Origin: Mycobacterium sp. DL592
Lineage (GTDB): Bacteria; Actinomycetota; Actinomycetes; Mycobacteriales; Mycobacteriaceae
Direction of reading: 5' to 3'
NCBI RefSeq assembly: GCF_011694515.1
Contig: NZ_CP050192.1
Coordinates: 2,663,301 to 2,727,300, forward strand
DNA length: 64,000 bases
This document shows, piece after piece, positions 1 through 64,000 of this stretch; position 1 is the first letter of the stretch; every line of letters starts with the position of its first letter. The notes beneath the pieces were generated by a model, which searched no databases, was not told where the DNA came from, and was given only the letters and a program-made list of their open reading frames with translations. Made by a program: the position numbers and the translations under genes.

Positions 1-1295
1 CCATCATCGGCTATCCGGCCCCGACCAAGATGAACACCGGCGGCGTGCACGGTTCGGCGCTCGGCGAGGAAGAAGTGGCCGCCACCAAGAAGGTGCTGGG
101 CTTCGATCCGGACAAAACCTTCGAAGTCAGCGACGAGGTGATCACCCACACCCGCAAGTTGGTCGACCGCGGCCGCGAGGCGCACGAGAAGTGGCAGGGC
201 GACTTCGACGCCTGGGCCGCGCGCGAGCCGGAACGCAAGGCGCTGCTGGACCGGCTGTTGGCCCAGGAGCTGCCCGAGGGCTGGGACGCCGACATCACCC
301 ATTGGGAGCCGGGTTCCAAACCGCTGGCCACCCGAGCGGCGTTCGGTCAGGTACTCAACGACGTCGCACCCAAGCTCCCCGAGCTGTGGGGCGGCTCGGC
401 GGACCTCGCCGGCAGCAACAACACCACGATCAACGGCGTGAAATCGTTTGGCCCGCCGTCGATCTCGACCAAGGACTACACCGCCGACTGGTACGGCCGG
501 GTGCTGCACTTCGGCATCCGCGAACACGCCATGGGCTCGATCCTGTCCGGCATCGTGCTGCACGGACCGACGCGGGCGTTCGGCGGGACGTTCCTGCAGT
601 TCTCCGACTACATGCGCCCGGCGGTGCGGCTGGCCTCGCTGATGGACATCGACACCATCTACATCTGGACGCATGACTCGATCGGGCTCGGCGAGGACGG
701 CCCGACGCACCAGCCGATCGAGCACCTCGCGGCGTTGCGGGCCATCCCGAAGCTGTCGGTGGTACGGCCCGGCGACCCGAACGAGACCGCCTATGCGTGG
801 CGCTCGATCATCGCCCGCGGCAACGGCAGCGGCCCGGTTGGTTTCATCCTGACCCGTCAGGGCATCCCTGTTCTGGAGGGCACCAGCTCGGAGGGTGTCG
901 CCCGCGGCGGCTACGTGCTGGGCGGCGGCAAGCCCGCCGATGACGCCGACGTGATCATCATCGCCACCGGATCGGAGCTTCAGCTGGCTGTCGAGGCGCA
1001 GAAGATCCTGGCGGAGAAGGACATTCGCGCCTACGTGGTGTCGATGCCCTGCGTGGAGTGGTTCGAGGCACAGCCGCAGGAGTACCGCGACAGCGTGCTG
1101 CCGCCGGATGTCTCGGCCCGCGTCGCGGTCGAGGCAGGTATCGCCCAGAGTTGGTACAAGTACGTCGGAGACACCGGCGAGATCGTCTCCATCGAGCACT
1201 ACGGCGAATCCGCCGACGACAAGACGCTGTTCCGTGAGTTCGGCTTCACCCCCGAAGCCGTTGCGGCAGCCGCGGAACGCGCAATCGACAACTGA
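1..1295 (+). CDS. tkt: Transketolase, C-terminal part (5' end outside window)
   Basis: Transketolase moves two-carbon ketol units between sugar phosphates in the non-oxidative pentose phosphate pathway, using thiamine diphosphate. The reading frame is open from base 3, so the N-terminal ThDP-binding domain lies upstream of the window; about 430 residues remain. Visible hallmarks are GGSADLAGSN, the FGIREHAMG motif with the cofactor-activating Glu, and DSIGLGEDGPTHQPIEH, which carries an active-site His, followed by the C-terminal transketolase domain. It is the first visible gene of a five-enzyme pentose phosphate operon; tal begins 27 bases after its stop. The identification is secure; only the start is unseen. 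Confidence 0.97.
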   Translation, partial: IIGYPAPTKMNTGGVHGSALGEEEVAATKKVLGFDPDKTFEVSDEVITHTRKLVDRGREAHEKWQGDFDAWAAREPERKALLDRLLAQELPEGWDADITHWEPGSKPLATRAAFGQVLNDVAPKLPELWGGSADLAGSNNTTINGVKSFGPPSISTKDYTADWYGRVLHFGIREHAMGSILSGIVLHGPTRAFGGTFLQFSDYMRPAVRLASLMDIDTIYIWTHDSIGLGEDGPTHQPIEHLAALRAIPKLSVVRPGDPNETAYAWRSIIARGNGSGPVGFILTRQGIPVLEGTSSEGVARGGYVLGGGKPADDADVIIIATGSELQLAVEAQKILAEKDIRAYVVSMPCVEWFEAQPQEYRDSVLPPDVSARVAVEAGIAQSWYKYVGDTGEIVSIEHYGESADDKTLFREFGFTPEAVAAAAERAIDN

Positions 1296-1322
1296 CCGAC
1301 GACTACACACAAGGAACCTGCC

Positions 1323-2438
1323 ATGGCACAGAATCCCAACCTCGCGGCGCTGGCCGCCGCGGGCGTCTCCGTCTGGCTCGACGACCTGTCCCGGGACCGG
1401 TTGCGGAGCGGCAACCTCAAGGAACTGATCGACACCAAGAGTGTCGTCGGTGTCACCACCAACCCGTCGATCTTCCAGGCCGCCCTGTCCAAGGGCACCG
1501 CCTATGACGCGCAGGTGGCCGAGCTCGCCGAGCGTGGCGCCGACGTCGACGCGACGATCCGCACCGTCACCACCGACGACGTGCGGGAGGCGTGCGACGT
1601 TCTGCGTCCGCAGTGGGAGGCCTCCGACGGTGTCGACGGCCGGGTCTCCATCGAGGTCGATCCGCGTCTGGCCCACGACGCCGACAAGACCATCCTGCAG
1701 GCCATCGAGCTGTGGAAGATCGTCGACCGGCCCAACCTGCTGATCAAGATCCCGGCCACGGAGGCGGGCCTACCCGCGATCACCGCCGTTCTGGCCGAAG
1801 GCATTTCGGTGAACGTGACGCTGATCTTCTCAGTGGAGCGCCACCGCGCGGTCATGGACGCCTACCTCGCCGGCCTCGAGGCCGCGAAGCAGGCCGGCCA
1901 CGACCTGAACACCATTCATTCCGTGGCGTCGTTCTTCGTCTCCCGGGTCGACACCGAGATCGACGCCCGCCTGGAGAAGATCGGTTCGCCGGAGGCGTTG
2001 GCACTGCGCGGCAAGGCCGGTGTCGCCAACGCCCGCCTCGCCTACGCGGCCTACGAGGAGGTGTTCGTCGGCGGCAAGCGGTTCGAGCCGCTCGCCGAGG
2101 CCGGTGCCTGGGTCCAGCGACCGCTGTGGGCGTCGACCGGGGTGAAGAACCCGGACTACTCCGACACCCTGTACGTGACCGAACTGGTCGCACCCAACAC
2201 CGTGAACACGATGCCGGAGAAGACCCTCGACGCCGTCGCCGACCACGGCGTGGTCACCGGCGACACGATCACCGGTACCGCGCAGGCGGCGCAGAAGGTC
2301 TTCGACGACCTCGACGCCATCGGCATCGACATTCGCGACGTCTTCCTGACACTCGAGAACGAGGGCGTGGAGAAGTTCGAGAAGTCGTGGCAGGAACTGC
2401 TCGACGCGACACAGGGCCAGCTCGACGCCGCGAAATGA
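1323..2438 (+). CDS. tal: Transaldolase
   Basis: A 371-residue cytosolic transaldolase, which transfers a dihydroxyacetone unit between sedoheptulose 7-phosphate and glyceraldehyde 3-phosphate. The N-terminal [11 protein letters not shown] motif is family-typical, and [11 protein letters not shown] contains the expected Schiff-base lysine, Lys142. The length matches the long actinobacterial/cyanobacterial type rather than the short TalC type. The start ATG follows AAGGAACCTGCC, an adequate ribosome-binding site. The stop codon overlaps the zwf start as ATGA, so the two genes are probably translationally coupled. Order tkt-tal-zwf-opcA-pgl is the classic actinobacterial arrangement. Confidence 0.97.
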
Positions 2439-4006
2439 GCGACGACCAGCAGCCGGTCCCCGGAGTGGTTGCGCCCGCCCCGGCGGGGTGGCGCAACCCG
2501 CTTCGCGACAAGCGCGACAAGCGGATGCCCCGTATCGCCGGGCCGTGCGGGGTCGTCATCTTCGGTGTGACCGGCGATCTGGCGCGCAAGAAGCTGATGC
2601 CGGCGATCTACGACCTGGCCAACCGCGGGCTGCTACCACCGTCGTTCTCCCTGGTCGGTTTCGCCCGGCGGGACTGGGCCGACGAGGATTTCGGCAAGAT
2701 CGTCTACGACGCCGTCAAAGAGCACGCCCGCACCCCGTTCCGCCAGGAGGTGTGGGACCGGCTCGCCGAGGGGATCCGGTTCGTCTGCGGGACATTCGAC
2801 GATGACGCTGCTTTCGTCCGGCTTTCCGAAACGCTGGAGAAGCTCGACGTCGACCGCGGCACGGGTGGCAATCACGCCTTCTACCTGTCTATTCCGCCCA
2901 AGGCCTTCCCCCAGGTGTGCGAGCAGCTGAAGAAGTCCGGGCTGGCCCGCCAGCAGGAGGGCCGCTGGAGCCGGGTGGTCATCGAGAAGCCGTTCGGCCA
3001 CGACCTGCAGAGCGCGATCGAACTGAACTCGTTGGTCAACAGCGTCTTTCCCGAGGAGTCGGTGTTCCGCATCGACCACTACCTCGGCAAGGAGACCGTG
3101 CAGAACATCCTGGCGCTGCGGTTCGCCAATGAGCTCTACGAGCCGATCTGGAACAGCCACTACGTCGACAGTGTCCAGATCACGATGGCCGAGGACATCG
3201 GCCTGGGCGGCCGGGGCGGCTACTACGACGGCATCGGCGCGGCGCGCGACGTGATCCAGAACCATCTACTGCAGCTGCTGGCGCTGACGGCGATGGAAGA
3301 ACCGGTCAGCTTCCACCCCAGAGAGGTTCGGGCCGAGAAGATCAAGGTGCTCTCGGCCACCTCGCTGGCCCAGCCGCTGGATCAGACCACATCGCGCGGG
3401 CAGTACACTGCGGGATGGCAGGGGGGCGAGAAGGTGGTCGGGCTGCTCGACGAGGAGGGCTTCTCCAAGGACTCCACCACCGAGACGTTCGCGGCGATCA
3501 CCCTCGACGTCGACACCAGACGGTGGGCAGGGGTGCCGTTCTACTTACGAACCGGAAAACGGTTGGGGCGCAGGGTCACCGAGATCGCACTGGTTTTCAA
3601 GCGGGCGCCGCACCTACCGTTCGACGCCACCATGACCGAGGAGCTCGGGCAGAACGCCCTGGTGATCCGCGTCCAGCCCGACGAGGGAATCACGTTGCGG
3701 TTCGGCTCCAAGGTGCCCGGCAGTGCGATGGAAGTGCGTGACGTCAACATGGACTTCTCCTACGGGTCGGCCTTTGCCGAGGACTCCCCGGAGGCCTACG
3801 AGCGGTTGATCCTCGATGTGCTGCTGGGCGAACCCTCACTGTTCCCCGGCAACGCCGAGGTCGAATTGTCTTGGGAGATATTGGATCCGGTGCTCGACTA
3901 TTGGGCGTCACACGGTAAGCCGGATCCGTACGAGTCAGGCACCTGGGGCCCGGAGTCGTCCTTCGAGATGCTGCAGCGCTCTGGCCGGGAATGGAGGCGG
4001 CCATGA
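2435..4006 (+). CDS. zwf: Glucose-6-phosphate 1-dehydrogenase
   Basis: Catalyses the first NADP(H)-linked oxidation of glucose 6-phosphate. The frame is open far upstream, but the ATG at 2435 overlaps the tal stop (ATGA) and gives a normal 523-residue enzyme. The dinucleotide-binding motif [10 protein letters not shown] is at residues 44-53, and the active-site motif RIDHYLGKE at about 212-220 contains the catalytic His. An N-terminal extension of about 35 residues, rich in Pro and basic residues, precedes the Rossmann fold, as I recall for mycobacterial zwf2 products. The gene ends in another ATGA overlap with opcA, whose product is expected to be its partner. Confidence 0.97.
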
Positions 4007-4914
4007 TCGTCGATTTCCCTGCCACCACGACGAATGACCTCAACAAGCGGATCACCTCGCTGCGCGAGGAGGGCGGCGCGATCACGCTGGGCCGCGTCCT
4101 GACCCTGGTCGTCGCCCCGGACAGCCTCGATCAGGTCGAGGACGCGATCGAGGCGGCAGTGTCGGCGAGCCGCGAGCATCCCTGCCGCATCATCGTGGTG
4201 GTGCCCGACGACCGCCTGGCCGCCGAGCCACGCCTCGATGGCCAGTTGCGGGTGGGCGGCGACGCGGGTGCCGGCGAGGTTGTGGTGCTGAAGATCTCCG
4301 GACCGTTGTCGGCGCATGCCAGCAGCGTGGTGCTGCCGTTCCTGCTGCCAGACACCCCGGTGGTCGCCTGGTGGCCCGGGGCGGCGCCCGCCGTGCCCGC
4401 CCAGGATCCTCTGGGCCGCTTGGCCATTCGCCGAATCACCGACGCCACGGGAGCAGCAGATCCGCTGGCCTCGATCAAGAGCAGGCTCGCGGGCTACACC
4501 GATGGCGACACCGACCTGGCTTGGAGCCGGATCACCTACTGGCGGGCGCTGCTGGCCTCTGCCATCGACCAGCCGCCGTACGAGCCGGTGACCTCGGCCG
4601 TGGTGTCCGGCCTGGAAAGTGAACCGGCACTGGACATCCTGGCCGGCTGGCTGGCCAGCCGGATAGATGGCACCGTCACACGCACCACCGGCGAACTGAA
4701 GGTCCAACTGGTCCGGCCGTCGGAGACGGTGACACTGAGCCGCCCGCAGGACGGTGTCACCGCCACGCTGAGCCGCACGGCCCGGCCCCAGGCGCTGCTG
4801 CCGCTGCCACGCCGGGAGACCCGCGACTGTCTGGCCGAGGACCTGCGTCGTCTCGACGCGGACGAGATCTACCACGAGGCGCTGGCCGGCATCGACAACG
4901 TGAACTACTCGTGA
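4003..4914 (+). CDS. opcA: OpcA, glucose-6-phosphate dehydrogenase assembly/activator protein
   Basis: OpcA binds and activates glucose-6-phosphate dehydrogenase in cyanobacteria and actinobacteria; it is not itself an enzyme. The protein has 303 residues, the length I recall for the M. tuberculosis homologue, and starts [10 protein letters not shown]. An in-frame ATG lies 12 bases upstream at 3991, but 4003 is preferred because it makes the ATGA overlap seen throughout this operon and matches the usual N terminus. No catalytic motif is expected or visible. Its place directly after zwf fits a stoichiometric partner. Sixteen bases separate it from pgl. Confidence 0.94.
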
Positions 4915-4930
4915 GGGGCCTGACACCGAC

Positions 4931-5674
4931 ATGACCCGAATCGTCGAAACCTACCCCGACACCGACGCCCTGGTGGCCGCCGCCGGGGACCGGCTCGTCG
5001 GGGCGATCACCGGCGCCATCGCCGCCCGCGGGCGGGCCCTGATCGTGCTCACCGGCGGGGGCACCGGCATCGGGCTGCTCAAGCACGTCGGCGCCCACGA
5101 CGACGACGTCGACTGGTCCAAGGTCCATCTGTTCTGGGGTGACGAGCGCTACGTGCCTGCCGACGACGACGAGCGAAATGCCAAGCAGGCCCGCGAAGCG
5201 CTCCTCGACCATGTTGCCATCCCGGCTGCCAACGTCCATCCGATGGCAGCCAGCGACAGCGAGTTCGGCGACGACCTCGACGCGGCAGCAGCCGACTATG
5301 CGAACGTCCTGGCCGCGATCGCCGAACCCGGCGAGCCGGCACCGGTTTTCGATGTCCATCTGCTCGGCATGGGCGGCGAGGGACACGTCAACTCGTTGTT
5401 CCCGCACTCGGCGGCCACCCTGGAGACGACACGTCTGGTGGTCGGTGTGGCCGACTCCCCCAAGCCGCCGCCGCGGCGCATCACGCTGACGTTGCCTGCG
5501 GTGCAGCGCTCGCGGGAGGTGTGGCTGGTGGTCTCCGGCGAGGCCAAGGCCGACGCAGTGGCCGAGGCGATCGGCGGTGCGCAACCGGCGGACATCCCGG
5601 CGGCAGGCGCGATCGGGCGCGAGGCGACGGTCTGGCTACTCGACGCCACGGCCGCGAGCAAGCTGACACACTGA
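4931..5674 (+). CDS. pgl: 6-phosphogluconolactonase (Pgl/DevB type)
   Basis: Hydrolyses 6-phosphoglucono-lactone made by Zwf, the second oxidative pentose phosphate step. The 247-residue protein has the NagB/RpiA-like fold signatures: [11 protein letters not shown] near residue 40, [16 protein letters not shown] near residue 70 and [16 protein letters not shown] near residue 145, where the Asp/Glu and His of the active site sit. It is unrelated to the beta-propeller YbhE-type lactonase. A small conserved gene follows after four bases, probably on the same transcript. No gnd gene is visible here, so the next oxidative step is encoded elsewhere. Confidence 0.95.
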
Positions 5675-5678
5675 CCTG

Positions 5679-6065
5679 ATGGTTGACAAGACGCCGCCGC
5701 CCCGAAGCGGCCGCGACCGGATCAAGACGCTCGCGCAGGCGGCGCTGAACGCCGATGTGACCGTCGATCAACTCGACACGATCCTGGTCGGCATGAGTGA
5801 GGCCCTCACCGATCTGAACAAGACGTTGAGCGGGATGAACGGCACCATGGAGTACTTCGAGGAAACCTTGGGCGTCTTCAACACCACCTTGACCAGGATC
5901 GACGAACTGGCACCGCGGCTCAACGCCGTCGTCGCGCGGATGGAGGGCGTCGTCGCGCGAGTGGAGCGGATCGTCGGAATCGGCGAAGCGGTGATGTCAC
6001 CGCTGGCGGCGACCGAATCGGCGGTGCGCGGCATGGTCAACGCGGTGCGTCGCGCCGCCCACTGA
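5679..6065 (+). CDS. Small conserved protein with helical heptad-like repeats, function unknown
   Basis: A 128-residue protein four bases after pgl. A basic, Pro-rich N terminus is followed by a long, mostly helical stretch (residues about 25-110). Hydrophobic residues there recur at coiled-coil spacing, for example LNKTLSGMNGTMEYFEETL and LNAVVARMEGVVARVERIV. There is no signal peptide, membrane segment or nucleotide-binding motif. M. tuberculosis has a gene of similar size in the same place beside devB (Rv1444c by my recollection), so it is probably a conserved mycobacterial gene. Some databases call relatives ATPases, but I see no Walker motif. A structural or scaffolding role is only a guess. 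Confidence 0.75.
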   Translation: MVDKTPPPRSGRDRIKTLAQAALNADVTVDQLDTILVGMSEALTDLNKTLSGMNGTMEYFEETLGVFNTTLTRIDELAPRLNAVVARMEGVVARVERIVGIGEAVMSPLAATESAVRGMVNAVRRAAH

Positions 6066-6068
6066 GCG

Positions 6069-6476
6069 CTAGCCCGGCAGCTTCTCGACCTCGAGGCGAC
6101 GGATGCGGTGGTGCCGGCCGAAGCCGTTGATCGCCGTCTCTGCCGCAGCCTCGGCCAGGTCGTGAACGACCCGGACGACATGGGTCGCGCCGAACAGAAG
6201 TGTCGGCAACTCGGGCACGTGGGCAAACTCCTCGCGAACCTTGCGCAGGTAACTACCGGTCAAGCTGATCGCGCTGACCCTGGCGGGAAGTTCCGGACCG
6301 CGAAAGGCGTGATAGTCGACGCCGAGCGGTAGGCCGACGGCCGCGGACGCGGTCTGGGCCGTGCACTGGTCCGCCACGGCGATCGTCGCCGCGTTGATAC
6401 CGAAACACTGCAGCATGGATTCGGCCAAGGCGCGGGCCGATGCGTGTGGCGCTGCGACGAACAGCACGTGGGTCAC
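6069..6476 (-). CDS. Unknown small protein, weakly resembling an LMW-phosphatase/arsenate-reductase P-loop
   Basis: The minus-strand frame extends to 6635, but I prefer the GTG at 6476. GGAGG lies 10 bases upstream, and the N terminus then reads VTHVLFVAAPHASARALAES. That gives 135 residues, the length of low-molecular-weight tyrosine phosphatases. The N terminus resembles their VLFVCxxNxxRSxxAE strand-loop-helix, but the nucleophilic Cys of CX5R would be Ala, so it could not be an active phosphatase. The rest shows no convincing family match. An alternative start is the TTG two codons upstream. The gene is convergent with the one ending at 6065, and only three bases separate their stops. Confidence 0.5.
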   Translation of the reverse strand: MTHVLFVAAPHASARALAESMLQCFGINAATIAVADQCTAQTASAAVGLPLGVDYHAFRGPELPARVSAISLTGSYLRKVREEFAHVPELPTLLFGATHVVRVVHDLAEAAAETAINGFGRHHRIRRLEVEKLPG

Positions 6477-6847
6477 AGTCAATGAGCCTCCGGTCAGCGA
6501 TGCGACACCCAGCCGGCGACACCGGTGGCCGCTGAATGATGTCATAGTTCCGGCCCGGACAATACCCAAATATTGCCGATGTCGCGGCCCACCAAAAATG
6601 TTGTGTCTCAGGCGAAGAGCACCGAACGTAACCATGACACCCGGATGGCAGAATCTGGCAAACCTCGACCCGCCGGGGTCACCACCAGCCGTCGGCCGGA
6701 TCGGCCACGCTCCAGTCGGCCAGAACCGGGGGTGGCACCAACGGGAGAGGGCCGATCAGCTCGGCTGTGTTGTCCATCGAGACCTCACCGGGTTGCGTCA
6801 TACCGACTTCGACGGTGCCCGGCGGCCGCCGGTTCCGCGACGTTCGG
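6477..6847. other. Gene-poor interval between ppc and the downstream minus-strand gene
   Basis: These 371 bases lie downstream of the ppc stop. I see no RNA gene, insertion sequence or long conserved frame. Just after ppc is a GC-rich palindrome, CCGGCGGCCGCCGG, which could fold in RNA but has no U-tract. A short minus-strand frame at 6679-6777 is listed separately. The part near 6540-6640 is noticeably richer in A+T than the surroundings and could hold the promoter of the gene starting at 6476. Confidence 0.5.
6679..6777 (-). CDS. Possible 32-residue micropeptide downstream of ppc
   Basis: A short minus-strand frame begins with ATG at 6777, six bases after a good Shine-Dalgarno (GGTGAGG), and ends with TGA at 6679. 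The peptide starts MDNTAELIGPLPLVPPPVLA and ends ADGWW. It is acidic and rich in Pro and Leu, with three Trp residues and no Cys. An in-frame ATG at 6801 would add eight residues but has a weaker ribosome-binding site. It lies 70 bases after the ppc stop, so it could ride on the ppc transcript. I do not recognise it. The biased composition and the ribosome-binding site are the only support, and a chance frame is quite possible. Confidence 0.3.
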   Translation of the reverse strand: MDNTAELIGPLPLVPPPVLADWSVADPADGWW

Positions 6848-9643
6848 CTAGCCGCTGTTGCGCAGGGCGGTCGCCAGGCCGCTCATGGTGAGCAGGATGC
6901 CGCGCTGCACCAGTTCGTCGGTGTCCCCGGAGCGGTATCGACGTAACAATTCCACCTGAAGGTGGTTCAGCGGTTCGAGGTAGGGAAACCGGTTGAACAC
7001 CGACCGGGCCAGCGACGGGTTGTCGGCCAGCAGGTCGTCGTGGCCGGTGATCAGCTTGTGCATGCGGATGGTGCGGTCGTGTTCGGCCAGGATCTTGTCG
7101 AAGACCCGCTGCCGCAGTTCGGCGTCGGCGACCAGTTCGGAGTAGCGGGCCGCCAGCCCCATGTCGGCCTTGGCCAGCACCTGCGCCATGTTGGACAACA
7201 CGGTGGCGAAGAACGGCCACTTGGCATAGAGGTCCTGCAGCACGTGGAGCCTGGACTCGTCGCCGGCGATCCACTCCTCGAAGGCGGTGCCGGTGCCATA
7301 CCAGCCGGGCAGCATCACCCGCGACTGGCTCCAGGCCAGCACCCACGGAATCGCCCGGAGATCGGAGATCGACGTAGTGGGCTTGCGGGAGGTGGGGCGG
7401 CTGCCGATGTTGAGCGAGCCGATTTCGCTGACCGGGGTGGACTCCTTGAAGTACTCGACGAATCCCGGTGTCTCGTGGACCAATTCGGAGTATGCCCGTT
7501 GCGCGCGTGCGGCGAGGTCGTCGAGCACTTCGTAGGCGGGCCCGGCGGCGTCACCGAGACCCTCGACGTCGAGCAGTGTCGACTCCAGCGTCGCGGCCAG
7601 CAGCGTCTCCAGATTGCGGTGCGCGATGCGGGGTTCGGCGTACTTGGCGGCGATCACCTCACCCTGTTCGGTCAGCCGCAGCGAGCCGTTGACCGCGCCC
7701 GGCGGCTGGGCCAGGATGGCGTCGTAACTCGGCCCGCCGCCGCGTCCCACGGTGCCGCCGCGGCCGTGGAACAGCCGTAGGCGAATTCCGGTCTTGCGGG
7801 CGGATTCGACCAGGTCCAGCTCAGCCCGGTAGAGCGCCCAGTTGGCCGCGAGGTAGCCCCCGTCCTTGTTCGAGTCGGAGTAGCCGAGCATGACCTCCTG
7901 ACTCTCGCCCCGGGCGTGCACCATCGCCCGGTACAGCGGCAGGTCGAGAATCGACTCCAGGATCGACGATCCGCGCTGCAGGTCGTCGATGGTCTCGAAC
8001 AGCGGCACGATCCCGACGGGGGCGTACACCTGCTCCGACGAAACATCCAGCAGTCCTGCTTCTTTGAGCAGGATCGCCGCTTCGAGCATGTCTGATACCG
8101 ACTGGCACATCGAGATGATGTAGTTGGGCACCGCCGCAGCGCCGAAGACCCGCACCGCCCGCGCTGCGGCGAACACGATGTCGAGCTCCTTGCGCGCGAG
8201 CTCGGACAGCTCGGCATCGTCGCGGATCAGCGGGCGGCGGGTGGCCAGCTCGGCGACCAGGAGCTCCACCCGCTCCGGCTCGGGCAGCGACGCGTAGTCC
8301 GCGTGCACGCCTGCCCACGCCAGCAGCTCGGCGACCACCTGCTCGTGCGTTTCGGAGTTCTGCCGCATGTCCAGCCCACTGAGGTGGAACCCGAAGGCGT
8401 CCACCGCGTCGCGAAGGCGCGCCAAGCGGTCATCGGCCAGCAGGCCACTTCCGTTGCGCCCCAGCGAATCACCGATGACGTCGAGATCGGCCAGCAGTTC
8501 CGCCGGTGTGCTGTAAGGCGGCAGCCCCAGGTCGAGAATGTGCTCGGGCTGGCGGTCGAGGATGTTCGCGGCGGTGGCGGTCAGCCGGGCGTGCACCACG
8601 CGCAACGCCCTGCGGTAGGGCTCGTCGGAGCGGGCCGGCTCGTCCAGTCCTGCAGCCAGCTCCTGCAGTTCGTCAGAGGTCTTGACCAGCCGGGCCGACA
8701 TCGACAGCTCCTGCTCGAGCGAGGTCAGTTCGGCGAAGTAATGCGCCAGCGCGGTGTAGGCGGCGCTGCCGGTCGCCAGCCGCACGACGTCGGCGGTGAC
8801 ATTCGGATTACCGTCGCGGTCGCCGCCGATCCACGACCCCGGGCGCAGGATCGGCTCGGGCAGCAGCTCGGCGCCCGGCCACCGGGCGCGGAGCGCGTCG
8901 CGCACCTCGGCGTTGACCTTAGGGATCACCTCGAAGAATGCCGCCGGGTAGTAGCGCAGGCCGACTTCGATCTCGTCTTGAATCTTCAAGCGGGACAACC
9001 GGATCAGGGCCGTCTGCCAGAGCGTGAGGATCTGCAGCCGCAGCTCGGTTTCGACGGGCCGGCCGTCCTCTGTCTCGTCCTGGCCGTGCAGCCGCAGCCG
9101 CATGAGCTGCGTGATGCGGTGCTGGGTGTCGAACACCGTGCGCCTGCGGGTCTCCGTCGGGTGGGCGGTGATCACCGGCGAGACCAGCGCCCCGCGTAAC
9201 GCCGCGGCGACGGTGTCGGCGTCGAGTTCGGCCGCCTCGAGCTTGCGGTAGGTGGCGGCCAGCGTGCTGTTCTGCGGCGGCTCCCCTTCCGCGACGTGAA
9301 CGGCGCGGCGACGCTCCCGGTGGATGTCTTCGGCGACGTTGGCCAGCAGGGCGAAGTGGGTGAAGGCGCGGATGACCGGGATAGCCCGGTGGATGTCGAT
9401 TCCGTCGAAGAGCCGGGCCAGTTCAGTGCGGTCGATCTCGGAGCGGCGGACCCGGAATGACTCCACCCTGGCCCGTTCGACGAGGTCGAAAACCTCCTCG
9501 CCGTTCTGTTCACGCACCGTGTCGCCGAGGATCGCGCCGAGCAGGCGGATGTCGCGGCGCATCGGTTCGGTGGCCTCCCGCCCGACCTGGGTGCGATGCA
9601 CGGCACCGATCGGTTCGAGCGTCACATCAGAGACCTCTGCCAT
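6848..9643 (-). CDS. ppc: Phosphoenolpyruvate carboxylase
   Basis: Carboxylates PEP with bicarbonate to oxaloacetate, replenishing the TCA cycle. The 931-residue length is normal for the family. The catalytic His is His161 in [13 protein letters not shown]. Further hallmarks are [10 protein letters not shown], the catalytic loop [15 protein letters not shown], and a C terminus RNSG close to the usual QNTG-type tail. The start ATG is preceded six bases upstream by GATACT, a good -10, with no Shine-Dalgarno, so the message is probably leaderless. In the window it separates the pentose phosphate operon from the triose-phosphate genes, all parts of central carbon metabolism. Confidence 0.97.
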
Positions 9644-9649
9644 GTGTCC

Positions 9650-9655
9650 AGTATC
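9650..9655 (-). promoter_or_regulatory. Predicted -10 element of ppc (leaderless)
   Basis: Read on the minus strand this is GATACT, one base from TATACT. Exactly six bases separate it from the ppc ATG, which places the expected transcription start on the A of the start codon. No ribosome-binding site lies upstream of the ATG. I see no clear -35, which is common in mycobacterial promoters. Confidence 0.55.
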
Positions 9656-9744
9656 GGCGCGGGGTGGCCAGCCCGCAGGACGAGGGGCGCCAGACCATCC
9701 ACAGATCCCGATTCATCCACAGCCCGGCCGCTTGCCCGCCAAGT

Positions 9745-9760
9745 GGGAACATATGTTCGA
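9745..9760. promoter_or_regulatory. LexA-type SOS box upstream of the 13E12 gene
   Basis: The sequence GGGAACATATGTTCGA contains the perfect 12-base palindrome GAAC-ATAT-GTTC (9747-9758). The mycobacterial SOS box consensus is TCGAAC-N4-GTTCGA, so the core and the right flank match and only the two left flanking bases differ. It abuts the -10 element of the downstream DUF222/HNH gene. LexA boxes ahead of several 13E12-family genes are established in M. tuberculosis, which strengthens the call. Confidence 0.75.
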
Positions 9761-9766
9761 TAACGT
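9761..9766 (+). promoter_or_regulatory. Predicted -10 element of the 13E12 gene (leaderless)
   Basis: TAACGT fits the mycobacterial TANNNT -10 pattern. Six bases (gggttc) separate it from the ATG at 9773, so transcription would begin at the start codon. The LexA-type palindrome ends two bases before it, so LexA binding would directly block RNA polymerase. Confidence 0.55.
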
Positions 9767-9772
9767 GGGTTC

Positions 9773-11155
9773 ATGACCGCGTGCGAACCGCTGACCGCCG
9801 AGGCGGTGCAGGAGGTGGTTCGCGCCGAGCTCGATGCGATCGAGGGTGCTTACACCCGGCTGCGGACGACATGTACTGACCTGGTGGGCAATGCTTTTCG
9901 GATCGAGATGGCCGAACGGCTGGAATATCAGCAGCGAACCAACCGGGGGCTGTCCTACCGGATGTTCGGCGAGATCGCCGAGCCGATGGACGGTCCTGAC
10001 GACGGACGGCTACCCGTCGGGGTCAAGATGCGCGACGCGCTGGCCGCCCGGCTTCGGCTGACCGGCGGCGAGGTGCGCCGACGCTTCCGGGTCGCGGCAC
10101 GGATCCGGCCCCGCCGATCGCTGACCGGGCCACCGCTCGCACCTGAACTGCCCGAGCTGGCCGCCGCGGTGCACGCGGGCGACGTCGGCGACGACCACAT
10201 CAGCGCCGTCTGCCGGGCGCTGGACCTGTTGCCTGCGTCGGTGTCAGCCCGCGACAAGGAGAGGGCGGAGCGGGCGCTGGTACGCCATGCCCGCGAACAG
10301 GATTCACAGTTCGTCACCGTGGTCGGCGCGACGATCGCGGACTGCCTCAATCCCGACGGCAACTTCACCGACGAGGATCGCGCCCGGCGCCGCAGCCTGC
10401 GGCTGGGCCGCCAGGGCGCCGACGGGATGAGCCGACTGTCCGGCTGGCTCGACCCCGAGGCCCGCTCCTACCTGGAGGCGGTGATCGCGGCGGTGCGCCC
10501 CGGGCGCCATCAGCCCGACGGCGACGAGCGCGACACCCGAAGCTGCGAACAACGCGGCCACGACGCGCTGAAGCTGGCCCTGCGAGCGGCGATCGGGTCA
10601 GGTGCCCTGGGCAAGCATCGGGGAATGCCGGTGACCGTTGTCGTGACGACCACCCTGTCCGAACTCGACCAGGCCGCGCGTGCGGTCAACGATCCCGACG
10701 TGCCGATGCCGCCGCCGGCGCGGACCGGGGGAACCGGCCGGCTTCCGATGCGCGATCTGATCCGCATGGCCAGTGGGTCCGTCCACTATCTCGCGGTATT
10801 CGAGGACCACTCGGCACGACCGCTCTACCTTGGCCGTTCCAAACGCCTGGCAACGCCGGACCATCGGATCATCTGCCACGCCCGAGACGGCGGCTGCACC
10901 AAACCGAATTGCTTCGTGCGGGGATACGACTGCGAAGTGCATCACGCACGGGCCTGGCGAGCGGGCGGGCCGACCGATGCCGACAACCTGTACTTCGGCT
11001 GCTACGGCGACCACGACGCGGCGACCGACGGTGTGTACGACACGACGGTGACCGGGGACGGACGCATCGCGTGGTCGGACGGCACCGGTCCCCCGCGGGT
11101 CAACGAGGTCCACCACCCCGAGCGATTACTCGAAGACGGGGGCGACTCCCCGTGA
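9773..11155 (+). CDS. 13E12-repeat family protein: DUF222 plus HNH nuclease domain
   Basis: A 460-residue member of the multi-copy mycobacterial 13E12 (REP13E12) family. Residues about 30-330 form the helical DUF222 region. The C-terminal quarter is an HNH endonuclease-like module: a CxxxxxxxCxxxxC metal-binding set starting ICHARDGGCTKPNC, then the EVHHARAW His pair, DADNLYFGC and GDHD. Function is unproved; the domains suggest a DNA nuclease, and some family members are DNA-damage inducible. The LexA-type box and leaderless promoter upstream support SOS control here. The stop overlaps a possible GTG start of the following amidohydrolase (GTGA at 11152), so the two may share a transcript. 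No direct repeats mark it as recently mobile. Confidence 0.85.
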   Translation: MTACEPLTAEAVQEVVRAELDAIEGAYTRLRTTCTDLVGNAFRIEMAERLEYQQRTNRGLSYRMFGEIAEPMDGPDDGRLPVGVKMRDALAARLRLTGGEVRRRFRVAARIRPRRSLTGPPLAPELPELAAAVHAGDVGDDHISAVCRALDLLPASVSARDKERAERALVRHAREQDSQFVTVVGATIADCLNPDGNFTDEDRARRRSLRLGRQGADGMSRLSGWLDPEARSYLEAVIAAVRPGRHQPDGDERDTRSCEQRGHDALKLALRAAIGSGALGKHRGMPVTVVVTTTLSELDQAARAVNDPDVPMPPPARTGGTGRLPMRDLIRMASGSVHYLAVFEDHSARPLYLGRSKRLATPDHRIICHARDGGCTKPNCFVRGYDCEVHHARAWRAGGPTDADNLYFGCYGDHDAATDGVYDTTVTGDGRIAWSDGTGPPRVNEVHHPERLLEDGGDSP

Positions 11156-11175
11156 GGCGGGGCAGGATCGCAGGT

Positions 11176-12849
11176 GTGCAGGGCGATTCGACGACGGTAT
11201 TCATTGCGCGACGGGTCATCACGATGGATCCGGCGCATCCGGAGGCCACCGCGGTAGCCGTGGCCGGCGGCCGGATCGTCGCCGTCGGCGAGGTTGACGA
11301 ACTACGCGGCTCCGGCGAGGTCGACGACGCGTTCGCCGATGCGATTGTCTGCCCAGGCCTGATCGACCAGCACCTGCATCCGATCCTCGGAGCGACGACG
11401 CTGACCACAGAGGTCATCGCCATCGAAGACTGGGACCTCCCGGGACGGAGCTGTCCGGCCGCGACGTCGCCGGAGAGCTACCGGGCTCGCCTCGCCGTGG
11501 CCCACCAGGGACTGGCCGATCCTGCCGAGTGGCTGTTCAGCTGGGGCTACCACAAACTCTGGCACGGGCCGCTGGACCGAGCGGCGCTCGACGCCATCAG
11601 CTCGACCCGCCCGATTGCGGTGTGGCAGCGCTCGTGCCACGAGTGGTTCCTCAACAGCGCCGCCATCGACGCGCTCGGCCTCACCGCCGCCGACATGGCC
11701 GACCAGGGCCCAGCCGGCGAGATGGTCGACTTCGATGGCGGGCACTGGTGGGAGATGGGGATGAATCTGCTCCTGACACGGCTGTCGCCGGTGTTCATGA
11801 ATGCTGAGCGGCTCACCGCGGGGCTACGCCAGCTGGTGGACTACCTGCACCGCAACGGGGTCACCGCGATCAACGAGCCCGGCATCATGTGGGATATCGA
11901 ACCGTGGCCGCTGTATCAGGAGCTCCTCGCGGACGACGAAACCCCTTTCCTGTCAACGTTTCTGGTTGACGCCCGTAGTCAGGCTGACTCGGGGCTTGAT
12001 CCGGGTGATGCGGTGGCGGACGCCGAACGCCAAGTGGCTCGCGCCTCCGCGGGCAAGGTGCGGCTGCTTCCCAAACAGGTGAAGCTGTTCGCCGACGGCG
12101 CGATCATCAGCCAGCTGATGCAGATGCGCGACCCGTATCTCGACGACGCGGGCCACCCCGACCTGTGCCATCACGGCGAGTGGATGATGCAGCCCGACAC
12201 CTTTCGCGCATTCGCGAAGGCCTACTGGCACGCCGACTGGCAACTGCACATCCACGTCAACGGTGACGCCGCGCTCGACCTTGTTCTCGACACCATTGCC
12301 GAATGTCAGGCCGCTCATCCTCGTGCCGATCACAGGACCGTCATAGTGCACTTCGCCAACTCGACAGAGGAACAGGTCGACCGCATCGCCGAGTTGGGCT
12401 GCATCGTCTCAGCCAACCCCTACTACCCCGTCGGCTTCGCCGACCAGTACGCCCGCCACGGACTCGGCCCCGGACGGGCCGACACGATGGTGCGTGCGGC
12501 ATCGGTCCTTCGCCGCGGCATTCCCCTGTCGCTGCACTCCGACCTCCCTATGGGGCCTGCCGCGCCGCTGACGCTGGCCTGGTGCGCCGTCAATCGCCGG
12601 ACGCCGGATGGGCGAATAGCCGGACCCGAACAGCGGATCTCGGTGCACGACGCGCTGCGGGGCGTCACGATCGAGGCCGCTTACTCGTGGCGGATGGAAG
12701 ACCAGCTGGGCAGCATCACGGTGGGCAAGATGGCCAACTTCACGGTGCTCGCCGAGGACCCTTACGCAGTCAACCCGGGGGCGATCAACACGATCCCGGT
12801 GCTGGGGACCGTCTACGACGGCCGATGGTTTCCGGTCAGGAGTACTTGA
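11176..12849 (+). CDS. Amidohydrolase of the YtcJ-like (Amidohydro_3) family
   Basis: A metal-dependent hydrolase of about 557 residues, substrate unknown. Family features run in order: an N-terminal beta-sandwich strand (VFIARRVITMDP), the metal-binding HxH in LIDQHLHPILG, a KLFADGAI segment at the position of the usual Lys/Asp region, HIHVNGDAALD, and SLHSDLPMGP with the catalytic Asp region. The C terminus returns to the sandwich (GSITVGKMANFTVLAEDPY). The GTG at 11176 has AGG-rich sequence just upstream. The GTG at 11152 would overlap the preceding stop as GTGA and is a credible alternative adding eight residues. There is no signal peptide. The 3' end overlaps secG on the other strand by 14 bases. 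Confidence 0.85.
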   Translation: MQGDSTTVFIARRVITMDPAHPEATAVAVAGGRIVAVGEVDELRGSGEVDDAFADAIVCPGLIDQHLHPILGATTLTTEVIAIEDWDLPGRSCPAATSPESYRARLAVAHQGLADPAEWLFSWGYHKLWHGPLDRAALDAISSTRPIAVWQRSCHEWFLNSAAIDALGLTAADMADQGPAGEMVDFDGGHWWEMGMNLLLTRLSPVFMNAERLTAGLRQLVDYLHRNGVTAINEPGIMWDIEPWPLYQELLADDETPFLSTFLVDARSQADSGLDPGDAVADAERQVARASAGKVRLLPKQVKLFADGAIISQLMQMRDPYLDDAGHPDLCHHGEWMMQPDTFRAFAKAYWHADWQLHIHVNGDAALDLVLDTIAECQAAHPRADHRTVIVHFANSTEEQVDRIAELGCIVSANPYYPVGFADQYARHGLGPGRADTMVRAASVLRRGIPLSLHSDLPMGPAAPLTLAWCAVNRRTPDGRIAGPEQRISVHDALRGVTIEAAYSWRMEDQLGSITVGKMANFTVLAEDPYAVNPGAINTIPVLGTVYDGRWFPVRST

Positions 12850-13069
12850 TCTGCAGCGCCATGCCGATGATGGACACCACCCAGATGCCGGTGACGAACA
12901 ACGTCAGGCGGTCGAGGTTCTTCTCCACCACGGTAGAACCGGACAGGCTGGACTGCACGCCGCCGCCGAACAGGGTCGACAGGCCGCCACCCTTGGCGCG
13001 GTGCAACAGCACCAACAGGACCACCAGGACGCTGGTGACCACCAGGATGATCTGCAGGGTCAAAACCAT
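12836..13069 (-). CDS. secG: Preprotein translocase subunit SecG
   Basis: A 77-residue inner-membrane subunit of the Sec translocon. It has two membrane segments, about residues 3-22 and 53-72, joined by a Gly/Ser-rich cytoplasmic loop (KGGGLSTLFGGG) typical of SecG. Linkage of secG to tpiA is a common bacterial arrangement and is the conserved mycobacterial order. Its last codons overlap the convergent amidohydrolase. It probably lies at the end of the gap-pgk-tpiA-secG transcript, 30 bases after tpiA. Confidence 0.93.
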   Translation of the reverse strand: MVLTLQIILVVTSVLVVLLVLLHRAKGGGLSTLFGGGVQSSLSGSTVVEKNLDRLTLFVTGIWVVSIIGMALQIKYS

Positions 13070-13099
13070 GGCAGCCAGAATACCGGGTTCGCGCCTCGG

Positions 13100-13885
13100 T
13101 TACGGCAGCGGCCCGCCCGCAGCGATCGCCGAGAGGATTGCGAACTGCTCCCCATCCAGGGATGCACCCCCGACCAGGGCACCGTCGACGTCCTCCTGGG
13201 CGACGATCTCGCCGACGTTCTTGGCGTTGACGGAGCCGCCGTAGAGCACGCGTACACCCGCAGCGATCTGGGGAGTTGCGATGTTGGCCAGCTCAGCGCG
13301 GATCGCACTGCAGACCTCCTGCGCGTCGGCCGCGCTGGCCACCCGGCCGGTGCCGATCGCCCACACCGGCTCGTAGGCGATGACGACGTTGGTCAGCTGC
13401 TCATTAGTCAGCCCGGCCAGTGAGCCGCGCAGCTGCTCGACGTTGTACTCCACGTGATTGCCGGCCTCGCGCACGTCGAGGTGCTCGCCGATGCAGACGA
13501 TCGGGATCAGGCCGTGCCGGAACGCCGCGGCGGCCTTGGCGGCCACCAGTGCGTCGTCCTCGTGGTGATAGGTGCGCCGCTCGGAGTGACCGACGACGGC
13601 GAACGTGCATCCCAGCTTTGCCAGGAACGCACCGCTGATGTCGCCGGTGTAGGCCCCCGAGTCGTGCTGCGACAGGTCCTGGGCTCCATAGGTCAACCGC
13701 AGCTTGTCGCCGTCGACAAGGGTCTGCACACTGCGCAGATCAGTGAACGGCGGGATAACCGTGACGTCGACCTTGTCGAAGTACTTGTCGGGCAACGAGA
13801 ATGCGATCTTCTGGACAAGAGCGATGGCCTCGTAATGGTTGAGGTTCATCTTCCAGTTGCCGGCGATCAGCGGCTTACGGGACAC
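13100..13885 (-). CDS. tpiA: Triosephosphate isomerase
   Basis: Interconverts dihydroxyacetone phosphate and glyceraldehyde 3-phosphate. The 261-residue length is normal. Catalytic motifs are complete: Lys12 in GNWKMN, His in VVGHSERR, Glu in [11 protein letters not shown], and the phosphate-binding [10 protein letters not shown]. It lies seven bases after pgk, in the middle of the lower-glycolysis operon. Confidence 0.98.
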
Positions 13886-13892
13886 AGGACTC

Positions 13893-15101
13893 CTAATTCA
13901 GAATCTCGATACCGGGCAGTGACTTGCCCTCAAGGTATTCCAGCGATGCGCCGCCGCCGGTGGAAATGTGCGAGAAGCCGTCCTCCGGCAGACCGAGCTG
14001 ACGCACGGCCGCCGCCGAGTCGCCGCCGCCCACCACGCTGAACGCACCCTTCGCGGTGGCGCCGATGATGGCCTCGGCCACGCCCTTGGTCCCCGCAGAG
14101 AAGGCCGGGAACTCGAACACGCCCATCGGCCCGTTCCAGAAGATGGTGCGCGCGTTCGACAGCAGTGTGCTGAACCTCTTGACCGACTCCGGCCCGATGT
14201 CCAGGCCCATCTTGTCGGCCGGAATCTTGTCAGCCGCAACGGTTTCCGCCGGTGAGTCCGCAGCGAACGCCGCCGCCACGACGATGTCGACCGGCAGGTG
14301 GATCACGTCACCATAGGTTTCCAGCAGCTGACGGCAGGTGTCGATCATCTCTTCCTGGAGCAGCGAGCTTCCTACCGAAAGCCCTTGCGCAGCAAGGAAT
14401 GTGAAGCACATGCCACCACCGATGATCAGGCTGTCGGCTTTGGTGGCCAGGTTCTCGATCACGGCGAGTTTGTCGGACACCTTCGAGCCGCCCAACACCA
14501 CCGCATACGGCCGCTCGCCGGCGGAGGTGAGCTGCTCGAGGACCTTGACCTCGGCCGCCACCAGAGTGCCCGCATAGTGCGGCAACAGCGTCGCCACGTC
14601 GTACACCGAGGCCTGCTTGCGGTGCACGACCCCGAACCCGTCGGAGACGAACGCGCCGTCTTCCCCGACCAGTTCGACCAGCGCCTTGGCCAATGCCAGC
14701 CGTTCAGCGTCGTCCTTGCTGGTCTCGCGCGGGTCGAAGCGGATGTTCTCTAGCAGCAGCACATCACCGTCGGTGAGGCCTTCGGCGCGCGCCAGCGCGT
14801 CGGTGCCGACGACGTCACGAGCCAGCTGGACGTGGCGGCCCAGCTGCTCCCCCAGCGCCGCAGCGACCGGGGCCAGCGAGAGCTTCGGATCCGGCCCGCC
14901 CTTGGGCCGGCCCAAGTGCGCGGTCACGATGACCTTGGCACCGGCCTCGGCCAGCGCCTTCAACGTCGGCACCGAGGCGATTATGCGGCCCGGATCGGTG
15001 ATCACACCGTCGTCGAGCGGGACGTTGAGGTCGGAGCGCACCAAGACGCCCCGACCCTCCACACCCTCGGCGAGCAGGTCGGAAAGAGTCTTGACAGTCA
15101 T
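13893..15101 (-). CDS. pgk: Phosphoglycerate kinase
   Basis: Transfers the acyl phosphate of 1,3-bisphosphoglycerate to ADP. The open frame extends 21 codons upstream of the chosen ATG at 15101, but that stretch overlaps gap and is not family-like. MTVKTLSDL is the expected N terminus, five bases after the gap stop, and gives 402 residues. Motifs are [17 protein letters not shown], the hinge/nucleotide region [12 protein letters not shown], and GGGDSAAAV near the C terminus. It is part of the gap-pgk-tpiA-secG operon. Confidence 0.98.
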
Positions 15102-15106
15102 CGCTG

Positions 15107-16168
<1,062 letters not shown>

Positions 16169-16220
16169 GTAGCGACACCGACAGCGTGCGCGACCGGTTG
16201 CGATGTCCGTTCGATACGGC

Positions 16221-16946
16221 TCACGCGCCGGTCTGGTCGAGCCTGTCCGACCCGGTCCACCGCTGCCGGATCGACGGCAGCGTCCCGTCCCGTTCCAGGT
16301 CGGCCTGCGCCACGTTGATCCGCGCCAACAGTGCCGCGTCGCTGGTGGGTACGGCGATCGCGATCTTCTCGGCGGTGATCCCGCGCTGCACCACCTCGAC
16401 GCCGGGCAGCGGCGCGACGACGTCGGTGAGCACCGGCGCCAGCTTCATGAAGGCATCGCAGCGTCCGGTGGTCAGGTCGCGCACGATGGTGCGGATACTG
16501 CTGTAGTCGTAGACCCGAACCCGGGCGGCTTTGCCTTCGGCGACAAGCCGGTTGGCGATCGGCTGGCTGGTGTTGCCCTGCTGAACACCGATCGTCAGCC
16601 CCTCGAGATCGTCGACCGAGTGCACCCCGGGCAGTCGGGAGGTGTCGACGGCCAGGGCTTGGCCCGAGATCAGGTAGGGATCGCAGAACGATGCTTTGAG
16701 CGCGCGGGAACCGGTGACGGTGGTGCCCGAGGTGACGCAGTCGAACTCGCCCGAATCCAGTGCATCGAAGATGCCGTTGAAATCGCGCCCCCGGTAGGCG
16801 ATGAACTCCACAGCGCGGCCCAGCCTGTGGCCGATCGCCTCGATCAGATCGACGTCGAGGCCGCCGCGGCCGTCATCACCCGCCGAGTTGAACGGCGGAT
16901 CGGGGAACGCCGCCCCGACGCGCAACACGCCTTCACCGCCGGTCAT
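16221..16946 (-). CDS. Solute-binding-protein family 3-like protein without a visible signal peptide
   Basis: About 241 residues of the periplasmic amino-acid-binding (SBP_bac_3) fold. The N-terminal lobe begins GVLRVGAAFPDPPFN and continues with GGLDVDLIEAIGHRLG, and the hinge region has TIGVQQGNTSQPIANR. The open frame extends much further upstream, but residues there are not family-like, and the ATG at 16946 immediately precedes the fold. With that start there is no secretion signal or lipobox, unusual for a transport binding protein. A cytosolic role, a cyclohexadienyl-dehydratase-like enzyme, or a missed upstream signal are alternatives. No ABC permease or ATPase is adjacent. It is divergent from the DUF2236 gene. 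Confidence 0.75.
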   Translation of the reverse strand: MTGGEGVLRVGAAFPDPPFNSAGDDGRGGLDVDLIEAIGHRLGRAVEFIAYRGRDFNGIFDALDSGEFDCVTSGTTVTGSRALKASFCDPYLISGQALAVDTSRLPGVHSVDDLEGLTIGVQQGNTSQPIANRLVAEGKAARVRVYDYSSIRTIVRDLTTGRCDAFMKLAPVLTDVVAPLPGVEVVQRGITAEKIAIAVPTSDAALLARINVAQADLERDGTLPSIRQRWTGSDRLDQTGA

Positions 16947-16999
16947 GGCGAAACCGTAACGAACCTCGCGCAGGATCGACAGCCGCTTCCGGCGACGCG

Positions 17000-17005
17000 T
17001 ACCGT
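17000..17005 (+). promoter_or_regulatory. Candidate -10 of the DUF2236 gene (leaderless)
   Basis: TACCGT fits TANNNT, and seven bases separate it from the ATG at 17013. No Shine-Dalgarno is visible, so a leaderless message is likely. Confidence 0.4.
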
Positions 17006-17012
17006 CGCGCAC

Positions 17013-17906
17013 ATGGCGATCACCCCGGACCTCGGCCCGGTCCGGAAACGCCTCGGGCAGGGCTTGTTCGCGATGGTTGCCGGACCGGACGGCCCGCAGA
17101 ACCGCGACCGCATCCACAACACCCCGGGACCGCGCTGGTTCGCGGCCGACCGGCCCATCCGCCAGGTGCACGCCGACGCGTCGATGTTCGTCGGGGGCCT
17201 GCGCGCGCTGTTGCTGCAGTCGCTGCACCCGCTGGCGATGGCCGGTGTCGCCCAGCATTCCGACTACCGCGGCGACCCGTGGGGCCGGTTGCAGCGCACC
17301 AGCACGTTCCTGGCGGTCACCACGTTCGGTACCGCCGACGACGCCCAGCGGGCCGTCGACCGGGTGCGGGGAATCCACCGGCGGGTGCACGGCACCGCCG
17401 CCGACAGCCGGCCGTACCGTGCCGACGACCCGCATCTTCTGGAGTGGGTCCACATTGCCGAGGTGGACAGTTTCCTGCTGGCCCATCAGCTCTACGGCGC
17501 CGCCCCGCTCGACCAGAAGGGGCGCGACGGCTACGTCGCCGACACCGCCCGCACCGCCGAAGCACTCGGCGTCCCCAACCCGCCGCGCAACGAGGCCGAA
17601 CTGGCCGAGCGCATCGCCGCGTTCCGCCCCGAGCTGCACAGCACCGAGGCCGCCCGCGACGCGGCCCGATTCCTACTTCTCACCCCGCCGCTGCCGCTCG
17701 TCGCGCGGATGCCCTACGGCGTACTGGCCGCGGCATCGGTGGCGATGCTGCCGGCGTGGGCGCGGCTGCCGCTGCGGCTGCCCTACCTGCCCCCGGTAGA
17801 GGCCACCGGGATTCGCTTCGCCGGCCGCGCACTGGTGGGCACGATTCGCTGGGCCCTTGCCGCAAACCAGCCGGAAGTGACTGCAGCCGAACAGCTTTCG
17901 AGCTGA
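17013..17906 (+). CDS. DUF2236 (MpaB/latex-clearing-protein-like) putative oxygenase
   Basis: A 297-residue protein of the DUF2236 family, which includes the haem-containing latex-clearing oxygenase Lcp and fungal MpaB. Most mycobacterial members are uncharacterised. Typical segments are LQSLHPLAMAGVAQHSDYR, GDPWGRLQRT, LLEWVHIAEVDSFLLAHQ and a hydrophobic, Pro-rich C-terminal third (about residues 225-265). His residues in the first and third segments are candidates for haem coordination. The start is the ATG at 17013 behind a -10-like element. Its stop faces that of whiA with only three bases between them. Confidence 0.8.
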   Translation: MAITPDLGPVRKRLGQGLFAMVAGPDGPQNRDRIHNTPGPRWFAADRPIRQVHADASMFVGGLRALLLQSLHPLAMAGVAQHSDYRGDPWGRLQRTSTFLAVTTFGTADDAQRAVDRVRGIHRRVHGTAADSRPYRADDPHLLEWVHIAEVDSFLLAHQLYGAAPLDQKGRDGYVADTARTAEALGVPNPPRNEAELAERIAAFRPELHSTEAARDAARFLLLTPPLPLVARMPYGVLAAASVAMLPAWARLPLRLPYLPPVEATGIRFAGRALVGTIRWALAANQPEVTAAEQLSS

Positions 17907-17909
17907 CGC

Positions 17910-18887
17910 TCAGGCGTCTTCGAGCAGGTCCGGGGTGACCGCCGACTCGGTGTCGGGGATCCCGTCCTGCTTGGCCTTGCGGTCTGCCATCGATAGCAGT
18001 CGTCGAATACGTCCTGCCACAGCATCTTTGGTCATCGGCGGATCGGCCAGTCGGCCGAGTTCCTCTAGCGAGGCCTGCCGGTGTTCGACCCTCAGCCGGC
18101 CCGCCGCGGCCAGGTGCTCCGGCACCGTGTCGGCCAGGATTTCCAGTGCCCGCTCGACGCGGGCGGCGGCGGCCACCGCGGCGCGTGCCGAGCGACGAAG
18201 GTTGGCATCGTCGAAGTTGGCCAGCCGGTTCGCCGTGGCGCGCACCTCGCGGCGCATCCGGCGCTCCTCCCAGATCAACCGGGTGTCCTGGGCGCCCATC
18301 CGGGTCAACAACGCACCGATGGCGTCGCCGTCGCGCACCACGACCCGGTCGGTTCCGCGCACCTCGCGGGCTTTGGCGCTGACACCCAGGCGCCGCGCGG
18401 CCCCGACGAGTGCCAGTGCGGCCTCGGGTCCCGGGCAGCTGACTTCCAGCGCCGACGAGCGGCCGGGCTCGGTCAACGATCCGTGCGCCAGAAACGCTCC
18501 GCGCCAGGCCGCCTCGGCGTCGCCGACGCTGCCGCCGACCACTTGGGCGGGCAGGCCACGCACCGGACGGCCGCGCATGTCCAGCAGACCGGTCTGCCGG
18601 GCCAGCGCCTCACCGTCTTTAGCAACGCGAACCAGATAGCGGGTGCTCTTGCGGATACCGCTGGCCGAAAGAACGTGCACCACCGCGTTATAGCCGTAGA
18701 GGTCGTAGATGTCCTTACGCAGGCGCCGGGCGATGATGCCCAGATCCACTTCGGCTTCCACGACCACCCGGCCGGCGACGATGTGCAGTCCGCCGGCGAA
18801 CCTCAGCAGCGAAGCCACCTCGGCCCGGCGAGCGCTTACGGAGTTGACCACCAGCCGGCTCAGTTCGTCCTTCACCTCGGCAGTCAT
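17910..18887 (-). CDS. whiA: WhiA, DNA-binding regulator
   Basis: WhiA combines a LAGLIDADG homing-endonuclease-like domain with a C-terminal helix-turn-helix. It controls sporulation septation in Streptomyces and is conserved in non-sporulating actinobacteria. The 325-residue protein begins [12 protein letters not shown] and contains the [11 protein letters not shown] and [13 protein letters not shown] segments of the first domain and a C-terminal [10 protein letters not shown] region. The ATG at 18887 overlaps the yvcK stop as ATGA; a GTG two codons upstream is possible but less typical. It is the last gene of uvrC-rapZ-yvcK-whiA, an order conserved widely in Gram-positive bacteria. Confidence 0.96.
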
Positions 18888-19969
18888 CGCCACGGGTCGT
18901 CACCTCTCGGTACGTTTTCACTCGTTCCCTCCACCCCGTCCCCCTGTCGCGGCACCCCGGCTCGCATGGGGGCAGCGGCAGGAAGCGTCTGTGTCGCGGG
19001 AACGGTTCCCCGTGTGCGCACAACTTCGAGCGCTGCGGCCAGCTTCGCCGGGTCATGTAAAGGTGTACCAGGTCTGGACACGTCGGCAAACTGAACTGAC
19101 GCTTCTATCAAGCTCGCGGTGCGGCGAAGTTGCTCACGTTCGCGGTCCGACGGCACCGAAGCGGCGTCCACGACGATCTCGTGCACCGCGAAGCCCGGGG
19201 CGTGCTGGGCCAGCACGTGCAGATGGCGCTCGGCCGAGAAGCCCGCGGTCTCCCCCGGCTCGGCGGCCAGGTTCAGCACCACGGCGCGGCGCGCGGTGGT
19301 GGCCTTCAGCGCCGCGGCCAGACCAGGGACCAACACATGCGGGATGACGCTGGTGAACCAGGAGCCCGGTCCGAGCACCACGAGGTCGGCGGCCATGATC
19401 GCGTCGACAGCCTGCCGGGTGGCCGGCGGATCACCGGGCAGCAGGCGCACCCGGCGCACCTTGCCCGGCGTGGTGGCCACGGCGACCTGACCCCGAATCA
19501 CCCGGCTCATCCGGGGATCGCCTTCCAGCCCGGCGACGTCAGCCTCGATCTGCAGCGCGATGGGACACATCGGCAGCACCCGCCCCTTGACCCCGAGTAC
19601 CCGGCCGAGTTCGTCGAGCGCGGCCACGGGATCGGCGAGCACCTCGTTGAGCCCGGCGAGGATGAGGTTGCCGATCGGATGGCCGGCAAGGGCACCGCTG
19701 CCGCCGAACCGGTGCTGGATGATGGTGGCCCATAGTCGGCCGTGCGGACTGTCAGAAGCCAAGGCGGCCAACGCCATTCGCAGATCACCCGGGGGCACCA
19801 CATCGAGCTCGCTGCGCAGCCGCCCCGACGAACCACCGTCGTCGGCGACGGTGACCACCGCCGTCACGTGCGGGGTGATACGACGCGCCGCCGACAGGGT
19901 CGCGTACAGGCCGTGTCCGCCGCCGAGCGCGACGATGCGAGGGCTGACCTCGCCGGTCGTCACACTCAT
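18884..19969 (-). CDS. YvcK/CuvA-family protein (CofD-like, gluconeogenesis factor)
   Basis: A 361-residue CofD-superfamily protein. YvcK-type proteins bind UDP-sugars and link carbon source, cell-wall synthesis and cell shape; the mycobacterial version is known as CuvA. Visible motifs are [14 protein letters not shown] at the N terminus, [27 protein letters not shown], and [15 protein letters not shown] in the second half. The start overlaps the rapZ stop (ATGA) and its stop overlaps the whiA start. The last 40 residues or so look disordered and basic. It is unlikely to be a true CofD (2-phospho-L-lactate transferase), because gene order and motifs fit the YvcK clade. Confidence 0.93.
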
Positions 19970-20886
19970 TCGCGTCCCAGATCCCGGTGCAGGACCCGGA
20001 CCGAGAGTTGCCGGTTGTCGTCGAGCAGGCCCGCCAATGCCTCGGCCATGGCGACGCTGCGATGTTTACCACCCGTGCAGCCGATCGCCACCGTCATGTA
20101 TCGCTTCCCTTCTCGGCTGTAGCCGTCGACGACGAGCTCCAGCAGCTGATGGTAGGTCTGCAGGAACTCCGAGGCGCCCGCTTGGCTCAACACGTAATCG
20201 CGGACCGCCGGATGCTGACCGGTCTGCGGGCGCAACTCGTCGACCCAGTGCGGGTTCGGCAGAAACCGGACGTCCATCACCATGTCGGCGTCCATCGGCA
20301 GGCCGTACTTGAAACCGAACGATTCGACGGTGACGCTGGTCTGGGCGATCGTCTCACCCCCGAACGCCCGCTCGATGCTCTCCCGCAACGCCCGCACCGA
20401 CAGCGTCGAGGTGTCGATCACCAGGTCGGCGGTCGCGCGCACCGGGGCCAGCATGGTCCGCTCGGCGGCGATGCCCTCAGCCAGAGTCTGGTTGCCCTGC
20501 AGCGGATGGCTGCGCCGGTTGTTCTCGTACCGGCGCACGAGGATGTCGTCGGAAGCTTCCATGAACAGGACCCGCGGATGGATCCCGCGGGTGGCAAGTT
20601 CGTTGCGGACCCAGTCCAGATCGCCGGTGAAGCCACGGGAACGCACGTCCATGACGACAGCGAGCTGGGTGATCCGCGACCCTGCAGCCAGCCCCAGGTC
20701 GACCATCCGCGCGATGAGCTCCGGGGGCAGGTTGTCGGCCACATACCAGCCAAGGTCCTCGAGGACCTTGGCGGCAGTTCCCCGCCCGGCGCCGGACAGG
20801 CCCGTCACCAGCACTACGTCGATACCCGCATCGGGTTCGGCCACCACCGGGATCCGCCTGTCTTCAGCTGTGTCGTCTTCGGTCAT
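19966..20886 (-). CDS. rapZ: RapZ-family nucleotide-binding protein (YvcJ)
   Basis: A 306-residue P-loop protein. In E. coli RapZ delivers the GlmZ small RNA to RNase E and thereby sets glucosamine-6-phosphate synthase; in actinobacteria the role is less clear, and GTP/ATP hydrolysis has been reported for YvcJ proteins. The Walker A motif is [10 protein letters not shown] near residue 30, followed by [10 protein letters not shown]. The C-terminal half has the typical LSQAGASEF and the [13 protein letters not shown] loop. It overlaps uvrC upstream and yvcK downstream by ATGA, implying coupled translation. Confidence 0.94.
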
Positions 20887-22880
20887 CGCGATGCCTGTTG
20901 CGCAGTCCGATCATCGTCGACCGGGTCGGTGGTTGCAGCCGATACCGGCGAATCCACCGACACCCCTAGCGCTTCCAGTACCGCCGCTGCAGTGGTGGCC
21001 CCGATACCCGGCACCGCGGTGATCTCGTCGACCGTGGCCTGACGCAACCGGGCCAGCGATCCGAAGTGGGTGACCAGCGCCTTGCGGCGAGCCTCGCCCA
21101 AGCCGCGCACCGAGTCCAGCGCCGAGGCCGTCATCCGCTTGGAGCGCTTGCTGCGGTGGTAGGTGATCGCGAAACGGTGCGCCTCGTCGCGGACCCGCTG
21201 CAGCAGATACAGACCCTCGCTGTTGCGCGGCATGATCAGCGGGTCTGCTTCGGCCGGCACCCACACCTCCTCGAGCCGCTTGGCCAGCCCGATCACCGCG
21301 ACGTCGTCGACGCCGAGTTCGTCGAGCACCGCCTGCGCCGCATTGACCTGCGGGGCGCCGCCGTCCACGACATAGAGGTTGGGCGGATAGGCGAACTTGC
21401 GGGACTTGCCTTCTGCGGTCATCTGGTCGGGGTCCTGTTGGTCGTGCACGTGGCGCAGGAACCGGCGGCGGGTTACCTCGGCGATGGAGGCGACGTCATC
21501 GGAACGCCCCTCCCCCGCAGCTTCCTTGATGGCGAAGTGCCGGTAGTCCGATTTGCGAGGCAGCCCGTCTTCGAACACCACCAGCGATGCCACCACATCA
21601 GTGCCCTGCACGTGGCTGATGTCGACACACTCGATACGCAGCGGCGCCGCGGCCAACCCGAGGGATTCCTGAATGTTCTGCAAGGCAGCCGATCTCGCGG
21701 TGAAGTCCCCGGCCCGCTTGAGCTTGTGCTGCTGCAGCGCATCCTGGGCATTGCGGTGCACCGTCTCGGCGAGTGCCTTCTTGTCGCCGCGCTGCGGCAC
21801 CCGCAACGTCACCCGCGACCCGCGCAGCCCGGACAGCCAGTCGGCCAGCTCCCCGGCGTTGGGCGGAAGACACGGCACCAGCACCTCCCGCGGGACCGGG
21901 TTGGTGGATTCGTCTGCAGCACTGCCTAATTCGGCCTGATCGCCGTAGAACTGGGCGAGGAACTGCTCGACCAGCTGCGCCTCGGCGGAGTCGCCGGGGT
22001 CGCCCGGCTTCTCGACGACCCAGCCGCGCTGCCCGCGGACCCGCCCGCCACGGACGTGGAACACCTGGACCGCCGCTTCCAGATCGTCGTCAGCGAACGC
22101 GACAACGTCGGCATCGGTGCCGTCGCCGAACACCACAGCCTGCTTCTCCAGCGCGCGCTTGAGCGCACCGATGTCGTCGCGCAACCGCGCGGCGCGTTCG
22201 AAGTCCAGCTCGGCGGCCGCGGCGTTCATCTGATGCTCGAGTTCCCGGGCGAACCGGTCGGTCTTGCCCGACAGGAAGTCGCAGAAGTCGGCGACGATCT
22301 TGCGGTGCTCCTCGGCGCTGACCTGCCCGACGCACGGCGCCGAGCACTTGTCGATGTAGCCCAGCAGGCAGGGCCTGCCGATCTGGTTGTGCCGCTTGAA
22401 CACTCCCGCCGAACAGGTGCGGGCCGGGAACACCCGGGTGAGAAGGTCGAGAGTCTCCCGGATGGCCCAGGCGTGCGAGTAGGGCCCGAAGTAGCGGACG
22501 CCCTTGCGGCGCGGGCCGCGGTAGACGAACAGCCGCGGATACTCCTCGTTGAGGGTCACCGCCAGCACCGGATAGGACTTGTCGTCGCGGTAGCGGACGT
22601 TGAACCGCGGGTCGAACTCCTTGATCCAGTTGTATTCCAGCTGCAGGGCCTCGACTTCGGTGGTGACCACCGTCCACTCCACCTTGGCCGCGGTGGTCAC
22701 CATCTGCCGGGTTCGCGGATGCAGGCTGGACAGGTCGGCGAAGTAGGACGTCAGGCGGCTGCGCAGGCTCTTGGCCTTGCCGACGTAGATAACCCGTCCG
22801 TGCGGGTCCCGGAATCGGTAGACACCCGGCTCGACGGGAATCGATCCGGGCGCCGGGCGGTACGTCGCGGGATCGGGCAC
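20883..22880 (-). CDS. uvrC: Excinuclease ABC subunit C
   Basis: Makes both incisions in nucleotide excision repair. The 665-residue protein shows all domains in order: a GIY-YIG nuclease ([20 protein letters not shown], residues about 18-37), a Cys-rich patch, a UVR UvrB-binding motif near residues 200-240, the RNase H-like nuclease beginning [13 protein letters not shown], and two helix-hairpin-helix motifs at the C terminus ([13 protein letters not shown] and [14 protein letters not shown]). The GTG start has TAACCT six bases upstream and no ribosome-binding site, so it is probably leaderless. I see no LexA box in the short upstream interval. Confidence 0.97.
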
Positions 22881-22886
22881 GTTCTC

Positions 22887-22899
22887 AGGTTAGTACCGT
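22887..22899. promoter_or_regulatory. Back-to-back -10 elements serving uvrC and the divergent acetyltransferase
   Basis: The 26-base interval between two divergent GTG starts holds TAACCT on the minus strand (22887-22892, six bases before uvrC) and TACCGT on the plus strand (22894-22899, seven bases before the acetyltransferase). Both fit leaderless starts, and one base separates them, so simultaneous occupancy by two polymerases seems impossible. Confidence 0.45.
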
Positions 22900-22906
22900 C
22901 GAGGGC

Positions 22907-23354
22907 GTGCCCACGGCGCGCATCACCCGCCTCACCGAGTCGGACTGGGAGCAATTCGCTCAGCTCCGGTTGCGGGCGCTGGCCGACGCGCTGGGCACCT
23001 CCGATGAGCAGTACCTGAGCGAGTCGGCGATGTCGGCGCCGCAGTGGCGCCAGCGGTTGCGCGAGCACGCCCAGTTCGTCGCGGTCGTCGCGGAACGGCC
23101 GGCGGGCCTGATCGCCGCCCACGTGGCCAGTCCCGGCACCGTGTACCTGTACTCGCTGTGGCTGGACCCGCGGGTGCGTGGCCGCGGCCTGAGCCGCGAG
23201 CTCGTCGCGGCCGCGCTGAACTGGGCCCGCCGCTGCGGTGCGCGCGCGGTGACGCTGCGGATGGCGCGCGACAACGTGGTGGCCCGTTCGGTCTACGAGG
23301 GCTTCGGATTCGTCGAGATCGGTGACGGTTGCCGCACCGAGGTGGCGATGCGAC

Positions 23355-23368
<14 letters not shown>
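22907..23368 (+). CDS. GNAT-family N-acetyltransferase
   Basis: A 153-residue single-domain acetyltransferase; acceptor unknown. The acetyl-CoA-binding motif A is SLWLDPRVRGRGLSRELVAA (about residues 82-101), followed by the N-terminal part of the next helix and the ARDNVVARSVYEGFGFVEIG segment that closes the fold. The start is GTG at 22907, consistent with a leaderless message. Its 3' end overlaps the convergent PH-domain gene by 14 bases. Confidence 0.85.
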
Positions 23369-25583
<2,215 letters not shown>

Positions 25584-25619
25584 CCTCGCCGCCTGCCCTC
25601 TGCCCTGATTCTGCTGCAC

Positions 25620-25625
25620 ACAGTA
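25620..25625 (-). promoter_or_regulatory. Candidate -10 of ribBA
   Basis: On the minus strand TACTGT (in TTCATACTGTG) fits TANNNT and lies about 37 bases before the ribBA start. A TTGACA hexamer lies further upstream but too far away to act as its -35. I see no FMN-riboswitch-like conserved structure in the leader. Confidence 0.35.
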
Positions 25626-25691
25626 TGAACCACGAGTGGACCCGAGTTATTGCCCGTCCTTGTCAACGGTCCGCTTAGTCGACTGCCGGCG

Positions 25692-25721
25692 GTCTCGGGC
25701 CTGAATATGCGCAGGCCAGAC
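25692..25721 (-). terminator. Hairpin after the giant repeat-protein gene
   Basis: GTCT-CG-GGCCTG, an eight-base loop, CAGGCC-AGAC: ten paired bases with a two-base bulge, 30 bases beyond the stop of the 1934-residue gene and before the ribBA promoter. It has no U-tract, as is usual for mycobacterial hairpins. It could separate the giant gene from ribBA. Confidence 0.35.
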
Positions 25722-25750
25722 GCGCGATGTGACGTACGCGACAGGATGGA

Positions 25751-28700
25751 TCAGACCTGCTTCTGGCCCGGCGTGCTGGTCACCACGCCGTTGGAGGTCC
25801 TCCAGTACCCGTCGTAGACGGTGATGGTAAAGCCGGAGAACTTGGTGAGGGCGGCGGTGCCGAGGTTGAGGCTGCCGGTCAGGGAGTCCCCGGTGGAGAC
25901 GATGTAGCCCGAGCCGGGGTTGGCGTCACTGGGCGGGGCGCTGAGTTTCGTGGTCGAGATCGTCTCGCCATCGGGATCGGTCGCCTTTATGGATGTCCAG
26001 CTGTTGCCGACCTTGACGGCGCTCGTAGTCGGGTCCCTGTTTTCGGCGTAGATCGGGATGACCACCATGACGGTGCTGGTGCCGCCGTAGCCGTCGGTGA
26101 CGGTGAAGTTGAACCAGTCCGTCTTTTGCGCTGCGGTAGCCCCCATCTTGGCCGCGGCGTGGAAGTAGGCCGCGCTCTGGCTGATCGAGTACGACATGGT
26201 GCCGTTGGAGTTGACGGTCACGGTGCCGCCGTTGGCGGTGGCGATGGTGCCGCCGCTGGCCAGGGCGAAGGTCGTGCCGGTGCCATCGAACTTGTTGTTG
26301 ATCAGCAGTGAGTCGGAGTCGGCGTCGCTGGCGACGAACGATAGGCCGGTGATCGTCTGAACTCCGGCCGCGTTGGGGTTGGTCTTGGATCCCGGACCGG
26401 ACAGCGTGACCGTCCCGGAGCTGCCGTTGACCGTCGCCACAGGCGCACTGTTGCTCACCGTCGGGGCGACGTTGATCGTGGCGATGATCACCGACTTGCC
26501 AGTGGCGTCGGTGGCCTTGATGGTGAACGAATCGTTCGGTGTCGTGGTGTGACCAAGGCCGGAAGTACGCGTGTAGGTGTAGGTGCCGTCAGCGTTGACC
26601 ACCACGGTGCCCTTCGACGGGCCGGTTCCCAGGCTGTAGGTCAGCCCCAGTCCGGTGTCGCCGGCCGGGACGTTCAGCGAACCGCTCGTGGAACCGGGCA
26701 CGCCGTTGGTGTTGGTCTGCGGCGACGGCGTGCTCAGCCCGCTCAGCGTGACCGTCGCCGTGGTGAGGCCACCATGACCGTCATCAGCCTGCACCTGGAA
26801 CGAATCCGAGCTGACCCCCACCTTCGGGACATAGGTGAACGAGGTGCCGCTCATCGTGACGATGCCGCCGTTGGTCGTGTAAGCCGAGCCGCCGCTGGTG
26901 TTGAGCAGGCGGTAGGTCACGGTGTCGCCGTCACCGTCAGAGGCACCCGAGATGGTGCCGCGCACTACGCCAAGGCCGCTGGTGCTCGAGCTTGCGATAC
27001 TTCCGCTCAACGTCGGGGCCGCGTTCTGCTTCTCGATCGGGATCGCATAGGTGGCGTTGGTGGTGCCGCCGAACGCGTCGCTGATCGCGACGGTGAACGT
27101 GTCACCGGGGTCGCCGACCACAGCGTGGTCGTGCCAGTAGCTGTCCGAGACCCCGAACCACGCATACTTCTGCAACGAGTATGTGAACGACCCGTTGGCG
27201 GCCACGGTGATGGTCCCACCGTTGGCGGTGTTGTAGGTGCCTGCAGCCCATGTGACCGAATCACCTTCGGCATCAAGGGCTTTCAGTGTTCCCGACGTGC
27301 TCTGCTTGTCGTACGGACCCACAATCCGATCCAGCGACGAACTGGCCACGGTCACACCGTTACCCACCGGTGCGGTGTTGGCCACCGTCGGAGCGACGTT
27401 GATCGTGGCGATGACCACAGACTTACCGGTGGCGTCGGTGGCATTGATGGTGAACGAATCGTTCGGGGTCGTGGTGTGGCCCAGCCCGGCAGTACGCGTG
27501 TAGGTGTAGGTGCCGTCGGCGTTGACCACCACGGTGCCCTTCGACGGGCCGGTACCCAGGCTGTAGGTCAGCCCCAGACCGGTATCGCCGGCCGGGACGT
27601 TCAGCGAACCGTTGGTGACGCCGCCGGCCGCGTTGGTGTTGGTCTGCGGCGACGGCGTGCCCAGCCCGCTCAGCGTGACCGTCGCCGTGGTGACCCCACC
27701 ATGACCGTCATCAGCCTGCACCTGGAACGAATCCGAGCTGACCCCCACCTTCGGGACATAGGTGAACGACGTGCCACTCATCGTCACGATGCCGCCGTTA
27801 GTGCCGTACGCCGAGCCGCCGCTGGTGTTGAGCAGGCGGTAAGTCACGGTGTCGCCGTCACCGTCAGAGGCACTCGAGATACTGCCGCGCACCACACCCA
27901 GACCACTCGTGCTCGAACTGGCGACCCCACCGCTCAACGTCGGCGCCTTGTTGAGCGATGCGATCGGGACCGCGTACGTCACCGCGGTGGTACCACCGAA
28001 GTCGTCACTGACGTTGACCGTGAACGTATCGGTCGCTCCGACAACGTGGTGCCAGTAGGGATCGTGGGTGTGGATCAGCGCCCCGTCGTCGTATGCGTCC
28101 TTTTCCATCGTGTAACTGAACGTGCCGTCAGCATTGACCGTGACAGAACCACCGTTGGTCGTGGTGTACGTACCACTGGCAAAATGCACCGCGTCGTTAT
28201 TGGGGTCCGTCGCGTGAAGCGTGCCGGTCGTCTGCTGGATGTCGGACCAGTTGAGAACTCCGACACTGGTGTAGACCGGCGCACCGACGGGCGAGTCGGT
28301 GGTGAGCCCGGCACCCACCGGCGCACTGTTGGCGATGCCCGGGTTGACGGCGAAGCTCATGCTGACCGTGCGGCCGTTGGCATCGGTGGCGATCACCGTC
28401 ACCACGTCACCGGGTGTCACCGTATGGCCCAAATTCGGGTCACGGGCGTAGGTGAAGGCGCCGGTGGCCGCGTTCCACGACGTGACGGTGCCCTTCGACG
28501 GGGCGGCGCCCAGCGTGTAGGTGAACATTCCGGTATCGAGGACGGGCGTCGGCACCGACCCTGTCACCACGTTCTGCGTCGACGTATTGATGTTGGCTGG
28601 GGTGAGCGAGGTGGTGTTGGGCACCGTGACCGTCGTGATTGTGCTGCCGCCGTGGGCGTCGGTCATCTGCACCTGGAAGGACTGCGTGGCGCCGGCCGTC

Positions 28701-31555
28701 GACGTCGAGACGTAGGTGAAGGTTCCGTCTGATTTGAGGGTGACGATGCCGCCGTTGTTGGCGCCGTTCTTGGTGTAGGCGGAGTTGCCGGTCAGGCCGT
28801 TGACCGACGAGCCGACGAGCGAATAGGTCAGCTGGTCACCGTCGGAGTCGCTGCCGCCGACGCTGCCGCGCACCACGCCCAAACCGTCGGCGGCGCCCGT
28901 GGTCGGGGACGCCGTGGGGTTGGCGTTCGTCCCGCCGACGATCTGAATCTTCTGGGTGACCAGGTAATTCTGGCCGTCAGCGCCCTTCACGGTTACCTGC
29001 ACCGTGTCGTATCTGTCGTCCGGGTTGTCCGAGGTGGCCGCGTGGAAGTACGCGGAACTGGGAAGGGTCTGGGTGTAGGAGAAGCCACCGCCAGCGCTGT
29101 TGATCGTGACCAGGGCACCCCAGGCGGATGTGTAGGTGTTCCCGGCGGCCGGCGAATAGCTCGCCGCATTGCCGTTCTGATCGACCGCGTGGAAGCTTCC
29201 GTACGCGTACTCGGAACCCGCAACCTTGCTCGGGTAGCCGGAGTTGTAGGTCGTGCTCGTGGTGAAACTCGTGCCCGGCAACGGCGTATTGGCGACGGTG
29301 AGGATCTTGATCTTGAAGGTGAGTGTGTAGGGGGCGCCGTCCGCGGACGTCACCGGAATGTTGACGGTGTCGTACTGGCCGGCCGCGCCAGCCGCAAAGA
29401 ACGCCGGTCCCGGAAGCGTATTCGTGTACGAGTACCCACCGTCGGCGTTGTTGATCGTGACCTGAGCACCCCAGGCCGAGGTATAGGTCCCACCCTGAGA
29501 CACCCCGAAGAAGTTGACCGGCCGACCGGCCTGATCGACCACATGGAACGTGCCGTACGCGTACTCGGAAGCCGTCTCGGGCGTCAAACCAGCTGTCTGG
29601 AGGCCATTCTCGTAGGTCGTGCTGGTCGTGTACGTCTGCAGCGCGGCCATCTCCTGGAAGCGCTTGTAGATCCCGACCAGCGCGACGTAGGTGACGATCG
29701 TGAACGGGTTCACCTGATCGGCGGTCCACGTGGGCAGCGTGATGTTCCACGCGCGTTCCGGGTGACTGAAAGCGCCGCCGTCGCCGAAGCCGACGGACAG
29801 CGCGATCGCGGTCATGTCCACACTGTCAGCGCCGGTGGTCGCTTTGACGACGTCCTTCTCGATCTGGACCGGGTCGTAGACGCCGTTGAGCATGTCTTGG
29901 AGCACCGTGGCCGTGCCGACCACCGCCGCACCCATGATCTTGTACGCCGTGATGATGCCGAAGGTGCCCGCCCCGGAGTCGATCGTGAATGGCGGCACAA
30001 TCCGGTTTAGGAAATCGCCCCAGGCATTAAGGGTGTTCGTGAACGTGTAATTAGGGATCGCGGACTGGAAGAACATGCCGAAGATGCCCAGCAGGTCATT
30101 GACCCACCTCGCCGGACTCCCTGCGATCGCGTTGTCGATCAGGTTCTGTAACTGAGCGGTGGCCTGGTCGAGTGTCTGGTCCACTTGGTTGTTCGTGATG
30201 TCGACGAACTTTCCCGGCGTACCGGGCCAGCCTGCGAGCCGATTGACCGCCCACGTCAGAACACCTTGGAAGTACCACTCGGCCGTCCCGACCGCCGGTG
30301 TCGCGGCGGCAGCTGGCGCCGCGGCGGCAGCCGCCGTGACACTGGCAGTGGCAGTGGCAGTGGCAGCGGCGGTGGTGGTGGCCTGTGGTGTGGCGAGATG
30401 ATAAAGCCCAGCAGCGATCGGCTGGCCGACCACCGGGATCATCCCGATGAGATCCCTTGTGACATCGCCGATTTCGTCGACAACGTCGACTCCGTCACGG
30501 TTGAGCACCGCGGTGCCCAACTCTGCGAGGTCGCCGAGAAGACTGATGGCATTGATCACGGGCGCCAGAACGATGTTCACCAGGTTTGTCGGCTGGAGGC
30601 TGAACTGCATTGCCTCGTGCTGAGATTCGACCGACGTGTTGCCGTTGTACGCGGCAGTCAGCGTCGCGACCGCATCCGAGGGAGAGATCGGGGTGACAGC
30701 GGCAGCCTCGGGGGCCCCGGTCGCCGTAGCGGGCGCCGGCGGACCGGTTGTGGTGGTCGCCGACGGGCTGTGCACACCTTTGGGTGAACGCGTGTTGCGT
30801 ATCGCCAGCGCGAGCGACTCCTCCAACCCCTGCCCCACCCAGTTCAACATGTCGGCGATGCTGGTGAAAACCACTGGCGTGGAGGCTGTTTGCGCCGCAA
30901 CAGCGTTGGACACGGCGGCAGCCACCGCCGGGACAGCTGTGACCGCGACGGTGGTGCTGGGCTCGGCGGCCGTCACCGCCGCCGACGGTGCTGGGGTGTT
31001 GACCGTCGTGCCGCTATCGGATTTGACGGCGGGTTCGGTCGCCGGAGTTGCCTGGGCCGATGGTGTCGAGGAGGGGGAATCGGCGTCGGATGTCTTGTTG
31101 GGCTTGATCTTTATCTGCGGCTGGGCGCGTTTGTTCGAACTGCCCGCGGCGGGCTGATCGCTGGCCGTGGAGCCGCTGGTGTCAGGGCCGGAATCGGCCT
31201 TCGAACCGCCGACCGTGTCCTTGTGCGGGGTGTCCTTGTCGTTCGTGTCGCCGGCCTGGCCGGACACCTTCGTCGTGGGCGGCCGCTTGGGGCCGGCCTT
31301 GTTGGCGGTACTCCCCGAGGCCGAACCCTGCTGGGCTGTCGACGCGGTGTCCGAGGCATCCTTGGCGGGGCCGCTGTTCGACGAGTCATCCGGGGCCGCT
31401 GCCGCGATGCCCTGGCCGCTCGCGATCGCCGCACCCAGCCCGATACCGACGGTCCCAACCCGCAACCAGTGTGCGCAGTTGGACGATTCGATGACGGTGG
31501 GCTTGCGGTGGCGGCCCTTGGTCCGACGCGGGTTGCGTGGGCTGGCGGCAGCCAC
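25751..31555 (-). CDS. Giant exported repeat protein with Ig-like/VCBS-type modules
   Basis: A 1934-residue surface or secreted protein. A basic N terminus (RRTKGRHRKP) is followed by a hydrophobic segment ending near AAAAPDD (about residues 30-54), a typical mycobacterial export signal. Residues about 55-300 are low-complexity Ser/Thr/Pro/Ala. A unique region (about 310-640) follows, then two EYAYG-containing repeats near residues 662 and 781, and then long beta-rich modules. These have VCBS/cadherin-like signatures such as DGDGDTVTYRL and GTFTYVP, including two very similar copies at 1205-1391 and 1514-1700. There is no LPXTG motif or C-terminal membrane anchor. The GTG start has GAAGGAG upstream. 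Adhesion or cell-wall function is inference. The gene interrupts the riboflavin cluster. Confidence 0.85.
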   Translation of the reverse strand: MAAASPRNPRRTKGRHRKPTVIESSNCAHWLRVGTVGIGLGAAIASGQGIAAAAPDDSSNSGPAKDASDTASTAQQGSASGSTANKAGPKRPPTTKVSGQAGDTNDKDTPHKDTVGGSKADSGPDTSGSTASDQPAAGSSNKRAQPQIKIKPNKTSDADSPSSTPSAQATPATEPAVKSDSGTTVNTPAPSAAVTAAEPSTTVAVTAVPAVAAAVSNAVAAQTASTPVVFTSIADMLNWVGQGLEESLALAIRNTRSPKGVHSPSATTTTGPPAPATATGAPEAAAVTPISPSDAVATLTAAYNGNTSVESQHEAMQFSLQPTNLVNIVLAPVINAISLLGDLAELGTAVLNRDGVDVVDEIGDVTRDLIGMIPVVGQPIAAGLYHLATPQATTTAAATATATASVTAAAAAAPAAAATPAVGTAEWYFQGVLTWAVNRLAGWPGTPGKFVDITNNQVDQTLDQATAQLQNLIDNAIAGSPARWVNDLLGIFGMFFQSAIPNYTFTNTLNAWGDFLNRIVPPFTIDSGAGTFGIITAYKIMGAAVVGTATVLQDMLNGVYDPVQIEKDVVKATTGADSVDMTAIALSVGFGDGGAFSHPERAWNITLPTWTADQVNPFTIVTYVALVGIYKRFQEMAALQTYTTSTTYENGLQTAGLTPETASEYAYGTFHVVDQAGRPVNFFGVSQGGTYTSAWGAQVTINNADGGYSYTNTLPGPAFFAAGAAGQYDTVNIPVTSADGAPYTLTFKIKILTVANTPLPGTSFTTSTTYNSGYPSKVAGSEYAYGSFHAVDQNGNAASYSPAAGNTYTSAWGALVTINSAGGGFSYTQTLPSSAYFHAATSDNPDDRYDTVQVTVKGADGQNYLVTQKIQIVGGTNANPTASPTTGAADGLGVVRGSVGGSDSDGDQLTYSLVGSSVNGLTGNSAYTKNGANNGGIVTLKSDGTFTYVSTSTAGATQSFQVQMTDAHGGSTITTVTVPNTTSLTPANINTSTQNVVTGSVPTPVLDTGMFTYTLGAAPSKGTVTSWNAATGAFTYARDPNLGHTVTPGDVVTVIATDANGRTVSMSFAVNPGIANSAPVGAGLTTDSPVGAPVYTSVGVLNWSDIQQTTGTLHATDPNNDAVHFASGTYTTTNGGSVTVNADGTFSYTMEKDAYDDGALIHTHDPYWHHVVGATDTFTVNVSDDFGGTTAVTYAVPIASLNKAPTLSGGVASSSTSGLGVVRGSISSASDGDGDTVTYRLLNTSGGSAYGTNGGIVTMSGTSFTYVPKVGVSSDSFQVQADDGHGGVTTATVTLSGLGTPSPQTNTNAAGGVTNGSLNVPAGDTGLGLTYSLGTGPSKGTVVVNADGTYTYTRTAGLGHTTTPNDSFTINATDATGKSVVIATINVAPTVANTAPVGNGVTVASSSLDRIVGPYDKQSTSGTLKALDAEGDSVTWAAGTYNTANGGTITVAANGSFTYSLQKYAWFGVSDSYWHDHAVVGDPGDTFTVAISDAFGGTTNATYAIPIEKQNAAPTLSGSIASSSTSGLGVVRGTISGASDGDGDTVTYRLLNTSGGSAYTTNGGIVTMSGTSFTYVPKVGVSSDSFQVQADDGHGGLTTATVTLSGLSTPSPQTNTNGVPGSTSGSLNVPAGDTGLGLTYSLGTGPSKGTVVVNADGTYTYTRTSGLGHTTTPNDSFTIKATDATGKSVIIATINVAPTVSNSAPVATVNGSSGTVTLSGPGSKTNPNAAGVQTITGLSFVASDADSDSLLINNKFDGTGTTFALASGGTIATANGGTVTVNSNGTMSYSISQSAAYFHAAAKMGATAAQKTDWFNFTVTDGYGGTSTVMVVIPIYAENRDPTTSAVKVGNSWTSIKATDPDGETISTTKLSAPPSDANPGSGYIVSTGDSLTGSLNLGTAALTKFSGFTITVYDGYWRTSNGVVTSTPGQKQV
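26457..27016 (-). repeat. Near-identical internal repeat, copy 2 (coding residues about 1514-1700)
   Basis: This 560-base segment of the giant gene aligns without gaps to 27384-27943, offset by exactly 927 bases (309 codons). By eye over 85% of bases match, including long identical runs, although many third positions are free to vary. The segment encodes a module beginning around DGDGDTVTYRLLNTSGGSAY and ending around ATINVAPTV. The copies are separated by a distinct 367-base spacer module. Confidence 0.85.
27384..27943 (-). repeat. Near-identical internal repeat, copy 1 (coding residues about 1205-1391)
   Basis: Partner of 26457-27016 at a 927-base period. A third, much more diverged relative of the module lies N-terminal to it, around genomic 28330-28900 (with NSAYTKNGANNGG and APSKGTV). 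That pattern fits an old triplication with one recent duplication or conversion. Confidence 0.85.
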
Positions 31556-31572
31556 GGCAGCTCCTTCGCGTC

Positions 31573-31592
31573 GGGGTGACTGCTGTCACCCC
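31573..31592. promoter_or_regulatory. Perfect inverted repeat in the giant gene's leader, CRP-like core
   Basis: GGGGTGAC-TGCT-GTCACCCC: perfect 8-base arms with a 4-base loop, 18 bases upstream of the GTG start and just before the GAAGGAG ribosome-binding site. The centre reads GTGA-N6-TCAC, the core half-site spacing of CRP/FNR-family operators. It could be an operator, an RNA hairpin controlling translation or stability, or both. Confidence 0.5.
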
Positions 31593-31629
31593 GCCCGACC
31601 GGGGAGACGCATGCCACGCATCGCCCTGC

Positions 31630-31635
31630 AACTTA
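31630..31635 (-). promoter_or_regulatory. Candidate -10 of the giant repeat-protein gene
   Basis: TAAGTT on the minus strand (in CAATGTTAAGTTG) fits TANNNT. It lies in the A+T-rich stretch 31625-31745, which stands out from its surroundings. It would give a leader of about 70 bases that includes the inverted repeat at 31573-31592. Confidence 0.35.
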
Positions 31636-31785
31636 ACATTGCCTCGACCGTTTGGCTAAGACAAATCTCAGGTTCAATTTCGGAAAAACCCTTGAACTGC
31701 AGTTTTATAGGCGAAACGCCCAAAACGGGGCTCGCCGTGAATTTGCGTGGTTGTGCTCAGGGTCGGCTTCACAGCAAAGGATGGG

Positions 31786-32385
31786 TCAGCGCAGGCGATC
31801 GCCGAGCAACCGCTCAACATACTTTGCAATGACATCTACTTCAAGATTCACCGGAGCACCCACCGGCGCTCTGCCCAGCGTGGTGAGCGCCAGCGTGGTC
31901 GGGATCAGCGACACCTCGAACCAGTCGTCGCCGAGACCCGAGACGGTCAACGAGATTCCGTCGACGGTGATGGAGCCCTTCTCCACGACGTAGCGCGACA
32001 GTTCCGGCGGCAGCGCGACGCGGACCACCTCCCAGTGCTCCGACGGCGTCCGGGAGACGACGTGGCCGGTGCCGTCGACGTGACCCTGGACGATGTGGCC
32101 GCCGAGCCTGCTGTCGACGGCCGCAGCCCGCTCCAGGTTGACGGCGCTGCCCACGTCGACCGCAGCCAGGCTGGAGCGCCGCAGGGTCTCGGCCATCACA
32201 TCAGCGCTGAACTGACCGTCGGGCAGCACGTCGACAACGGTCAGGCACACACCGTTGACGGCGATCGAGTCGCCGTGGCGCGCATCAGCAGTGACGACGG
32301 GCCCGCGGATCACGAACCGGGCGGAATCGCCCAGCTCGTCCTTGCCGACAATCTCGCCCAGCTCCTCGACGATTCCGGTGAACAC
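31786..32385 (-). CDS. ribE: Riboflavin synthase, alpha subunit
   Basis: Dismutates two lumazine molecules to riboflavin. The open frame runs further upstream, but the GTG at 32385 (VFTGIVEELGEIV) is the canonical N terminus and follows GAGG. It gives 199 residues. The two tandem lumazine-binding repeats are visible: SIAVNGVCLTVV with LGGHIVQGHVDGTG in and after the first, and SITVDGISLTVSG in the second. In M. tuberculosis the corresponding gene is called ribC. It lies ten bases after an acetyltransferase gene and upstream of the giant repeat-protein gene rather than directly beside ribBA. Confidence 0.96.
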   Translation of the reverse strand: MFTGIVEELGEIVGKDELGDSARFVIRGPVVTADARHGDSIAVNGVCLTVVDVLPDGQFSADVMAETLRRSSLAAVDVGSAVNLERAAAVDSRLGGHIVQGHVDGTGHVVSRTPSEHWEVVRVALPPELSRYVVEKGSITVDGISLTVSGLGDDWFEVSLIPTTLALTTLGRAPVGAPVNLEVDVIAKYVERLLGDRLR

Positions 32386-32395
32386 GGGCCTCAAT

Positions 32396-32893
32396 CTAGT
32401 CCCCGCCGGCGACCAACCGCTTCTCACCGAAGTAGATCGCCACCGGATTACCGTTGAAATTGCCCACCGGCTGGTACCCCGCCGCCTCGTACATGCGCTG
32501 AGCGTGCGGTTGCCGCGCACCGGTGTCCAGCCTCGCGAGCTGGTAGCCGAGCCCGCGCGCGGCATCCTCGAGCGCCTGCAACAGCACCTTGGCGAGCCCT
32601 TTGCCACGCTCGTCGGGCACGACGTACATGCGCTTGATCTCGCAAGCGCCGTCGGGCAGCCGCTTGATCCCGCCCCCGCAGACCGGCCGGCCGTCGCGGT
32701 AGCCCACCAGATAGGTACCGCCGGGCGGGCCGAGCTCGGCCGCGCCCGCCTTCGGCATGTTCTCGCCCTCGATGTCGAGTCCGTCGTACAGATCACGCAT
32801 CTCGGCCACCATCGCCGCCACCAACGCCGCACCCTCACCCGTGCCAGCCGGGGCATGATGAAATTGCAGGTCACTGCCCATACTCACACTCAT
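32396..32893 (-). CDS. GNAT-family N-acetyltransferase
   Basis: About 165 residues; acceptor unknown. The acetyl-CoA motif is MYVVPDERGKGLAKVLLQAL, preceded by VCGGGIKRLPDGACEIKR and followed by GYQLARLDTGARQPHAQRMY and an AAGYQPVGNFNGN tail. This pattern is common in small, uncharacterised acetyltransferases. The start is uncertain: the frame is open to a GTG at 32956, and ATGs occur at 32893 and 32881. I chose 32893 (MSVSMGSDLQFH) because the extra N-terminal residues look non-conserved. It is divergent from lprG. Confidence 0.8.
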   Translation of the reverse strand: MSVSMGSDLQFHHAPAGTGEGAALVAAMVAEMRDLYDGLDIEGENMPKAGAAELGPPGGTYLVGYRDGRPVCGGGIKRLPDGACEIKRMYVVPDERGKGLAKVLLQALEDAARGLGYQLARLDTGARQPHAQRMYEAAGYQPVGNFNGNPVAIYFGEKRLVAGGD

Positions 32894-32956
32894 ACCGACC
32901 TGGTCACGACTGGGCAACCCCGGCATCGCCGATGAGGTCGAGTCCGGCCGACCCAC

Positions 32957-32962
32957 TACGAT
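32957..32962 (+). promoter_or_regulatory. Predicted -10 of lprG (leaderless)
   Basis: TACGAT fits TANNNT closely and lies six bases before the lprG ATG, with no Shine-Dalgarno. This predicts a leaderless lprG-p55 message. Confidence 0.5.
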
Positions 32963-32968
32963 GCAGCT

Positions 32969-33664
32969 ATGCCGACGCGCCGCCGAATGTTCGCCGTCCT
33001 TGCCGCCCTGCTCTCGACAGCCACGCTGGTCGTCGCGGGCTGCTCCTCCAAGCCTGCCGAGAACCTGCCCGATGCGCAGGGGTTGCTACAGCAGTCCATC
33101 ACCACCACCAAAGCGCTCAAGAGCGCGCACCTGGAGATCACCGTCAACGGCAAGATCGACGGGCTGCCGGTCAAGAAGCTCACCGGCGACCTCACCAACG
33201 TGCCCAGTGTGGCCGTCTCGGGTAACTCCACCATCTCGATGGGTGGCTCTGACGTCGACATCCAGCTGGTCGTGCTCGAGGGCACGCTGTACGCGGCGCT
33301 GACCCCGAACAACTGGCTCGACATGGGGCCTGCCGCCGACGTCTACGACCCCTCGGTGATCCTGAACCCGGACAGCGGCCTGGCCAACATGCTGGCCAGC
33401 GTCACCGACGCCAAGTCTCAAGCCAGTGACACCATCAACGGTGTGGACACGGTCAAGATCTCGGGCAAGGTCACCGGCGATGCCGTCAACAAGCTCATCC
33501 CCCAAGTCAAGGCGACCGGTGCCGTGCCCGCGACGGTATGGATCCAGAAGAGCGACCCGCACCAGCTCGTGCAGGCCAAGGTGGACCCGAGCGACGGCAA
33601 CAGCATCCAGCTGACGCTCTCGGACTGGGACAAGCCGGTCACCGTCACCAAGCCCGCGGTCTGA
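32969..33664 (+). CDS. lprG: Lipoprotein LprG (LppX/LprA/LprF/LprG family)
   Basis: A 231-residue cell-envelope lipoprotein. LprG binds triacylated glycolipids and triacylglycerol and works with the P55 transporter encoded next to it in lipid export and envelope integrity. The signal peptide starts [10 protein letters not shown], and the lipobox is V22-A23-G24-Cys25. The mature protein has the family's beta-sheet pattern, including [20 protein letters not shown] and the Asn-Trp-rich loop TPNNWLDMG. The distance to p55 is 16 bases, as in the known two-gene operon of M. tuberculosis (Rv1411c-Rv1410c). Confidence 0.95.
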
Positions 33665-33680
33665 TCGCCACCGCATTTCA

Positions 33681-35243
33681 ATGACTGACGCCCACACCAC
33701 CGCAGCGGACCGGACGGACAACACCGGCCGGAGCCGACGGATCGCGATCGGGGCGGGCAGCCTGGCCGTTCTGCTCGGCGCCCTCGACACCTATGTCGTG
33801 GTCACGATCATGACCGACATCATGCAGACCGTCGGCATTCCGGTGAACAAGATCCAGCAGGTCACGCCGATCATCACGGTCTACCTGCTGGGCTACATCG
33901 CCGCGATGCCACTGCTGGGCCGGCTGTCGGACCGGTTCGGCCGCAAGCTCATCCTGCAGCTCAGCCTGGCCACCTTCGCGGTCGGATCGGTGGTGACAGC
34001 TCTGTCGGGCGACCTGACGATGCTGGTCGTCGGGCGGCTCATCCAGGGTGTGGCCAGCGGCGCGCTGCTTCCCGTCACGCTGGCGCTGGCCGCCGACCTG
34101 TGGGCAGCCCGCAGCCGGGCCGCCGTCCTCGGCGGTATCGGCGCGGCCCAGGAACTGGGCAGCGTGCTCGGCCCGCTCTACGGCATCGCCGTGGTCACGG
34201 TCCTGTCGAAGTGGCAGGACGTGTTCTGGATCAACGTGCCGCTGACCGTGATCGCCATGGTGCTGATCCACTTCAGCCTGCCCTCGCACGACCGCAGCTC
34301 GAATCCGGAGCGCGTCGACGTCGTCGGCGGTGTGCTCCTGGCCATCGCACTGGGACTGGCCGTGATCGGGCTCTACAACCCGTCGCCGGACGGCAAGCAG
34401 ATTCTGCCGAGTTACGGGCTGCCGCTCGTGCTCGGCGCGGTGGTGGCGGCGATCGCGTTCGCGGTGTGGGAGCGCTTCGCCAAGACCCGGCTGATCGAGC
34501 CCGCCGGGGTTCGGTTCATCCCGTTCCTGGCGTCGCTGGGCACGTCCTTGTGCGCGGGCGCGGCCCTGATGGTGACGTTGGTCAACGTCGAGTTGTTCGG
34601 TCAGGGCGTGCTGGGCAAGGACCCGAAGGAAACCGTATTCCTGTTGGTGCACTTCCTGTTTGCGCTGCCCATCGGCGCCCTGCTGGGTGGCTGGATCGCC
34701 ACCAGGATCGGTGACCGGATCGTGGCGGCGGTCGGGATGCTGATCGCCGCGGGCGGCTACTGGCTGATCTCCAAATGGGATGTCGACGTGATGACCGCCT
34801 ACCACCACCTGGGCCCGGTATCGCTGCCGGTGCTCGGCACCGACCTCGCCGTCGCCGGTCTCGGACTGGGGCTGGTGATCGGTCCACTGACGTCGGCGGC
34901 GCTGCGGGTGGTTCCCGCCGCACAGCACGGCATCGCGTCGTCTCTGGTGGTTGTCGCCCGGATGACCGGCATGCTGATCGGCGTTGCCGCGCTGAGCGCC
35001 TGGGGCCTGTACCGGTTCAACCAGATCATGGCGACCATGCCGAAACCTACCGGCACCAACGTCCTGGAGATCGCCGCTCAGCTCGCCCAGAACGGCCGTA
35101 AGGCATTCGCGATGCAGTACGGGTCGATCTTCTCCATCACCGTGATCGTCTGCCTGGTCGGGGCCGCGCTGGCCGTCTTCATCGGCGGCAAGACGGCACA
35201 CGCCGACGCCGACGAGGACGAGGAGCTAGCCGCCCTGCGGTAG
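33681..35243 (+). CDS. P55-type MFS efflux/lipid transporter
   Basis: A 520-residue major facilitator protein of the 14-TM DHA2 group. P55 contributes to drug tolerance and, with LprG, to export of triacylglycerol-type lipids. The first helix has [14 protein letters not shown], and the cytoplasmic motif A reads [10 protein letters not shown] after GYIAAMPLL. Alternating hydrophobic segments cover the length, and the C terminus is acidic (ADADEDEEL). It is coupled to lprG upstream. Its 3' end overlaps the convergent decarboxylase-like gene by 18 bases, at the junction between backbone and the accessory island. Confidence 0.95.
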
Positions 35244-36500
35244 CGGAACATCGCGGGCCAACAGGTCAGCCCAGGTGTCCCGGCGTACCACCAAGCGGGC
35301 CTTGCCGCCGGCGATGAAGACCACCGGAATCCGGCGCGCACCGTTGTACTGGTTGGCCATCGTGTAGCAGTACGCCCCAGTGACCGGTACCGCCAGCAGG
35401 TCGCCGACAGCCGGATTATCAAGGGGCACAACGTCGATCAGTTGATCGCCCGACTCGCAGTGCCTGCCGACCACCGTGACGGGCCGGCCGCCACCGACCC
35501 GGTCGACCACCGTCGCCTCGAACCGCTGGCCGTACAGCGACACCTCGAGGTTGTCGCCCATCCCGCCGTCCACGGCGACGTGGGTACGCTCGCCGTGCTT
35601 GACGGTGGTGACGCGGTAGACGGTGCACGCCGCGGCGGCGGTCATCGAGCGGCCCGGCTCGACGATGATCCGGGCGCCGGCCGGCACCAGGCCGCGGGCC
35701 CGCTCGACCATCATCGCGGCGTACTCGCGCACCGAGGGCGGCTGGTCGTCGTAGGTGTAGCGCACCCCGAGGCCCCCGCCGAAGTCGTAGACGTCGAAAC
35801 TACCCAATTCGGCGACCGGTTCCACCGCGGCAGCCAGCTGGGTGGCGTCGAGCAGTTGCGAGCCGACGTGGGTGTGCACGCCGTCGCAGCGCAGCACTCT
35901 ACTGCGACGGATCGTCTCGATCGCGGCGCGGGCGTCGACGGGCAGCAAGCCGAACTTCGAGCCGGCGTGCCCGGTGGCCATGGCCGCGTGGGTACTGCCC
36001 TGCACACCGGGAATGACGCGCACCAGGCAGCCCTGACGCCGGCCGGCCGGCACGATGCGTTCCAGCCTGTCGATGTCGTCGAAGTTGTCGACCACCACCA
36101 ACCCGACACCGTTGGCGACCGCGAGTTCGAGTTCCTCGTCGGTTTTCGCGTTACCGTGCAACAGCATTCGGGCCGGATCGGCACCGGCGGACAGCGCGGT
36201 GACGATCTCTCCCCCGCCCGCCACATCGAGGTGCAGGCCCTCCTCGCTCATCACCCGCTGGATCGCGGTGCACGGGAACGCCTTCGACGCGAACGCGACG
36301 TCAGAGCGCGGCCACAGGCCCCGGAACGCGGCCAGATACTCCCGGGCCTTGGCCCGCAGCGCGTCCTCGTCGACGACCATGACCGGGGTGCCGAACTCGG
36401 CGGCGAGCTCGTCGAGGCGGCAGCCGCCGACCGTGATAGTCCCGTCGTCGTCGAGAGCGCTGCCGGGTGGGAACAGGCCCAGCACCTCCGGAATGCTCAT
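35226..36500 (-). CDS. Diaminopimelate decarboxylase-like PLP enzyme (LysA paralogue)
   Basis: A 424-residue fold-type III PLP decarboxylase. The PLP lysine is Lys73 in AFASKAFPC. Other motifs are [39 protein letters not shown] with the active-site Cys, and the C-terminal [13 protein letters not shown]. All match diaminopimelate decarboxylases. The true lysA of mycobacteria normally sits in the lysine/threonine region near argS and hom, so this is probably a paralogue with a catabolic or altered substrate. It is the last gene of the eleven-gene island. An AGGAG ribosome-binding site precedes the ATG. Meso-diaminopimelate, another D-centred amino acid, or a related carboxylate are possible substrates. 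Confidence 0.85.
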
Positions 36501-36520
36501 CTATCGCTCCTGGGTCGGTG

Positions 36521-37243
36521 TCACAGCATTGCAGCAGCGGCGTGGTCGGCGATCACTGTGACATCCCGATGACTCTGCAGCACCGATGCGGGCACCGCGG
36601 CGTCGACCGGCCCGAGCAGCGCGGCCACCAACGGCTGCGCCTTCGCCCGGCCCGAGGCGAGCAGGAGGATGCCGCGCGCCCGGCAGATGGTCGCCAGCCC
36701 CTGCGTGATGGCGTGGCGGGGAACCTCCTCGACCCGACCACCGAAGAAGCGCGCATTGTCCGAGCGGGTCTGCTCGGAGAGCGCCACGACGCGGGTGGTG
36801 GACGCCAGCGGCGATCCCGGCTCGTTGAAGCCCAGGTGGCCGTTGGCGCCGATACCGGCGATCTGCACGTCGACGCCGCCGACCGCGGCGATCCGGGCGT
36901 CGAATTCGGCTGCGGCGGTTGCGGGATCCGGTGAATCACCTTGCGGTACAACCACATTCTCGGCAGCGATGCCGAGTGGCTCGGCGATCCGTTCACGCAC
37001 GTAGGCCGCGTAGCTGTGCGGGTCGGCCGATCCAAGGCCGACGTACTCGTCGAGGGCGACGACGACGGCCGACGACAGGTCGATCTCACCTGCCCTGCTG
37101 CGGCGGGCGAGTTCGTCGTAGAGCCGCATCGGCGTGCCGCCGGTCGCCACTCCCAACCGCGGCGCAATCGGTGGCAGCCGCCCGAGCAGTTCGTCGGCGG
37201 CGGCAGCGGCGAACGCGTCCTCGTCGACGATGTTGACGATCAT
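36521..37243 (-). CDS. nagB: Glucosamine-6-phosphate deaminase-like protein (NagB)
   Basis: Converts glucosamine 6-phosphate to fructose 6-phosphate and ammonia. The frame is open far upstream, but the ATG at 37243 overlaps the kinase stop (ATGA) and gives 240 residues. The family motifs are present: VATGGTPMRLY, LDEYVGL (Asp65 acts in ring opening) and IAGIGANGHLGFNEPGS with the catalytic His and Glu. Length is slightly under E. coli NagB (266), as in Gram-positive forms. No nagA deacetylase gene lies in the window; the M20 hydrolase in the same operon might fill that role. True substrate specificity is not proved by the motifs. Confidence 0.87.
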   Translation of the reverse strand: MIVNIVDEDAFAAAAADELLGRLPPIAPRLGVATGGTPMRLYDELARRSRAGEIDLSSAVVVALDEYVGLGSADPHSYAAYVRERIAEPLGIAAENVVVPQGDSPDPATAAAEFDARIAAVGGVDVQIAGIGANGHLGFNEPGSPLASTTRVVALSEQTRSDNARFFGGRVEEVPRHAITQGLATICRARGILLLASGRAKAQPLVAALLGPVDAAVPASVLQSHRDVTVIADHAAAAML

Positions 37244-38652
37244 CGCCTGGCCTCGTCGTGACGGGCCAGCGCCTCGGTCCACCAGGCGTGCCGTTGCGGG
37301 CGAGGTGTGACCACCGTCGTCGTGGCGGTGCGATAGATCGGCCGGCCCAGCGCAGCGGCCGCGAACAGCGCCGCACCGAGTGCCGAATGGTCCCCGGTCA
37401 GGGGGTCCGCCCGCACTTCGCGGCCGGTCGCATCGGCGAGGTCCTGCCACATCAGCGGGCTGACCGCGCTGCCACCGCCGAGCAGGATCGGGCCGTGGCG
37501 CCCGGTGGTAGCGGCCAGAATGTCGATACAGCGCCGTAATTCGACGACGATCCCGGTGAGCAGCCCGCGCGCGATATGGCCGACGCCCATCCCGAGCCGA
37601 AGCCCGGTGAGGGTTCCGGTCAGGCTCGGGTCCCACAGTGCGCCCTGCTCGCCGGGGGCCAGGTAGGGCAGAAACAGCGGAGCCTGCTCGAGCGGAATCG
37701 ACCCCGCCGCGTCGAGTAGCGCGGCGGGACCGCTCAGCCCGAACAGCCGGGCAACCGCGTCGAACGCCGAACCTATCGCCAGCAGATCCATCTCCAGACC
37801 CCAGCCGTCCCCCGCCAGGGGCGTCACGAGGTAGCGCAGCTGCTGATCCCGGGTCGGTTCGTCCGAGATTCCCAGCACGATCGCAGAAGTACCCGCGATC
37901 ACCCCGACATCCCCGTGGTCGACCGCACCCACCCCCAGTGCGCCGAGCACCGAGTCGGCCGCACCGAGCACCACCGGCAGATCCCCGAGTCCCCATCGGT
38001 CCCGCCACCGGGCTGACAGCGGCTCGGCCGAGTCCGCCCGCGCGACATCGGGTAAGGCGGTGATACCTGCCGCCGCGGCGAGGCCGGTGTCCCACTGTCC
38101 GCGTTCGATGTCGAACACGGCGCTGCCCGCCGCGGTGCTCGGATCGGTGAGCAGCCGGCCGGTGAGTTGTTCGAACAACACATCTTTGGCGCCGGCGACC
38201 GTCACACCGGCACGGCCCAGGGCACGCAGCCGCGCGTGCATCGGGCCCAGGTAGCGCCCGTCGACCCGCTGGCCGGTGATGCGGTATAGGGCCTCGTCGC
38301 CGAACCGCTGCAGCAGGACGTCCGCCTGATCCTCGGCGCGGGCGTCCTCCCAGGTGATCGCCGGACCGGCGGGCCAGCCGTCACCGTCGAGCTCGACGAG
38401 CGTCGGCAGCATCGCACTCAGGCCGACTCCCCGCCATCGATGTGGCGCAACCTCGCGGGCGACCTGGTCCCCGGCGGCCGCCAGGGCCTGCCACCAGTCC
38501 CGTGGATCCTGTTCGGCCGCACCGGTTTCCGGCCGTGCAGTCGGGTATCCACAACGCGCCCTGGCGGCGACCACACCGTCCTCGCCGACCGCGACGACCT
38601 TGATCGCCGACGTGCCGAGGTCGACGCCCAGAACAACCGGGACGTCGCTCAC
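37240..38652 (-). CDS. FGGY-family carbohydrate kinase
   Basis: A 470-residue sugar kinase with the actin-like two-domain fold. The N-terminal phosphate-1 motif is GVDLGTSAIKVVAV; the substrate region includes ITWEDARAEDQAD. The second domain has VIAGTSAIVLGISDEP and the adenosine motif ILLGGGSAVSPLMWQDLAD. It resembles xylulokinase and gluconate kinase more than glycerol kinase, but the sugar cannot be read from sequence. ATGA overlaps with the genes on both sides show tight coupling with the aminotransferase and the NagB-like deaminase, suggesting consecutive steps. Confidence 0.87.
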   Translation of the reverse strand: MSDVPVVLGVDLGTSAIKVVAVGEDGVVAARARCGYPTARPETGAAEQDPRDWWQALAAAGDQVAREVAPHRWRGVGLSAMLPTLVELDGDGWPAGPAITWEDARAEDQADVLLQRFGDEALYRITGQRVDGRYLGPMHARLRALGRAGVTVAGAKDVLFEQLTGRLLTDPSTAAGSAVFDIERGQWDTGLAAAAGITALPDVARADSAEPLSARWRDRWGLGDLPVVLGAADSVLGALGVGAVDHGDVGVIAGTSAIVLGISDEPTRDQQLRYLVTPLAGDGWGLEMDLLAIGSAFDAVARLFGLSGPAALLDAAGSIPLEQAPLFLPYLAPGEQGALWDPSLTGTLTGLRLGMGVGHIARGLLTGIVVELRRCIDILAATTGRHGPILLGGGSAVSPLMWQDLADATGREVRADPLTGDHSALGAALFAAAALGRPIYRTATTTVVTPRPQRHAWWTEALARHDEARR

Positions 38653-40013
38653 GACCGGGAGGCGGCTGCGCGGGTCTTGGCCACCACGCTCAGCGCGTCG
38701 GCCGCCGCCTCCAGCGTCTCGTCGATGTCCTTGTCGTCGTGCACGAGCGAGACGAACAGGTTCTCGAACTGCAGCGGATGGAACAGCACGCCGCGAATCA
38801 CCATCTCTTCATACCAGCGGGTGAACAGGGGCTCGTCAGCCCGGGCCACCGCATCGCGCCAGTTGTGGATCGGCCCGTCGGCGAACCACAGCTGGAACAC
38901 CGTGCCCAGCCCTTCGCAGTACGCGTCCAGACCGCGCTCGGCCGCCAGATCGTTGAGGCCCGCGGCAAGCCGGTACCCGAGGGCCCGCTGCCGCTCGTAG
39001 AGGCCCGGCTCGGCCAACACGTCCATGGTGGCCGACACCGCCGCGCACTGCACGACGTTGGCGTTGTAGGTGCCCGAATGGGAGTAGGTGCCGTCGGCGA
39101 TCATGTGCATCGCCTCGACCGATCCGCCGACTGCGGCCACCGGGAATCCCCCGCCGAGCCCCTTGGCCAGCGTGGTGAGATCCGGCGTGACGCCGAACCA
39201 CTCCTGGGCGCCGCCGCGGGCGAACCGGAATCCGGTGATCACCTCGTCGAAGATCAACAACGCACCGTGCTTGCGGGTCTCGGAACGCAGCAGTTCCAGG
39301 TATCCGGGTTCGGGCAGGATGCAGCCGGTGTTGAACACCGCCGGCTCGGTGAGCACCGCGGCGATCTCGTCGCCGCGGCTGTCCATCAGCGCGACGAAGC
39401 TGTCCGGGTCGTTCCATGTCAGCACGACCAGGGTGTCCTCGAGTTCGGCGGGCACGCCCGGCCCCATTGCGACGGGACGCGGATGGTCGGCGGGCCCGGC
39501 CAGGACCGGGTCGACGTGATTCGACCAGTACACCGTGTCCTGCCAGCCGTGGTAGTGGCCCTCGAACCGGACAACGATGCGGCGCCCGGTGGTGGCGCGG
39601 GCCAACCGAACCGCGGTGCCCACCGCCTCCGAGCCGGAGTTGGTGAATCGCACCTGTTCGATCCCGGGCACCGTAGCGACCACCTTCTCGGCGGCCTCGA
39701 TCTCCAGCTCGTAGGGCAGCCCGAAGCAGGTGCCCAGATCGTGCACCGCCCGGCTGACGGCCTCGGTGACCACCGGGTGGCGGTGCCCCAGGATCATCGG
39801 GCCCAGCCCCAGCAGATAGTCGATATAGGTGTTGCCGTCGACATCGGTCAGGCGTGACCCGGTGCCCTCGGACATGAAGATCGGATAGGGCTTCCAGCCG
39901 TTGCGCGGAAGCCGGGCCGTCGACCCCGCCCCGCCGGGGACAGTGCGACGGGCCCGCTCATAGAGCGCTTTGGTGACGGGCGTCCGGGCCGCGTAGGCGT
40001 CGGTGAATTGCAT
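38649..40013 (-). CDS. Class III PLP aminotransferase / glutamate-1-semialdehyde aminomutase-like
   Basis: About 454 residues. Motifs are YIDYLLGLGPMILGHRHP, RFTNSGSEAVGTAVRLAR, FEGHYHGWQDTVYWS, LIFDEVITGFRFARGG and the PLP-lysine segment TTLAKGLGGGFP. The pattern is closest to HemL-type enzymes, but the operon context argues against haem synthesis and for a catabolic aminotransferase or racemase. The ATG at 40013 follows a purine-rich AAAGAGAA; an upstream ATG at 40055 would add 14 residues without a ribosome-binding site. The stop overlaps the kinase start (ATGA). Confidence 0.85.
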   Translation of the reverse strand: MQFTDAYAARTPVTKALYERARRTVPGGAGSTARLPRNGWKPYPIFMSEGTGSRLTDVDGNTYIDYLLGLGPMILGHRHPVVTEAVSRAVHDLGTCFGLPYELEIEAAEKVVATVPGIEQVRFTNSGSEAVGTAVRLARATTGRRIVVRFEGHYHGWQDTVYWSNHVDPVLAGPADHPRPVAMGPGVPAELEDTLVVLTWNDPDSFVALMDSRGDEIAAVLTEPAVFNTGCILPEPGYLELLRSETRKHGALLIFDEVITGFRFARGGAQEWFGVTPDLTTLAKGLGGGFPVAAVGGSVEAMHMIADGTYSHSGTYNANVVQCAAVSATMDVLAEPGLYERQRALGYRLAAGLNDLAAERGLDAYCEGLGTVFQLWFADGPIHNWRDAVARADEPLFTRWYEEMVIRGVLFHPLQFENLFVSLVHDDKDIDETLEAAADALSVVAKTRAAASRS

Positions 40014-40076
40014 CAGAGATTCTCTTTCACTTTCAGAAGATTGTGGGAAGGTCATGGGTCGGGTCGGCGCATCCGG

Positions 40077-41522
40077 TCATCGCGGTGCGCCCACTGCATC
40101 CGGGATGGGCTCGCCGCCGCCGGGGTCGGTGTAGAACGGCGCCCGCCCGACCTTGGCCGAGATGACCGACAGCACCAGACCTGCCAGCGCGAGACCGACG
40201 CCGAAGGCGAGTTCGATCCCGGTGAGCGAGCCCGAGGCGATCGAGTACACGACGACGAACGCCATGAACGCCGCGCCGAGGCCGGGCATCAGACCGCCGA
40301 TGGCGAAATCCTTTGCCGACGAGGTGATCTGGCGCCGGTAGCACCAGATCGCGGTGACGGCCGTGAGCAGGTAGAAGATGGCCGCCATCAGCCCGAGTGT
40401 GCTGACGATGTTCGACAGGGCCTCGCCCACCGCGCCGATGAGGGTCGAACCCCACAGAAACGCGATGTTCAGCAGACCGAACAGGATCGTCGCGTTCAAC
40501 GGTGTGCCGTACTTGGGGCTCACGGTGGCCAGCCAGCTCGGCACGACGCGATCGCGGCCCATGGCGAACCCGATTCTGGAGGCACTGACGATCGCCGCGA
40601 GCAGCGACGCCAGCGTTCCGCCGAGCACCGCGACGATCATCACGTTGGCCCAGACGCCACCGCCGATCCGTTCGCCCACGAACGCAAGGATGTTCGCCGC
40701 GTGGTCTTGCATGTCCTGCATCGGCGCGATGCCCTGGAATGCGAGCACCGACACCGAGTAGATGACGAACAGCAGGATGACACTGGTCACCGCGGCGCGG
40801 CCGGCAGTTCGGCCGCTGGACTCCTCACCGACGTATGCCGCAGTGTCCCAACCGGAATACAGGAAGATCGCCAGCAGCACACCGGAGATCAACGACTTGA
40901 AGCCGCCCGCACCCTCGATCGTGAACCACGAGACGCTCGGCTTGACCACATCACTATGGCCGTGCGCGATGAAGACCACGGCCAGCACGGCGAAGCCGAT
41001 CAGCAGCGCGTACTCGAAGATAGCCCACGCCAATTGGAATCGGGCCGACAACGCCACACCCAACGCGGCCACCGCCGTGACGATCAGGTCGAAGGCCGTG
41101 CCGACAGCGGCCACCGCGACCGTGTTGTCCGCGGCGGTGTCGGAGAAGAACGAGAGCAGGTAACTCCCGAGGGGAATGGTCAGGCTGGTCGTGCCAACTG
41201 TGTAGTACAGCAACATGATCCAGCCGGCGAAGAATCCGGCGTGCGGATTGAGCACCCGGCCCACCCACGTGTAGGTGGCACCCGCGCTGGGCTGCCACGC
41301 ATGCAGGCGCTGGTACCCCAGTGCGATGCCCAGCATCGGGACGAAACAGATGAGAATCGGCACGAAGCCGGCGTAGGCCACGGTGGCCAGGATGGCGGCC
41401 AGCGAGACGGCCACGCTCTGGATGGGCCCCGAACTGGCCAGAGCCATCACCACCACGTCGACGGCGCGCAGCGCGCCCGAGCGCAAGCCGCGACCGGCGG
41501 TGTTGTCAGCTGAAGCGGTCAT
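40077..41522 (-). CDS. APC-family amino acid permease
   Basis: A 481-residue membrane protein with about 12 hydrophobic segments and the N-terminal APC signature (LRAVDVVVMALASSGPIQSV). Later landmarks are the WDTAAYVGEESSG segment in the middle and a helix containing LSNIVSTLGLMAAIFYLL. It would import an amino acid or amine by proton symport. A GAGGAG ribosome-binding site precedes the ATG. The position between the M20 hydrolase and the aminotransferase suggests that it carries a substrate or product of the pathway. About 60 bases separate it from the aminotransferase, the largest gap in the island operon. Confidence 0.88.
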   Translation of the reverse strand: MTASADNTAGRGLRSGALRAVDVVVMALASSGPIQSVAVSLAAILATVAYAGFVPILICFVPMLGIALGYQRLHAWQPSAGATYTWVGRVLNPHAGFFAGWIMLLYYTVGTTSLTIPLGSYLLSFFSDTAADNTVAVAAVGTAFDLIVTAVAALGVALSARFQLAWAIFEYALLIGFAVLAVVFIAHGHSDVVKPSVSWFTIEGAGGFKSLISGVLLAIFLYSGWDTAAYVGEESSGRTAGRAAVTSVILLFVIYSVSVLAFQGIAPMQDMQDHAANILAFVGERIGGGVWANVMIVAVLGGTLASLLAAIVSASRIGFAMGRDRVVPSWLATVSPKYGTPLNATILFGLLNIAFLWGSTLIGAVGEALSNIVSTLGLMAAIFYLLTAVTAIWCYRRQITSSAKDFAIGGLMPGLGAAFMAFVVVYSIASGSLTGIELAFGVGLALAGLVLSVISAKVGRAPFYTDPGGGEPIPDAVGAPR

Positions 41523-41551
41523 CGACAGTCATCTCCTCGTGATATCGGTGG

Positions 41552-42736
41552 TCACTGCGCCGTCGGCACCGAGGAGCCGATGAGGGTCACCAGGGCGCGG
41601 CGCAGGATCTCGGTGGTGGCGATCAGATCCGGGATCGACACCCACTCCTCGGCCGCGTGGTAGTTGCCCCCTTCGGGCCCGAACAAGACGGTGGGGATGC
41701 CGGCGCTCTGGAACAGCGCCGCGTCGGTCCAGGCGTTCAATCCGGTGATTGGGGAGCGCACCCCGTTCACTTCCTCGGTGGCGTCGGCAAGGGCATCGAG
41801 CAGGGCACCGTTGCCTTCTCCGGTGAACGGGTCGCGGTCCAGCCGGACCTTGACCTCGCCGCGGAACTTCGGGTCGGTCTTGGCGACCTCGGTGAAGATC
41901 TCCTCGATCTCGGTGACCCGGTTGGCCAGCGTCTCCCCCGGCTGGGTGCCGATCTCGATGCCGACGACGACCTGGTTGGGGTAGGTGGCGTAGTCGGTGC
42001 CGCCCTTGATGGTTCCGGTGTGGAAGACGGTCCGCCCGTTCTTCGGGTCGGGATTGGGCTTCCACACCGTCTCGTCGAGCTTATGCAGCCTGGTCAGAAC
42101 CTCGGCCATGTGGACGATGGCGTCGACGCCCTTGTCCGGGGCCGAGCCGTGTGCGGGGACCCCGTGCACGATGATGTCGATCCATCCGAAGCCCTGGTGC
42201 TCACCGAAGATCGTCCGGGAGCCTTCCGGTTCCAGGTTGATCGCGTAGTCGATCTCGTCGGCGTGGTGGGCCACCAGGTGCTCGGTGCCGATGCTGACAC
42301 CTTCTTCGTCGATCACCAGAGCGACGAGGATGTTGCCCGCCAGTTCCGTTCCAGAGCGCACCAATTCGCGCACCGCGAGCATCGCCGCGGCACAGCCACC
42401 CTTGTCGTCGGCGGCACCGAGCCCGATCATCAGATCGCCGTCGATCACCGGGCGCAGGGCGCGGTCGGCCCAGTTCTCGTAGCCGACGGTGTCGCTGTGC
42501 GCGGACAGGCAGATGGTCGGCCCGGGCTTGCTGCCCCGCAGCCAGGCCAGCACGTTGGGCCGGCCCGGCTCGACCTCCTCGAGCGTCACCTCCAGTCCCA
42601 GTTCGGTGAACCAGTCGCGCGCGAAAGCGGCCACCTCACCCTCGCCGGCGCCGCCCGGGATGAGCCACGGCGTCACCGAGTCGATCTTCACCATGGCCTC
42701 GAGCAACTCGATCGCTTCCTCACGAGTGACGGTCAT
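41552..42736 (-). CDS. M20-family metallo-hydrolase (ArgE/DapE type)
   Basis: A 394-residue zinc-dependent amidohydrolase or peptidase. The metal ligands are visible: LSAHSDTVG, LGAADDKGG, the EE of VIDEEGVSIGTEHL, and GPEGGNYHAAEEW near the C terminus. The dimerisation domain occupies roughly residues 170-290. Relatives include N-acetylornithine and N-succinyl-diaminopimelate deacylases and dipeptidases. The ATG at 42736 has AAAGGAG upstream at good spacing and lies inside the last codons of the ABC ATPase (17-base overlap). A role in trimming or deacylating the imported substrate is inferred. Confidence 0.88.
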   Translation of the reverse strand: MTVTREEAIELLEAMVKIDSVTPWLIPGGAGEGEVAAFARDWFTELGLEVTLEEVEPGRPNVLAWLRGSKPGPTICLSAHSDTVGYENWADRALRPVIDGDLMIGLGAADDKGGCAAAMLAVRELVRSGTELAGNILVALVIDEEGVSIGTEHLVAHHADEIDYAINLEPEGSRTIFGEHQGFGWIDIIVHGVPAHGSAPDKGVDAIVHMAEVLTRLHKLDETVWKPNPDPKNGRTVFHTGTIKGGTDYATYPNQVVVGIEIGTQPGETLANRVTEIEEIFTEVAKTDPKFRGEVKVRLDRDPFTGEGNGALLDALADATEEVNGVRSPITGLNAWTDAALFQSAGIPTVLFGPEGGNYHAAEEWVSIPDLIATTEILRRALVTLIGSSVPTAQ

Positions 42737-43769
42737 CTGGTGTGTTCTCCTTTGGGGTTGGTGATACTTCGCTTTCGGAAAAATGACAGGCCACAACATG
42801 TTCCGGGGCGACCATGCGCAGCACCGGTTGCTCGGCCCGACAGCGTTCGGGTTCCCCGAGCCGGCGGCGCAGCGGGCAGCGCGGGGCGAACCGGCAACCG
42901 GGATCGGTATTGGTGACATTCGGTGGTTCGCCGGTCAGAAGTGCGCGCGAACTGCGCCGGCCGCCGCCTGCTTTGGGCATCACGTCGACCAACGCCTGGG
43001 TGTAGGGGTGCCGGGGCGTACCGATGACCTCGGCGGCGGCTCCCTGCTCCACCACCTGCCCCAGATACAGCACCGCGACACGGTCGGCGAACACACCGGC
43101 CAGCGCCAGGTCGTGGGTGATGAACAGGATTGCAATTCCCAGCTTTTCGCGCATGTCGAGGAGCAGACGAATCACTCCGGCGCGCAACGACACGTCTAGC
43201 ATCGACACCGGCTCGTCGGCCACCAGCAACCGCGGCTCGACGGCAAGGGCGGCCGCGATCGCGACGCGCTGGCGCTGACCGCCGGAGAGTTGAAAGATCC
43301 GCCGATCGGCGATGGCCTCGGGCGGGTTCAGCCCGCACTTCTCCAGAGCTGCCAGCACTGCTGTGCCCCGCGCCGCTGCACCGAGGTCCGGGCGGTGGAC
43401 GGCCAGACCTTCGCCGACGACGTCGAATGCTGTCGCATTGGGCGCCAGGCTCTCGAACGGATCCTGGAAGATCATCTGGAAGTTGTGCCGCAAGCGGCGC
43501 AGTGTTCGGCCCTTGGTGTGCGTGATGTCGGTGCCGGCGACCGAGACCGTGCCCGACGTGGCATCGACGAGCCGCATGAGGGTGCGCGCGATAGTCGTCT
43601 TCCCGCAGCCTGATTCACCCACCAGGGCGACGATCTCCCCCTCGTGGACGGTCAGATCGACGCCGTCGACGGCACGCGCGGTCAGCGTGGTGCGCCCATG
43701 GCGCACCGGGAAATGCACCCGCAGGTCGCGAAGTTCGGCGGTCACCGGCCGCGACGACATCTCGGTCAC
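42720..43769 (-). CDS. Oligopeptide/dipeptide ABC transporter ATP-binding protein (OppF/DppF type)
   Basis: A 349-residue ATPase of a peptide importer. Walker A is VGESGCGKTT, the signature LSGGQRQRVAIA, Walker B LLVADEPVSMLD, and the oligopeptide-type C-terminal Cys-containing extension follows (GCRFAPRCPLRR, likely iron-sulfur or structural). The GTG at 43769 overlaps the preceding stop (GTGA); an ATG three codons later is an alternative. It would pair with the next ATPase as a heterodimer beneath the two permeases. Confidence 0.93.
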   Translation of the reverse strand: MTEMSSRPVTAELRDLRVHFPVRHGRTTLTARAVDGVDLTVHEGEIVALVGESGCGKTTIARTLMRLVDATSGTVSVAGTDITHTKGRTLRRLRHNFQMIFQDPFESLAPNATAFDVVGEGLAVHRPDLGAAARGTAVLAALEKCGLNPPEAIADRRIFQLSGGQRQRVAIAAALAVEPRLLVADEPVSMLDVSLRAGVIRLLLDMREKLGIAILFITHDLALAGVFADRVAVLYLGQVVEQGAAAEVIGTPRHPYTQALVDVMPKAGGGRRSSRALLTGEPPNVTNTDPGCRFAPRCPLRRRLGEPERCRAEQPVLRMVAPEHVVACHFSESEVSPTPKENTPDDRHS

Positions 43770-44755
43770 CGGGTCACCCCCGCCACCGGTTGGAGCAGAT
43801 GGCATGCCGCGACATGACCCGACTCGGACACCGGGCGCAGCGCGGGATCGTCGACGACGCAGCGCGACAGAGTCTCGGTACACCTGTCGGCGAACCGGCA
43901 GCCGGCCGGCGGATGGGCGAGATTCGGAGGGCTGCCGGGGATTCCACTGATGGACGCCTGGCCGGCGTCAAGACGCGGATAGCAGTCGAGCAGGCGTCGG
44001 GTGTAGGGGTGTGCGGGCCGGGCTCCGGCGGTCAGGATGGCCTCGGCGCGTCCGTATTCGACGATGCGGCCGGCGTACATCACCGCGACCCGGTCGCACA
44101 GCTCGGCCAGGACGGTGAGGTCGTGGGAGATGATCAGCATGGCCAGTCCGAGTTCGTCGGCCAGCCCCCGGATCAGCTCCAGAATCTGTGCCTGGGTCAT
44201 GACGTCGAGCGCGGTGGTCGGCTCGTCGGCGATCACCAGATCAGGACCACAAGCCAGCGCCATCGCGATCATCGCGCGTTGCTTCATACCGCCGGAGAGC
44301 TGGTGCGGGTAATCGGCAGCCCGATTCGGCGCGATGCCGACCTGGGTGAGCAGTTCGGCGACCCGGTCGTGAACCACGCGCCGCTTGGTGCCGGGTTCGT
44401 GCGCCCGGATGGCCTCACCGACCTGGTCACCGATCGTCATGACCGGGTTGAATCCGTTCATCGCCCCCTGGAAGACCAACGCGAGACGTCGCCAGCGCAG
44501 CGACCGCAACTCCACGTCGTTCACCGCCCGCAGATCGGTACCGGCGAAACTGAGTTCATCAGCGGTCACCGTCGCGCCGTGTGGCAGCAGCTGCGCCACG
44601 GCCAGCGCGAGTGTGCTTTTACCGCAACCGGATTCACCAGCCAGACCGACCACCTCGCCGGCGCCGACATCGAGGTCGACGCCGTCGACCGCACGGACCG
44701 CCGACTCTCCGGCGCCGTAGCTGACGCTGAGGTCGCGAACCGACAGAAGCGTCAT
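43766..44755 (-). CDS. Oligopeptide/dipeptide ABC transporter ATP-binding protein (OppD/DppD type)
   Basis: A 329-residue ATPase. The open frame extends far upstream, but the ATG at 44755 overlaps the permease stop (ATGA) and gives the family N terminus [14 protein letters not shown]. Walker A is [10 protein letters not shown], the signature [12 protein letters not shown], Walker [13 protein letters not shown]. The C-terminal oligopeptide extension contains [15 protein letters not shown]. It partners the OppF-type protein encoded next. Confidence 0.93.
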
Positions 44756-45660
44756 TCGGCCACCGCCAGCCGGGGATTGAGGATGCGCTCCAGGCTCTGC
44801 CCGATCAGCGAGAACGCGAGGACCACGAGCACGATCCCGACACCGGGCGGAAGGAAGTACCACCAGTTGCCGTTTCCGACCGCGCCCGCGGCGAACGCGT
44901 TGTGCAGAATCTGGCCCCACGAGGTCCGGATGGGGTCGCCCAGCCCGAGGAACGACAACGTCGCCTCGGCGAGAATGGACCCGGCGATCACCAGGACCGC
45001 GTTGGCGATCACCAACGCCAGGACGCCGGGCAGGATCAGCCGCCACAGAATTCCCACCGACGACAGCCCCACAGTCCTGGCCCGCGCCACGACTTCCCGT
45101 TCGCGCAACGCCAAAGCCTGCGAACGCACAATGCGGGCCGTGCTGGGCCAACTGGTGATCGCGATGACCAGCACGATCATCGGCAGGCTCTGGCCGATGA
45201 TGGCGCCGAGCGCGATCATCAACGGCAGGTTGGGCAGCACCAGGAAGAAGTCGGTGACCCGCATCAGCATCGCGTCGACGAATCCGGTGAACCAGCCGGC
45301 CAGAACACCCACGAGCGTCCCGATCAGGACCGTGATGAGGGTGGCGATGAGACCGATCTCCAACGACACCGACGTTCCGGCCAGCACCTGGCGCAGCACG
45401 TCGCGGCCGAGTTCGTCGGTGCCCAGCCAGTGAAGGGCACTGGGCGGCTGCAGGATTCCGGATCGCGACCCGGCGACGTCGGTGCGGTCATACGGGGCGA
45501 GCAACGGTCCGATGATCGCCACCAACACCACAACGGCGACACTCAGCAAGCCGGTTCGGCCCATCGGGTCGGCAACCAGTTGTCGAACGACGCCGCGCCA
45601 TCCCCCGGTGACGTGGGCGGCGGCCGGCTCGGGCTCCAGGTTGGGGATCGGTCCGGTCAT
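44752..45660 (-). CDS. Peptide ABC transporter permease (OppC/DppC type)
   Basis: A 302-residue inner-membrane permease with an N-terminal helix, the periplasmic segment HWLGTDELGRDVLRQVL diagnostic of OppC/DppC, and five further helices. The cytoplasmic coupling motif is REREVVARARTVGLSSVGIL. The ATG at 45660 overlaps the stop of the other permease (ATGA); upstream in-frame residues are not family-like. Confidence 0.93.
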   Translation of the reverse strand: MTGPIPNLEPEPAAAHVTGGWRGVVRQLVADPMGRTGLLSVAVVVLVAIIGPLLAPYDRTDVAGSRSGILQPPSALHWLGTDELGRDVLRQVLAGTSVSLEIGLIATLITVLIGTLVGVLAGWFTGFVDAMLMRVTDFFLVLPNLPLMIALGAIIGQSLPMIVLVIAITSWPSTARIVRSQALALREREVVARARTVGLSSVGILWRLILPGVLALVIANAVLVIAGSILAEATLSFLGLGDPIRTSWGQILHNAFAAGAVGNGNWWYFLPPGVGIVLVVLAFSLIGQSLERILNPRLAVAE

Positions 45661-46625
45661 GTCAGCCGCACCCGCGGATCGAGGGCGCGGTACACCATGT
45701 CGCTGGCGAAGTTGGCCACCACGACCACGACGGCGAAGATCAGGAAGCAGGCCTCCATCACGGGATAGTCGCGTCTGATCACCGATAGGTAGATCAGCTG
45801 ACCCATGCCGGGCCAGGAGAACACGGTCTCGACCTGGATGGTGCCGCCCACCGTGGCGCTGGCGTACAGCGTCGTCGCGGTGACCACCGGCAGCAGTGCG
45901 TTGCGCACGCCGTGCCGCCACAGCACCCGGCGCGGGCTCAGGCCCTTGGCACGCGCGGTGGTCATGTAGTCCTCTGACAGGGTCGCCAACAGCGAACTGC
46001 GGGTGATCAGGACGAACTGTGCGATGTCGACGAGCACCATCGCCACCGTCGGCAAGATGAGATGTCGCGCCAGATCAGCGATCCGGGTGAACATCGTCGG
46101 GTAGAGCGCGTCGGCGGTGTACATCCCGGCGATGGGGAACCAGCCCAGCGTCACCGCGAAGACGAAGATCAACAACATGCCGACCCAGAATGTCGGCAGG
46201 CTCCAGAACACCAGCGACCCGATGACGAGGCTGCGGTCGGCACGCGATTCCCGCCGCGATGCGGCGAACACCCCGATCAGCACGCCGAGGATGATCACCA
46301 GCAACGTCGAGATGGTCACCAGGATCAGGGTATTGCCAAGGGCTTTCACCACGATCGGTCCGACCGACGCCTGGTAGGTGTAGGAGAAGCCGAGGTCGCC
46401 CTTGAGCAGGTTCTGCAGATAGGTGAGGAACTGCGACGCCATCGACTGGTCCAGGCCGTAGTAGCTGCGCAGTCGTGCGATGGCCTCGGCGTCCAGGTGC
46501 TGGCCGCGGGCGATGTGGGTGACCGGGTCTCCCGGCATCAGGTGGAAGAGAACGAAATTGGTCGCAACCACCGCGATGAGCGTGAACACCAGGTAGGAGA
46601 ATTTCTGGGTCAGGTACCGAAGCAT
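45657..46625 (-). CDS. Peptide ABC transporter permease (OppB/DppB type)
   Basis: A 322-residue permease. The N terminus has the family's FVLFHLMPGDPV segment after the first helix, then about five more helices. The coupling loop is EDYMTTARAKGLSPRRVLW. It follows the binding-protein gene by seven bases and overlaps the second permease, so all five importer genes form one block. Confidence 0.93.
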   Translation of the reverse strand: MLRYLTQKFSYLVFTLIAVVATNFVLFHLMPGDPVTHIARGQHLDAEAIARLRSYYGLDQSMASQFLTYLQNLLKGDLGFSYTYQASVGPIVVKALGNTLILVTISTLLVIILGVLIGVFAASRRESRADRSLVIGSLVFWSLPTFWVGMLLIFVFAVTLGWFPIAGMYTADALYPTMFTRIADLARHLILPTVAMVLVDIAQFVLITRSSLLATLSEDYMTTARAKGLSPRRVLWRHGVRNALLPVVTATTLYASATVGGTIQVETVFSWPGMGQLIYLSVIRRDYPVMEACFLIFAVVVVVANFASDMVYRALDPRVRLT

Positions 46626-46632
46626 CGACTTG

Positions 46633-48273
46633 TCAGGCCGGCTTCACGTCGAGGTAGTTCACCCGCGGGAAGTTCAGGATCATGCCACCGTTCATTGGCT
46701 GCCAACCCGTCCAGGTGTTGGTGCGCGTGCCGGTCAGCTTCTTCTGGTACCACATCACGATGTAGGGGCAGGCCGCATAGTGGATCGCCTGCATCTCCTG
46801 GACGAGCTTGACCCGGGCGGCGCGGTCGACGGTGGTCTTCTGCTGGGCGTAGAGCTCGTCGTAGCGCGGGTCGGTCCAGAAGGTGTCGTTGTTGCCGCCG
46901 ATCTGATCGGTGGTCGGGATGCCCAGCAGATAGGACGGGTCGTAGAACTCCGAGTCCCAGCCCCACACCATGATGTCCCAGTCGGGGGTTTCGGCGTTGT
47001 AGACGGTGGCGCTCATGCTGTCGGCGTCGGTGCTGGAGAGCTTCAGGTTGATTCCGACGGCCTTGGCCGCCGAGACGAACAGGTCGGCGGCCTTCATGTC
47101 GACAGTGGTGTCGGCGATCACCAGAAGCCGGAACTCCAGTGGCGCACCGTCTTTCGCCTCCCGGATGCCATCTCCGTTGCGGTCGGTGTAGCCGGCACCG
47201 TCAAGGAGTTGCTTGGCTTTGGCCGGGTTGTTGTCGAGGACGGCGTCCGGGCCCGGGACGTAGTGGAAGTCACCGAAGGTGGGGGGCAGCAGATCGGCTC
47301 CGGGTTCCCCGTAACCGGCCAGGGCGAGTTCGACGAGCTGCTGGCGGCTGACGGCACAGGACAGCGCCTGGCGCACCACCTGGTCTTTCAGGATCGGGTT
47401 GCCCTTCGAGCCGGGAGCAGTCGAACAGTTGAAGCCGATCATGTGGAACGAGAACGATTCCATCGCTGTGGTTTTCACGTCCGAGGCATTCTGCAGACCG
47501 GTGTAGATGGTGGGCGGCACTTCGGAGACGATGTCGATGTCGCCGGTGCGCAGCGCCTGGGTGACGACGTCGTCGGAGCCGAACTTCGTCCAGGTGACCT
47601 TCTCGGCGGCGGGCTTGGGTCCCCACCACGAGTCGTTCCTGGTGACCGTGGCAACGCTGCCCTTCTGCCACGACACGAAGTTGAACGGTCCGGTGCCGAC
47701 CGGCTTGTCGTTGGCGTACTTGGGCAGGTCGTCCTTGGCGACGCCTTCCCACAGGTGCTTCGGCACCATCGGCATGATGATGCCGGGCTCCAGCGTCTGC
47801 GGCTGCGCATAAGTCAGGCGGACCTGGCCGTCGCCGACCTTGGTCACGTCGGTCAGATCCTTGAAGTAGGCGCCGTAGGTGCCGTAGCTGTTGTCCCGCA
47901 CCAACAGGAAGGTGAAGATGACGTCGTCGGCACTGAAGTCCTTGCCGTCCTGCCATTTCACGCCCGAGCGCAGGGTGTAGGTGAAGGTCTTACCGTCGGG
48001 ACTGCGGTCCACGGCGGTGGCCAGTGACGGTGTGATGTTGAGCTGGGCGTCGTAGTCCATCAGTTTGTCGTAGACGAGTTGGAAGACGTCGTAGGACTGT
48101 GTCGAGGCGGCCGTGAACGGGTTGAGCGAGTCGATGTCAGTCGTGGACCCGACGCGCAGCACCGTACTGGTCGCCGTCTTCGGAGCGCATGACGCGAGTG
48201 CGGCGGCTCCGCCGAGGGCGGCGGCGACCACCGCCGATGTCCGGAAGAAGCTGCGACGATCCATCTCGGCCAT
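46633..48273 (-). CDS. ABC transporter substrate-binding lipoprotein (SBP family 5), Tat-type signal
   Basis: A 546-residue extracytoplasmic binding protein for oligopeptides or related solutes. The signal sequence combines a twin-arginine motif (RRSFFR, residues about 6-11) with a hydrophobic stretch and the lipobox LASC near residue 29. It should therefore cross folded through Tat and become a lipoprotein. Family 5 signatures include STVLRVGSTTDIDSLNPFT, the VYDKLMDYDAQL region and GVKWQDGKDFSADDVIFTF. It is the first gene of the island operon, preceded by GGGAAGGG as ribosome-binding site and by a palindromic operator. The ligand cannot be read from sequence. Confidence 0.93.
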   Translation of the reverse strand: MAEMDRRSFFRTSAVVAAALGGAAALASCAPKTATSTVLRVGSTTDIDSLNPFTAASTQSYDVFQLVYDKLMDYDAQLNITPSLATAVDRSPDGKTFTYTLRSGVKWQDGKDFSADDVIFTFLLVRDNSYGTYGAYFKDLTDVTKVGDGQVRLTYAQPQTLEPGIIMPMVPKHLWEGVAKDDLPKYANDKPVGTGPFNFVSWQKGSVATVTRNDSWWGPKPAAEKVTWTKFGSDDVVTQALRTGDIDIVSEVPPTIYTGLQNASDVKTTAMESFSFHMIGFNCSTAPGSKGNPILKDQVVRQALSCAVSRQQLVELALAGYGEPGADLLPPTFGDFHYVPGPDAVLDNNPAKAKQLLDGAGYTDRNGDGIREAKDGAPLEFRLLVIADTTVDMKAADLFVSAAKAVGINLKLSSTDADSMSATVYNAETPDWDIMVWGWDSEFYDPSYLLGIPTTDQIGGNNDTFWTDPRYDELYAQQKTTVDRAARVKLVQEMQAIHYAACPYIVMWYQKKLTGTRTNTWTGWQPMNGGMILNFPRVNYLDVKPA

Positions 48274-48299
48274 GTGAAAACCCTTCCCGACACCAGTTT

Positions 48300-48307
48300 G
48301 TATACAC
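48300..48307. promoter_or_regulatory. Candidate GntR/HutC-type operator of the island operon
   Basis: GTATACAC matches the HutC-subfamily pattern GTNTANAC and contains the perfect palindrome TGTATACA (48299-48306). It lies 26 bases upstream of the binding-protein gene. Read on the minus strand, the -10-like TACTGT (48306-48311) abuts it, so a bound repressor would sit at the transcription start. The adjacent divergent gene encodes a GntR protein with a HutC/UTRA-type effector domain. Confidence 0.6.
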
Positions 48308-48429
48308 AGTAGTATGAGTGTCGGTCATTGCCGAGCGATTGCCGGATTGTTTCCAGCTCTTTTCTCTTTCCGGCTCGGAATGAGCAGATCGCAGTGGTGT
48401 TACCAGCCACGTTCCCTGCACCGCATAGT

Positions 48430-48435
48430 TAGCAT
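48430..48435 (+). promoter_or_regulatory. Candidate -10 of the GntR regulator gene
   Basis: TAGCAT fits TANNNT and gives a leader of about 28 bases ending in the AAAGG ribosome-binding site before the ATG at 48471. It is 123 bases from the palindromic operator, so autoregulation through that site is not obvious. Confidence 0.35.
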
Positions 48436-48470
48436 TCACATGACTCCCCCGCTAGCGAAAGGCGGTGACG

Positions 48471-49310
48471 ATGGCCACCAAGCCGAAGCGCTCGGCAAGC
48501 CCCCCTGCGGCTCCGGCCGACCGCAAGCTGCGCTACCAGCACGTCTACGACCTGGTGCTGCGCATCATGGCCGAGCGCGGGCTCAAACCCGGCGACCGCC
48601 TGCCGTCCGCCGCCGAACTCGCCGAGATCGCCGCGGTCAGCAACATCAGCGTGCGCCGGGCGCTCGACGAACTGGAGCGGGCCGGAAAGATCACCCGCCG
48701 CCAGGGGCTGGGCACGTTCGTCGCCGAACCCCGCATCGCCAGTGACCCGACCCGTCCCGGCGAGCTGCTCCACACCCTGCTCGACAAGGACGGCGACCCG
48801 CCGAAGGTCATCACCTCGCTGATCTCCATCGGTGTCGGATTGCCGAGCACCGCCATCGCCACCGCACTCAGTGTCGACGCCGGGCAACCGGTCTGGGAGA
48901 TCTGGCGCAAACGCAGCCTCGGCAGCGCCGACATCATCCTCGAGCGCGCCGTCCTTCCGCTGAGCCGGGTCCCGGCGATCGACCACGAGGCACTGTCGGC
49001 AGGCGGGTCGCTGTACCGCTTCATCGAGGAGCGCTACCAGCTCACCGACGAATACACCGAGCAGGCAATCGAAGTGGACACCCCCAGTAGTTGGGAGGCC
49101 GGCCATCTCGGGGTGGGCACCGCCGATCCGATCGTGCGGGTCCGCGGCGTCAGCTTCGATGCCGATGGGAAGGCCTTCGACTGCTTCGAGCAGTGCTACC
49201 GCGCCACGAAGTTCACGTTCTACACCGCCGGCCAGACCCGGCACCGCATCCTGGGCCCCTCGGAACTGTCCAATTGGTCTGTGGCCCCGCTGTCTTCACC
49301 ACAGTGTTGA
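48471..49310 (+). CDS. GntR-family regulator with UTRA (HutC-type) domain
   Basis: A 279-residue transcription factor. The N-terminal winged helix (residues about 20-90) contains GDRLPSAAELAEIAAVSNI, VRRALDELERAGKI and RRQGLGTFVAEP, all standard for GntR. The C-terminal UTRA ligand domain shows WEIWRKRSLGSADIILERAV and the GVSFDADGKAFDCFEQCYRA strands. The ATG at 48471 has AAAGG eight bases upstream; an in-frame GTG two codons earlier is less likely. It is divergent from the eleven-gene operon and is probably its substrate-responsive repressor. Confidence 0.9.
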   Translation: MATKPKRSASPPAAPADRKLRYQHVYDLVLRIMAERGLKPGDRLPSAAELAEIAAVSNISVRRALDELERAGKITRRQGLGTFVAEPRIASDPTRPGELLHTLLDKDGDPPKVITSLISIGVGLPSTAIATALSVDAGQPVWEIWRKRSLGSADIILERAVLPLSRVPAIDHEALSAGGSLYRFIEERYQLTDEYTEQAIEVDTPSSWEAGHLGVGTADPIVRVRGVSFDADGKAFDCFEQCYRATKFTFYTAGQTRHRILGPSELSNWSVAPLSSPQC

Positions 49311-49340
49311 TCGGCCCGGCTGATGGGTATGCCTTCGCCC

Positions 49341-49892
49341 ATGAGCAACGAACTAACTGAGAAGAAGATCGCGTTCCTGGTCGCCCCCGAGGGCACCGAG
49401 CAGGTGGAACTCACAGCACCGTGGGAGGCCGTGCAGCAGGCCGGAGGCGAGGCGGAACTGGTCTCCACCGAGCTGGGCAAGATCCAGGCGTTCAACCATC
49501 TCACCCCCGCCGACACGTTCGACGCGGAGAAGGCTGCCGAGAGCGTGTCGGCCAGCGACTACGACGCCCTGGTGCTGCCCGGCGGGCTGGCCAACCCGGA
49601 CTATCTGCGCACCAACGCCGACGCGGTCGGCTTCGTCAGGAGTTTCTTCGACGCCGGCAAGCCGGTGGCGGTGATCTGCCACGGCCCCTGGACCCTGGTC
49701 GAAGCCAACGTCGTCGAGGGCCGCCAGATCACATCGTGGCCCAGCCTGCAGACCGATCTGCGCAACGCCGGCGCCCAGTGGGTCGACGAGCAGGTCGTGG
49801 TGTGCACACAAGGGCCCAACACGCTGGTGTCCAGCCGCAAGCCCGATGACCTGCCGGCCTTCTGCGCGAAGCTGGTCGAAGCCTTCTCCTGA
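49341..49892 (+). CDS. DJ-1/PfpI-family protein (type 1 glutamine amidotransferase-like)
   Basis: About 183 residues. The nucleophile elbow is AVICHGPWTLVEA with the conserved Cys; the preceding LVLPGGLANPDYLR carries the family's Gly-rich loop, and the N terminus has FLVAPEGTEQVEL. Members act as chaperones, proteases or protein/nucleotide deglycases; YhbO/PfpI-like deglycase or general stress function is likely here. The ATG at 49341 (MSNELTEKK) is preferred; an ATG at 49323 would add six residues. It is convergent with ribD, with 13 bases between their stops. Confidence 0.87.
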   Translation: MSNELTEKKIAFLVAPEGTEQVELTAPWEAVQQAGGEAELVSTELGKIQAFNHLTPADTFDAEKAAESVSASDYDALVLPGGLANPDYLRTNADAVGFVRSFFDAGKPVAVICHGPWTLVEANVVEGRQITSWPSLQTDLRNAGAQWVDEQVVVCTQGPNTLVSSRKPDDLPAFCAKLVEAFS

Positions 49893-49905
49893 CCGGAGCA
49901 GTCTC

Positions 49906-50925
49906 CTAGCCGGGAACCAGGCTGAGCAACAGGTCCGGCCCGATCCGGTCGACACCGTCGTACCGCCACCGCAGCGCCCGGGCGATGCTGAGCACGCCCA
50001 CGTCGTCGACGGCGGTGATCGGACCACCGAGCAGAATGGGCGCGACGTAGGCCAGGATCCGGTCGATCACCCCCGCCCGCAGGAAGGCTCCCGCCAGCGT
50101 CGGGCCACCCTCGAGGAGTACATCGGTACGGTCGGTCAGCGCGCGAATCACCTCGTGCGGGTCATGGGTACGGATCACCATGGTGCGCGAATCATCGTTG
50201 AGTACATTGGATTCCGTGGATATCTCACGCTTGCCCACCACCACCCGCAGCGGCTGACGTTCGGCGAGGCCGCCGCCGGGCAGCCGTGCGGTCAGCGTCG
50301 GGTTGTCGACGAGCACCGTACCGGTGCCGACCACGATCGCGTCGGCCGCCGCCCGCCGCCGGTGCACATCGGCGCGGGCGGCGTCACTGGTGATCCACTG
50401 CGACGACCCGTCGGCGGCGGCGCTGCGGCCGTCGACGCTCGTGGCGAACTTCCACGTGACATGCGGCCGCCCGGTGCGCTGCTTGTGCAGCCACTCGCGC
50501 AGCGGGCCGATCGTCACCTCGTCGGCGCACACCCCGCTGGTGACCGTGACACCGGCCGCGCGCAACCGCTGGGCGCCACCCGAGGCCACCGGGTTGGGGT
50601 CGGCGACCGCATAGACCACCGCCGCCACGCCCGCCGCGATCAACGCGTCGACGCAGGGCGGGGTGCGGCCGTGGTGGTTGCAGGGCTCGAGGGTCACTAC
50701 GGCGGTGCCGCCCCTGGCCAGTTGCCCCGCCGCCCGCAAGGCGATCACCTCGGCGTGCGGCCCGCCAGCGGGCTCCGTGCCGCCGACCCCGACGATATCG
50801 CCGTCCTGGCTCAGGATGACCGCTCCCACAGGGGGATTGGGATATGTGGTGCCTTTGACCCGCTGTGCCCGCTCGAGGGCCAGCCGCATCGCGGCCTCGA
50901 TCATCGCCGGTGTCGCGGCGATCAT
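49906..50925 (-). CDS. ribD: Bifunctional riboflavin deaminase/reductase RibD
   Basis: Carries out the deaminase and reductase steps of riboflavin synthesis. The 339-residue protein has the N-terminal deaminase zinc site PHAEVIALR and [14 protein letters not shown], and a C-terminal DHFR-like reductase domain starting near [15 protein letters not shown] and ending with [11 protein letters not shown]. Both active sites look intact. The ATG overlaps the rpe stop (ATGA). In M. tuberculosis the gene is also called ribG. Confidence 0.95.
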
Positions 50926-51608
50926 AGGGTCAGATGCGGTGAGGCGGCACCGGCCCTGCGGCGCAGGGCTTCCACCGCCGCGGCCGGGTCCTGCGCCCCG
51001 TAGACCGCCGAGCCCGCCACGAAGCAGTCCACTCCGGCCTCGGCGGCCATCTCGATGGTGTCGGCGTTGATGCCGCCGTCGATCTCCACCAGGATCGTCA
51101 ACTCCCCCGCGTCGACGAGCCGGCGCGCCGTCGCGACTTTCGCCAGCACCTCGGGGATGAAGCTCTGCCCGCCGAAGCCCGGCTCGACCGACATCACCAG
51201 CAGGGTGTCGAAGTCGCGCAGGATCTCCAGGTAGGGCTCCAGCGGCGTGCCGGGTTTGACCGCCAGGCCGGCCTTGGCGCCGGCGGCGCGGATGTCGCGG
51301 GCCACCGACACCGGATTGTCGGTCGCCTCGGCGTGGAACGTCACGTTGTAGGCGCCGGCCTCGGCGTAGGGCGGCGCCCAGCGCTCCGGGTTCTCGATCA
51401 TCAGATGGCAGTCCATCGGAATGTCGGTGGCCGCCAGCAGGCTTTCCACCACCGGCAGCCCGAGGGTGAGGTTGGGCACGAAGTGCGCGTCCATCACGTC
51501 CACGTGCAGCCAGTCCGCACCCTCGACGGCCGCGGCCTCCTCGGCGAGACGGGCGAAATCGGCGGACAGGATCGACGGTGCGATCAATGGTCGGGACGGT
51601 GTCGCCAT
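50922..51608 (-). CDS. rpe: Ribulose-phosphate 3-epimerase
   Basis: Interconverts ribulose 5-phosphate and xylulose 5-phosphate. A 228-residue TIM barrel with [23 protein letters not shown] (metal-binding His and Asp), [22 protein letters not shown] and the phosphate-binding EIDGGIN. It sits apart from the main pentose phosphate operon, coupled instead to ribD, as in other mycobacteria. It feeds the same ribulose 5-phosphate pool that RibBA draws on. Confidence 0.97.
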
Positions 51609-51630
51609 GGCTGTCAGCCTAAAGGCTGGT

Positions 51631-53130
51631 TCAGAGGTGTTTTTGCAGGGCGGCGGCGAACATGGCGTCGGTGCCGTGCCGATGCGGCCACAACTGCACG
51701 TACGGTCCGGGGCCCAGCTCGTCCACCGGGGCGAACAACGGCCGGGTGTCCAGCGCGGTGACCGGCTGGCGGCGCAGCGCGTCGGACACCACGCCGACGG
51801 TCTCGGCCAGGTGCGGTGAACAGGTGGCGTAGAGCACCACCCCGCCTGGCCGGGTCAGCGCGATCGCGGCGGCCAGCAGTTCGCGCTGCAGTTTGGCCAA
51901 CGCCGGGACATCGGCCGGAGTGCGGCGCCAGCGGGCCTCCGGGCGCCTGCGTAGCGCGCCCAGCCCGGTACACGGCGCGTCGACCAGGACGCGGTCAAAG
52001 CTGTTCGGCTCCAACCCGGACTCGCGGCCGTCGACCCGCAGCACCTCGACCGGCAGGCCGCGGGTGTTCTGCTCGACGAGATCGGCCCGCCGCGGCGCGG
52101 GTTCGATCGCGGTCACGGTGCCACCCTGTTGGGCGGCGATCGCAGCGATCAGAGCAGTCTTACCGCCCGGCCCCGAACACAGATCAAGCCACCGGCCGCC
52201 GTCCTCGCCGAGCAGCGGCGCCAGCGTCAGCGCGCGGGCCACCAACTGGCTGCCCTCGTCTTGCACCAGCGCCTTCGAGTCGCGCACCGCGGCCAGCTGG
52301 CCGGGATCGCCACCGGAAAGGTAGACCGCATACGGCGAGTAGCGCCCGACCGTCGCGCCGGCCTCCTGCGCGAGTTCGGTGGCGGTCAGCGCGCCGGGCC
52401 GGGCGGCCAGGTGCACGGCGGGCCGGGCATCGTCGGCGGCCAGCGCCGCGTCGAGTTCGGCGGCGTCCGCGCCGAGCGCGTCGGTGAACGCCTGGGCGAT
52501 CCAGCGCGGGTGGGCGTGCACGAACGCCAGGTGCCCGACGGGATCGCTGTCCTGCGCCGGCGCCAGTTCGGCCATCCAGGCTGCTTCGTCGCGAGCGGAG
52601 ATCGCGCGCAACACGCCGTTGACGAAACCGGCTCGCACACTGTCGAATTCGATCCCGGCCTGCTCGACCGTCGTCGAGACTGCGGCGTGCGGCGCCACAT
52701 TGGTACGCAGGAGCTGGTAGCCGCCGAGGCGCAACAAGTCCAGCAGCACCGGGTCGATCTGATCGGTCGGGCGACCGGCCGCCGCCGCGATCACCGCGTC
52801 GAGCAGGCCCCGCATGCGAGATGTGCCATAGGCGAGCTCGGTGGCGAAGGCCGCGTCGCGGCCGCTCATACCGCGCTCGGCCAGCATGGCGGGCAGGGCC
52901 AGATTGGCGTAGGCGTCGCGCTCGGAGACCGCGCGCAGGACGTCGAACGCGACCTGCCGGGCGGGATCGAGCGGGGCGCGCTGCGGGCGGCGAGGCGGCC
53001 GCTGCTGGCCGGCATCGCGCCGCGGCGGCCCACCGGTCTTACCGTCGCGGCCACGCCCCTGAAAAGGTCTGCCGCTCTGTCCTTTTCCGCGGTCGCGGTC
53101 GTTGCCGCCGCGCGGCGAGCGTTCGGTCAC
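51631..53130 (-). CDS. rsmB: 16S rRNA m5C967 methyltransferase RsmB/Fmu
   Basis: Methylates a cytosine of 16S rRNA with SAM. The 499-residue protein has a basic, Gly/Arg-rich N-terminal extension of about 50 residues, then a NusB-like RNA-binding domain ([20 protein letters not shown]), and the methyltransferase domain with [29 protein letters not shown] and the catalytic ATCSPHLAE. The GTG at 53130 overlaps the fmt stop (GTGA). The fmt-rsmB pairing is widespread in bacteria. The basic extension is longer than in E. coli and probably binds RNA. Confidence 0.95.
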
Positions 53131-54056
53131 GAGGCACGCACCGTTTCGTTCAGCCGGGCGCCGCGGGCCCAGTCCGCGGCGTTCATCGGTTTCTTGCCAG
53201 GTGGCTGCACCAGCCCGAGTACCACCGGGTGCGAGCCGGTTCCCACCAGGACCGTCGAACGTTCGGCTCGAATCTGACCGGGCGGCAGCGACTCTACGTT
53301 CTCTTCGACGCTCACCGGCCCGACCTTGACGCGGATGTCGCCGACCATCGTCCAGGCACCGGGGCCGGGCGTCACCGCACGGATCTGGCGTTCGATGACG
53401 TGAGCGGGCAGCTCCCAGCGGATGCGGGCCTGCTCGACGGTGATCTTCGGGGCAAGGCTGATCCCATCCGCGGGCTGCGGCACCGGGCTCAGTGCGCCGT
53501 CCTCGATGCCGTCCAGGGTGGTCTCGAGCAGGCCCGCACCCGAGATCGCCAGCCTGCCCAACAGCGCCCCTGCGGTGTCGGACGGCCGGATCGTCTCGGT
53601 CACCACGCCGTAGACCGGACCGGAATCCAGGCTGGGTTCGATGAGGAAAGTCGTTGCGCCCGTGACGGTGTCACCCGCGGCGATGGCTGCCTGGACGGGC
53701 GCGGCACCCCGCCAGGCGGGTAGCAGTGAGAAGTGCAGATTGATCCAGCCCCGCGCCGGTACTGCCAGCAGCGCCTCGCCGAGCAGCGCTCCATAGGCCA
53801 CCACCGCACAGCAGTCCGGCCCCAGATCGGTCAGTTCGGTGACGAACTCCGGGGTGTTCGGCCGCGGCGGCCGCAACACCGGAATCCCGGCGTCGAGGGC
53901 CAGTTGGGCCACCGGCGACGGCGCGGTTTTGCCGCGTCGGCCCGCGGCGGCGTCCGGGCGGGTCAGCACCGCGACCACCTCGTGCCGCGGCGAGTCGATG
54001 AACCGCTGCAACGACGGCAGTGCCGGTTCGGGGGTACCGGCGAAAACGATTCGCAT
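53127..54056 (-). CDS. fmt: Methionyl-tRNA formyltransferase
   Basis: Formylates initiator Met-tRNA. The 309-residue protein has [16 protein letters not shown] at the N terminus, the catalytic [18 protein letters not shown] (Asn-His-Asp type site begins NLHFSLLP) and [22 protein letters not shown]-terminal OB-fold domain follows. Its stop overlaps the rsmB start. The LemA gene ends 27 bases upstream. Confidence 0.96.
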
Positions 54057-54083
54057 GAGCCTACTTCGGGCTTCCGCAGGCGG

Positions 54084-54620
54084 TCATCGTGGCACCTGAT
54101 AGAACTCACGTTGCTTTACCCCGGCCATTCCGGCCACGAACATCCACGGGATGGTCGTGGTCAGCCGGTTCACCGTTGCCACGGCGTCGTTGTAGTACTG
54201 GCGGGCGAAGGCCAGCTTGTCCTCGGTGTCGGCGAGGTTCTGCTGCAGGTTCAGAAAGTTGTTCGACGAGTTCAGCTGTGGGTAGGTCTGACCCAGTGCC
54301 AGCACCTGCCCGACGGCGGTGTCGAACTGCTGCTCCGCCGCACCGCGCTGCGCCACCGACTTACCGGCGGTCGCCGCCGCCAGGGCGGCTTGGGCGTCGG
54401 CGACGTGATCGAGGATCGCCTTCTCGTGGGCGGCGAAGGTCTGCACGGTGCTGACCAGGCTGGGGATCAGCGACGCGCGTCGGGTCAGCTGCACGTCGAT
54501 GCCGCCGAGCGCCTCGTCGACGCGGACGTCGGCGGCGCGAACCTTGTTGTAGCCCACCACGAATCCGCCGAGTACCAGTACCGCGATCAGCAGCACCAGT
54601 ACGAGCACGAAGGTCACCAT
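54084..54620 (-). CDS. LemA-family membrane protein
   Basis: A 178-residue protein with one N-terminal membrane helix (VTFVLVLVLLIAVLVLGGFV) and a long helical bundle containing LEMA-type signatures: DVRVDEALGGIDVQLTRRA, SLIPSLVSTVQ and LQQNLADTEDKLAFARQYYN. Function is unclear. It starts within the last bases of the DUF2207 gene (seven-base overlap). LemA and DUF2207 proteins are often paired, which suggests that they work together at the membrane. Confidence 0.9.
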   Translation of the reverse strand: MVTFVLVLVLLIAVLVLGGFVVGYNKVRAADVRVDEALGGIDVQLTRRASLIPSLVSTVQTFAAHEKAILDHVADAQAALAAATAGKSVAQRGAAEQQFDTAVGQVLALGQTYPQLNSSNNFLNLQQNLADTEDKLAFARQYYNDAVATVNRLTTTIPWMFVAGMAGVKQREFYQVPR

Positions 54621-56425
54621 GAACCGCCTCCTCCTCCGCCGCCGCCACCACCGCCACCGCCGCTGAACCCGCCGCCGCCGCTGCTGCTCGACGACGATGA
54701 CTGTGAGGCGCTGTAGGCACTGATGGACGACGACAATGCCGACTCGAAGCTGTCGAAACTAGCACCACCGCCGCCCGCGGAATGCCAGCTGGTGCCCGAC
54801 GAGGAGTGGTACCACTGCGGATCCGGCGGCGGCTGGTTGGTGGCGGCCTGGTACTTGCGCGCCCACAGCGCGGCCACGCCACCGGCTACGGCGAACGGAA
54901 TGTAGGCGGTGTAGAGATCCTTGCGGGCGGCGAAGTCGAACCGCGACTCCGCCGAGTCGGTGGACAGCATGCGATAGAAACCGCCGACCTCGGACCACAG
55001 TTGGCGGCCGGCCGGTGAGCGCCTGCTGCCCACACCGCTGCGCCAGGCGCCCGCCGACAGCAGGAAGAACACCGCGAATGGCAGGCCCCACAACGTGATC
55101 GGGAAGAGGATCCGGAAGAAGCCGCAGACGGCAAGCACAAGGGCGACCAGGTTGGCGAACCGCAACCACAGCTCGACGCGGCGTTTGACGATCAGGCCCT
55201 CGTCGAGTGCCCACTTCTTGACCGTCTCGGCCATCAGCTCCTTGGCGGTGGTCAGCTTCCGGCCAGAGGAGACCGTGCCGTCGGCGTCGAACTCCGCCCC
55301 AGGTCTGTTCAGGCCCAGCAGCGAGCCGACCGCCACACTGACCGCGTCGACGTCGACCCACGCGCCGGGCTCGCCGGTGGCACGAATGGTCCAATTCTTC
55401 TTGCCGGCCTGGTTGAGCGAGACCAGTCCGCGGTCTGCGAGGTAGAACATCGTGGCGGTTAACCCGTCCGTGGGCACCTTCTCGGTTCGGATGTACTCGC
55501 ACTGCACCGGACCGAGGCCCTTGGGCGGGGCGTACTGCAGCGGGAATCCCGGCGACGGTTCGACGGTGGTCCGCCACCACAGGTAGCCGCCGAGGCCCGC
55601 GGTCAGGGTCAGGCCCAGCAGCCACAGGGTGGTCGGCAGCGACCTTCCGAGCACCCGATCCCAGCGGTATGACCACGGCAGTTCGGTGCGCGCCGGGGTC
55701 GGCACGTCGACGGCGGCGCGCACCGTCACCGGTGTGCGCGGCGCCAGCCCCGTGGCCGAGAAGCGGACCGTGTCGCCGTCGACGGTCAGCCCGTCGCAGG
55801 CCCGGCCGACGCCGGTGCCCACCGAGCACTGCGCGCCGGGCACACCGCCGGGCAGGGTGACGGTGATGTCGGCGCGGTCGATCTGGTTGTTCCACGCCGG
55901 CGCGATGACGTTCCAGAAGAAGGCCGACGGCGCGGACTGGCTTCCCGTGGTCGATGCGAATGTCCGGTTGGCCCCGGTGGTGCCGGGATCCAGTACACCG
56001 TCGATGGTGTAGCGGATGCGGAAGACGTGCGTCCCGTAGTCGAGCACCTGGTCCGGGTCGCCGATCTTGGCGACGCGGAACCGTTCGCCGCTTTCCCACA
56101 GCATCTGGTACGGGATCGGCCGGTCGTCCATCAGGATCTCGGTGACCTGCGGCACCTGGCGGACATGCGGATCGTTCTGGTTGGCGATGTCCCAGTAGCG
56201 GAAGATGCCGTGCCGGCCACCCGGGAATTTGCCGGTGATGATCTCGGTCGCATCCATCCGGCCGGCGCCGTCGACGACGAAGTCGGCGCGATAGTTGGTG
56301 ATCACGACCGGGTCGTAGGCGGCTCCACCGCTCGGCGTGAAGCTGAAGAGCACCGGCCACAGCAGCCCAATCGCAATGAGCAGCAACGAGATCGACCACG
56401 CGATGGCACGGCCGAATCCCTTCAT
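54614..56425 (-). CDS. DUF2207 membrane protein with poly-Gly tail
   Basis: A 603-residue protein. The open frame continues upstream into priA sequence, but MKGFGRAIAW at 56425 is the natural start. After a first membrane segment (about residues 8-28) comes a beta-rich extracytoplasmic domain of about 230 residues (VITNYRADFVVDGAGRMD, with GIFRYWDI). A second helix, a cytoplasmic domain and two or three more helices follow. The C terminus is Ser-rich and then almost pure Gly, ending in Trp, a hallmark of this family. Function is unknown; pairing with LemA is the best clue. Confidence 0.9.
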   Translation of the reverse strand: MKGFGRAIAWSISLLLIAIGLLWPVLFSFTPSGGAAYDPVVITNYRADFVVDGAGRMDATEIITGKFPGGRHGIFRYWDIANQNDPHVRQVPQVTEILMDDRPIPYQMLWESGERFRVAKIGDPDQVLDYGTHVFRIRYTIDGVLDPGTTGANRTFASTTGSQSAPSAFFWNVIAPAWNNQIDRADITVTLPGGVPGAQCSVGTGVGRACDGLTVDGDTVRFSATGLAPRTPVTVRAAVDVPTPARTELPWSYRWDRVLGRSLPTTLWLLGLTLTAGLGGYLWWRTTVEPSPGFPLQYAPPKGLGPVQCEYIRTEKVPTDGLTATMFYLADRGLVSLNQAGKKNWTIRATGEPGAWVDVDAVSVAVGSLLGLNRPGAEFDADGTVSSGRKLTTAKELMAETVKKWALDEGLIVKRRVELWLRFANLVALVLAVCGFFRILFPITLWGLPFAVFFLLSAGAWRSGVGSRRSPAGRQLWSEVGGFYRMLSTDSAESRFDFAARKDLYTAYIPFAVAGGVAALWARKYQAATNQPPPDPQWYHSSSGTSWHSAGGGGASFDSFESALSSSISAYSASQSSSSSSSGGGGFSGGGGGGGGGGGGGSW

Positions 56426-56454
56426 GACACCTCCGAAGTGTGTTGGGCCCCGGC

Positions 56455-58452
56455 TTACCCTATGTGCAACGGGTCGATCTGTACCCGAACCGCCTCGTGA
56501 TCGTGGCGGGCACTGTGGATCGCGGTGGCCTGGCGCAGGGACGCCGCCAGTGCCAGACCCTCGTCCCGGCGCACCCGCACCAGCATCCGGATCACCGGTT
56601 CCTCGGCGGCGGTGGCCGGTGGGCGGCGCACCCCCGGTGGCAGGTCCACGGGGCCCAGCAGGTCCGCGTCCTCCGGCAGTTCGGCGTGCTCGAGCAGCGC
56701 ACGGACCGCCTCGGAACCACCGTCGACCACGGCCATGTGCACGCTGGGCGGCAGCCCCACCTCGGCGCGGGAGTCCAATTCGGCTTCGGCGTGCCCGACC
56801 GGATCCCATTTGACCAGGGCCTGCACGGTCGGGATGGTCGACTCCGCGACGACGGCGACCACGCCCCCGTCGGCGCGGGACTGCACCAGGGCCGACGCCG
56901 CCATCCAGCGCCGCAGGGTGTCCTCGGCGGCGCGCAGGTCCTGGCGGCCCAGCATTGCCCAGCTGTCCAGCAGCAGGGCCGCGCCGTAGCCGTCGGGGGC
57001 GTGTGGTTCGGCGCCCGGGGTGGCGACGACGAGCGCGGGCCCGGGTCCGATCTCGCTGTGCACGGTATCGCCCGCCGACGTCACCACCGTCGTGCCCGGG
57101 AAGGCCCGGCCCATCTCCTCGGCGGTGCGCCGCGCGCCGACCACCACTGCGCGGATCGCGTCCGAGCCGCAGCGGCGGCAGCGCAGCGCCGGGTCGATGC
57201 GGCCGCACCAGCGGCAGACCGCCCCCGAGGACGCGCCCGACAGCGACAGCGGCCCCGTGCAGTGCCGGCAGCGGGCGATCGTTCGGCAGCGCGCGCAGGC
57301 CACTGAGGGGATGTAGCCGCGGCGGGGCACCTGGATCAGCACGGGCGCGCCGCGCTCGAGGGCCGCCCTGGCGGCGCGCAACGCCACCGACGGCAGCCGT
57401 GCGGTGCGGGCCGCAGCATCGCGTTCCTCGGCGTAGCCGCCGTCCTCCAGCGCGACCACCCGCGGCGAACAGGCCCGGACCACCGGGCGGGCCGCCACCA
57501 GATCGTGCGCCCAGCCGCTGCGCACCAGAGCCTGCGCCTCGGCAGTGCGGGCGTAGCCGCCGATCACCGCGGCGCAGCGCAGCTGGTGGGCGCGCAACAT
57601 GGCGACCTCGCGGGCGTGCGGGTAGGGGGCTCGTGGTTCGGCCAGCGTGTCGTCACCGTCATCCCAGACGATGACCAGGCCGAGCCGTTCCACCGGTGCG
57701 AACACTGCGCTGCGGGTCCCGATGACGAGTCGGGCGTGGCCGCGCAGCACCGACAGCCACCGCCGGTAGCGCGCCGACGGTCCGAGCCCGGCCGACAGCG
57801 CCACCACGGCGGTCTCGTCGATCCGGGCGGTCGCCGCCCGCCACACCGCGTCGATGTCGCGCTGGTCGGGCACGATGGCCAGCACGCCGTAGCCGCCGCT
57901 GACCGCTGCCGCGGCGGCTTCGGCTATGCGGTCGCACCACTGCTCCCCCGGCAGCGCCTGCCAGACCGCCCGGGCCGCTCTGCCCTCGCGCAGCGCCGTC
58001 AGGAACTGCTCCCCGCGGCCGTAACGCGCCCACCCCGCCGGGTCGACCGGATCGGTCACCGGTAGCAACGGTGTGGCGGCGTCGTCCTTCTCCGCCCTGG
58101 CGTGCCGTGGCGGGATCGCCAGCCGCAGAACATCGGGGCGGGTGCCCGCGTAGCGGGCGGCGACCGCGTCGACGAGGCGGCGCACCTCAGGGGTGAGCAC
58201 CGGCTGCGCCGAGATCACCCGGTCCAGCCAGCCGAGTTGGCCAACATGGTCGGTGTCGGAGCGCCGCTCGAGAACGAAGGCGTCGACCAGCCGGCCGTGG
58301 AATCGGACCCGCACCCGGACACCGGGCTGGGCGTCGTCGGATTGTTCGGCCGAGACCAGGTAGTCGAACTCGCGGTCCAGGTGTGGCACCGACAGCATCG
58401 GCAGTACGCGCGCGATGGGTTCGTGTTCAGCGGCCTGCCGGATGTTCGGCAC
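56455..58452 (-). CDS. priA: Primosomal protein N' (PriA), helicase motifs degenerate
   Basis: A 665-residue PriA-family protein for replication restart. The N-terminal DNA-binding domain is recognisable (ARVLPMLSVPHLDREFDYLV), and eight zinc-site cysteines are kept in CARCRTIARCRHC, CRWCG and CRRCGS. The Walker A loop normally seen as GxTGSGKT is missing (the region reads ALPGEQWCDRIAEAA), and the DEEH box is replaced by IVWDDGDDTLAEP. ATP-driven unwinding is therefore unlikely, and a structural or loading role is inferred. The GTG start has TAGTCT six bases upstream and is probably leaderless. Confidence 0.92.
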   Translation of the reverse strand: MPNIRQAAEHEPIARVLPMLSVPHLDREFDYLVSAEQSDDAQPGVRVRVRFHGRLVDAFVLERRSDTDHVGQLGWLDRVISAQPVLTPEVRRLVDAVAARYAGTRPDVLRLAIPPRHARAEKDDAATPLLPVTDPVDPAGWARYGRGEQFLTALREGRAARAVWQALPGEQWCDRIAEAAAAAVSGGYGVLAIVPDQRDIDAVWRAATARIDETAVVALSAGLGPSARYRRWLSVLRGHARLVIGTRSAVFAPVERLGLVIVWDDGDDTLAEPRAPYPHAREVAMLRAHQLRCAAVIGGYARTAEAQALVRSGWAHDLVAARPVVRACSPRVVALEDGGYAEERDAAARTARLPSVALRAARAALERGAPVLIQVPRRGYIPSVACARCRTIARCRHCTGPLSLSGASSGAVCRWCGRIDPALRCRRCGSDAIRAVVVGARRTAEEMGRAFPGTTVVTSAGDTVHSEIGPGPALVVATPGAEPHAPDGYGAALLLDSWAMLGRQDLRAAEDTLRRWMAASALVQSRADGGVVAVVAESTIPTVQALVKWDPVGHAEAELDSRAEVGLPPSVHMAVVDGGSEAVRALLEHAELPEDADLLGPVDLPPGVRRPPATAAEEPVIRMLVRVRRDEGLALAASLRQATAIHSARHDHEAVRVQIDPLHIG

Positions 58453-58458
58453 CGTCGA

Positions 58459-58464
58459 AGACTA
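58459..58464 (-). promoter_or_regulatory. Predicted -10 of priA (leaderless)
   Basis: TAGTCT on the minus strand, six bases before the priA GTG, with no Shine-Dalgarno. It fits TANNNT. Confidence 0.45.
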
Positions 58465-58487
58465 CCGATGCACGCCGACAACGCACC

Positions 58488-59189
58488 TCAGTCGCGCGGG
58501 GCGCGGCCGAAGAAGAATCCGGCCGTGATCAACACCTGGGACGTCGCGTACACCCACCAGATCGGCACCTCCAGCGCGTTGGACGCCAGGACGAACTTGC
58601 CGATGCCGATCAGGCCGTCGGAGATCGCGAAGCACACCGCACCCGCAGCCGTCCACGGCGTGGGCAGTTGCGCCAGCAGCGCCGCGCACACCATCGCCCC
58701 GAGCACCCCGATGTAGACCGTCACCGGGATCGTCAGGCCCTCGGCGGTCAGCGTGGGCCAGAACCAGATCAGCAGGCCCGCGCACAGGACCACCATCACC
58801 GCCGCGGCAACCAGTCGGGGCGCGCTGCGCCCGCGCAGCGGCAGCAGGGCACCCAGGTAGCAGAGGTGGGCCACCAGAAACGAGCCGAGGCCCAGGACGA
58901 ACGACGGCTTCCACCACGGCATCGCCAGGAAGAAGTCGCCGCCTGCGGAGAACAGCAGCGCAGCGACCAGCCAGCGCCGCTCCCGCACGATCGGATGCCA
59001 CCGGGCGGCCACCGCAAGGAGCACGGCCATCAGCGCCTTGACGGCGGGCTGTCCCGGGAAGCGCCCGGTCAGCTCGGCGTTCGCCGGCAGAGCCACCGCG
59101 GTGAGCACCAGGAAGATCCCGTAGCCGACGGCCGTGGCCGCAGCCGCCGCCCACCATCTCGTCAGCGGCCGTGCGTACGGTGAGCTCAT
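58488..59189 (-). CDS. YhhN-family integral membrane protein (lysoplasmalogenase-like)
   Basis: About 233 residues with seven or eight hydrophobic segments. YhhN (TMEM86-like) conserved polar residues appear in [32 protein letters not shown] and [18 protein letters not shown], where the Asp residues sit in membrane segments. Eukaryotic relatives hydrolyse lysoplasmalogen; the bacterial substrate is unknown. The ATG at 59189 overlaps the start codon of the divergent esterase gene; no ribosome-binding site or -10 is obvious for this strand, so the true start could differ. Confidence 0.82.
59176..59181 (+). promoter_or_regulatory. Predicted -10 of the esterase gene (leaderless)
   Basis: TACGGT fits TANNNT and lies six bases (gagctc) before the ATG at 59188, with no ribosome-binding site. 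It falls within the first codons of the divergent YhhN-family gene. Confidence 0.45.
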
Positions 59190-60162
59190 GCCAAGCTTGG
59201 ACAGACCGCCGGTGGACGCCATCCTGCAGAAGGTACTGGAAGCCGTGCCGTTCCAGTTGACCGTCGACGGCGGAGTCGAGGAGGCCCGCCAGCGACTGCG
59301 CGAGCTGCCGCGCCGACCGGTCCATCCGGGTCTGCGCGTCGAGGACCACCACATCGACGGCCCGGGCGGCCCGATCCCGATCCGGGTCTACTGGCCCGAC
59401 GGCATCGAGCAGCCTCCGGGGTCCATTCCCGGGTCGCTCCGCTCCTGCCCTCCGGTGACGATGTACTTCCACGGCGGCGGGTTCGCTGTCGGCGACCTCG
59501 ACACCCACGACGGCACCGCGCGGGATCATGCGGTGGCCGCCCAGACTCTCGTGGTGTCGGTGGACTACCGGCTCGCACCCGAGCATCCCTACCCCGCCGC
59601 CGTCGAGGACGTCTGGGCGGCGACCCGCTGGGTGGCCGACAACGCCGGCCGGTTCGGCGCCGACGCCTCGCGGCTGGCAGTGGCCGGCGATTCCGCCGGC
59701 GGCACACTCTCGGCGGTCGTCGCCCAACTCGCCCGCGACAGCGGCGGACCGCAGCTGGCGTTCCAGCTGCTCTGGTATCCCTCGACGATGTGGGACACCT
59801 CGCTGCCGTCGTTCGCCGAGAACGCCGACGCGCCGGTACTCGACAACGCCGCGATCGCCGCGTTCACCCGCTGGTACGCCGGTCACCTCGACCTCAGCGA
59901 CCCGCCCGCAACGCTGGCCCCCGGTCGCGCCGACGACCTGTCGGCGGTGGCGCCCGCCTACGTCGCCGTCGCCGGTCACGATCCGCTGCGTGATGACGGA
60001 GCCCGCTACGCCGAGCTGCTGGCGGCGGCCGGTGTAACAGTTGAGCTGCACAATGCCGACACACTGGTGCATGGCTATCTTGGCTACGCAGGCGTGGTCC
60101 CGGCGGCGACCGAGGCGACGCAGCGTGGCCTGACGGCTCTGCGGGCAGCTCTACACCGCTGA
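59188..60162 (+). CDS. Alpha/beta-hydrolase esterase, hormone-sensitive lipase (Lip) family
   Basis: A 324-residue esterase of the HSL family that includes the mycobacterial LipH/LipI group. The oxyanion motif is [11 protein letters not shown]. The nucleophile Ser is in GDSAGGTLS, the acid Asp in [13 protein letters not shown] and the catalytic His in [11 protein letters not shown], so the triad is complete. There is no signal peptide, so it probably acts on short-chain esters in the cytosol. M. tuberculosis has lipH at a similar place between metK and priA (by my recollection). The start at 59188 (MPSLDRPP) suits a leaderless message; the frame is open back to 59134. Confidence 0.9.
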
Positions 60163-60237
60163 CCAGCCAATCTTGTCGCGGCAGTCCGGGACAGGCCACA
60201 ATGGCAACACATGCCACAACACGGAGGACTCATCCCC

Positions 60238-60633
60238 ATGAAATTTGCTGAAGGAGCCGCGACCCGGCGCATGGTCGGCATCGGTCTCAGCGCGCTTGTC
60301 GGGGGTATGGCCCTTGCCGTCGTCGCCGCACCCGCGGCGTTCGCGGCACCCGACTGCAGCAAGGCGGGCGTCGACAACACCGTCGCCACGGTGCAGGGTC
60401 AGGCCCAGAGCTACATGAACAGCCATCCCGACGGCCAGAAGGTCCTGATGAGCGCTGCCCTGCAGCCGCGTCCGCAGGCCGAGCAGACGCTGCGCAACTA
60501 TGCCGCCGCCAACCCGCAGGAGTACGCCGACTTCAAGGCGATCCTGGCGCCGCTCGGAACGCTGCAGGACCAGTGCGGCGTGCAGGTGGTTCCGCCGCAG
60601 TTCCAGTGGGCGTTCGACGCGTTCGTCGGCTAG
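60238..60633 (+). CDS. Secreted haemophore-like haem-binding protein
   Basis: A 131-residue exported protein with a clear Sec signal: basic start, a hydrophobic core around GLSALVGGMALAVVAAPAA, and AFA just before the mature APDC. The mature part is small, helical and has two Cys residues (DCSKAG and DQCGVQ) likely to form a disulfide. This matches the mycobacterial haemophore fold (MHB, Rv0203-like). Haem uptake from the host or environment is the family role; ligand binding is inferred. The ATG at 60238 has GGAGG upstream; an ATG at 60211 lacks one. A strong terminator follows. Confidence 0.82.
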   Translation: MKFAEGAATRRMVGIGLSALVGGMALAVVAAPAAFAAPDCSKAGVDNTVATVQGQAQSYMNSHPDGQKVLMSAALQPRPQAEQTLRNYAAANPQEYADFKAILAPLGTLQDQCGVQVVPPQFQWAFDAFVG

Positions 60634-60658
60634 CCCGCCGAACTTCACCCGCACACGT

Positions 60659-60693
60659 TCAAGCCCCGCGACCCATCGGGTCGCGGGGCTTGA
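60659..60693. terminator. Bidirectional hairpin terminator between haemophore gene and metK
   Basis: A 16-base-pair perfect stem with a three-base loop (ATC): TCAAGCCCCGCGACCC, then the complementary arm. It lies 26 bases after the haemophore stop and 13 bases beyond the metK stop on the other strand. Being symmetrical, it can serve both convergent genes. There is no long U-tract, which is usual in mycobacteria. Confidence 0.8.
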
Positions 60694-60705
60694 GCGTTGC
60701 GCAGG

Positions 60706-61908
<1,203 letters not shown>

Positions 61909-61939
61909 GGTCACATCCCTTCAATACTTAGGTGGGCAA

Positions 61940-61945
61940 ATCATA
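61940..61945 (-). promoter_or_regulatory. Predicted -10 of metK
   Basis: TATGAT on the minus strand (in AACGATATGATTTGCC), a strong -10 match, about 30 bases before the start. The leader is too short for a SAM riboswitch, and I see no riboswitch-like structure in the 118 bases up to coaBC. Confidence 0.55.
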
Positions 61946-62026
61946 TCGTTGGCCCCTGAAGACCCAACCTGGACGTCGCGTCCCGCGCAAGGTTTCTGCG
62001 CAAATCGAGCGTGATCCCCCGACCGC

Positions 62027-63274
62027 CTACGCTTCACTGCCACGCAAGAACGAGACGATCGCATCCACGATACGACTCGCCATGAGCGTCTTCGAACCGT
62101 GTTCCAGTGCCACCTCGGTGCCGTCGGCTCCCAGCAGCCAGCCGTCATTGCTGTCCACCTCGAACGCCCGGCCCTCGCCGACCGCGTTCACGACGAGCAG
62201 ATCGCAGGCCTTGCGGGTCAGTTTGGCCCGGGCGTGAAAGAGCACGTCCCCGTTGGCGTCGCCGGTCTCGGCGGCGAACCCGAGGATGGCACGCATGTTG
62301 GGCAGCTGCCCGTCGGCGCGCAGCCGAACCGAGCCGGCCAAGACGTCGTCGGTGCGGACCAACTCAATGGTCGGGCCCTCCTGCACGCCGTTCTGCTTCT
62401 TGATCTTGTTGGCGGCGACCGTGACCGGCCGGAAGTCGGCCACCGCGGCGGCCATGACGAGCACGTTGGCATCCGGTGCGTGTTTGGTCACCGCTTCGTG
62501 CAGCTGAGCGGCCGACGTGATGTGCAGGACGTGGACGCCGGCCGGGTCGGCCAGACCGGCGGTGTTGCCCGCGATGAGCGTGACATCGGCGCCGCGCTGG
62601 GCGGCCACCCTGGCCACCGCGTAGCCCTGCTTCCCGGAACTGCGGTTGCCGATGAAGCGGACCGGGTCGATCGCCTCGCGGGTACCGCCCGCGGTGACCA
62701 GCACCTTGATACCGGCCAGGTCGTGCGGCAGCGCGTCATGACGGGCCAGCAGCAGCTCGGCGAAGGTGGTGATCTCCTCGGGCTCGGGCAGCCGCCCCGC
62801 GCCGCTATCGGAGCCGGTGAGCCGCCCGGACGCCGGTTCCAGGACCACTGCGCCGCGCTCGCGCAGGGTCGCCACGTTCTGGCGGGTGGCCGGATGCTGC
62901 CACATCTCGGTGTGCATGGCCGGGGCGAACAACACCGGGCAGCGGGCGGTGAGCAACGTCGCGGTCAGCAGGTCGTCGGCGCGGCCGGCGACGGCGCGGG
63001 CCAGCAGGTCGGCGGTGGCGGGGGCGACCACGACCAGGTCGGCTTGCTGGCCGAGCCGGACGTGGGGAACCTCGTCGACGTCTTCGAAGACGCCGGTGCG
63101 CACGGGGTGGCCCGACAAAGCCTCGAAGGTCGCGGCACCGACGAAGCGCAGTGCCGACTCGGTGGGGACGACGCGGACGTCGTGGCCGGCTTCACTGAGC
63201 TGTCGAACGACCGAGCACGCCTTGTATGCGGCGATGCCACCGGCGACGCCGACGATGATCCGCTTCGGGTTCAT
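62027..63274 (-). CDS. coaBC: Bifunctional phosphopantothenoylcysteine decarboxylase/synthetase CoaBC
   Basis: Adds cysteine to phosphopantothenate and decarboxylates it, in coenzyme A synthesis. The 415-residue protein has the N-terminal flavoprotein CoaC domain (VGVAGGIAAYKACSVV, VVAPATADLLAR, APAMHTEMWQHP) and the C-terminal CoaB domain (VTAGGTREAIDPVRFIGNRS, AANKIKKQNG with the catalytic Lys). The ACGD cysteine motif of E. coli CoaC reads GSDSGAG here. It lies between rpoZ (23 bases) and metK, the standard actinobacterial order. It was formerly called dfp. Confidence 0.95.
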   Translation of the reverse strand: MNPKRIIVGVAGGIAAYKACSVVRQLSEAGHDVRVVPTESALRFVGAATFEALSGHPVRTGVFEDVDEVPHVRLGQQADLVVVAPATADLLARAVAGRADDLLTATLLTARCPVLFAPAMHTEMWQHPATRQNVATLRERGAVVLEPASGRLTGSDSGAGRLPEPEEITTFAELLLARHDALPHDLAGIKVLVTAGGTREAIDPVRFIGNRSSGKQGYAVARVAAQRGADVTLIAGNTAGLADPAGVHVLHITSAAQLHEAVTKHAPDANVLVMAAAVADFRPVTVAANKIKKQNGVQEGPTIELVRTDDVLAGSVRLRADGQLPNMRAILGFAAETGDANGDVLFHARAKLTRKACDLLVVNAVGEGRAFEVDSNDGWLLGADGTEVALEHGSKTLMASRIVDAIVSFLRGSEA

Positions 63275-63297
63275 CTCAGAAGCCCGGCCCGGTGCGA

Positions 63298-63696
<399 letters not shown>

Positions 63697-64000
63697 TCAC
63701 GGCGCGTTGCCCACCAGCAAGGATACCAATTCGGCGCATGCCGACTCCAATTGGCTGTTCACCACCACCACGTCGAAGGTGTCCTGGGCGGCCAGCTCGG
63801 AGCGGGCGGTGTCCAACCGGCGGGCTCTGACTCCGGCGGTCTCGGTGCCGCGCCCGACCAGGCGCTGCTCGAGAGCCTCCCAGCTCGGCGGGGCCAGAAA
63901 CACCGTCACCGCGTCGGGCATCGCCTGCTTGACGGCGGCCGCACCGGCGAGGTCGACCTCGATCAGCACCGGATGTCCGGCCTCGGCAGCACGGGCAACG
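63697..64000 (-). CDS. gmk: Guanylate kinase, C-terminal part (5' end outside window)
   Basis: Phosphorylates GMP to GDP. The minus-strand frame runs off the window edge, leaving about 100 C-terminal residues. They include [40 protein letters not shown] and [18 protein letters not shown], the standard lid and C-terminal core of the family. The P-loop lies beyond base 64000. The stop is about 97 bases before rpoZ. Confidence 0.95.

Follow-up and report, generated by a model that had tools for sequence, protein, structure and literature searches.

The systems described so far that stand closest to the locus analysed here are the frl operons, the glutamate-1-semialdehyde aminomutase (GSAM, HemL) enzymes, the DAP decarboxylases and the nag pathway. 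The frl genes are ordered frlBONMD-frlP with frlR in Bacillus subtilis and frlABCD with frlR in Escherichia coli. The preferred substrates of FGGY kinases are polyols and ketoses in open-chain form, LDEY and GxNGHxGFNEP are active-site stretches of the NagB GlcN6P deaminase, and Glu406 keeps GSAM from accepting alpha-carboxylates. For B. subtilis frl a type I sugar-type ABC importer is described, and the E. coli counterpart of its repressor is likened to NagR (PMC12632257). In the GSA-type domain treated in PMC3870968 an arginine binds the carboxylate and a glutamate (395 there) pairs with the amine; we equate these two residues with Arg32 and Glu406 of GSAM. Arg285 of the Thermotoga maritima enzyme is described as binding the distal carboxylate of DAP (PMC8277567).

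The window, i.e. the whole analysed stretch of 64,000 nt from Mycobacterium sp. DL592 (contig NZ_CP050192.1), contains a run of eleven open frames on the minus strand from 48273 down to 35226 and an opposite-facing GntR/UTRA regulator gene. The original prediction had claimed this arrangement, which is borne out by the open frames and the Pfam scan, and its gene names agree with the family scans (SBP_bac_5, two BPD permeases, two Opp-type ATPases, M20, amino acid permease, Aminotran_3, FGGY, NagB-type, LysA-type). The features are:

48465..49310, plus strand: GntR/HutC-type regulator (GntR and UTRA, Pfam PF00392 and PF07702), divergent from the operon
48296..48309, no strand: operator-like palindrome in the gap between gntR and the binding protein (SBP) gene, matching 12 of 14 positions of CTSTGTATACASAG
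46633..48273, minus strand: Opp-type solute-binding lipoprotein (PF00496, SBP_bac_5, E 1.5e-86)
45657..46625, minus strand: Opp-type permease 1 (PF00528/PF19300)
44752..45660, minus strand: Opp-type permease 2 (PF00528/PF12911)
43766..44755, minus strand: Opp-type ATPase 1 (top NCBIfam models dipeptide/oligopeptide ATPases, below cutoff)
42720..43769, minus strand: Opp-type ATPase 2 (top NCBIfam models dipeptide/OppF ATPases, below cutoff)
41552..42736, minus strand: M20 amidohydrolase of the ArgE/DapE group (PF01546)
40077..41522, minus strand: APC-family permease (PF13520)
38649..40055, minus strand: AT3, GSAM-like class III PLP enzyme (PF00202, Aminotran_3), proposed 2,1-aminomutase
37240..38652, minus strand: FGGY kinase (PF00370/PF02782), proposed C6 kinase of an amino-ketose
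36521..37243, minus strand: divergent NagB-type glucosamine-6-phosphate deaminase, second nagB of the genome (TIGR00502, below cutoff)
35226..36500, minus strand: LysA-like PLP decarboxylase in which Glu takes the place of the distal-carboxylate Arg (TIGR01048, above cutoff)

With the start codons chosen by us, the junctions span -17 to +29 bp. Six of the ten overlap (-4, -4, -4, -17, -4, -4) and the other four measure 7, 29, 21 and 20 bp. Most junctions thus overlap as predicted, and the largest gap is 29 bp instead of the claimed 63 or so. The last gene, encoding the LysA-like protein, overlaps the 3’ end of the convergent p55 by 18 bp. An insertion between p55 and ribD had been suspected, and indeed, of 12 relatives presumed to be without the cluster, 9 have the two genes directly side by side, their match ends separated by 24 to about 510 bp. 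The listings show nine of the twelve genomes to have no AT3 match; G026, G031 and G034 are presumed to have none. In the three exceptions the genes are separated by 1.3 kb (L178), by a DJ-1 gene (L175) or by a remnant containing LysA and DJ-1 (L174). The GC content of the cluster (0.677) equals that of the remaining window (0.683), hence recent transfer is not indicated by base composition. A DJ-1/PfpI gene at 49323-49892, 12 bp from gntR, was rejected as a core part; among the given loci only L013, L147, L148, L174 and L175 have one.

The binding protein starts with MAEMDRRSFFRTS...LASC, by eye a twin-arginine plus lipobox pattern, and its closest solved chain by sequence is the oligopeptide-binding AppA (1xoc). 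The APC permease is missing from the corresponding operon in L013 and L015 and is found in L147 and L148.

One coherent unit of import, hydrolysis and catabolism had been proposed, along with a neighbourhood search for co-occurrence of the set. In such a search the gene set around AT3 of the window type (AT3-A) recurs, rearranged and with swapped parts, in 40 distinct loci, 36 of them with full context. This recurrence marks the set as a real functional unit in support of the proposal, and its conservation across other genomes makes chance clustering untenable. The loci are mostly from Mycobacterium and not independent of each other, a point against the route proposed below; the genus has 25 AT3-positive genomes, of which 11 had their neighbourhoods covered under their handles. 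Several actinobacteria with the system come, to judge by their record titles, from lake or peat metagenomes. A second gene order is found in L041-L043, L045, L046, L048, L122, L151 and L152.

AT3, an FGGY kinase and an amide hydrolase form the core of the set. Within the 36 full-context loci an FGGY kinase accompanies AT3 in 35 and a GntR regulator is present in 34. An amide hydrolase occurs in all 36, taken from four unrelated families: M20 in 21, M17 in 10 and S12 or PTE in the other five, whereby M20 and M17 never co-occur. A deaminase candidate accompanies 24 loci (NagB in 19, SIS in 5, mutually exclusive); the three SIS proteins scanned have GlmS and NagB-II as best models, all below cutoff. 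The LysA paralogue is optional (19/36). Twelve loci have no nearby deaminase, which counts against the route proposed below. Six of these genomes were examined: G182, G318, G316 and G348 show SIS matches elsewhere beyond GlmS, and the SIS search of G358 and G374 gave just GlmS-like or very weak matches. As to the window proteins, M20 reaches 202.6 bits against TIGR01910 (cutoff 217.6), and the FGGY kinase stays below the XylB (xylulokinase) equivalog cutoff (205.1 < 380.25). NagB misses that of TIGR00502 (220.1 < 236.9); its best solved relatives are GlcN6P deaminases, and the alignment to them reveals LDEY and GxNGHxGFNEP.

AT3 exceeds the PRK00062 threshold (412.4 > 398) and misses the hemL equivalog cutoff (389.3 < 527.3). 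Its Arg48 and Glu431 are the alignment equivalents of GSAM Arg32 and Glu406, and together with the catalytic Lys they are retained in 35 of 35 AT3-A sequences. Arg32 is not diagnostic, since 55 of the 58 GSAM-like sequences outside this group retain it too. Glu at position 406 is found in just 3 of these 58; L062 and L145 have it as well, and all six Frl-type relatives carry Gly or Asn. The retention of both residues favours a 2,1-aminomutase. On the other side, the equivalents of Ser163, Trp67 and Tyr301 are changed, the gating serine 163 being Pro in 30 and Ser in none of 35 AT3-A sequences, and the gating loop aligns as unlike that of GSAM, which renders retention of the diamine intermediate doubtful. 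Two other roles were discarded: plain HemL, since another gene of the genome (L140) has the HemL-like motif, and a PLP-dependent muramic acid etherase, as NagB would be superfluous and in view of the FGGY preferences.

Beside what is directly observed, namely the operon, its recurrence, the part swaps and the residue changes, we conclude that the operon probably serves the catabolism of amino-sugar or ketosamine conjugates. That an amino-sugar phosphate feeds into glycolysis, part of the original prediction, is supported as probable. Tentatively, and with somewhat less than even confidence, we propose a specific route with AT3 as aminomutase, i.e. a remodelled frl-like scavenging of acylated or aminoacylated ketosamines and amino sugars. 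Slightly more reserve still applies to a GSAM-fold 2,1-aminomutase (1-amino-1-deoxyfructose-6-P <-> glucosamine-6-P) that would link fructosamine-type compounds to the ordinary catabolism of amino sugars, in combination with an amino-ketose kinase of the FGGY family and a DAP decarboxylase offshoot devoid of DAP recognition. In this route the conjugate would enter via the Opp-type ABC importer and the free small molecule via the APC permease. M20 would cut the amide and thereby free the primary amine of the sugar, a step supported by the presence of some hydrolase in each of the 36 full loci. The FGGY kinase would phosphorylate the amino-ketose at its far end. AT3, judged by its fold, Arg32 and Glu406, would then shift the amine from C1 to C2, converting 1-amino-1-deoxyfructose-6-P to glucosamine-6-P in a reaction of the type known from GSA/5-aminolevulinate. 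According to the chemistry of its family the NagB-type enzyme would yield fructose-6-P and ammonia, and the LysA paralogue, considering its Arg to Glu change, may decarboxylate a released non-DAP amino acid. A point against the route is that no naturally occurring amide of 1-amino-1-deoxyfructose is known to us that would be common in soil or in water.

GntR presumably acts as a repressor until the conjugate appears. The palindrome at 48296..48309 is the best match to CTSTGTATACASAG within the window, and in ten other loci of the same type the best match likewise lies in the gntR-SBP gap (12-14 of 14 positions); the test is partly circular as the consensus was derived from the same loci. Upstream of SBP in L037 no palindrome was seen.

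AT3-A and AT3-B group as sisters (support 0.945). In the AT3-B clade, L146 and L166-L169 have an M20 and Opp genes nearby together with proteins resembling FrlB and FrlD, and L063 has FrlB, FrlD and a CUT1-type importer. The vicinity of fructoselysine kinase and deglycase homologues together with the NagB/SIS swap points to a frl-like pathway. The M20 of the Opp-type sister loci is the kind that L057 and L172, both AT3-A loci, also carry (54-60%), which speaks for the proposed route. This M20 belongs to another subfamily than that of the window, to which it is 34-39% identical (36% for L146), and this counts against the route. AT3-B of the Frl-type loci is without Glu406 and may thus play a different role there.

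The same neighbourhoods in L146 and L166-L169 fit an ordinary use of Amadori products with swapped parts, which we consider conceivable though rather unlikely. Peptidases would trim glycated peptides, FGGY would be the fructosamine 6-kinase and NagB/SIS the deglycase. The released amine or amino acid (e.g. of lysine type), not the sugar, would be the substrate of AT3 and the LysA paralogue. Work on the amine part also agrees with the FrlB/FrlD cluster of L168, where a LysA paralogue with the same Arg to Glu change sits between two M20 genes. However, AT3 and FGGY stay paired (35/36) while LysA is optional, Glu406 tracks the sugar enzymes, being retained alongside FGGY and lost alongside FrlD/FrlB, and to our knowledge NagB does not cleave N-substituted ketosamines. 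Amadori compounds were among the test substrates listed in the original prediction.

Some features would fit the use of another amino sugar, e.g. mannosamine, an aminocyclitol or a sugar derived from a peptidyl antibiotic, with AT3 correcting the amine position and NagB- or FrlB-type enzymes completing the breakdown. L044 and L155 have CUT1-type importers, L044 also has a PTE-family protein, and in L062 AT3 and M20 have DegT, GH4-like, ROK-like and dehydrogenase-like genes in their vicinity. Yet the annotated ones among the recurrent AT3-A neighbours include neither an epimerase nor a glycosidase, and we regard this explanation as unlikely.

Recycling of muropeptides or peptidoglycan with conversion of DAP to lysine, as originally proposed, could account for the Opp importer, the peptidases, the GlcN6P-deaminase-type protein and a LysA paralogue that passes the DAP decarboxylase cutoff (TIGR01048, 366.6 > 297.9) and retains the EPGR and HCESGD motifs. 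The lysine step is not supported, since all 20 of the cluster-type LysA copies that could be aligned have Glu at the site of the distal-carboxylate Arg (the equivalence to Arg285 is our own, from the order and spacing of motifs). A second LysA encoded in the genome, 46% identical, retains the usual Arg. Moreover, no MurQ (MurNAc-6-P etherase) over cutoff was found in the genome, the sole match (27.9 bits) lying inside a GlmS-like frame, hence muropeptide use is unlikely. The cluster holds no NagA-type deacetylase or etherase, and we know of no FGGY kinase acting on muramic acid. The genome has a separate nagA-nagB-PTS locus for GlcNAc with the canonical nagB (PTS IIBC at 520.6, just under the cutoff of 553.2), which makes the cluster NagB redundant for GlcNAc and led us to reject plain GlcNAc use by the cluster. 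Altogether the muropeptide proposal appears very improbable. A chance juxtaposition of a peptide importer with enzymes for amino acids and for sugars, as two or three units unrelated to each other, is hardly credible at all, given that the rearranged set with its swaps recurs in 40 loci and in a second order.

In the literature searched we found no description of such a pathway. If true, catabolism via AT3 as aminomutase would be an undescribed route, as far as that literature shows, through which actinobacteria exploit amino sugars that are of glycation type or aminoacylated. GSAM-like enzymes would gain a new amino-sugar reaction, and proteins named after hemL, lysA, nagB and xylB in such operons would be misnamed. 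Even should the substrate guess be wrong, hydrolase, kinase, PLP enzyme and deaminase make up a conserved module.

Compared with known systems, the cluster shares a GlcN6P deaminase-type protein with the nag pathway but is without NagA, the canonical nag locus being elsewhere. Its LysA paralogue resembles DAP decarboxylase in family score and motifs and differs in the Glu replacing the distal-carboxylate Arg. GSAM/HemL provides the closest solved structures for AT3 as well as equivalents of the catalytic Lys, Arg32 and Glu406, whereas AT3 fails the hemL cutoff, has Trp67, Ser163 and Tyr301 altered and is encoded within a sugar operon. Like the frl operons of B. subtilis and E. coli as described in PMC12632257, the cluster combines a dedicated importer, a kinase, a sugar-amine cleaving enzyme and a specific repressor. 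The frl hallmarks of a GntR/UTRA (HutC-type) regulator and a dedicated importer, here Opp-type, are present in the window. Neither an FrlB-type SIS deglycase nor an FrlD-type PfkB fructosamine 6-kinase was found there, FrlB-like proteins being confined to sister-clade loci. Instead, the cluster has FGGY for the PfkB FrlD and NagB or a NagB-II-like SIS protein for FrlB, most of its loci use Opp where frl uses a type I sugar importer or APC, and it adds the GSAM-like AT3, an amide hydrolase and the LysA paralogue.

The stretch is part (2663301-2727300) of a single-contig genome of 5.10 Mb. As originally predicted, a tightly packed minus-strand operon is found, its gene junctions ranging from -17 to +29 bp, together with a divergent GntR/UTRA regulator. 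The 3'-most cluster gene and the end of the convergent p55 overlap by 18 bp.

48273 down to 35226, minus strand: eleven genes, i.e. an Opp-type solute-binding lipoprotein (SBP), two Opp permeases, two ATPases, M20, APC, AT3 (GSAM-like class III PLP enzyme), FGGY, NagB and LysA
49323-49892: DJ-1/PfpI family gene above the TIGR01382 cutoff, separated from the upstream gntR by 12 bp
25751-31555, minus strand: open frame of 1934 residues with bacterial Ig and cadherin-like domains

The gap between gntR and the SBP gene holds an operator-like palindrome resembling CTSTGTATACASAG with a score of 12/14. In ten other loci of the same type (L036, L013, L014, L147, L148, L149, L039, L040, L056, L059; L056 nearly duplicates L040) the best match of the whole locus likewise falls in this gap and scores 12 to 14 of 14, whereby the consensus was derived from the very loci scored with it. 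It was not seen in locus L037, where another gene separates gntR from SBP. Best scores in 14 loci of other arrangements are 10 to 13 of 14, the sole 13 being located just upstream of AT3 in L122.

The predicted position between p55 and ribD holds in the window and likewise in L013, L036, L147, L148 and L149; L039, L040 and L059 carry the cluster at other sites. Since L039, L040, L056 and L059 share the operon type in a different neighbourhood largely common to these four, the operon has moved or was transferred. An AT3 match at E <= 1e-125 is present in 25 of 297 genomes of the genus, and p55 and ribD are adjacent in 9/12 relatives taken as cluster-less. The unit is thus patchy, in keeping with either the proposed insertion or a loss; GC content (cluster 0.677 vs 0.683 for the remaining window) gives no compositional distinction. 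Genome G004 keeps a LysA paralogue and DJ-1 beside p55 (locus L174), which looks like a cluster remnant; AT3 has no match there at either threshold applied (E <= 1e-100 and 1e-125). DJ-1/PfpI also accompanies the cluster in L013, L147 and L148, and L174 and L175 have it in the absence of the full set; its deglycase/protease family name suits a glycation theme, though this may be coincidence. In L015 (genome G009) the cluster is otherwise similar, but the matches to AT3, to NagB and to one permease are each split into two separate pieces, either by sequencing error or by decay.

AT3 orthologues of the window type (AT3-A, at least 66% identity) form a clade distinct from other GSAM-like proteins (35/35 sequences, support 1.0), the closest named relatives of the window protein being from Mycolicibacterium/Mycobacterium. 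Forty-six loci were entered, L014 and L016 being omitted beforehand as contigs of L058 and L041. Removal of six near-identical copies left 40, of which 36 have full context (flanks of no less than 5.0 kb and 4.5 kb). Presence denotes a tblastn match within the stretch and does not imply one transcript; the counts come from related genomes and are not independent events. FGGY is found in 35/36 loci (absent from L038) and in all four lacking full context (L050, L053, L057, L061). GntR is found in 34, missing from L038 and from L015, whose stretch stops before that place. Opp permeases exceed the identity threshold in 33/36 (L155 has Opp-type genes below it), and two loci have a CUT1 importer. 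LysA occurs in 19/36 and APC in six, including a merely 27% paralogue in L037.

An amide hydrolase of some family is present in 36/36 loci. M20 (21/36; two subfamilies, L172 carrying the non-window one) and M17 leucyl aminopeptidase (10/36) never occur together. The five loci with neither have an S12 beta-lactamase-type (L047, L052, L124, L126) or PTE-family protein (L044); S12 is present in 19/36 overall. NagB (19/36) and SIS (5/36) also exclude each other, with neither in 12/36. These SIS proteins are unrelated to NagB, and the three scanned (L057, L122, L123) best match GlmS and NagB-II in NCBIfam. It is mainly this swap that suggests placing glucosamine-6-P in the pathway.

The most economical reading is a chain in which a conjugate would be imported, its amide hydrolysed and the product phosphorylated by FGGY, whereupon AT3 would shift the amine and deamination would yield fructose-6-P. 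AT3 is above cutoff for the GSAM model PRK00062 and below it for hemL. With GSAM residue numbers placed by alignment, the equivalents of Ser29, Arg32, Asn217, Lys273 and Glu406 are kept in 35/35 AT3-A sequences; Trp67 is changed to Leu, Tyr301 to Ser and Ser163 mostly to Pro. The Glu406 position is Glu in 3/58 other GSAM-like sequences (L065, L138 and L140, of which L140 shows a HemL-like motif), Gly or Asn in 6/6 Frl-type relatives, and Glu in L062 and L145. According to a GSA-type domain survey, the carboxylate of the substrate is bound by an Arg and its amine pairs with a Glu (PMC3870968); a gating serine is described for the GSAM loop (PMC4909244). AT3 may thus be an aminomutase with the sugar phosphate as anionic tail, to which its altered gating loop is a real objection. 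This change also weighs against the chain as a whole. So does the fact that we know of no natural amide fitting it. Moreover genomes G358 and G374, having AT3 and FGGY, show no NagB/NagB-II-like match beyond GlmS and very weak ones, and this lack of a deaminase candidate counts against the chain.

Alternatively AT3 and LysA may act on the released amine. The genome encodes another LysA, which has the usual Arg and shares 46% identity with the cluster LysA. In the cluster type EPGR and HCE are kept and DNIR is changed to DNLE (DNME in L168), such that Glu replaces Arg in 20/20 alignable copies (window and ten loci; L122, L147-L149, L151, L152, L168; L013, L015, L174). The LysA-like protein of L166 (31%, another subfamily) is outside the 20, the site not being alignable. 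Substrate binding by Thermotoga maritima DAP decarboxylase involves Arg249 and Arg285 for the distal carboxylate and Glu315 for the distal amine (PMC8277567); the changed residue was equated with Arg285 by motif order and spacing, not structural overlay. Muropeptide use, as first suggested, is disfavoured by this Arg to Glu change, no MurQ over cutoff in the genome and a separate nag locus.

The literature searches yielded no described pathway of such make-up. Loci L062 and L063 (Chloroflexota) combine AT3, a common CUT1-type importer, a glycerol-1-phosphate-dehydrogenase-like protein, an SDR and a ROK-like protein, L062 additionally GH4-like and DegT genes, and possibly represent a related amino-sugar pathway. 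L063 also encodes FrlB and FrlD. In L146 and L166-L169, AT3 relatives lie near FrlB-like SIS and FrlD-like PfkB proteins. Among these the profile scan covered the L146 proteins, with fructoselysine-6-P deglycase (SIS, 153.8 bits) and fructoselysine 6-kinase (PfkB, 161.4 bits) as best models, both below cutoff; those of L166-L169 match L146 or L063 counterparts at 43-58%. All five loci carry Opp genes and an M20 with 34-39% identity to the window M20 vs 54-60% to that of the AT3-A locus L057, and L168 has a LysA paralogue with Glu flanked by two M20 genes. AT3, M20, LysA and Opp are thus shared with this sister clade and belong to the recurring parts of a family of pathways, fructosamine-type breakdown being one of them.
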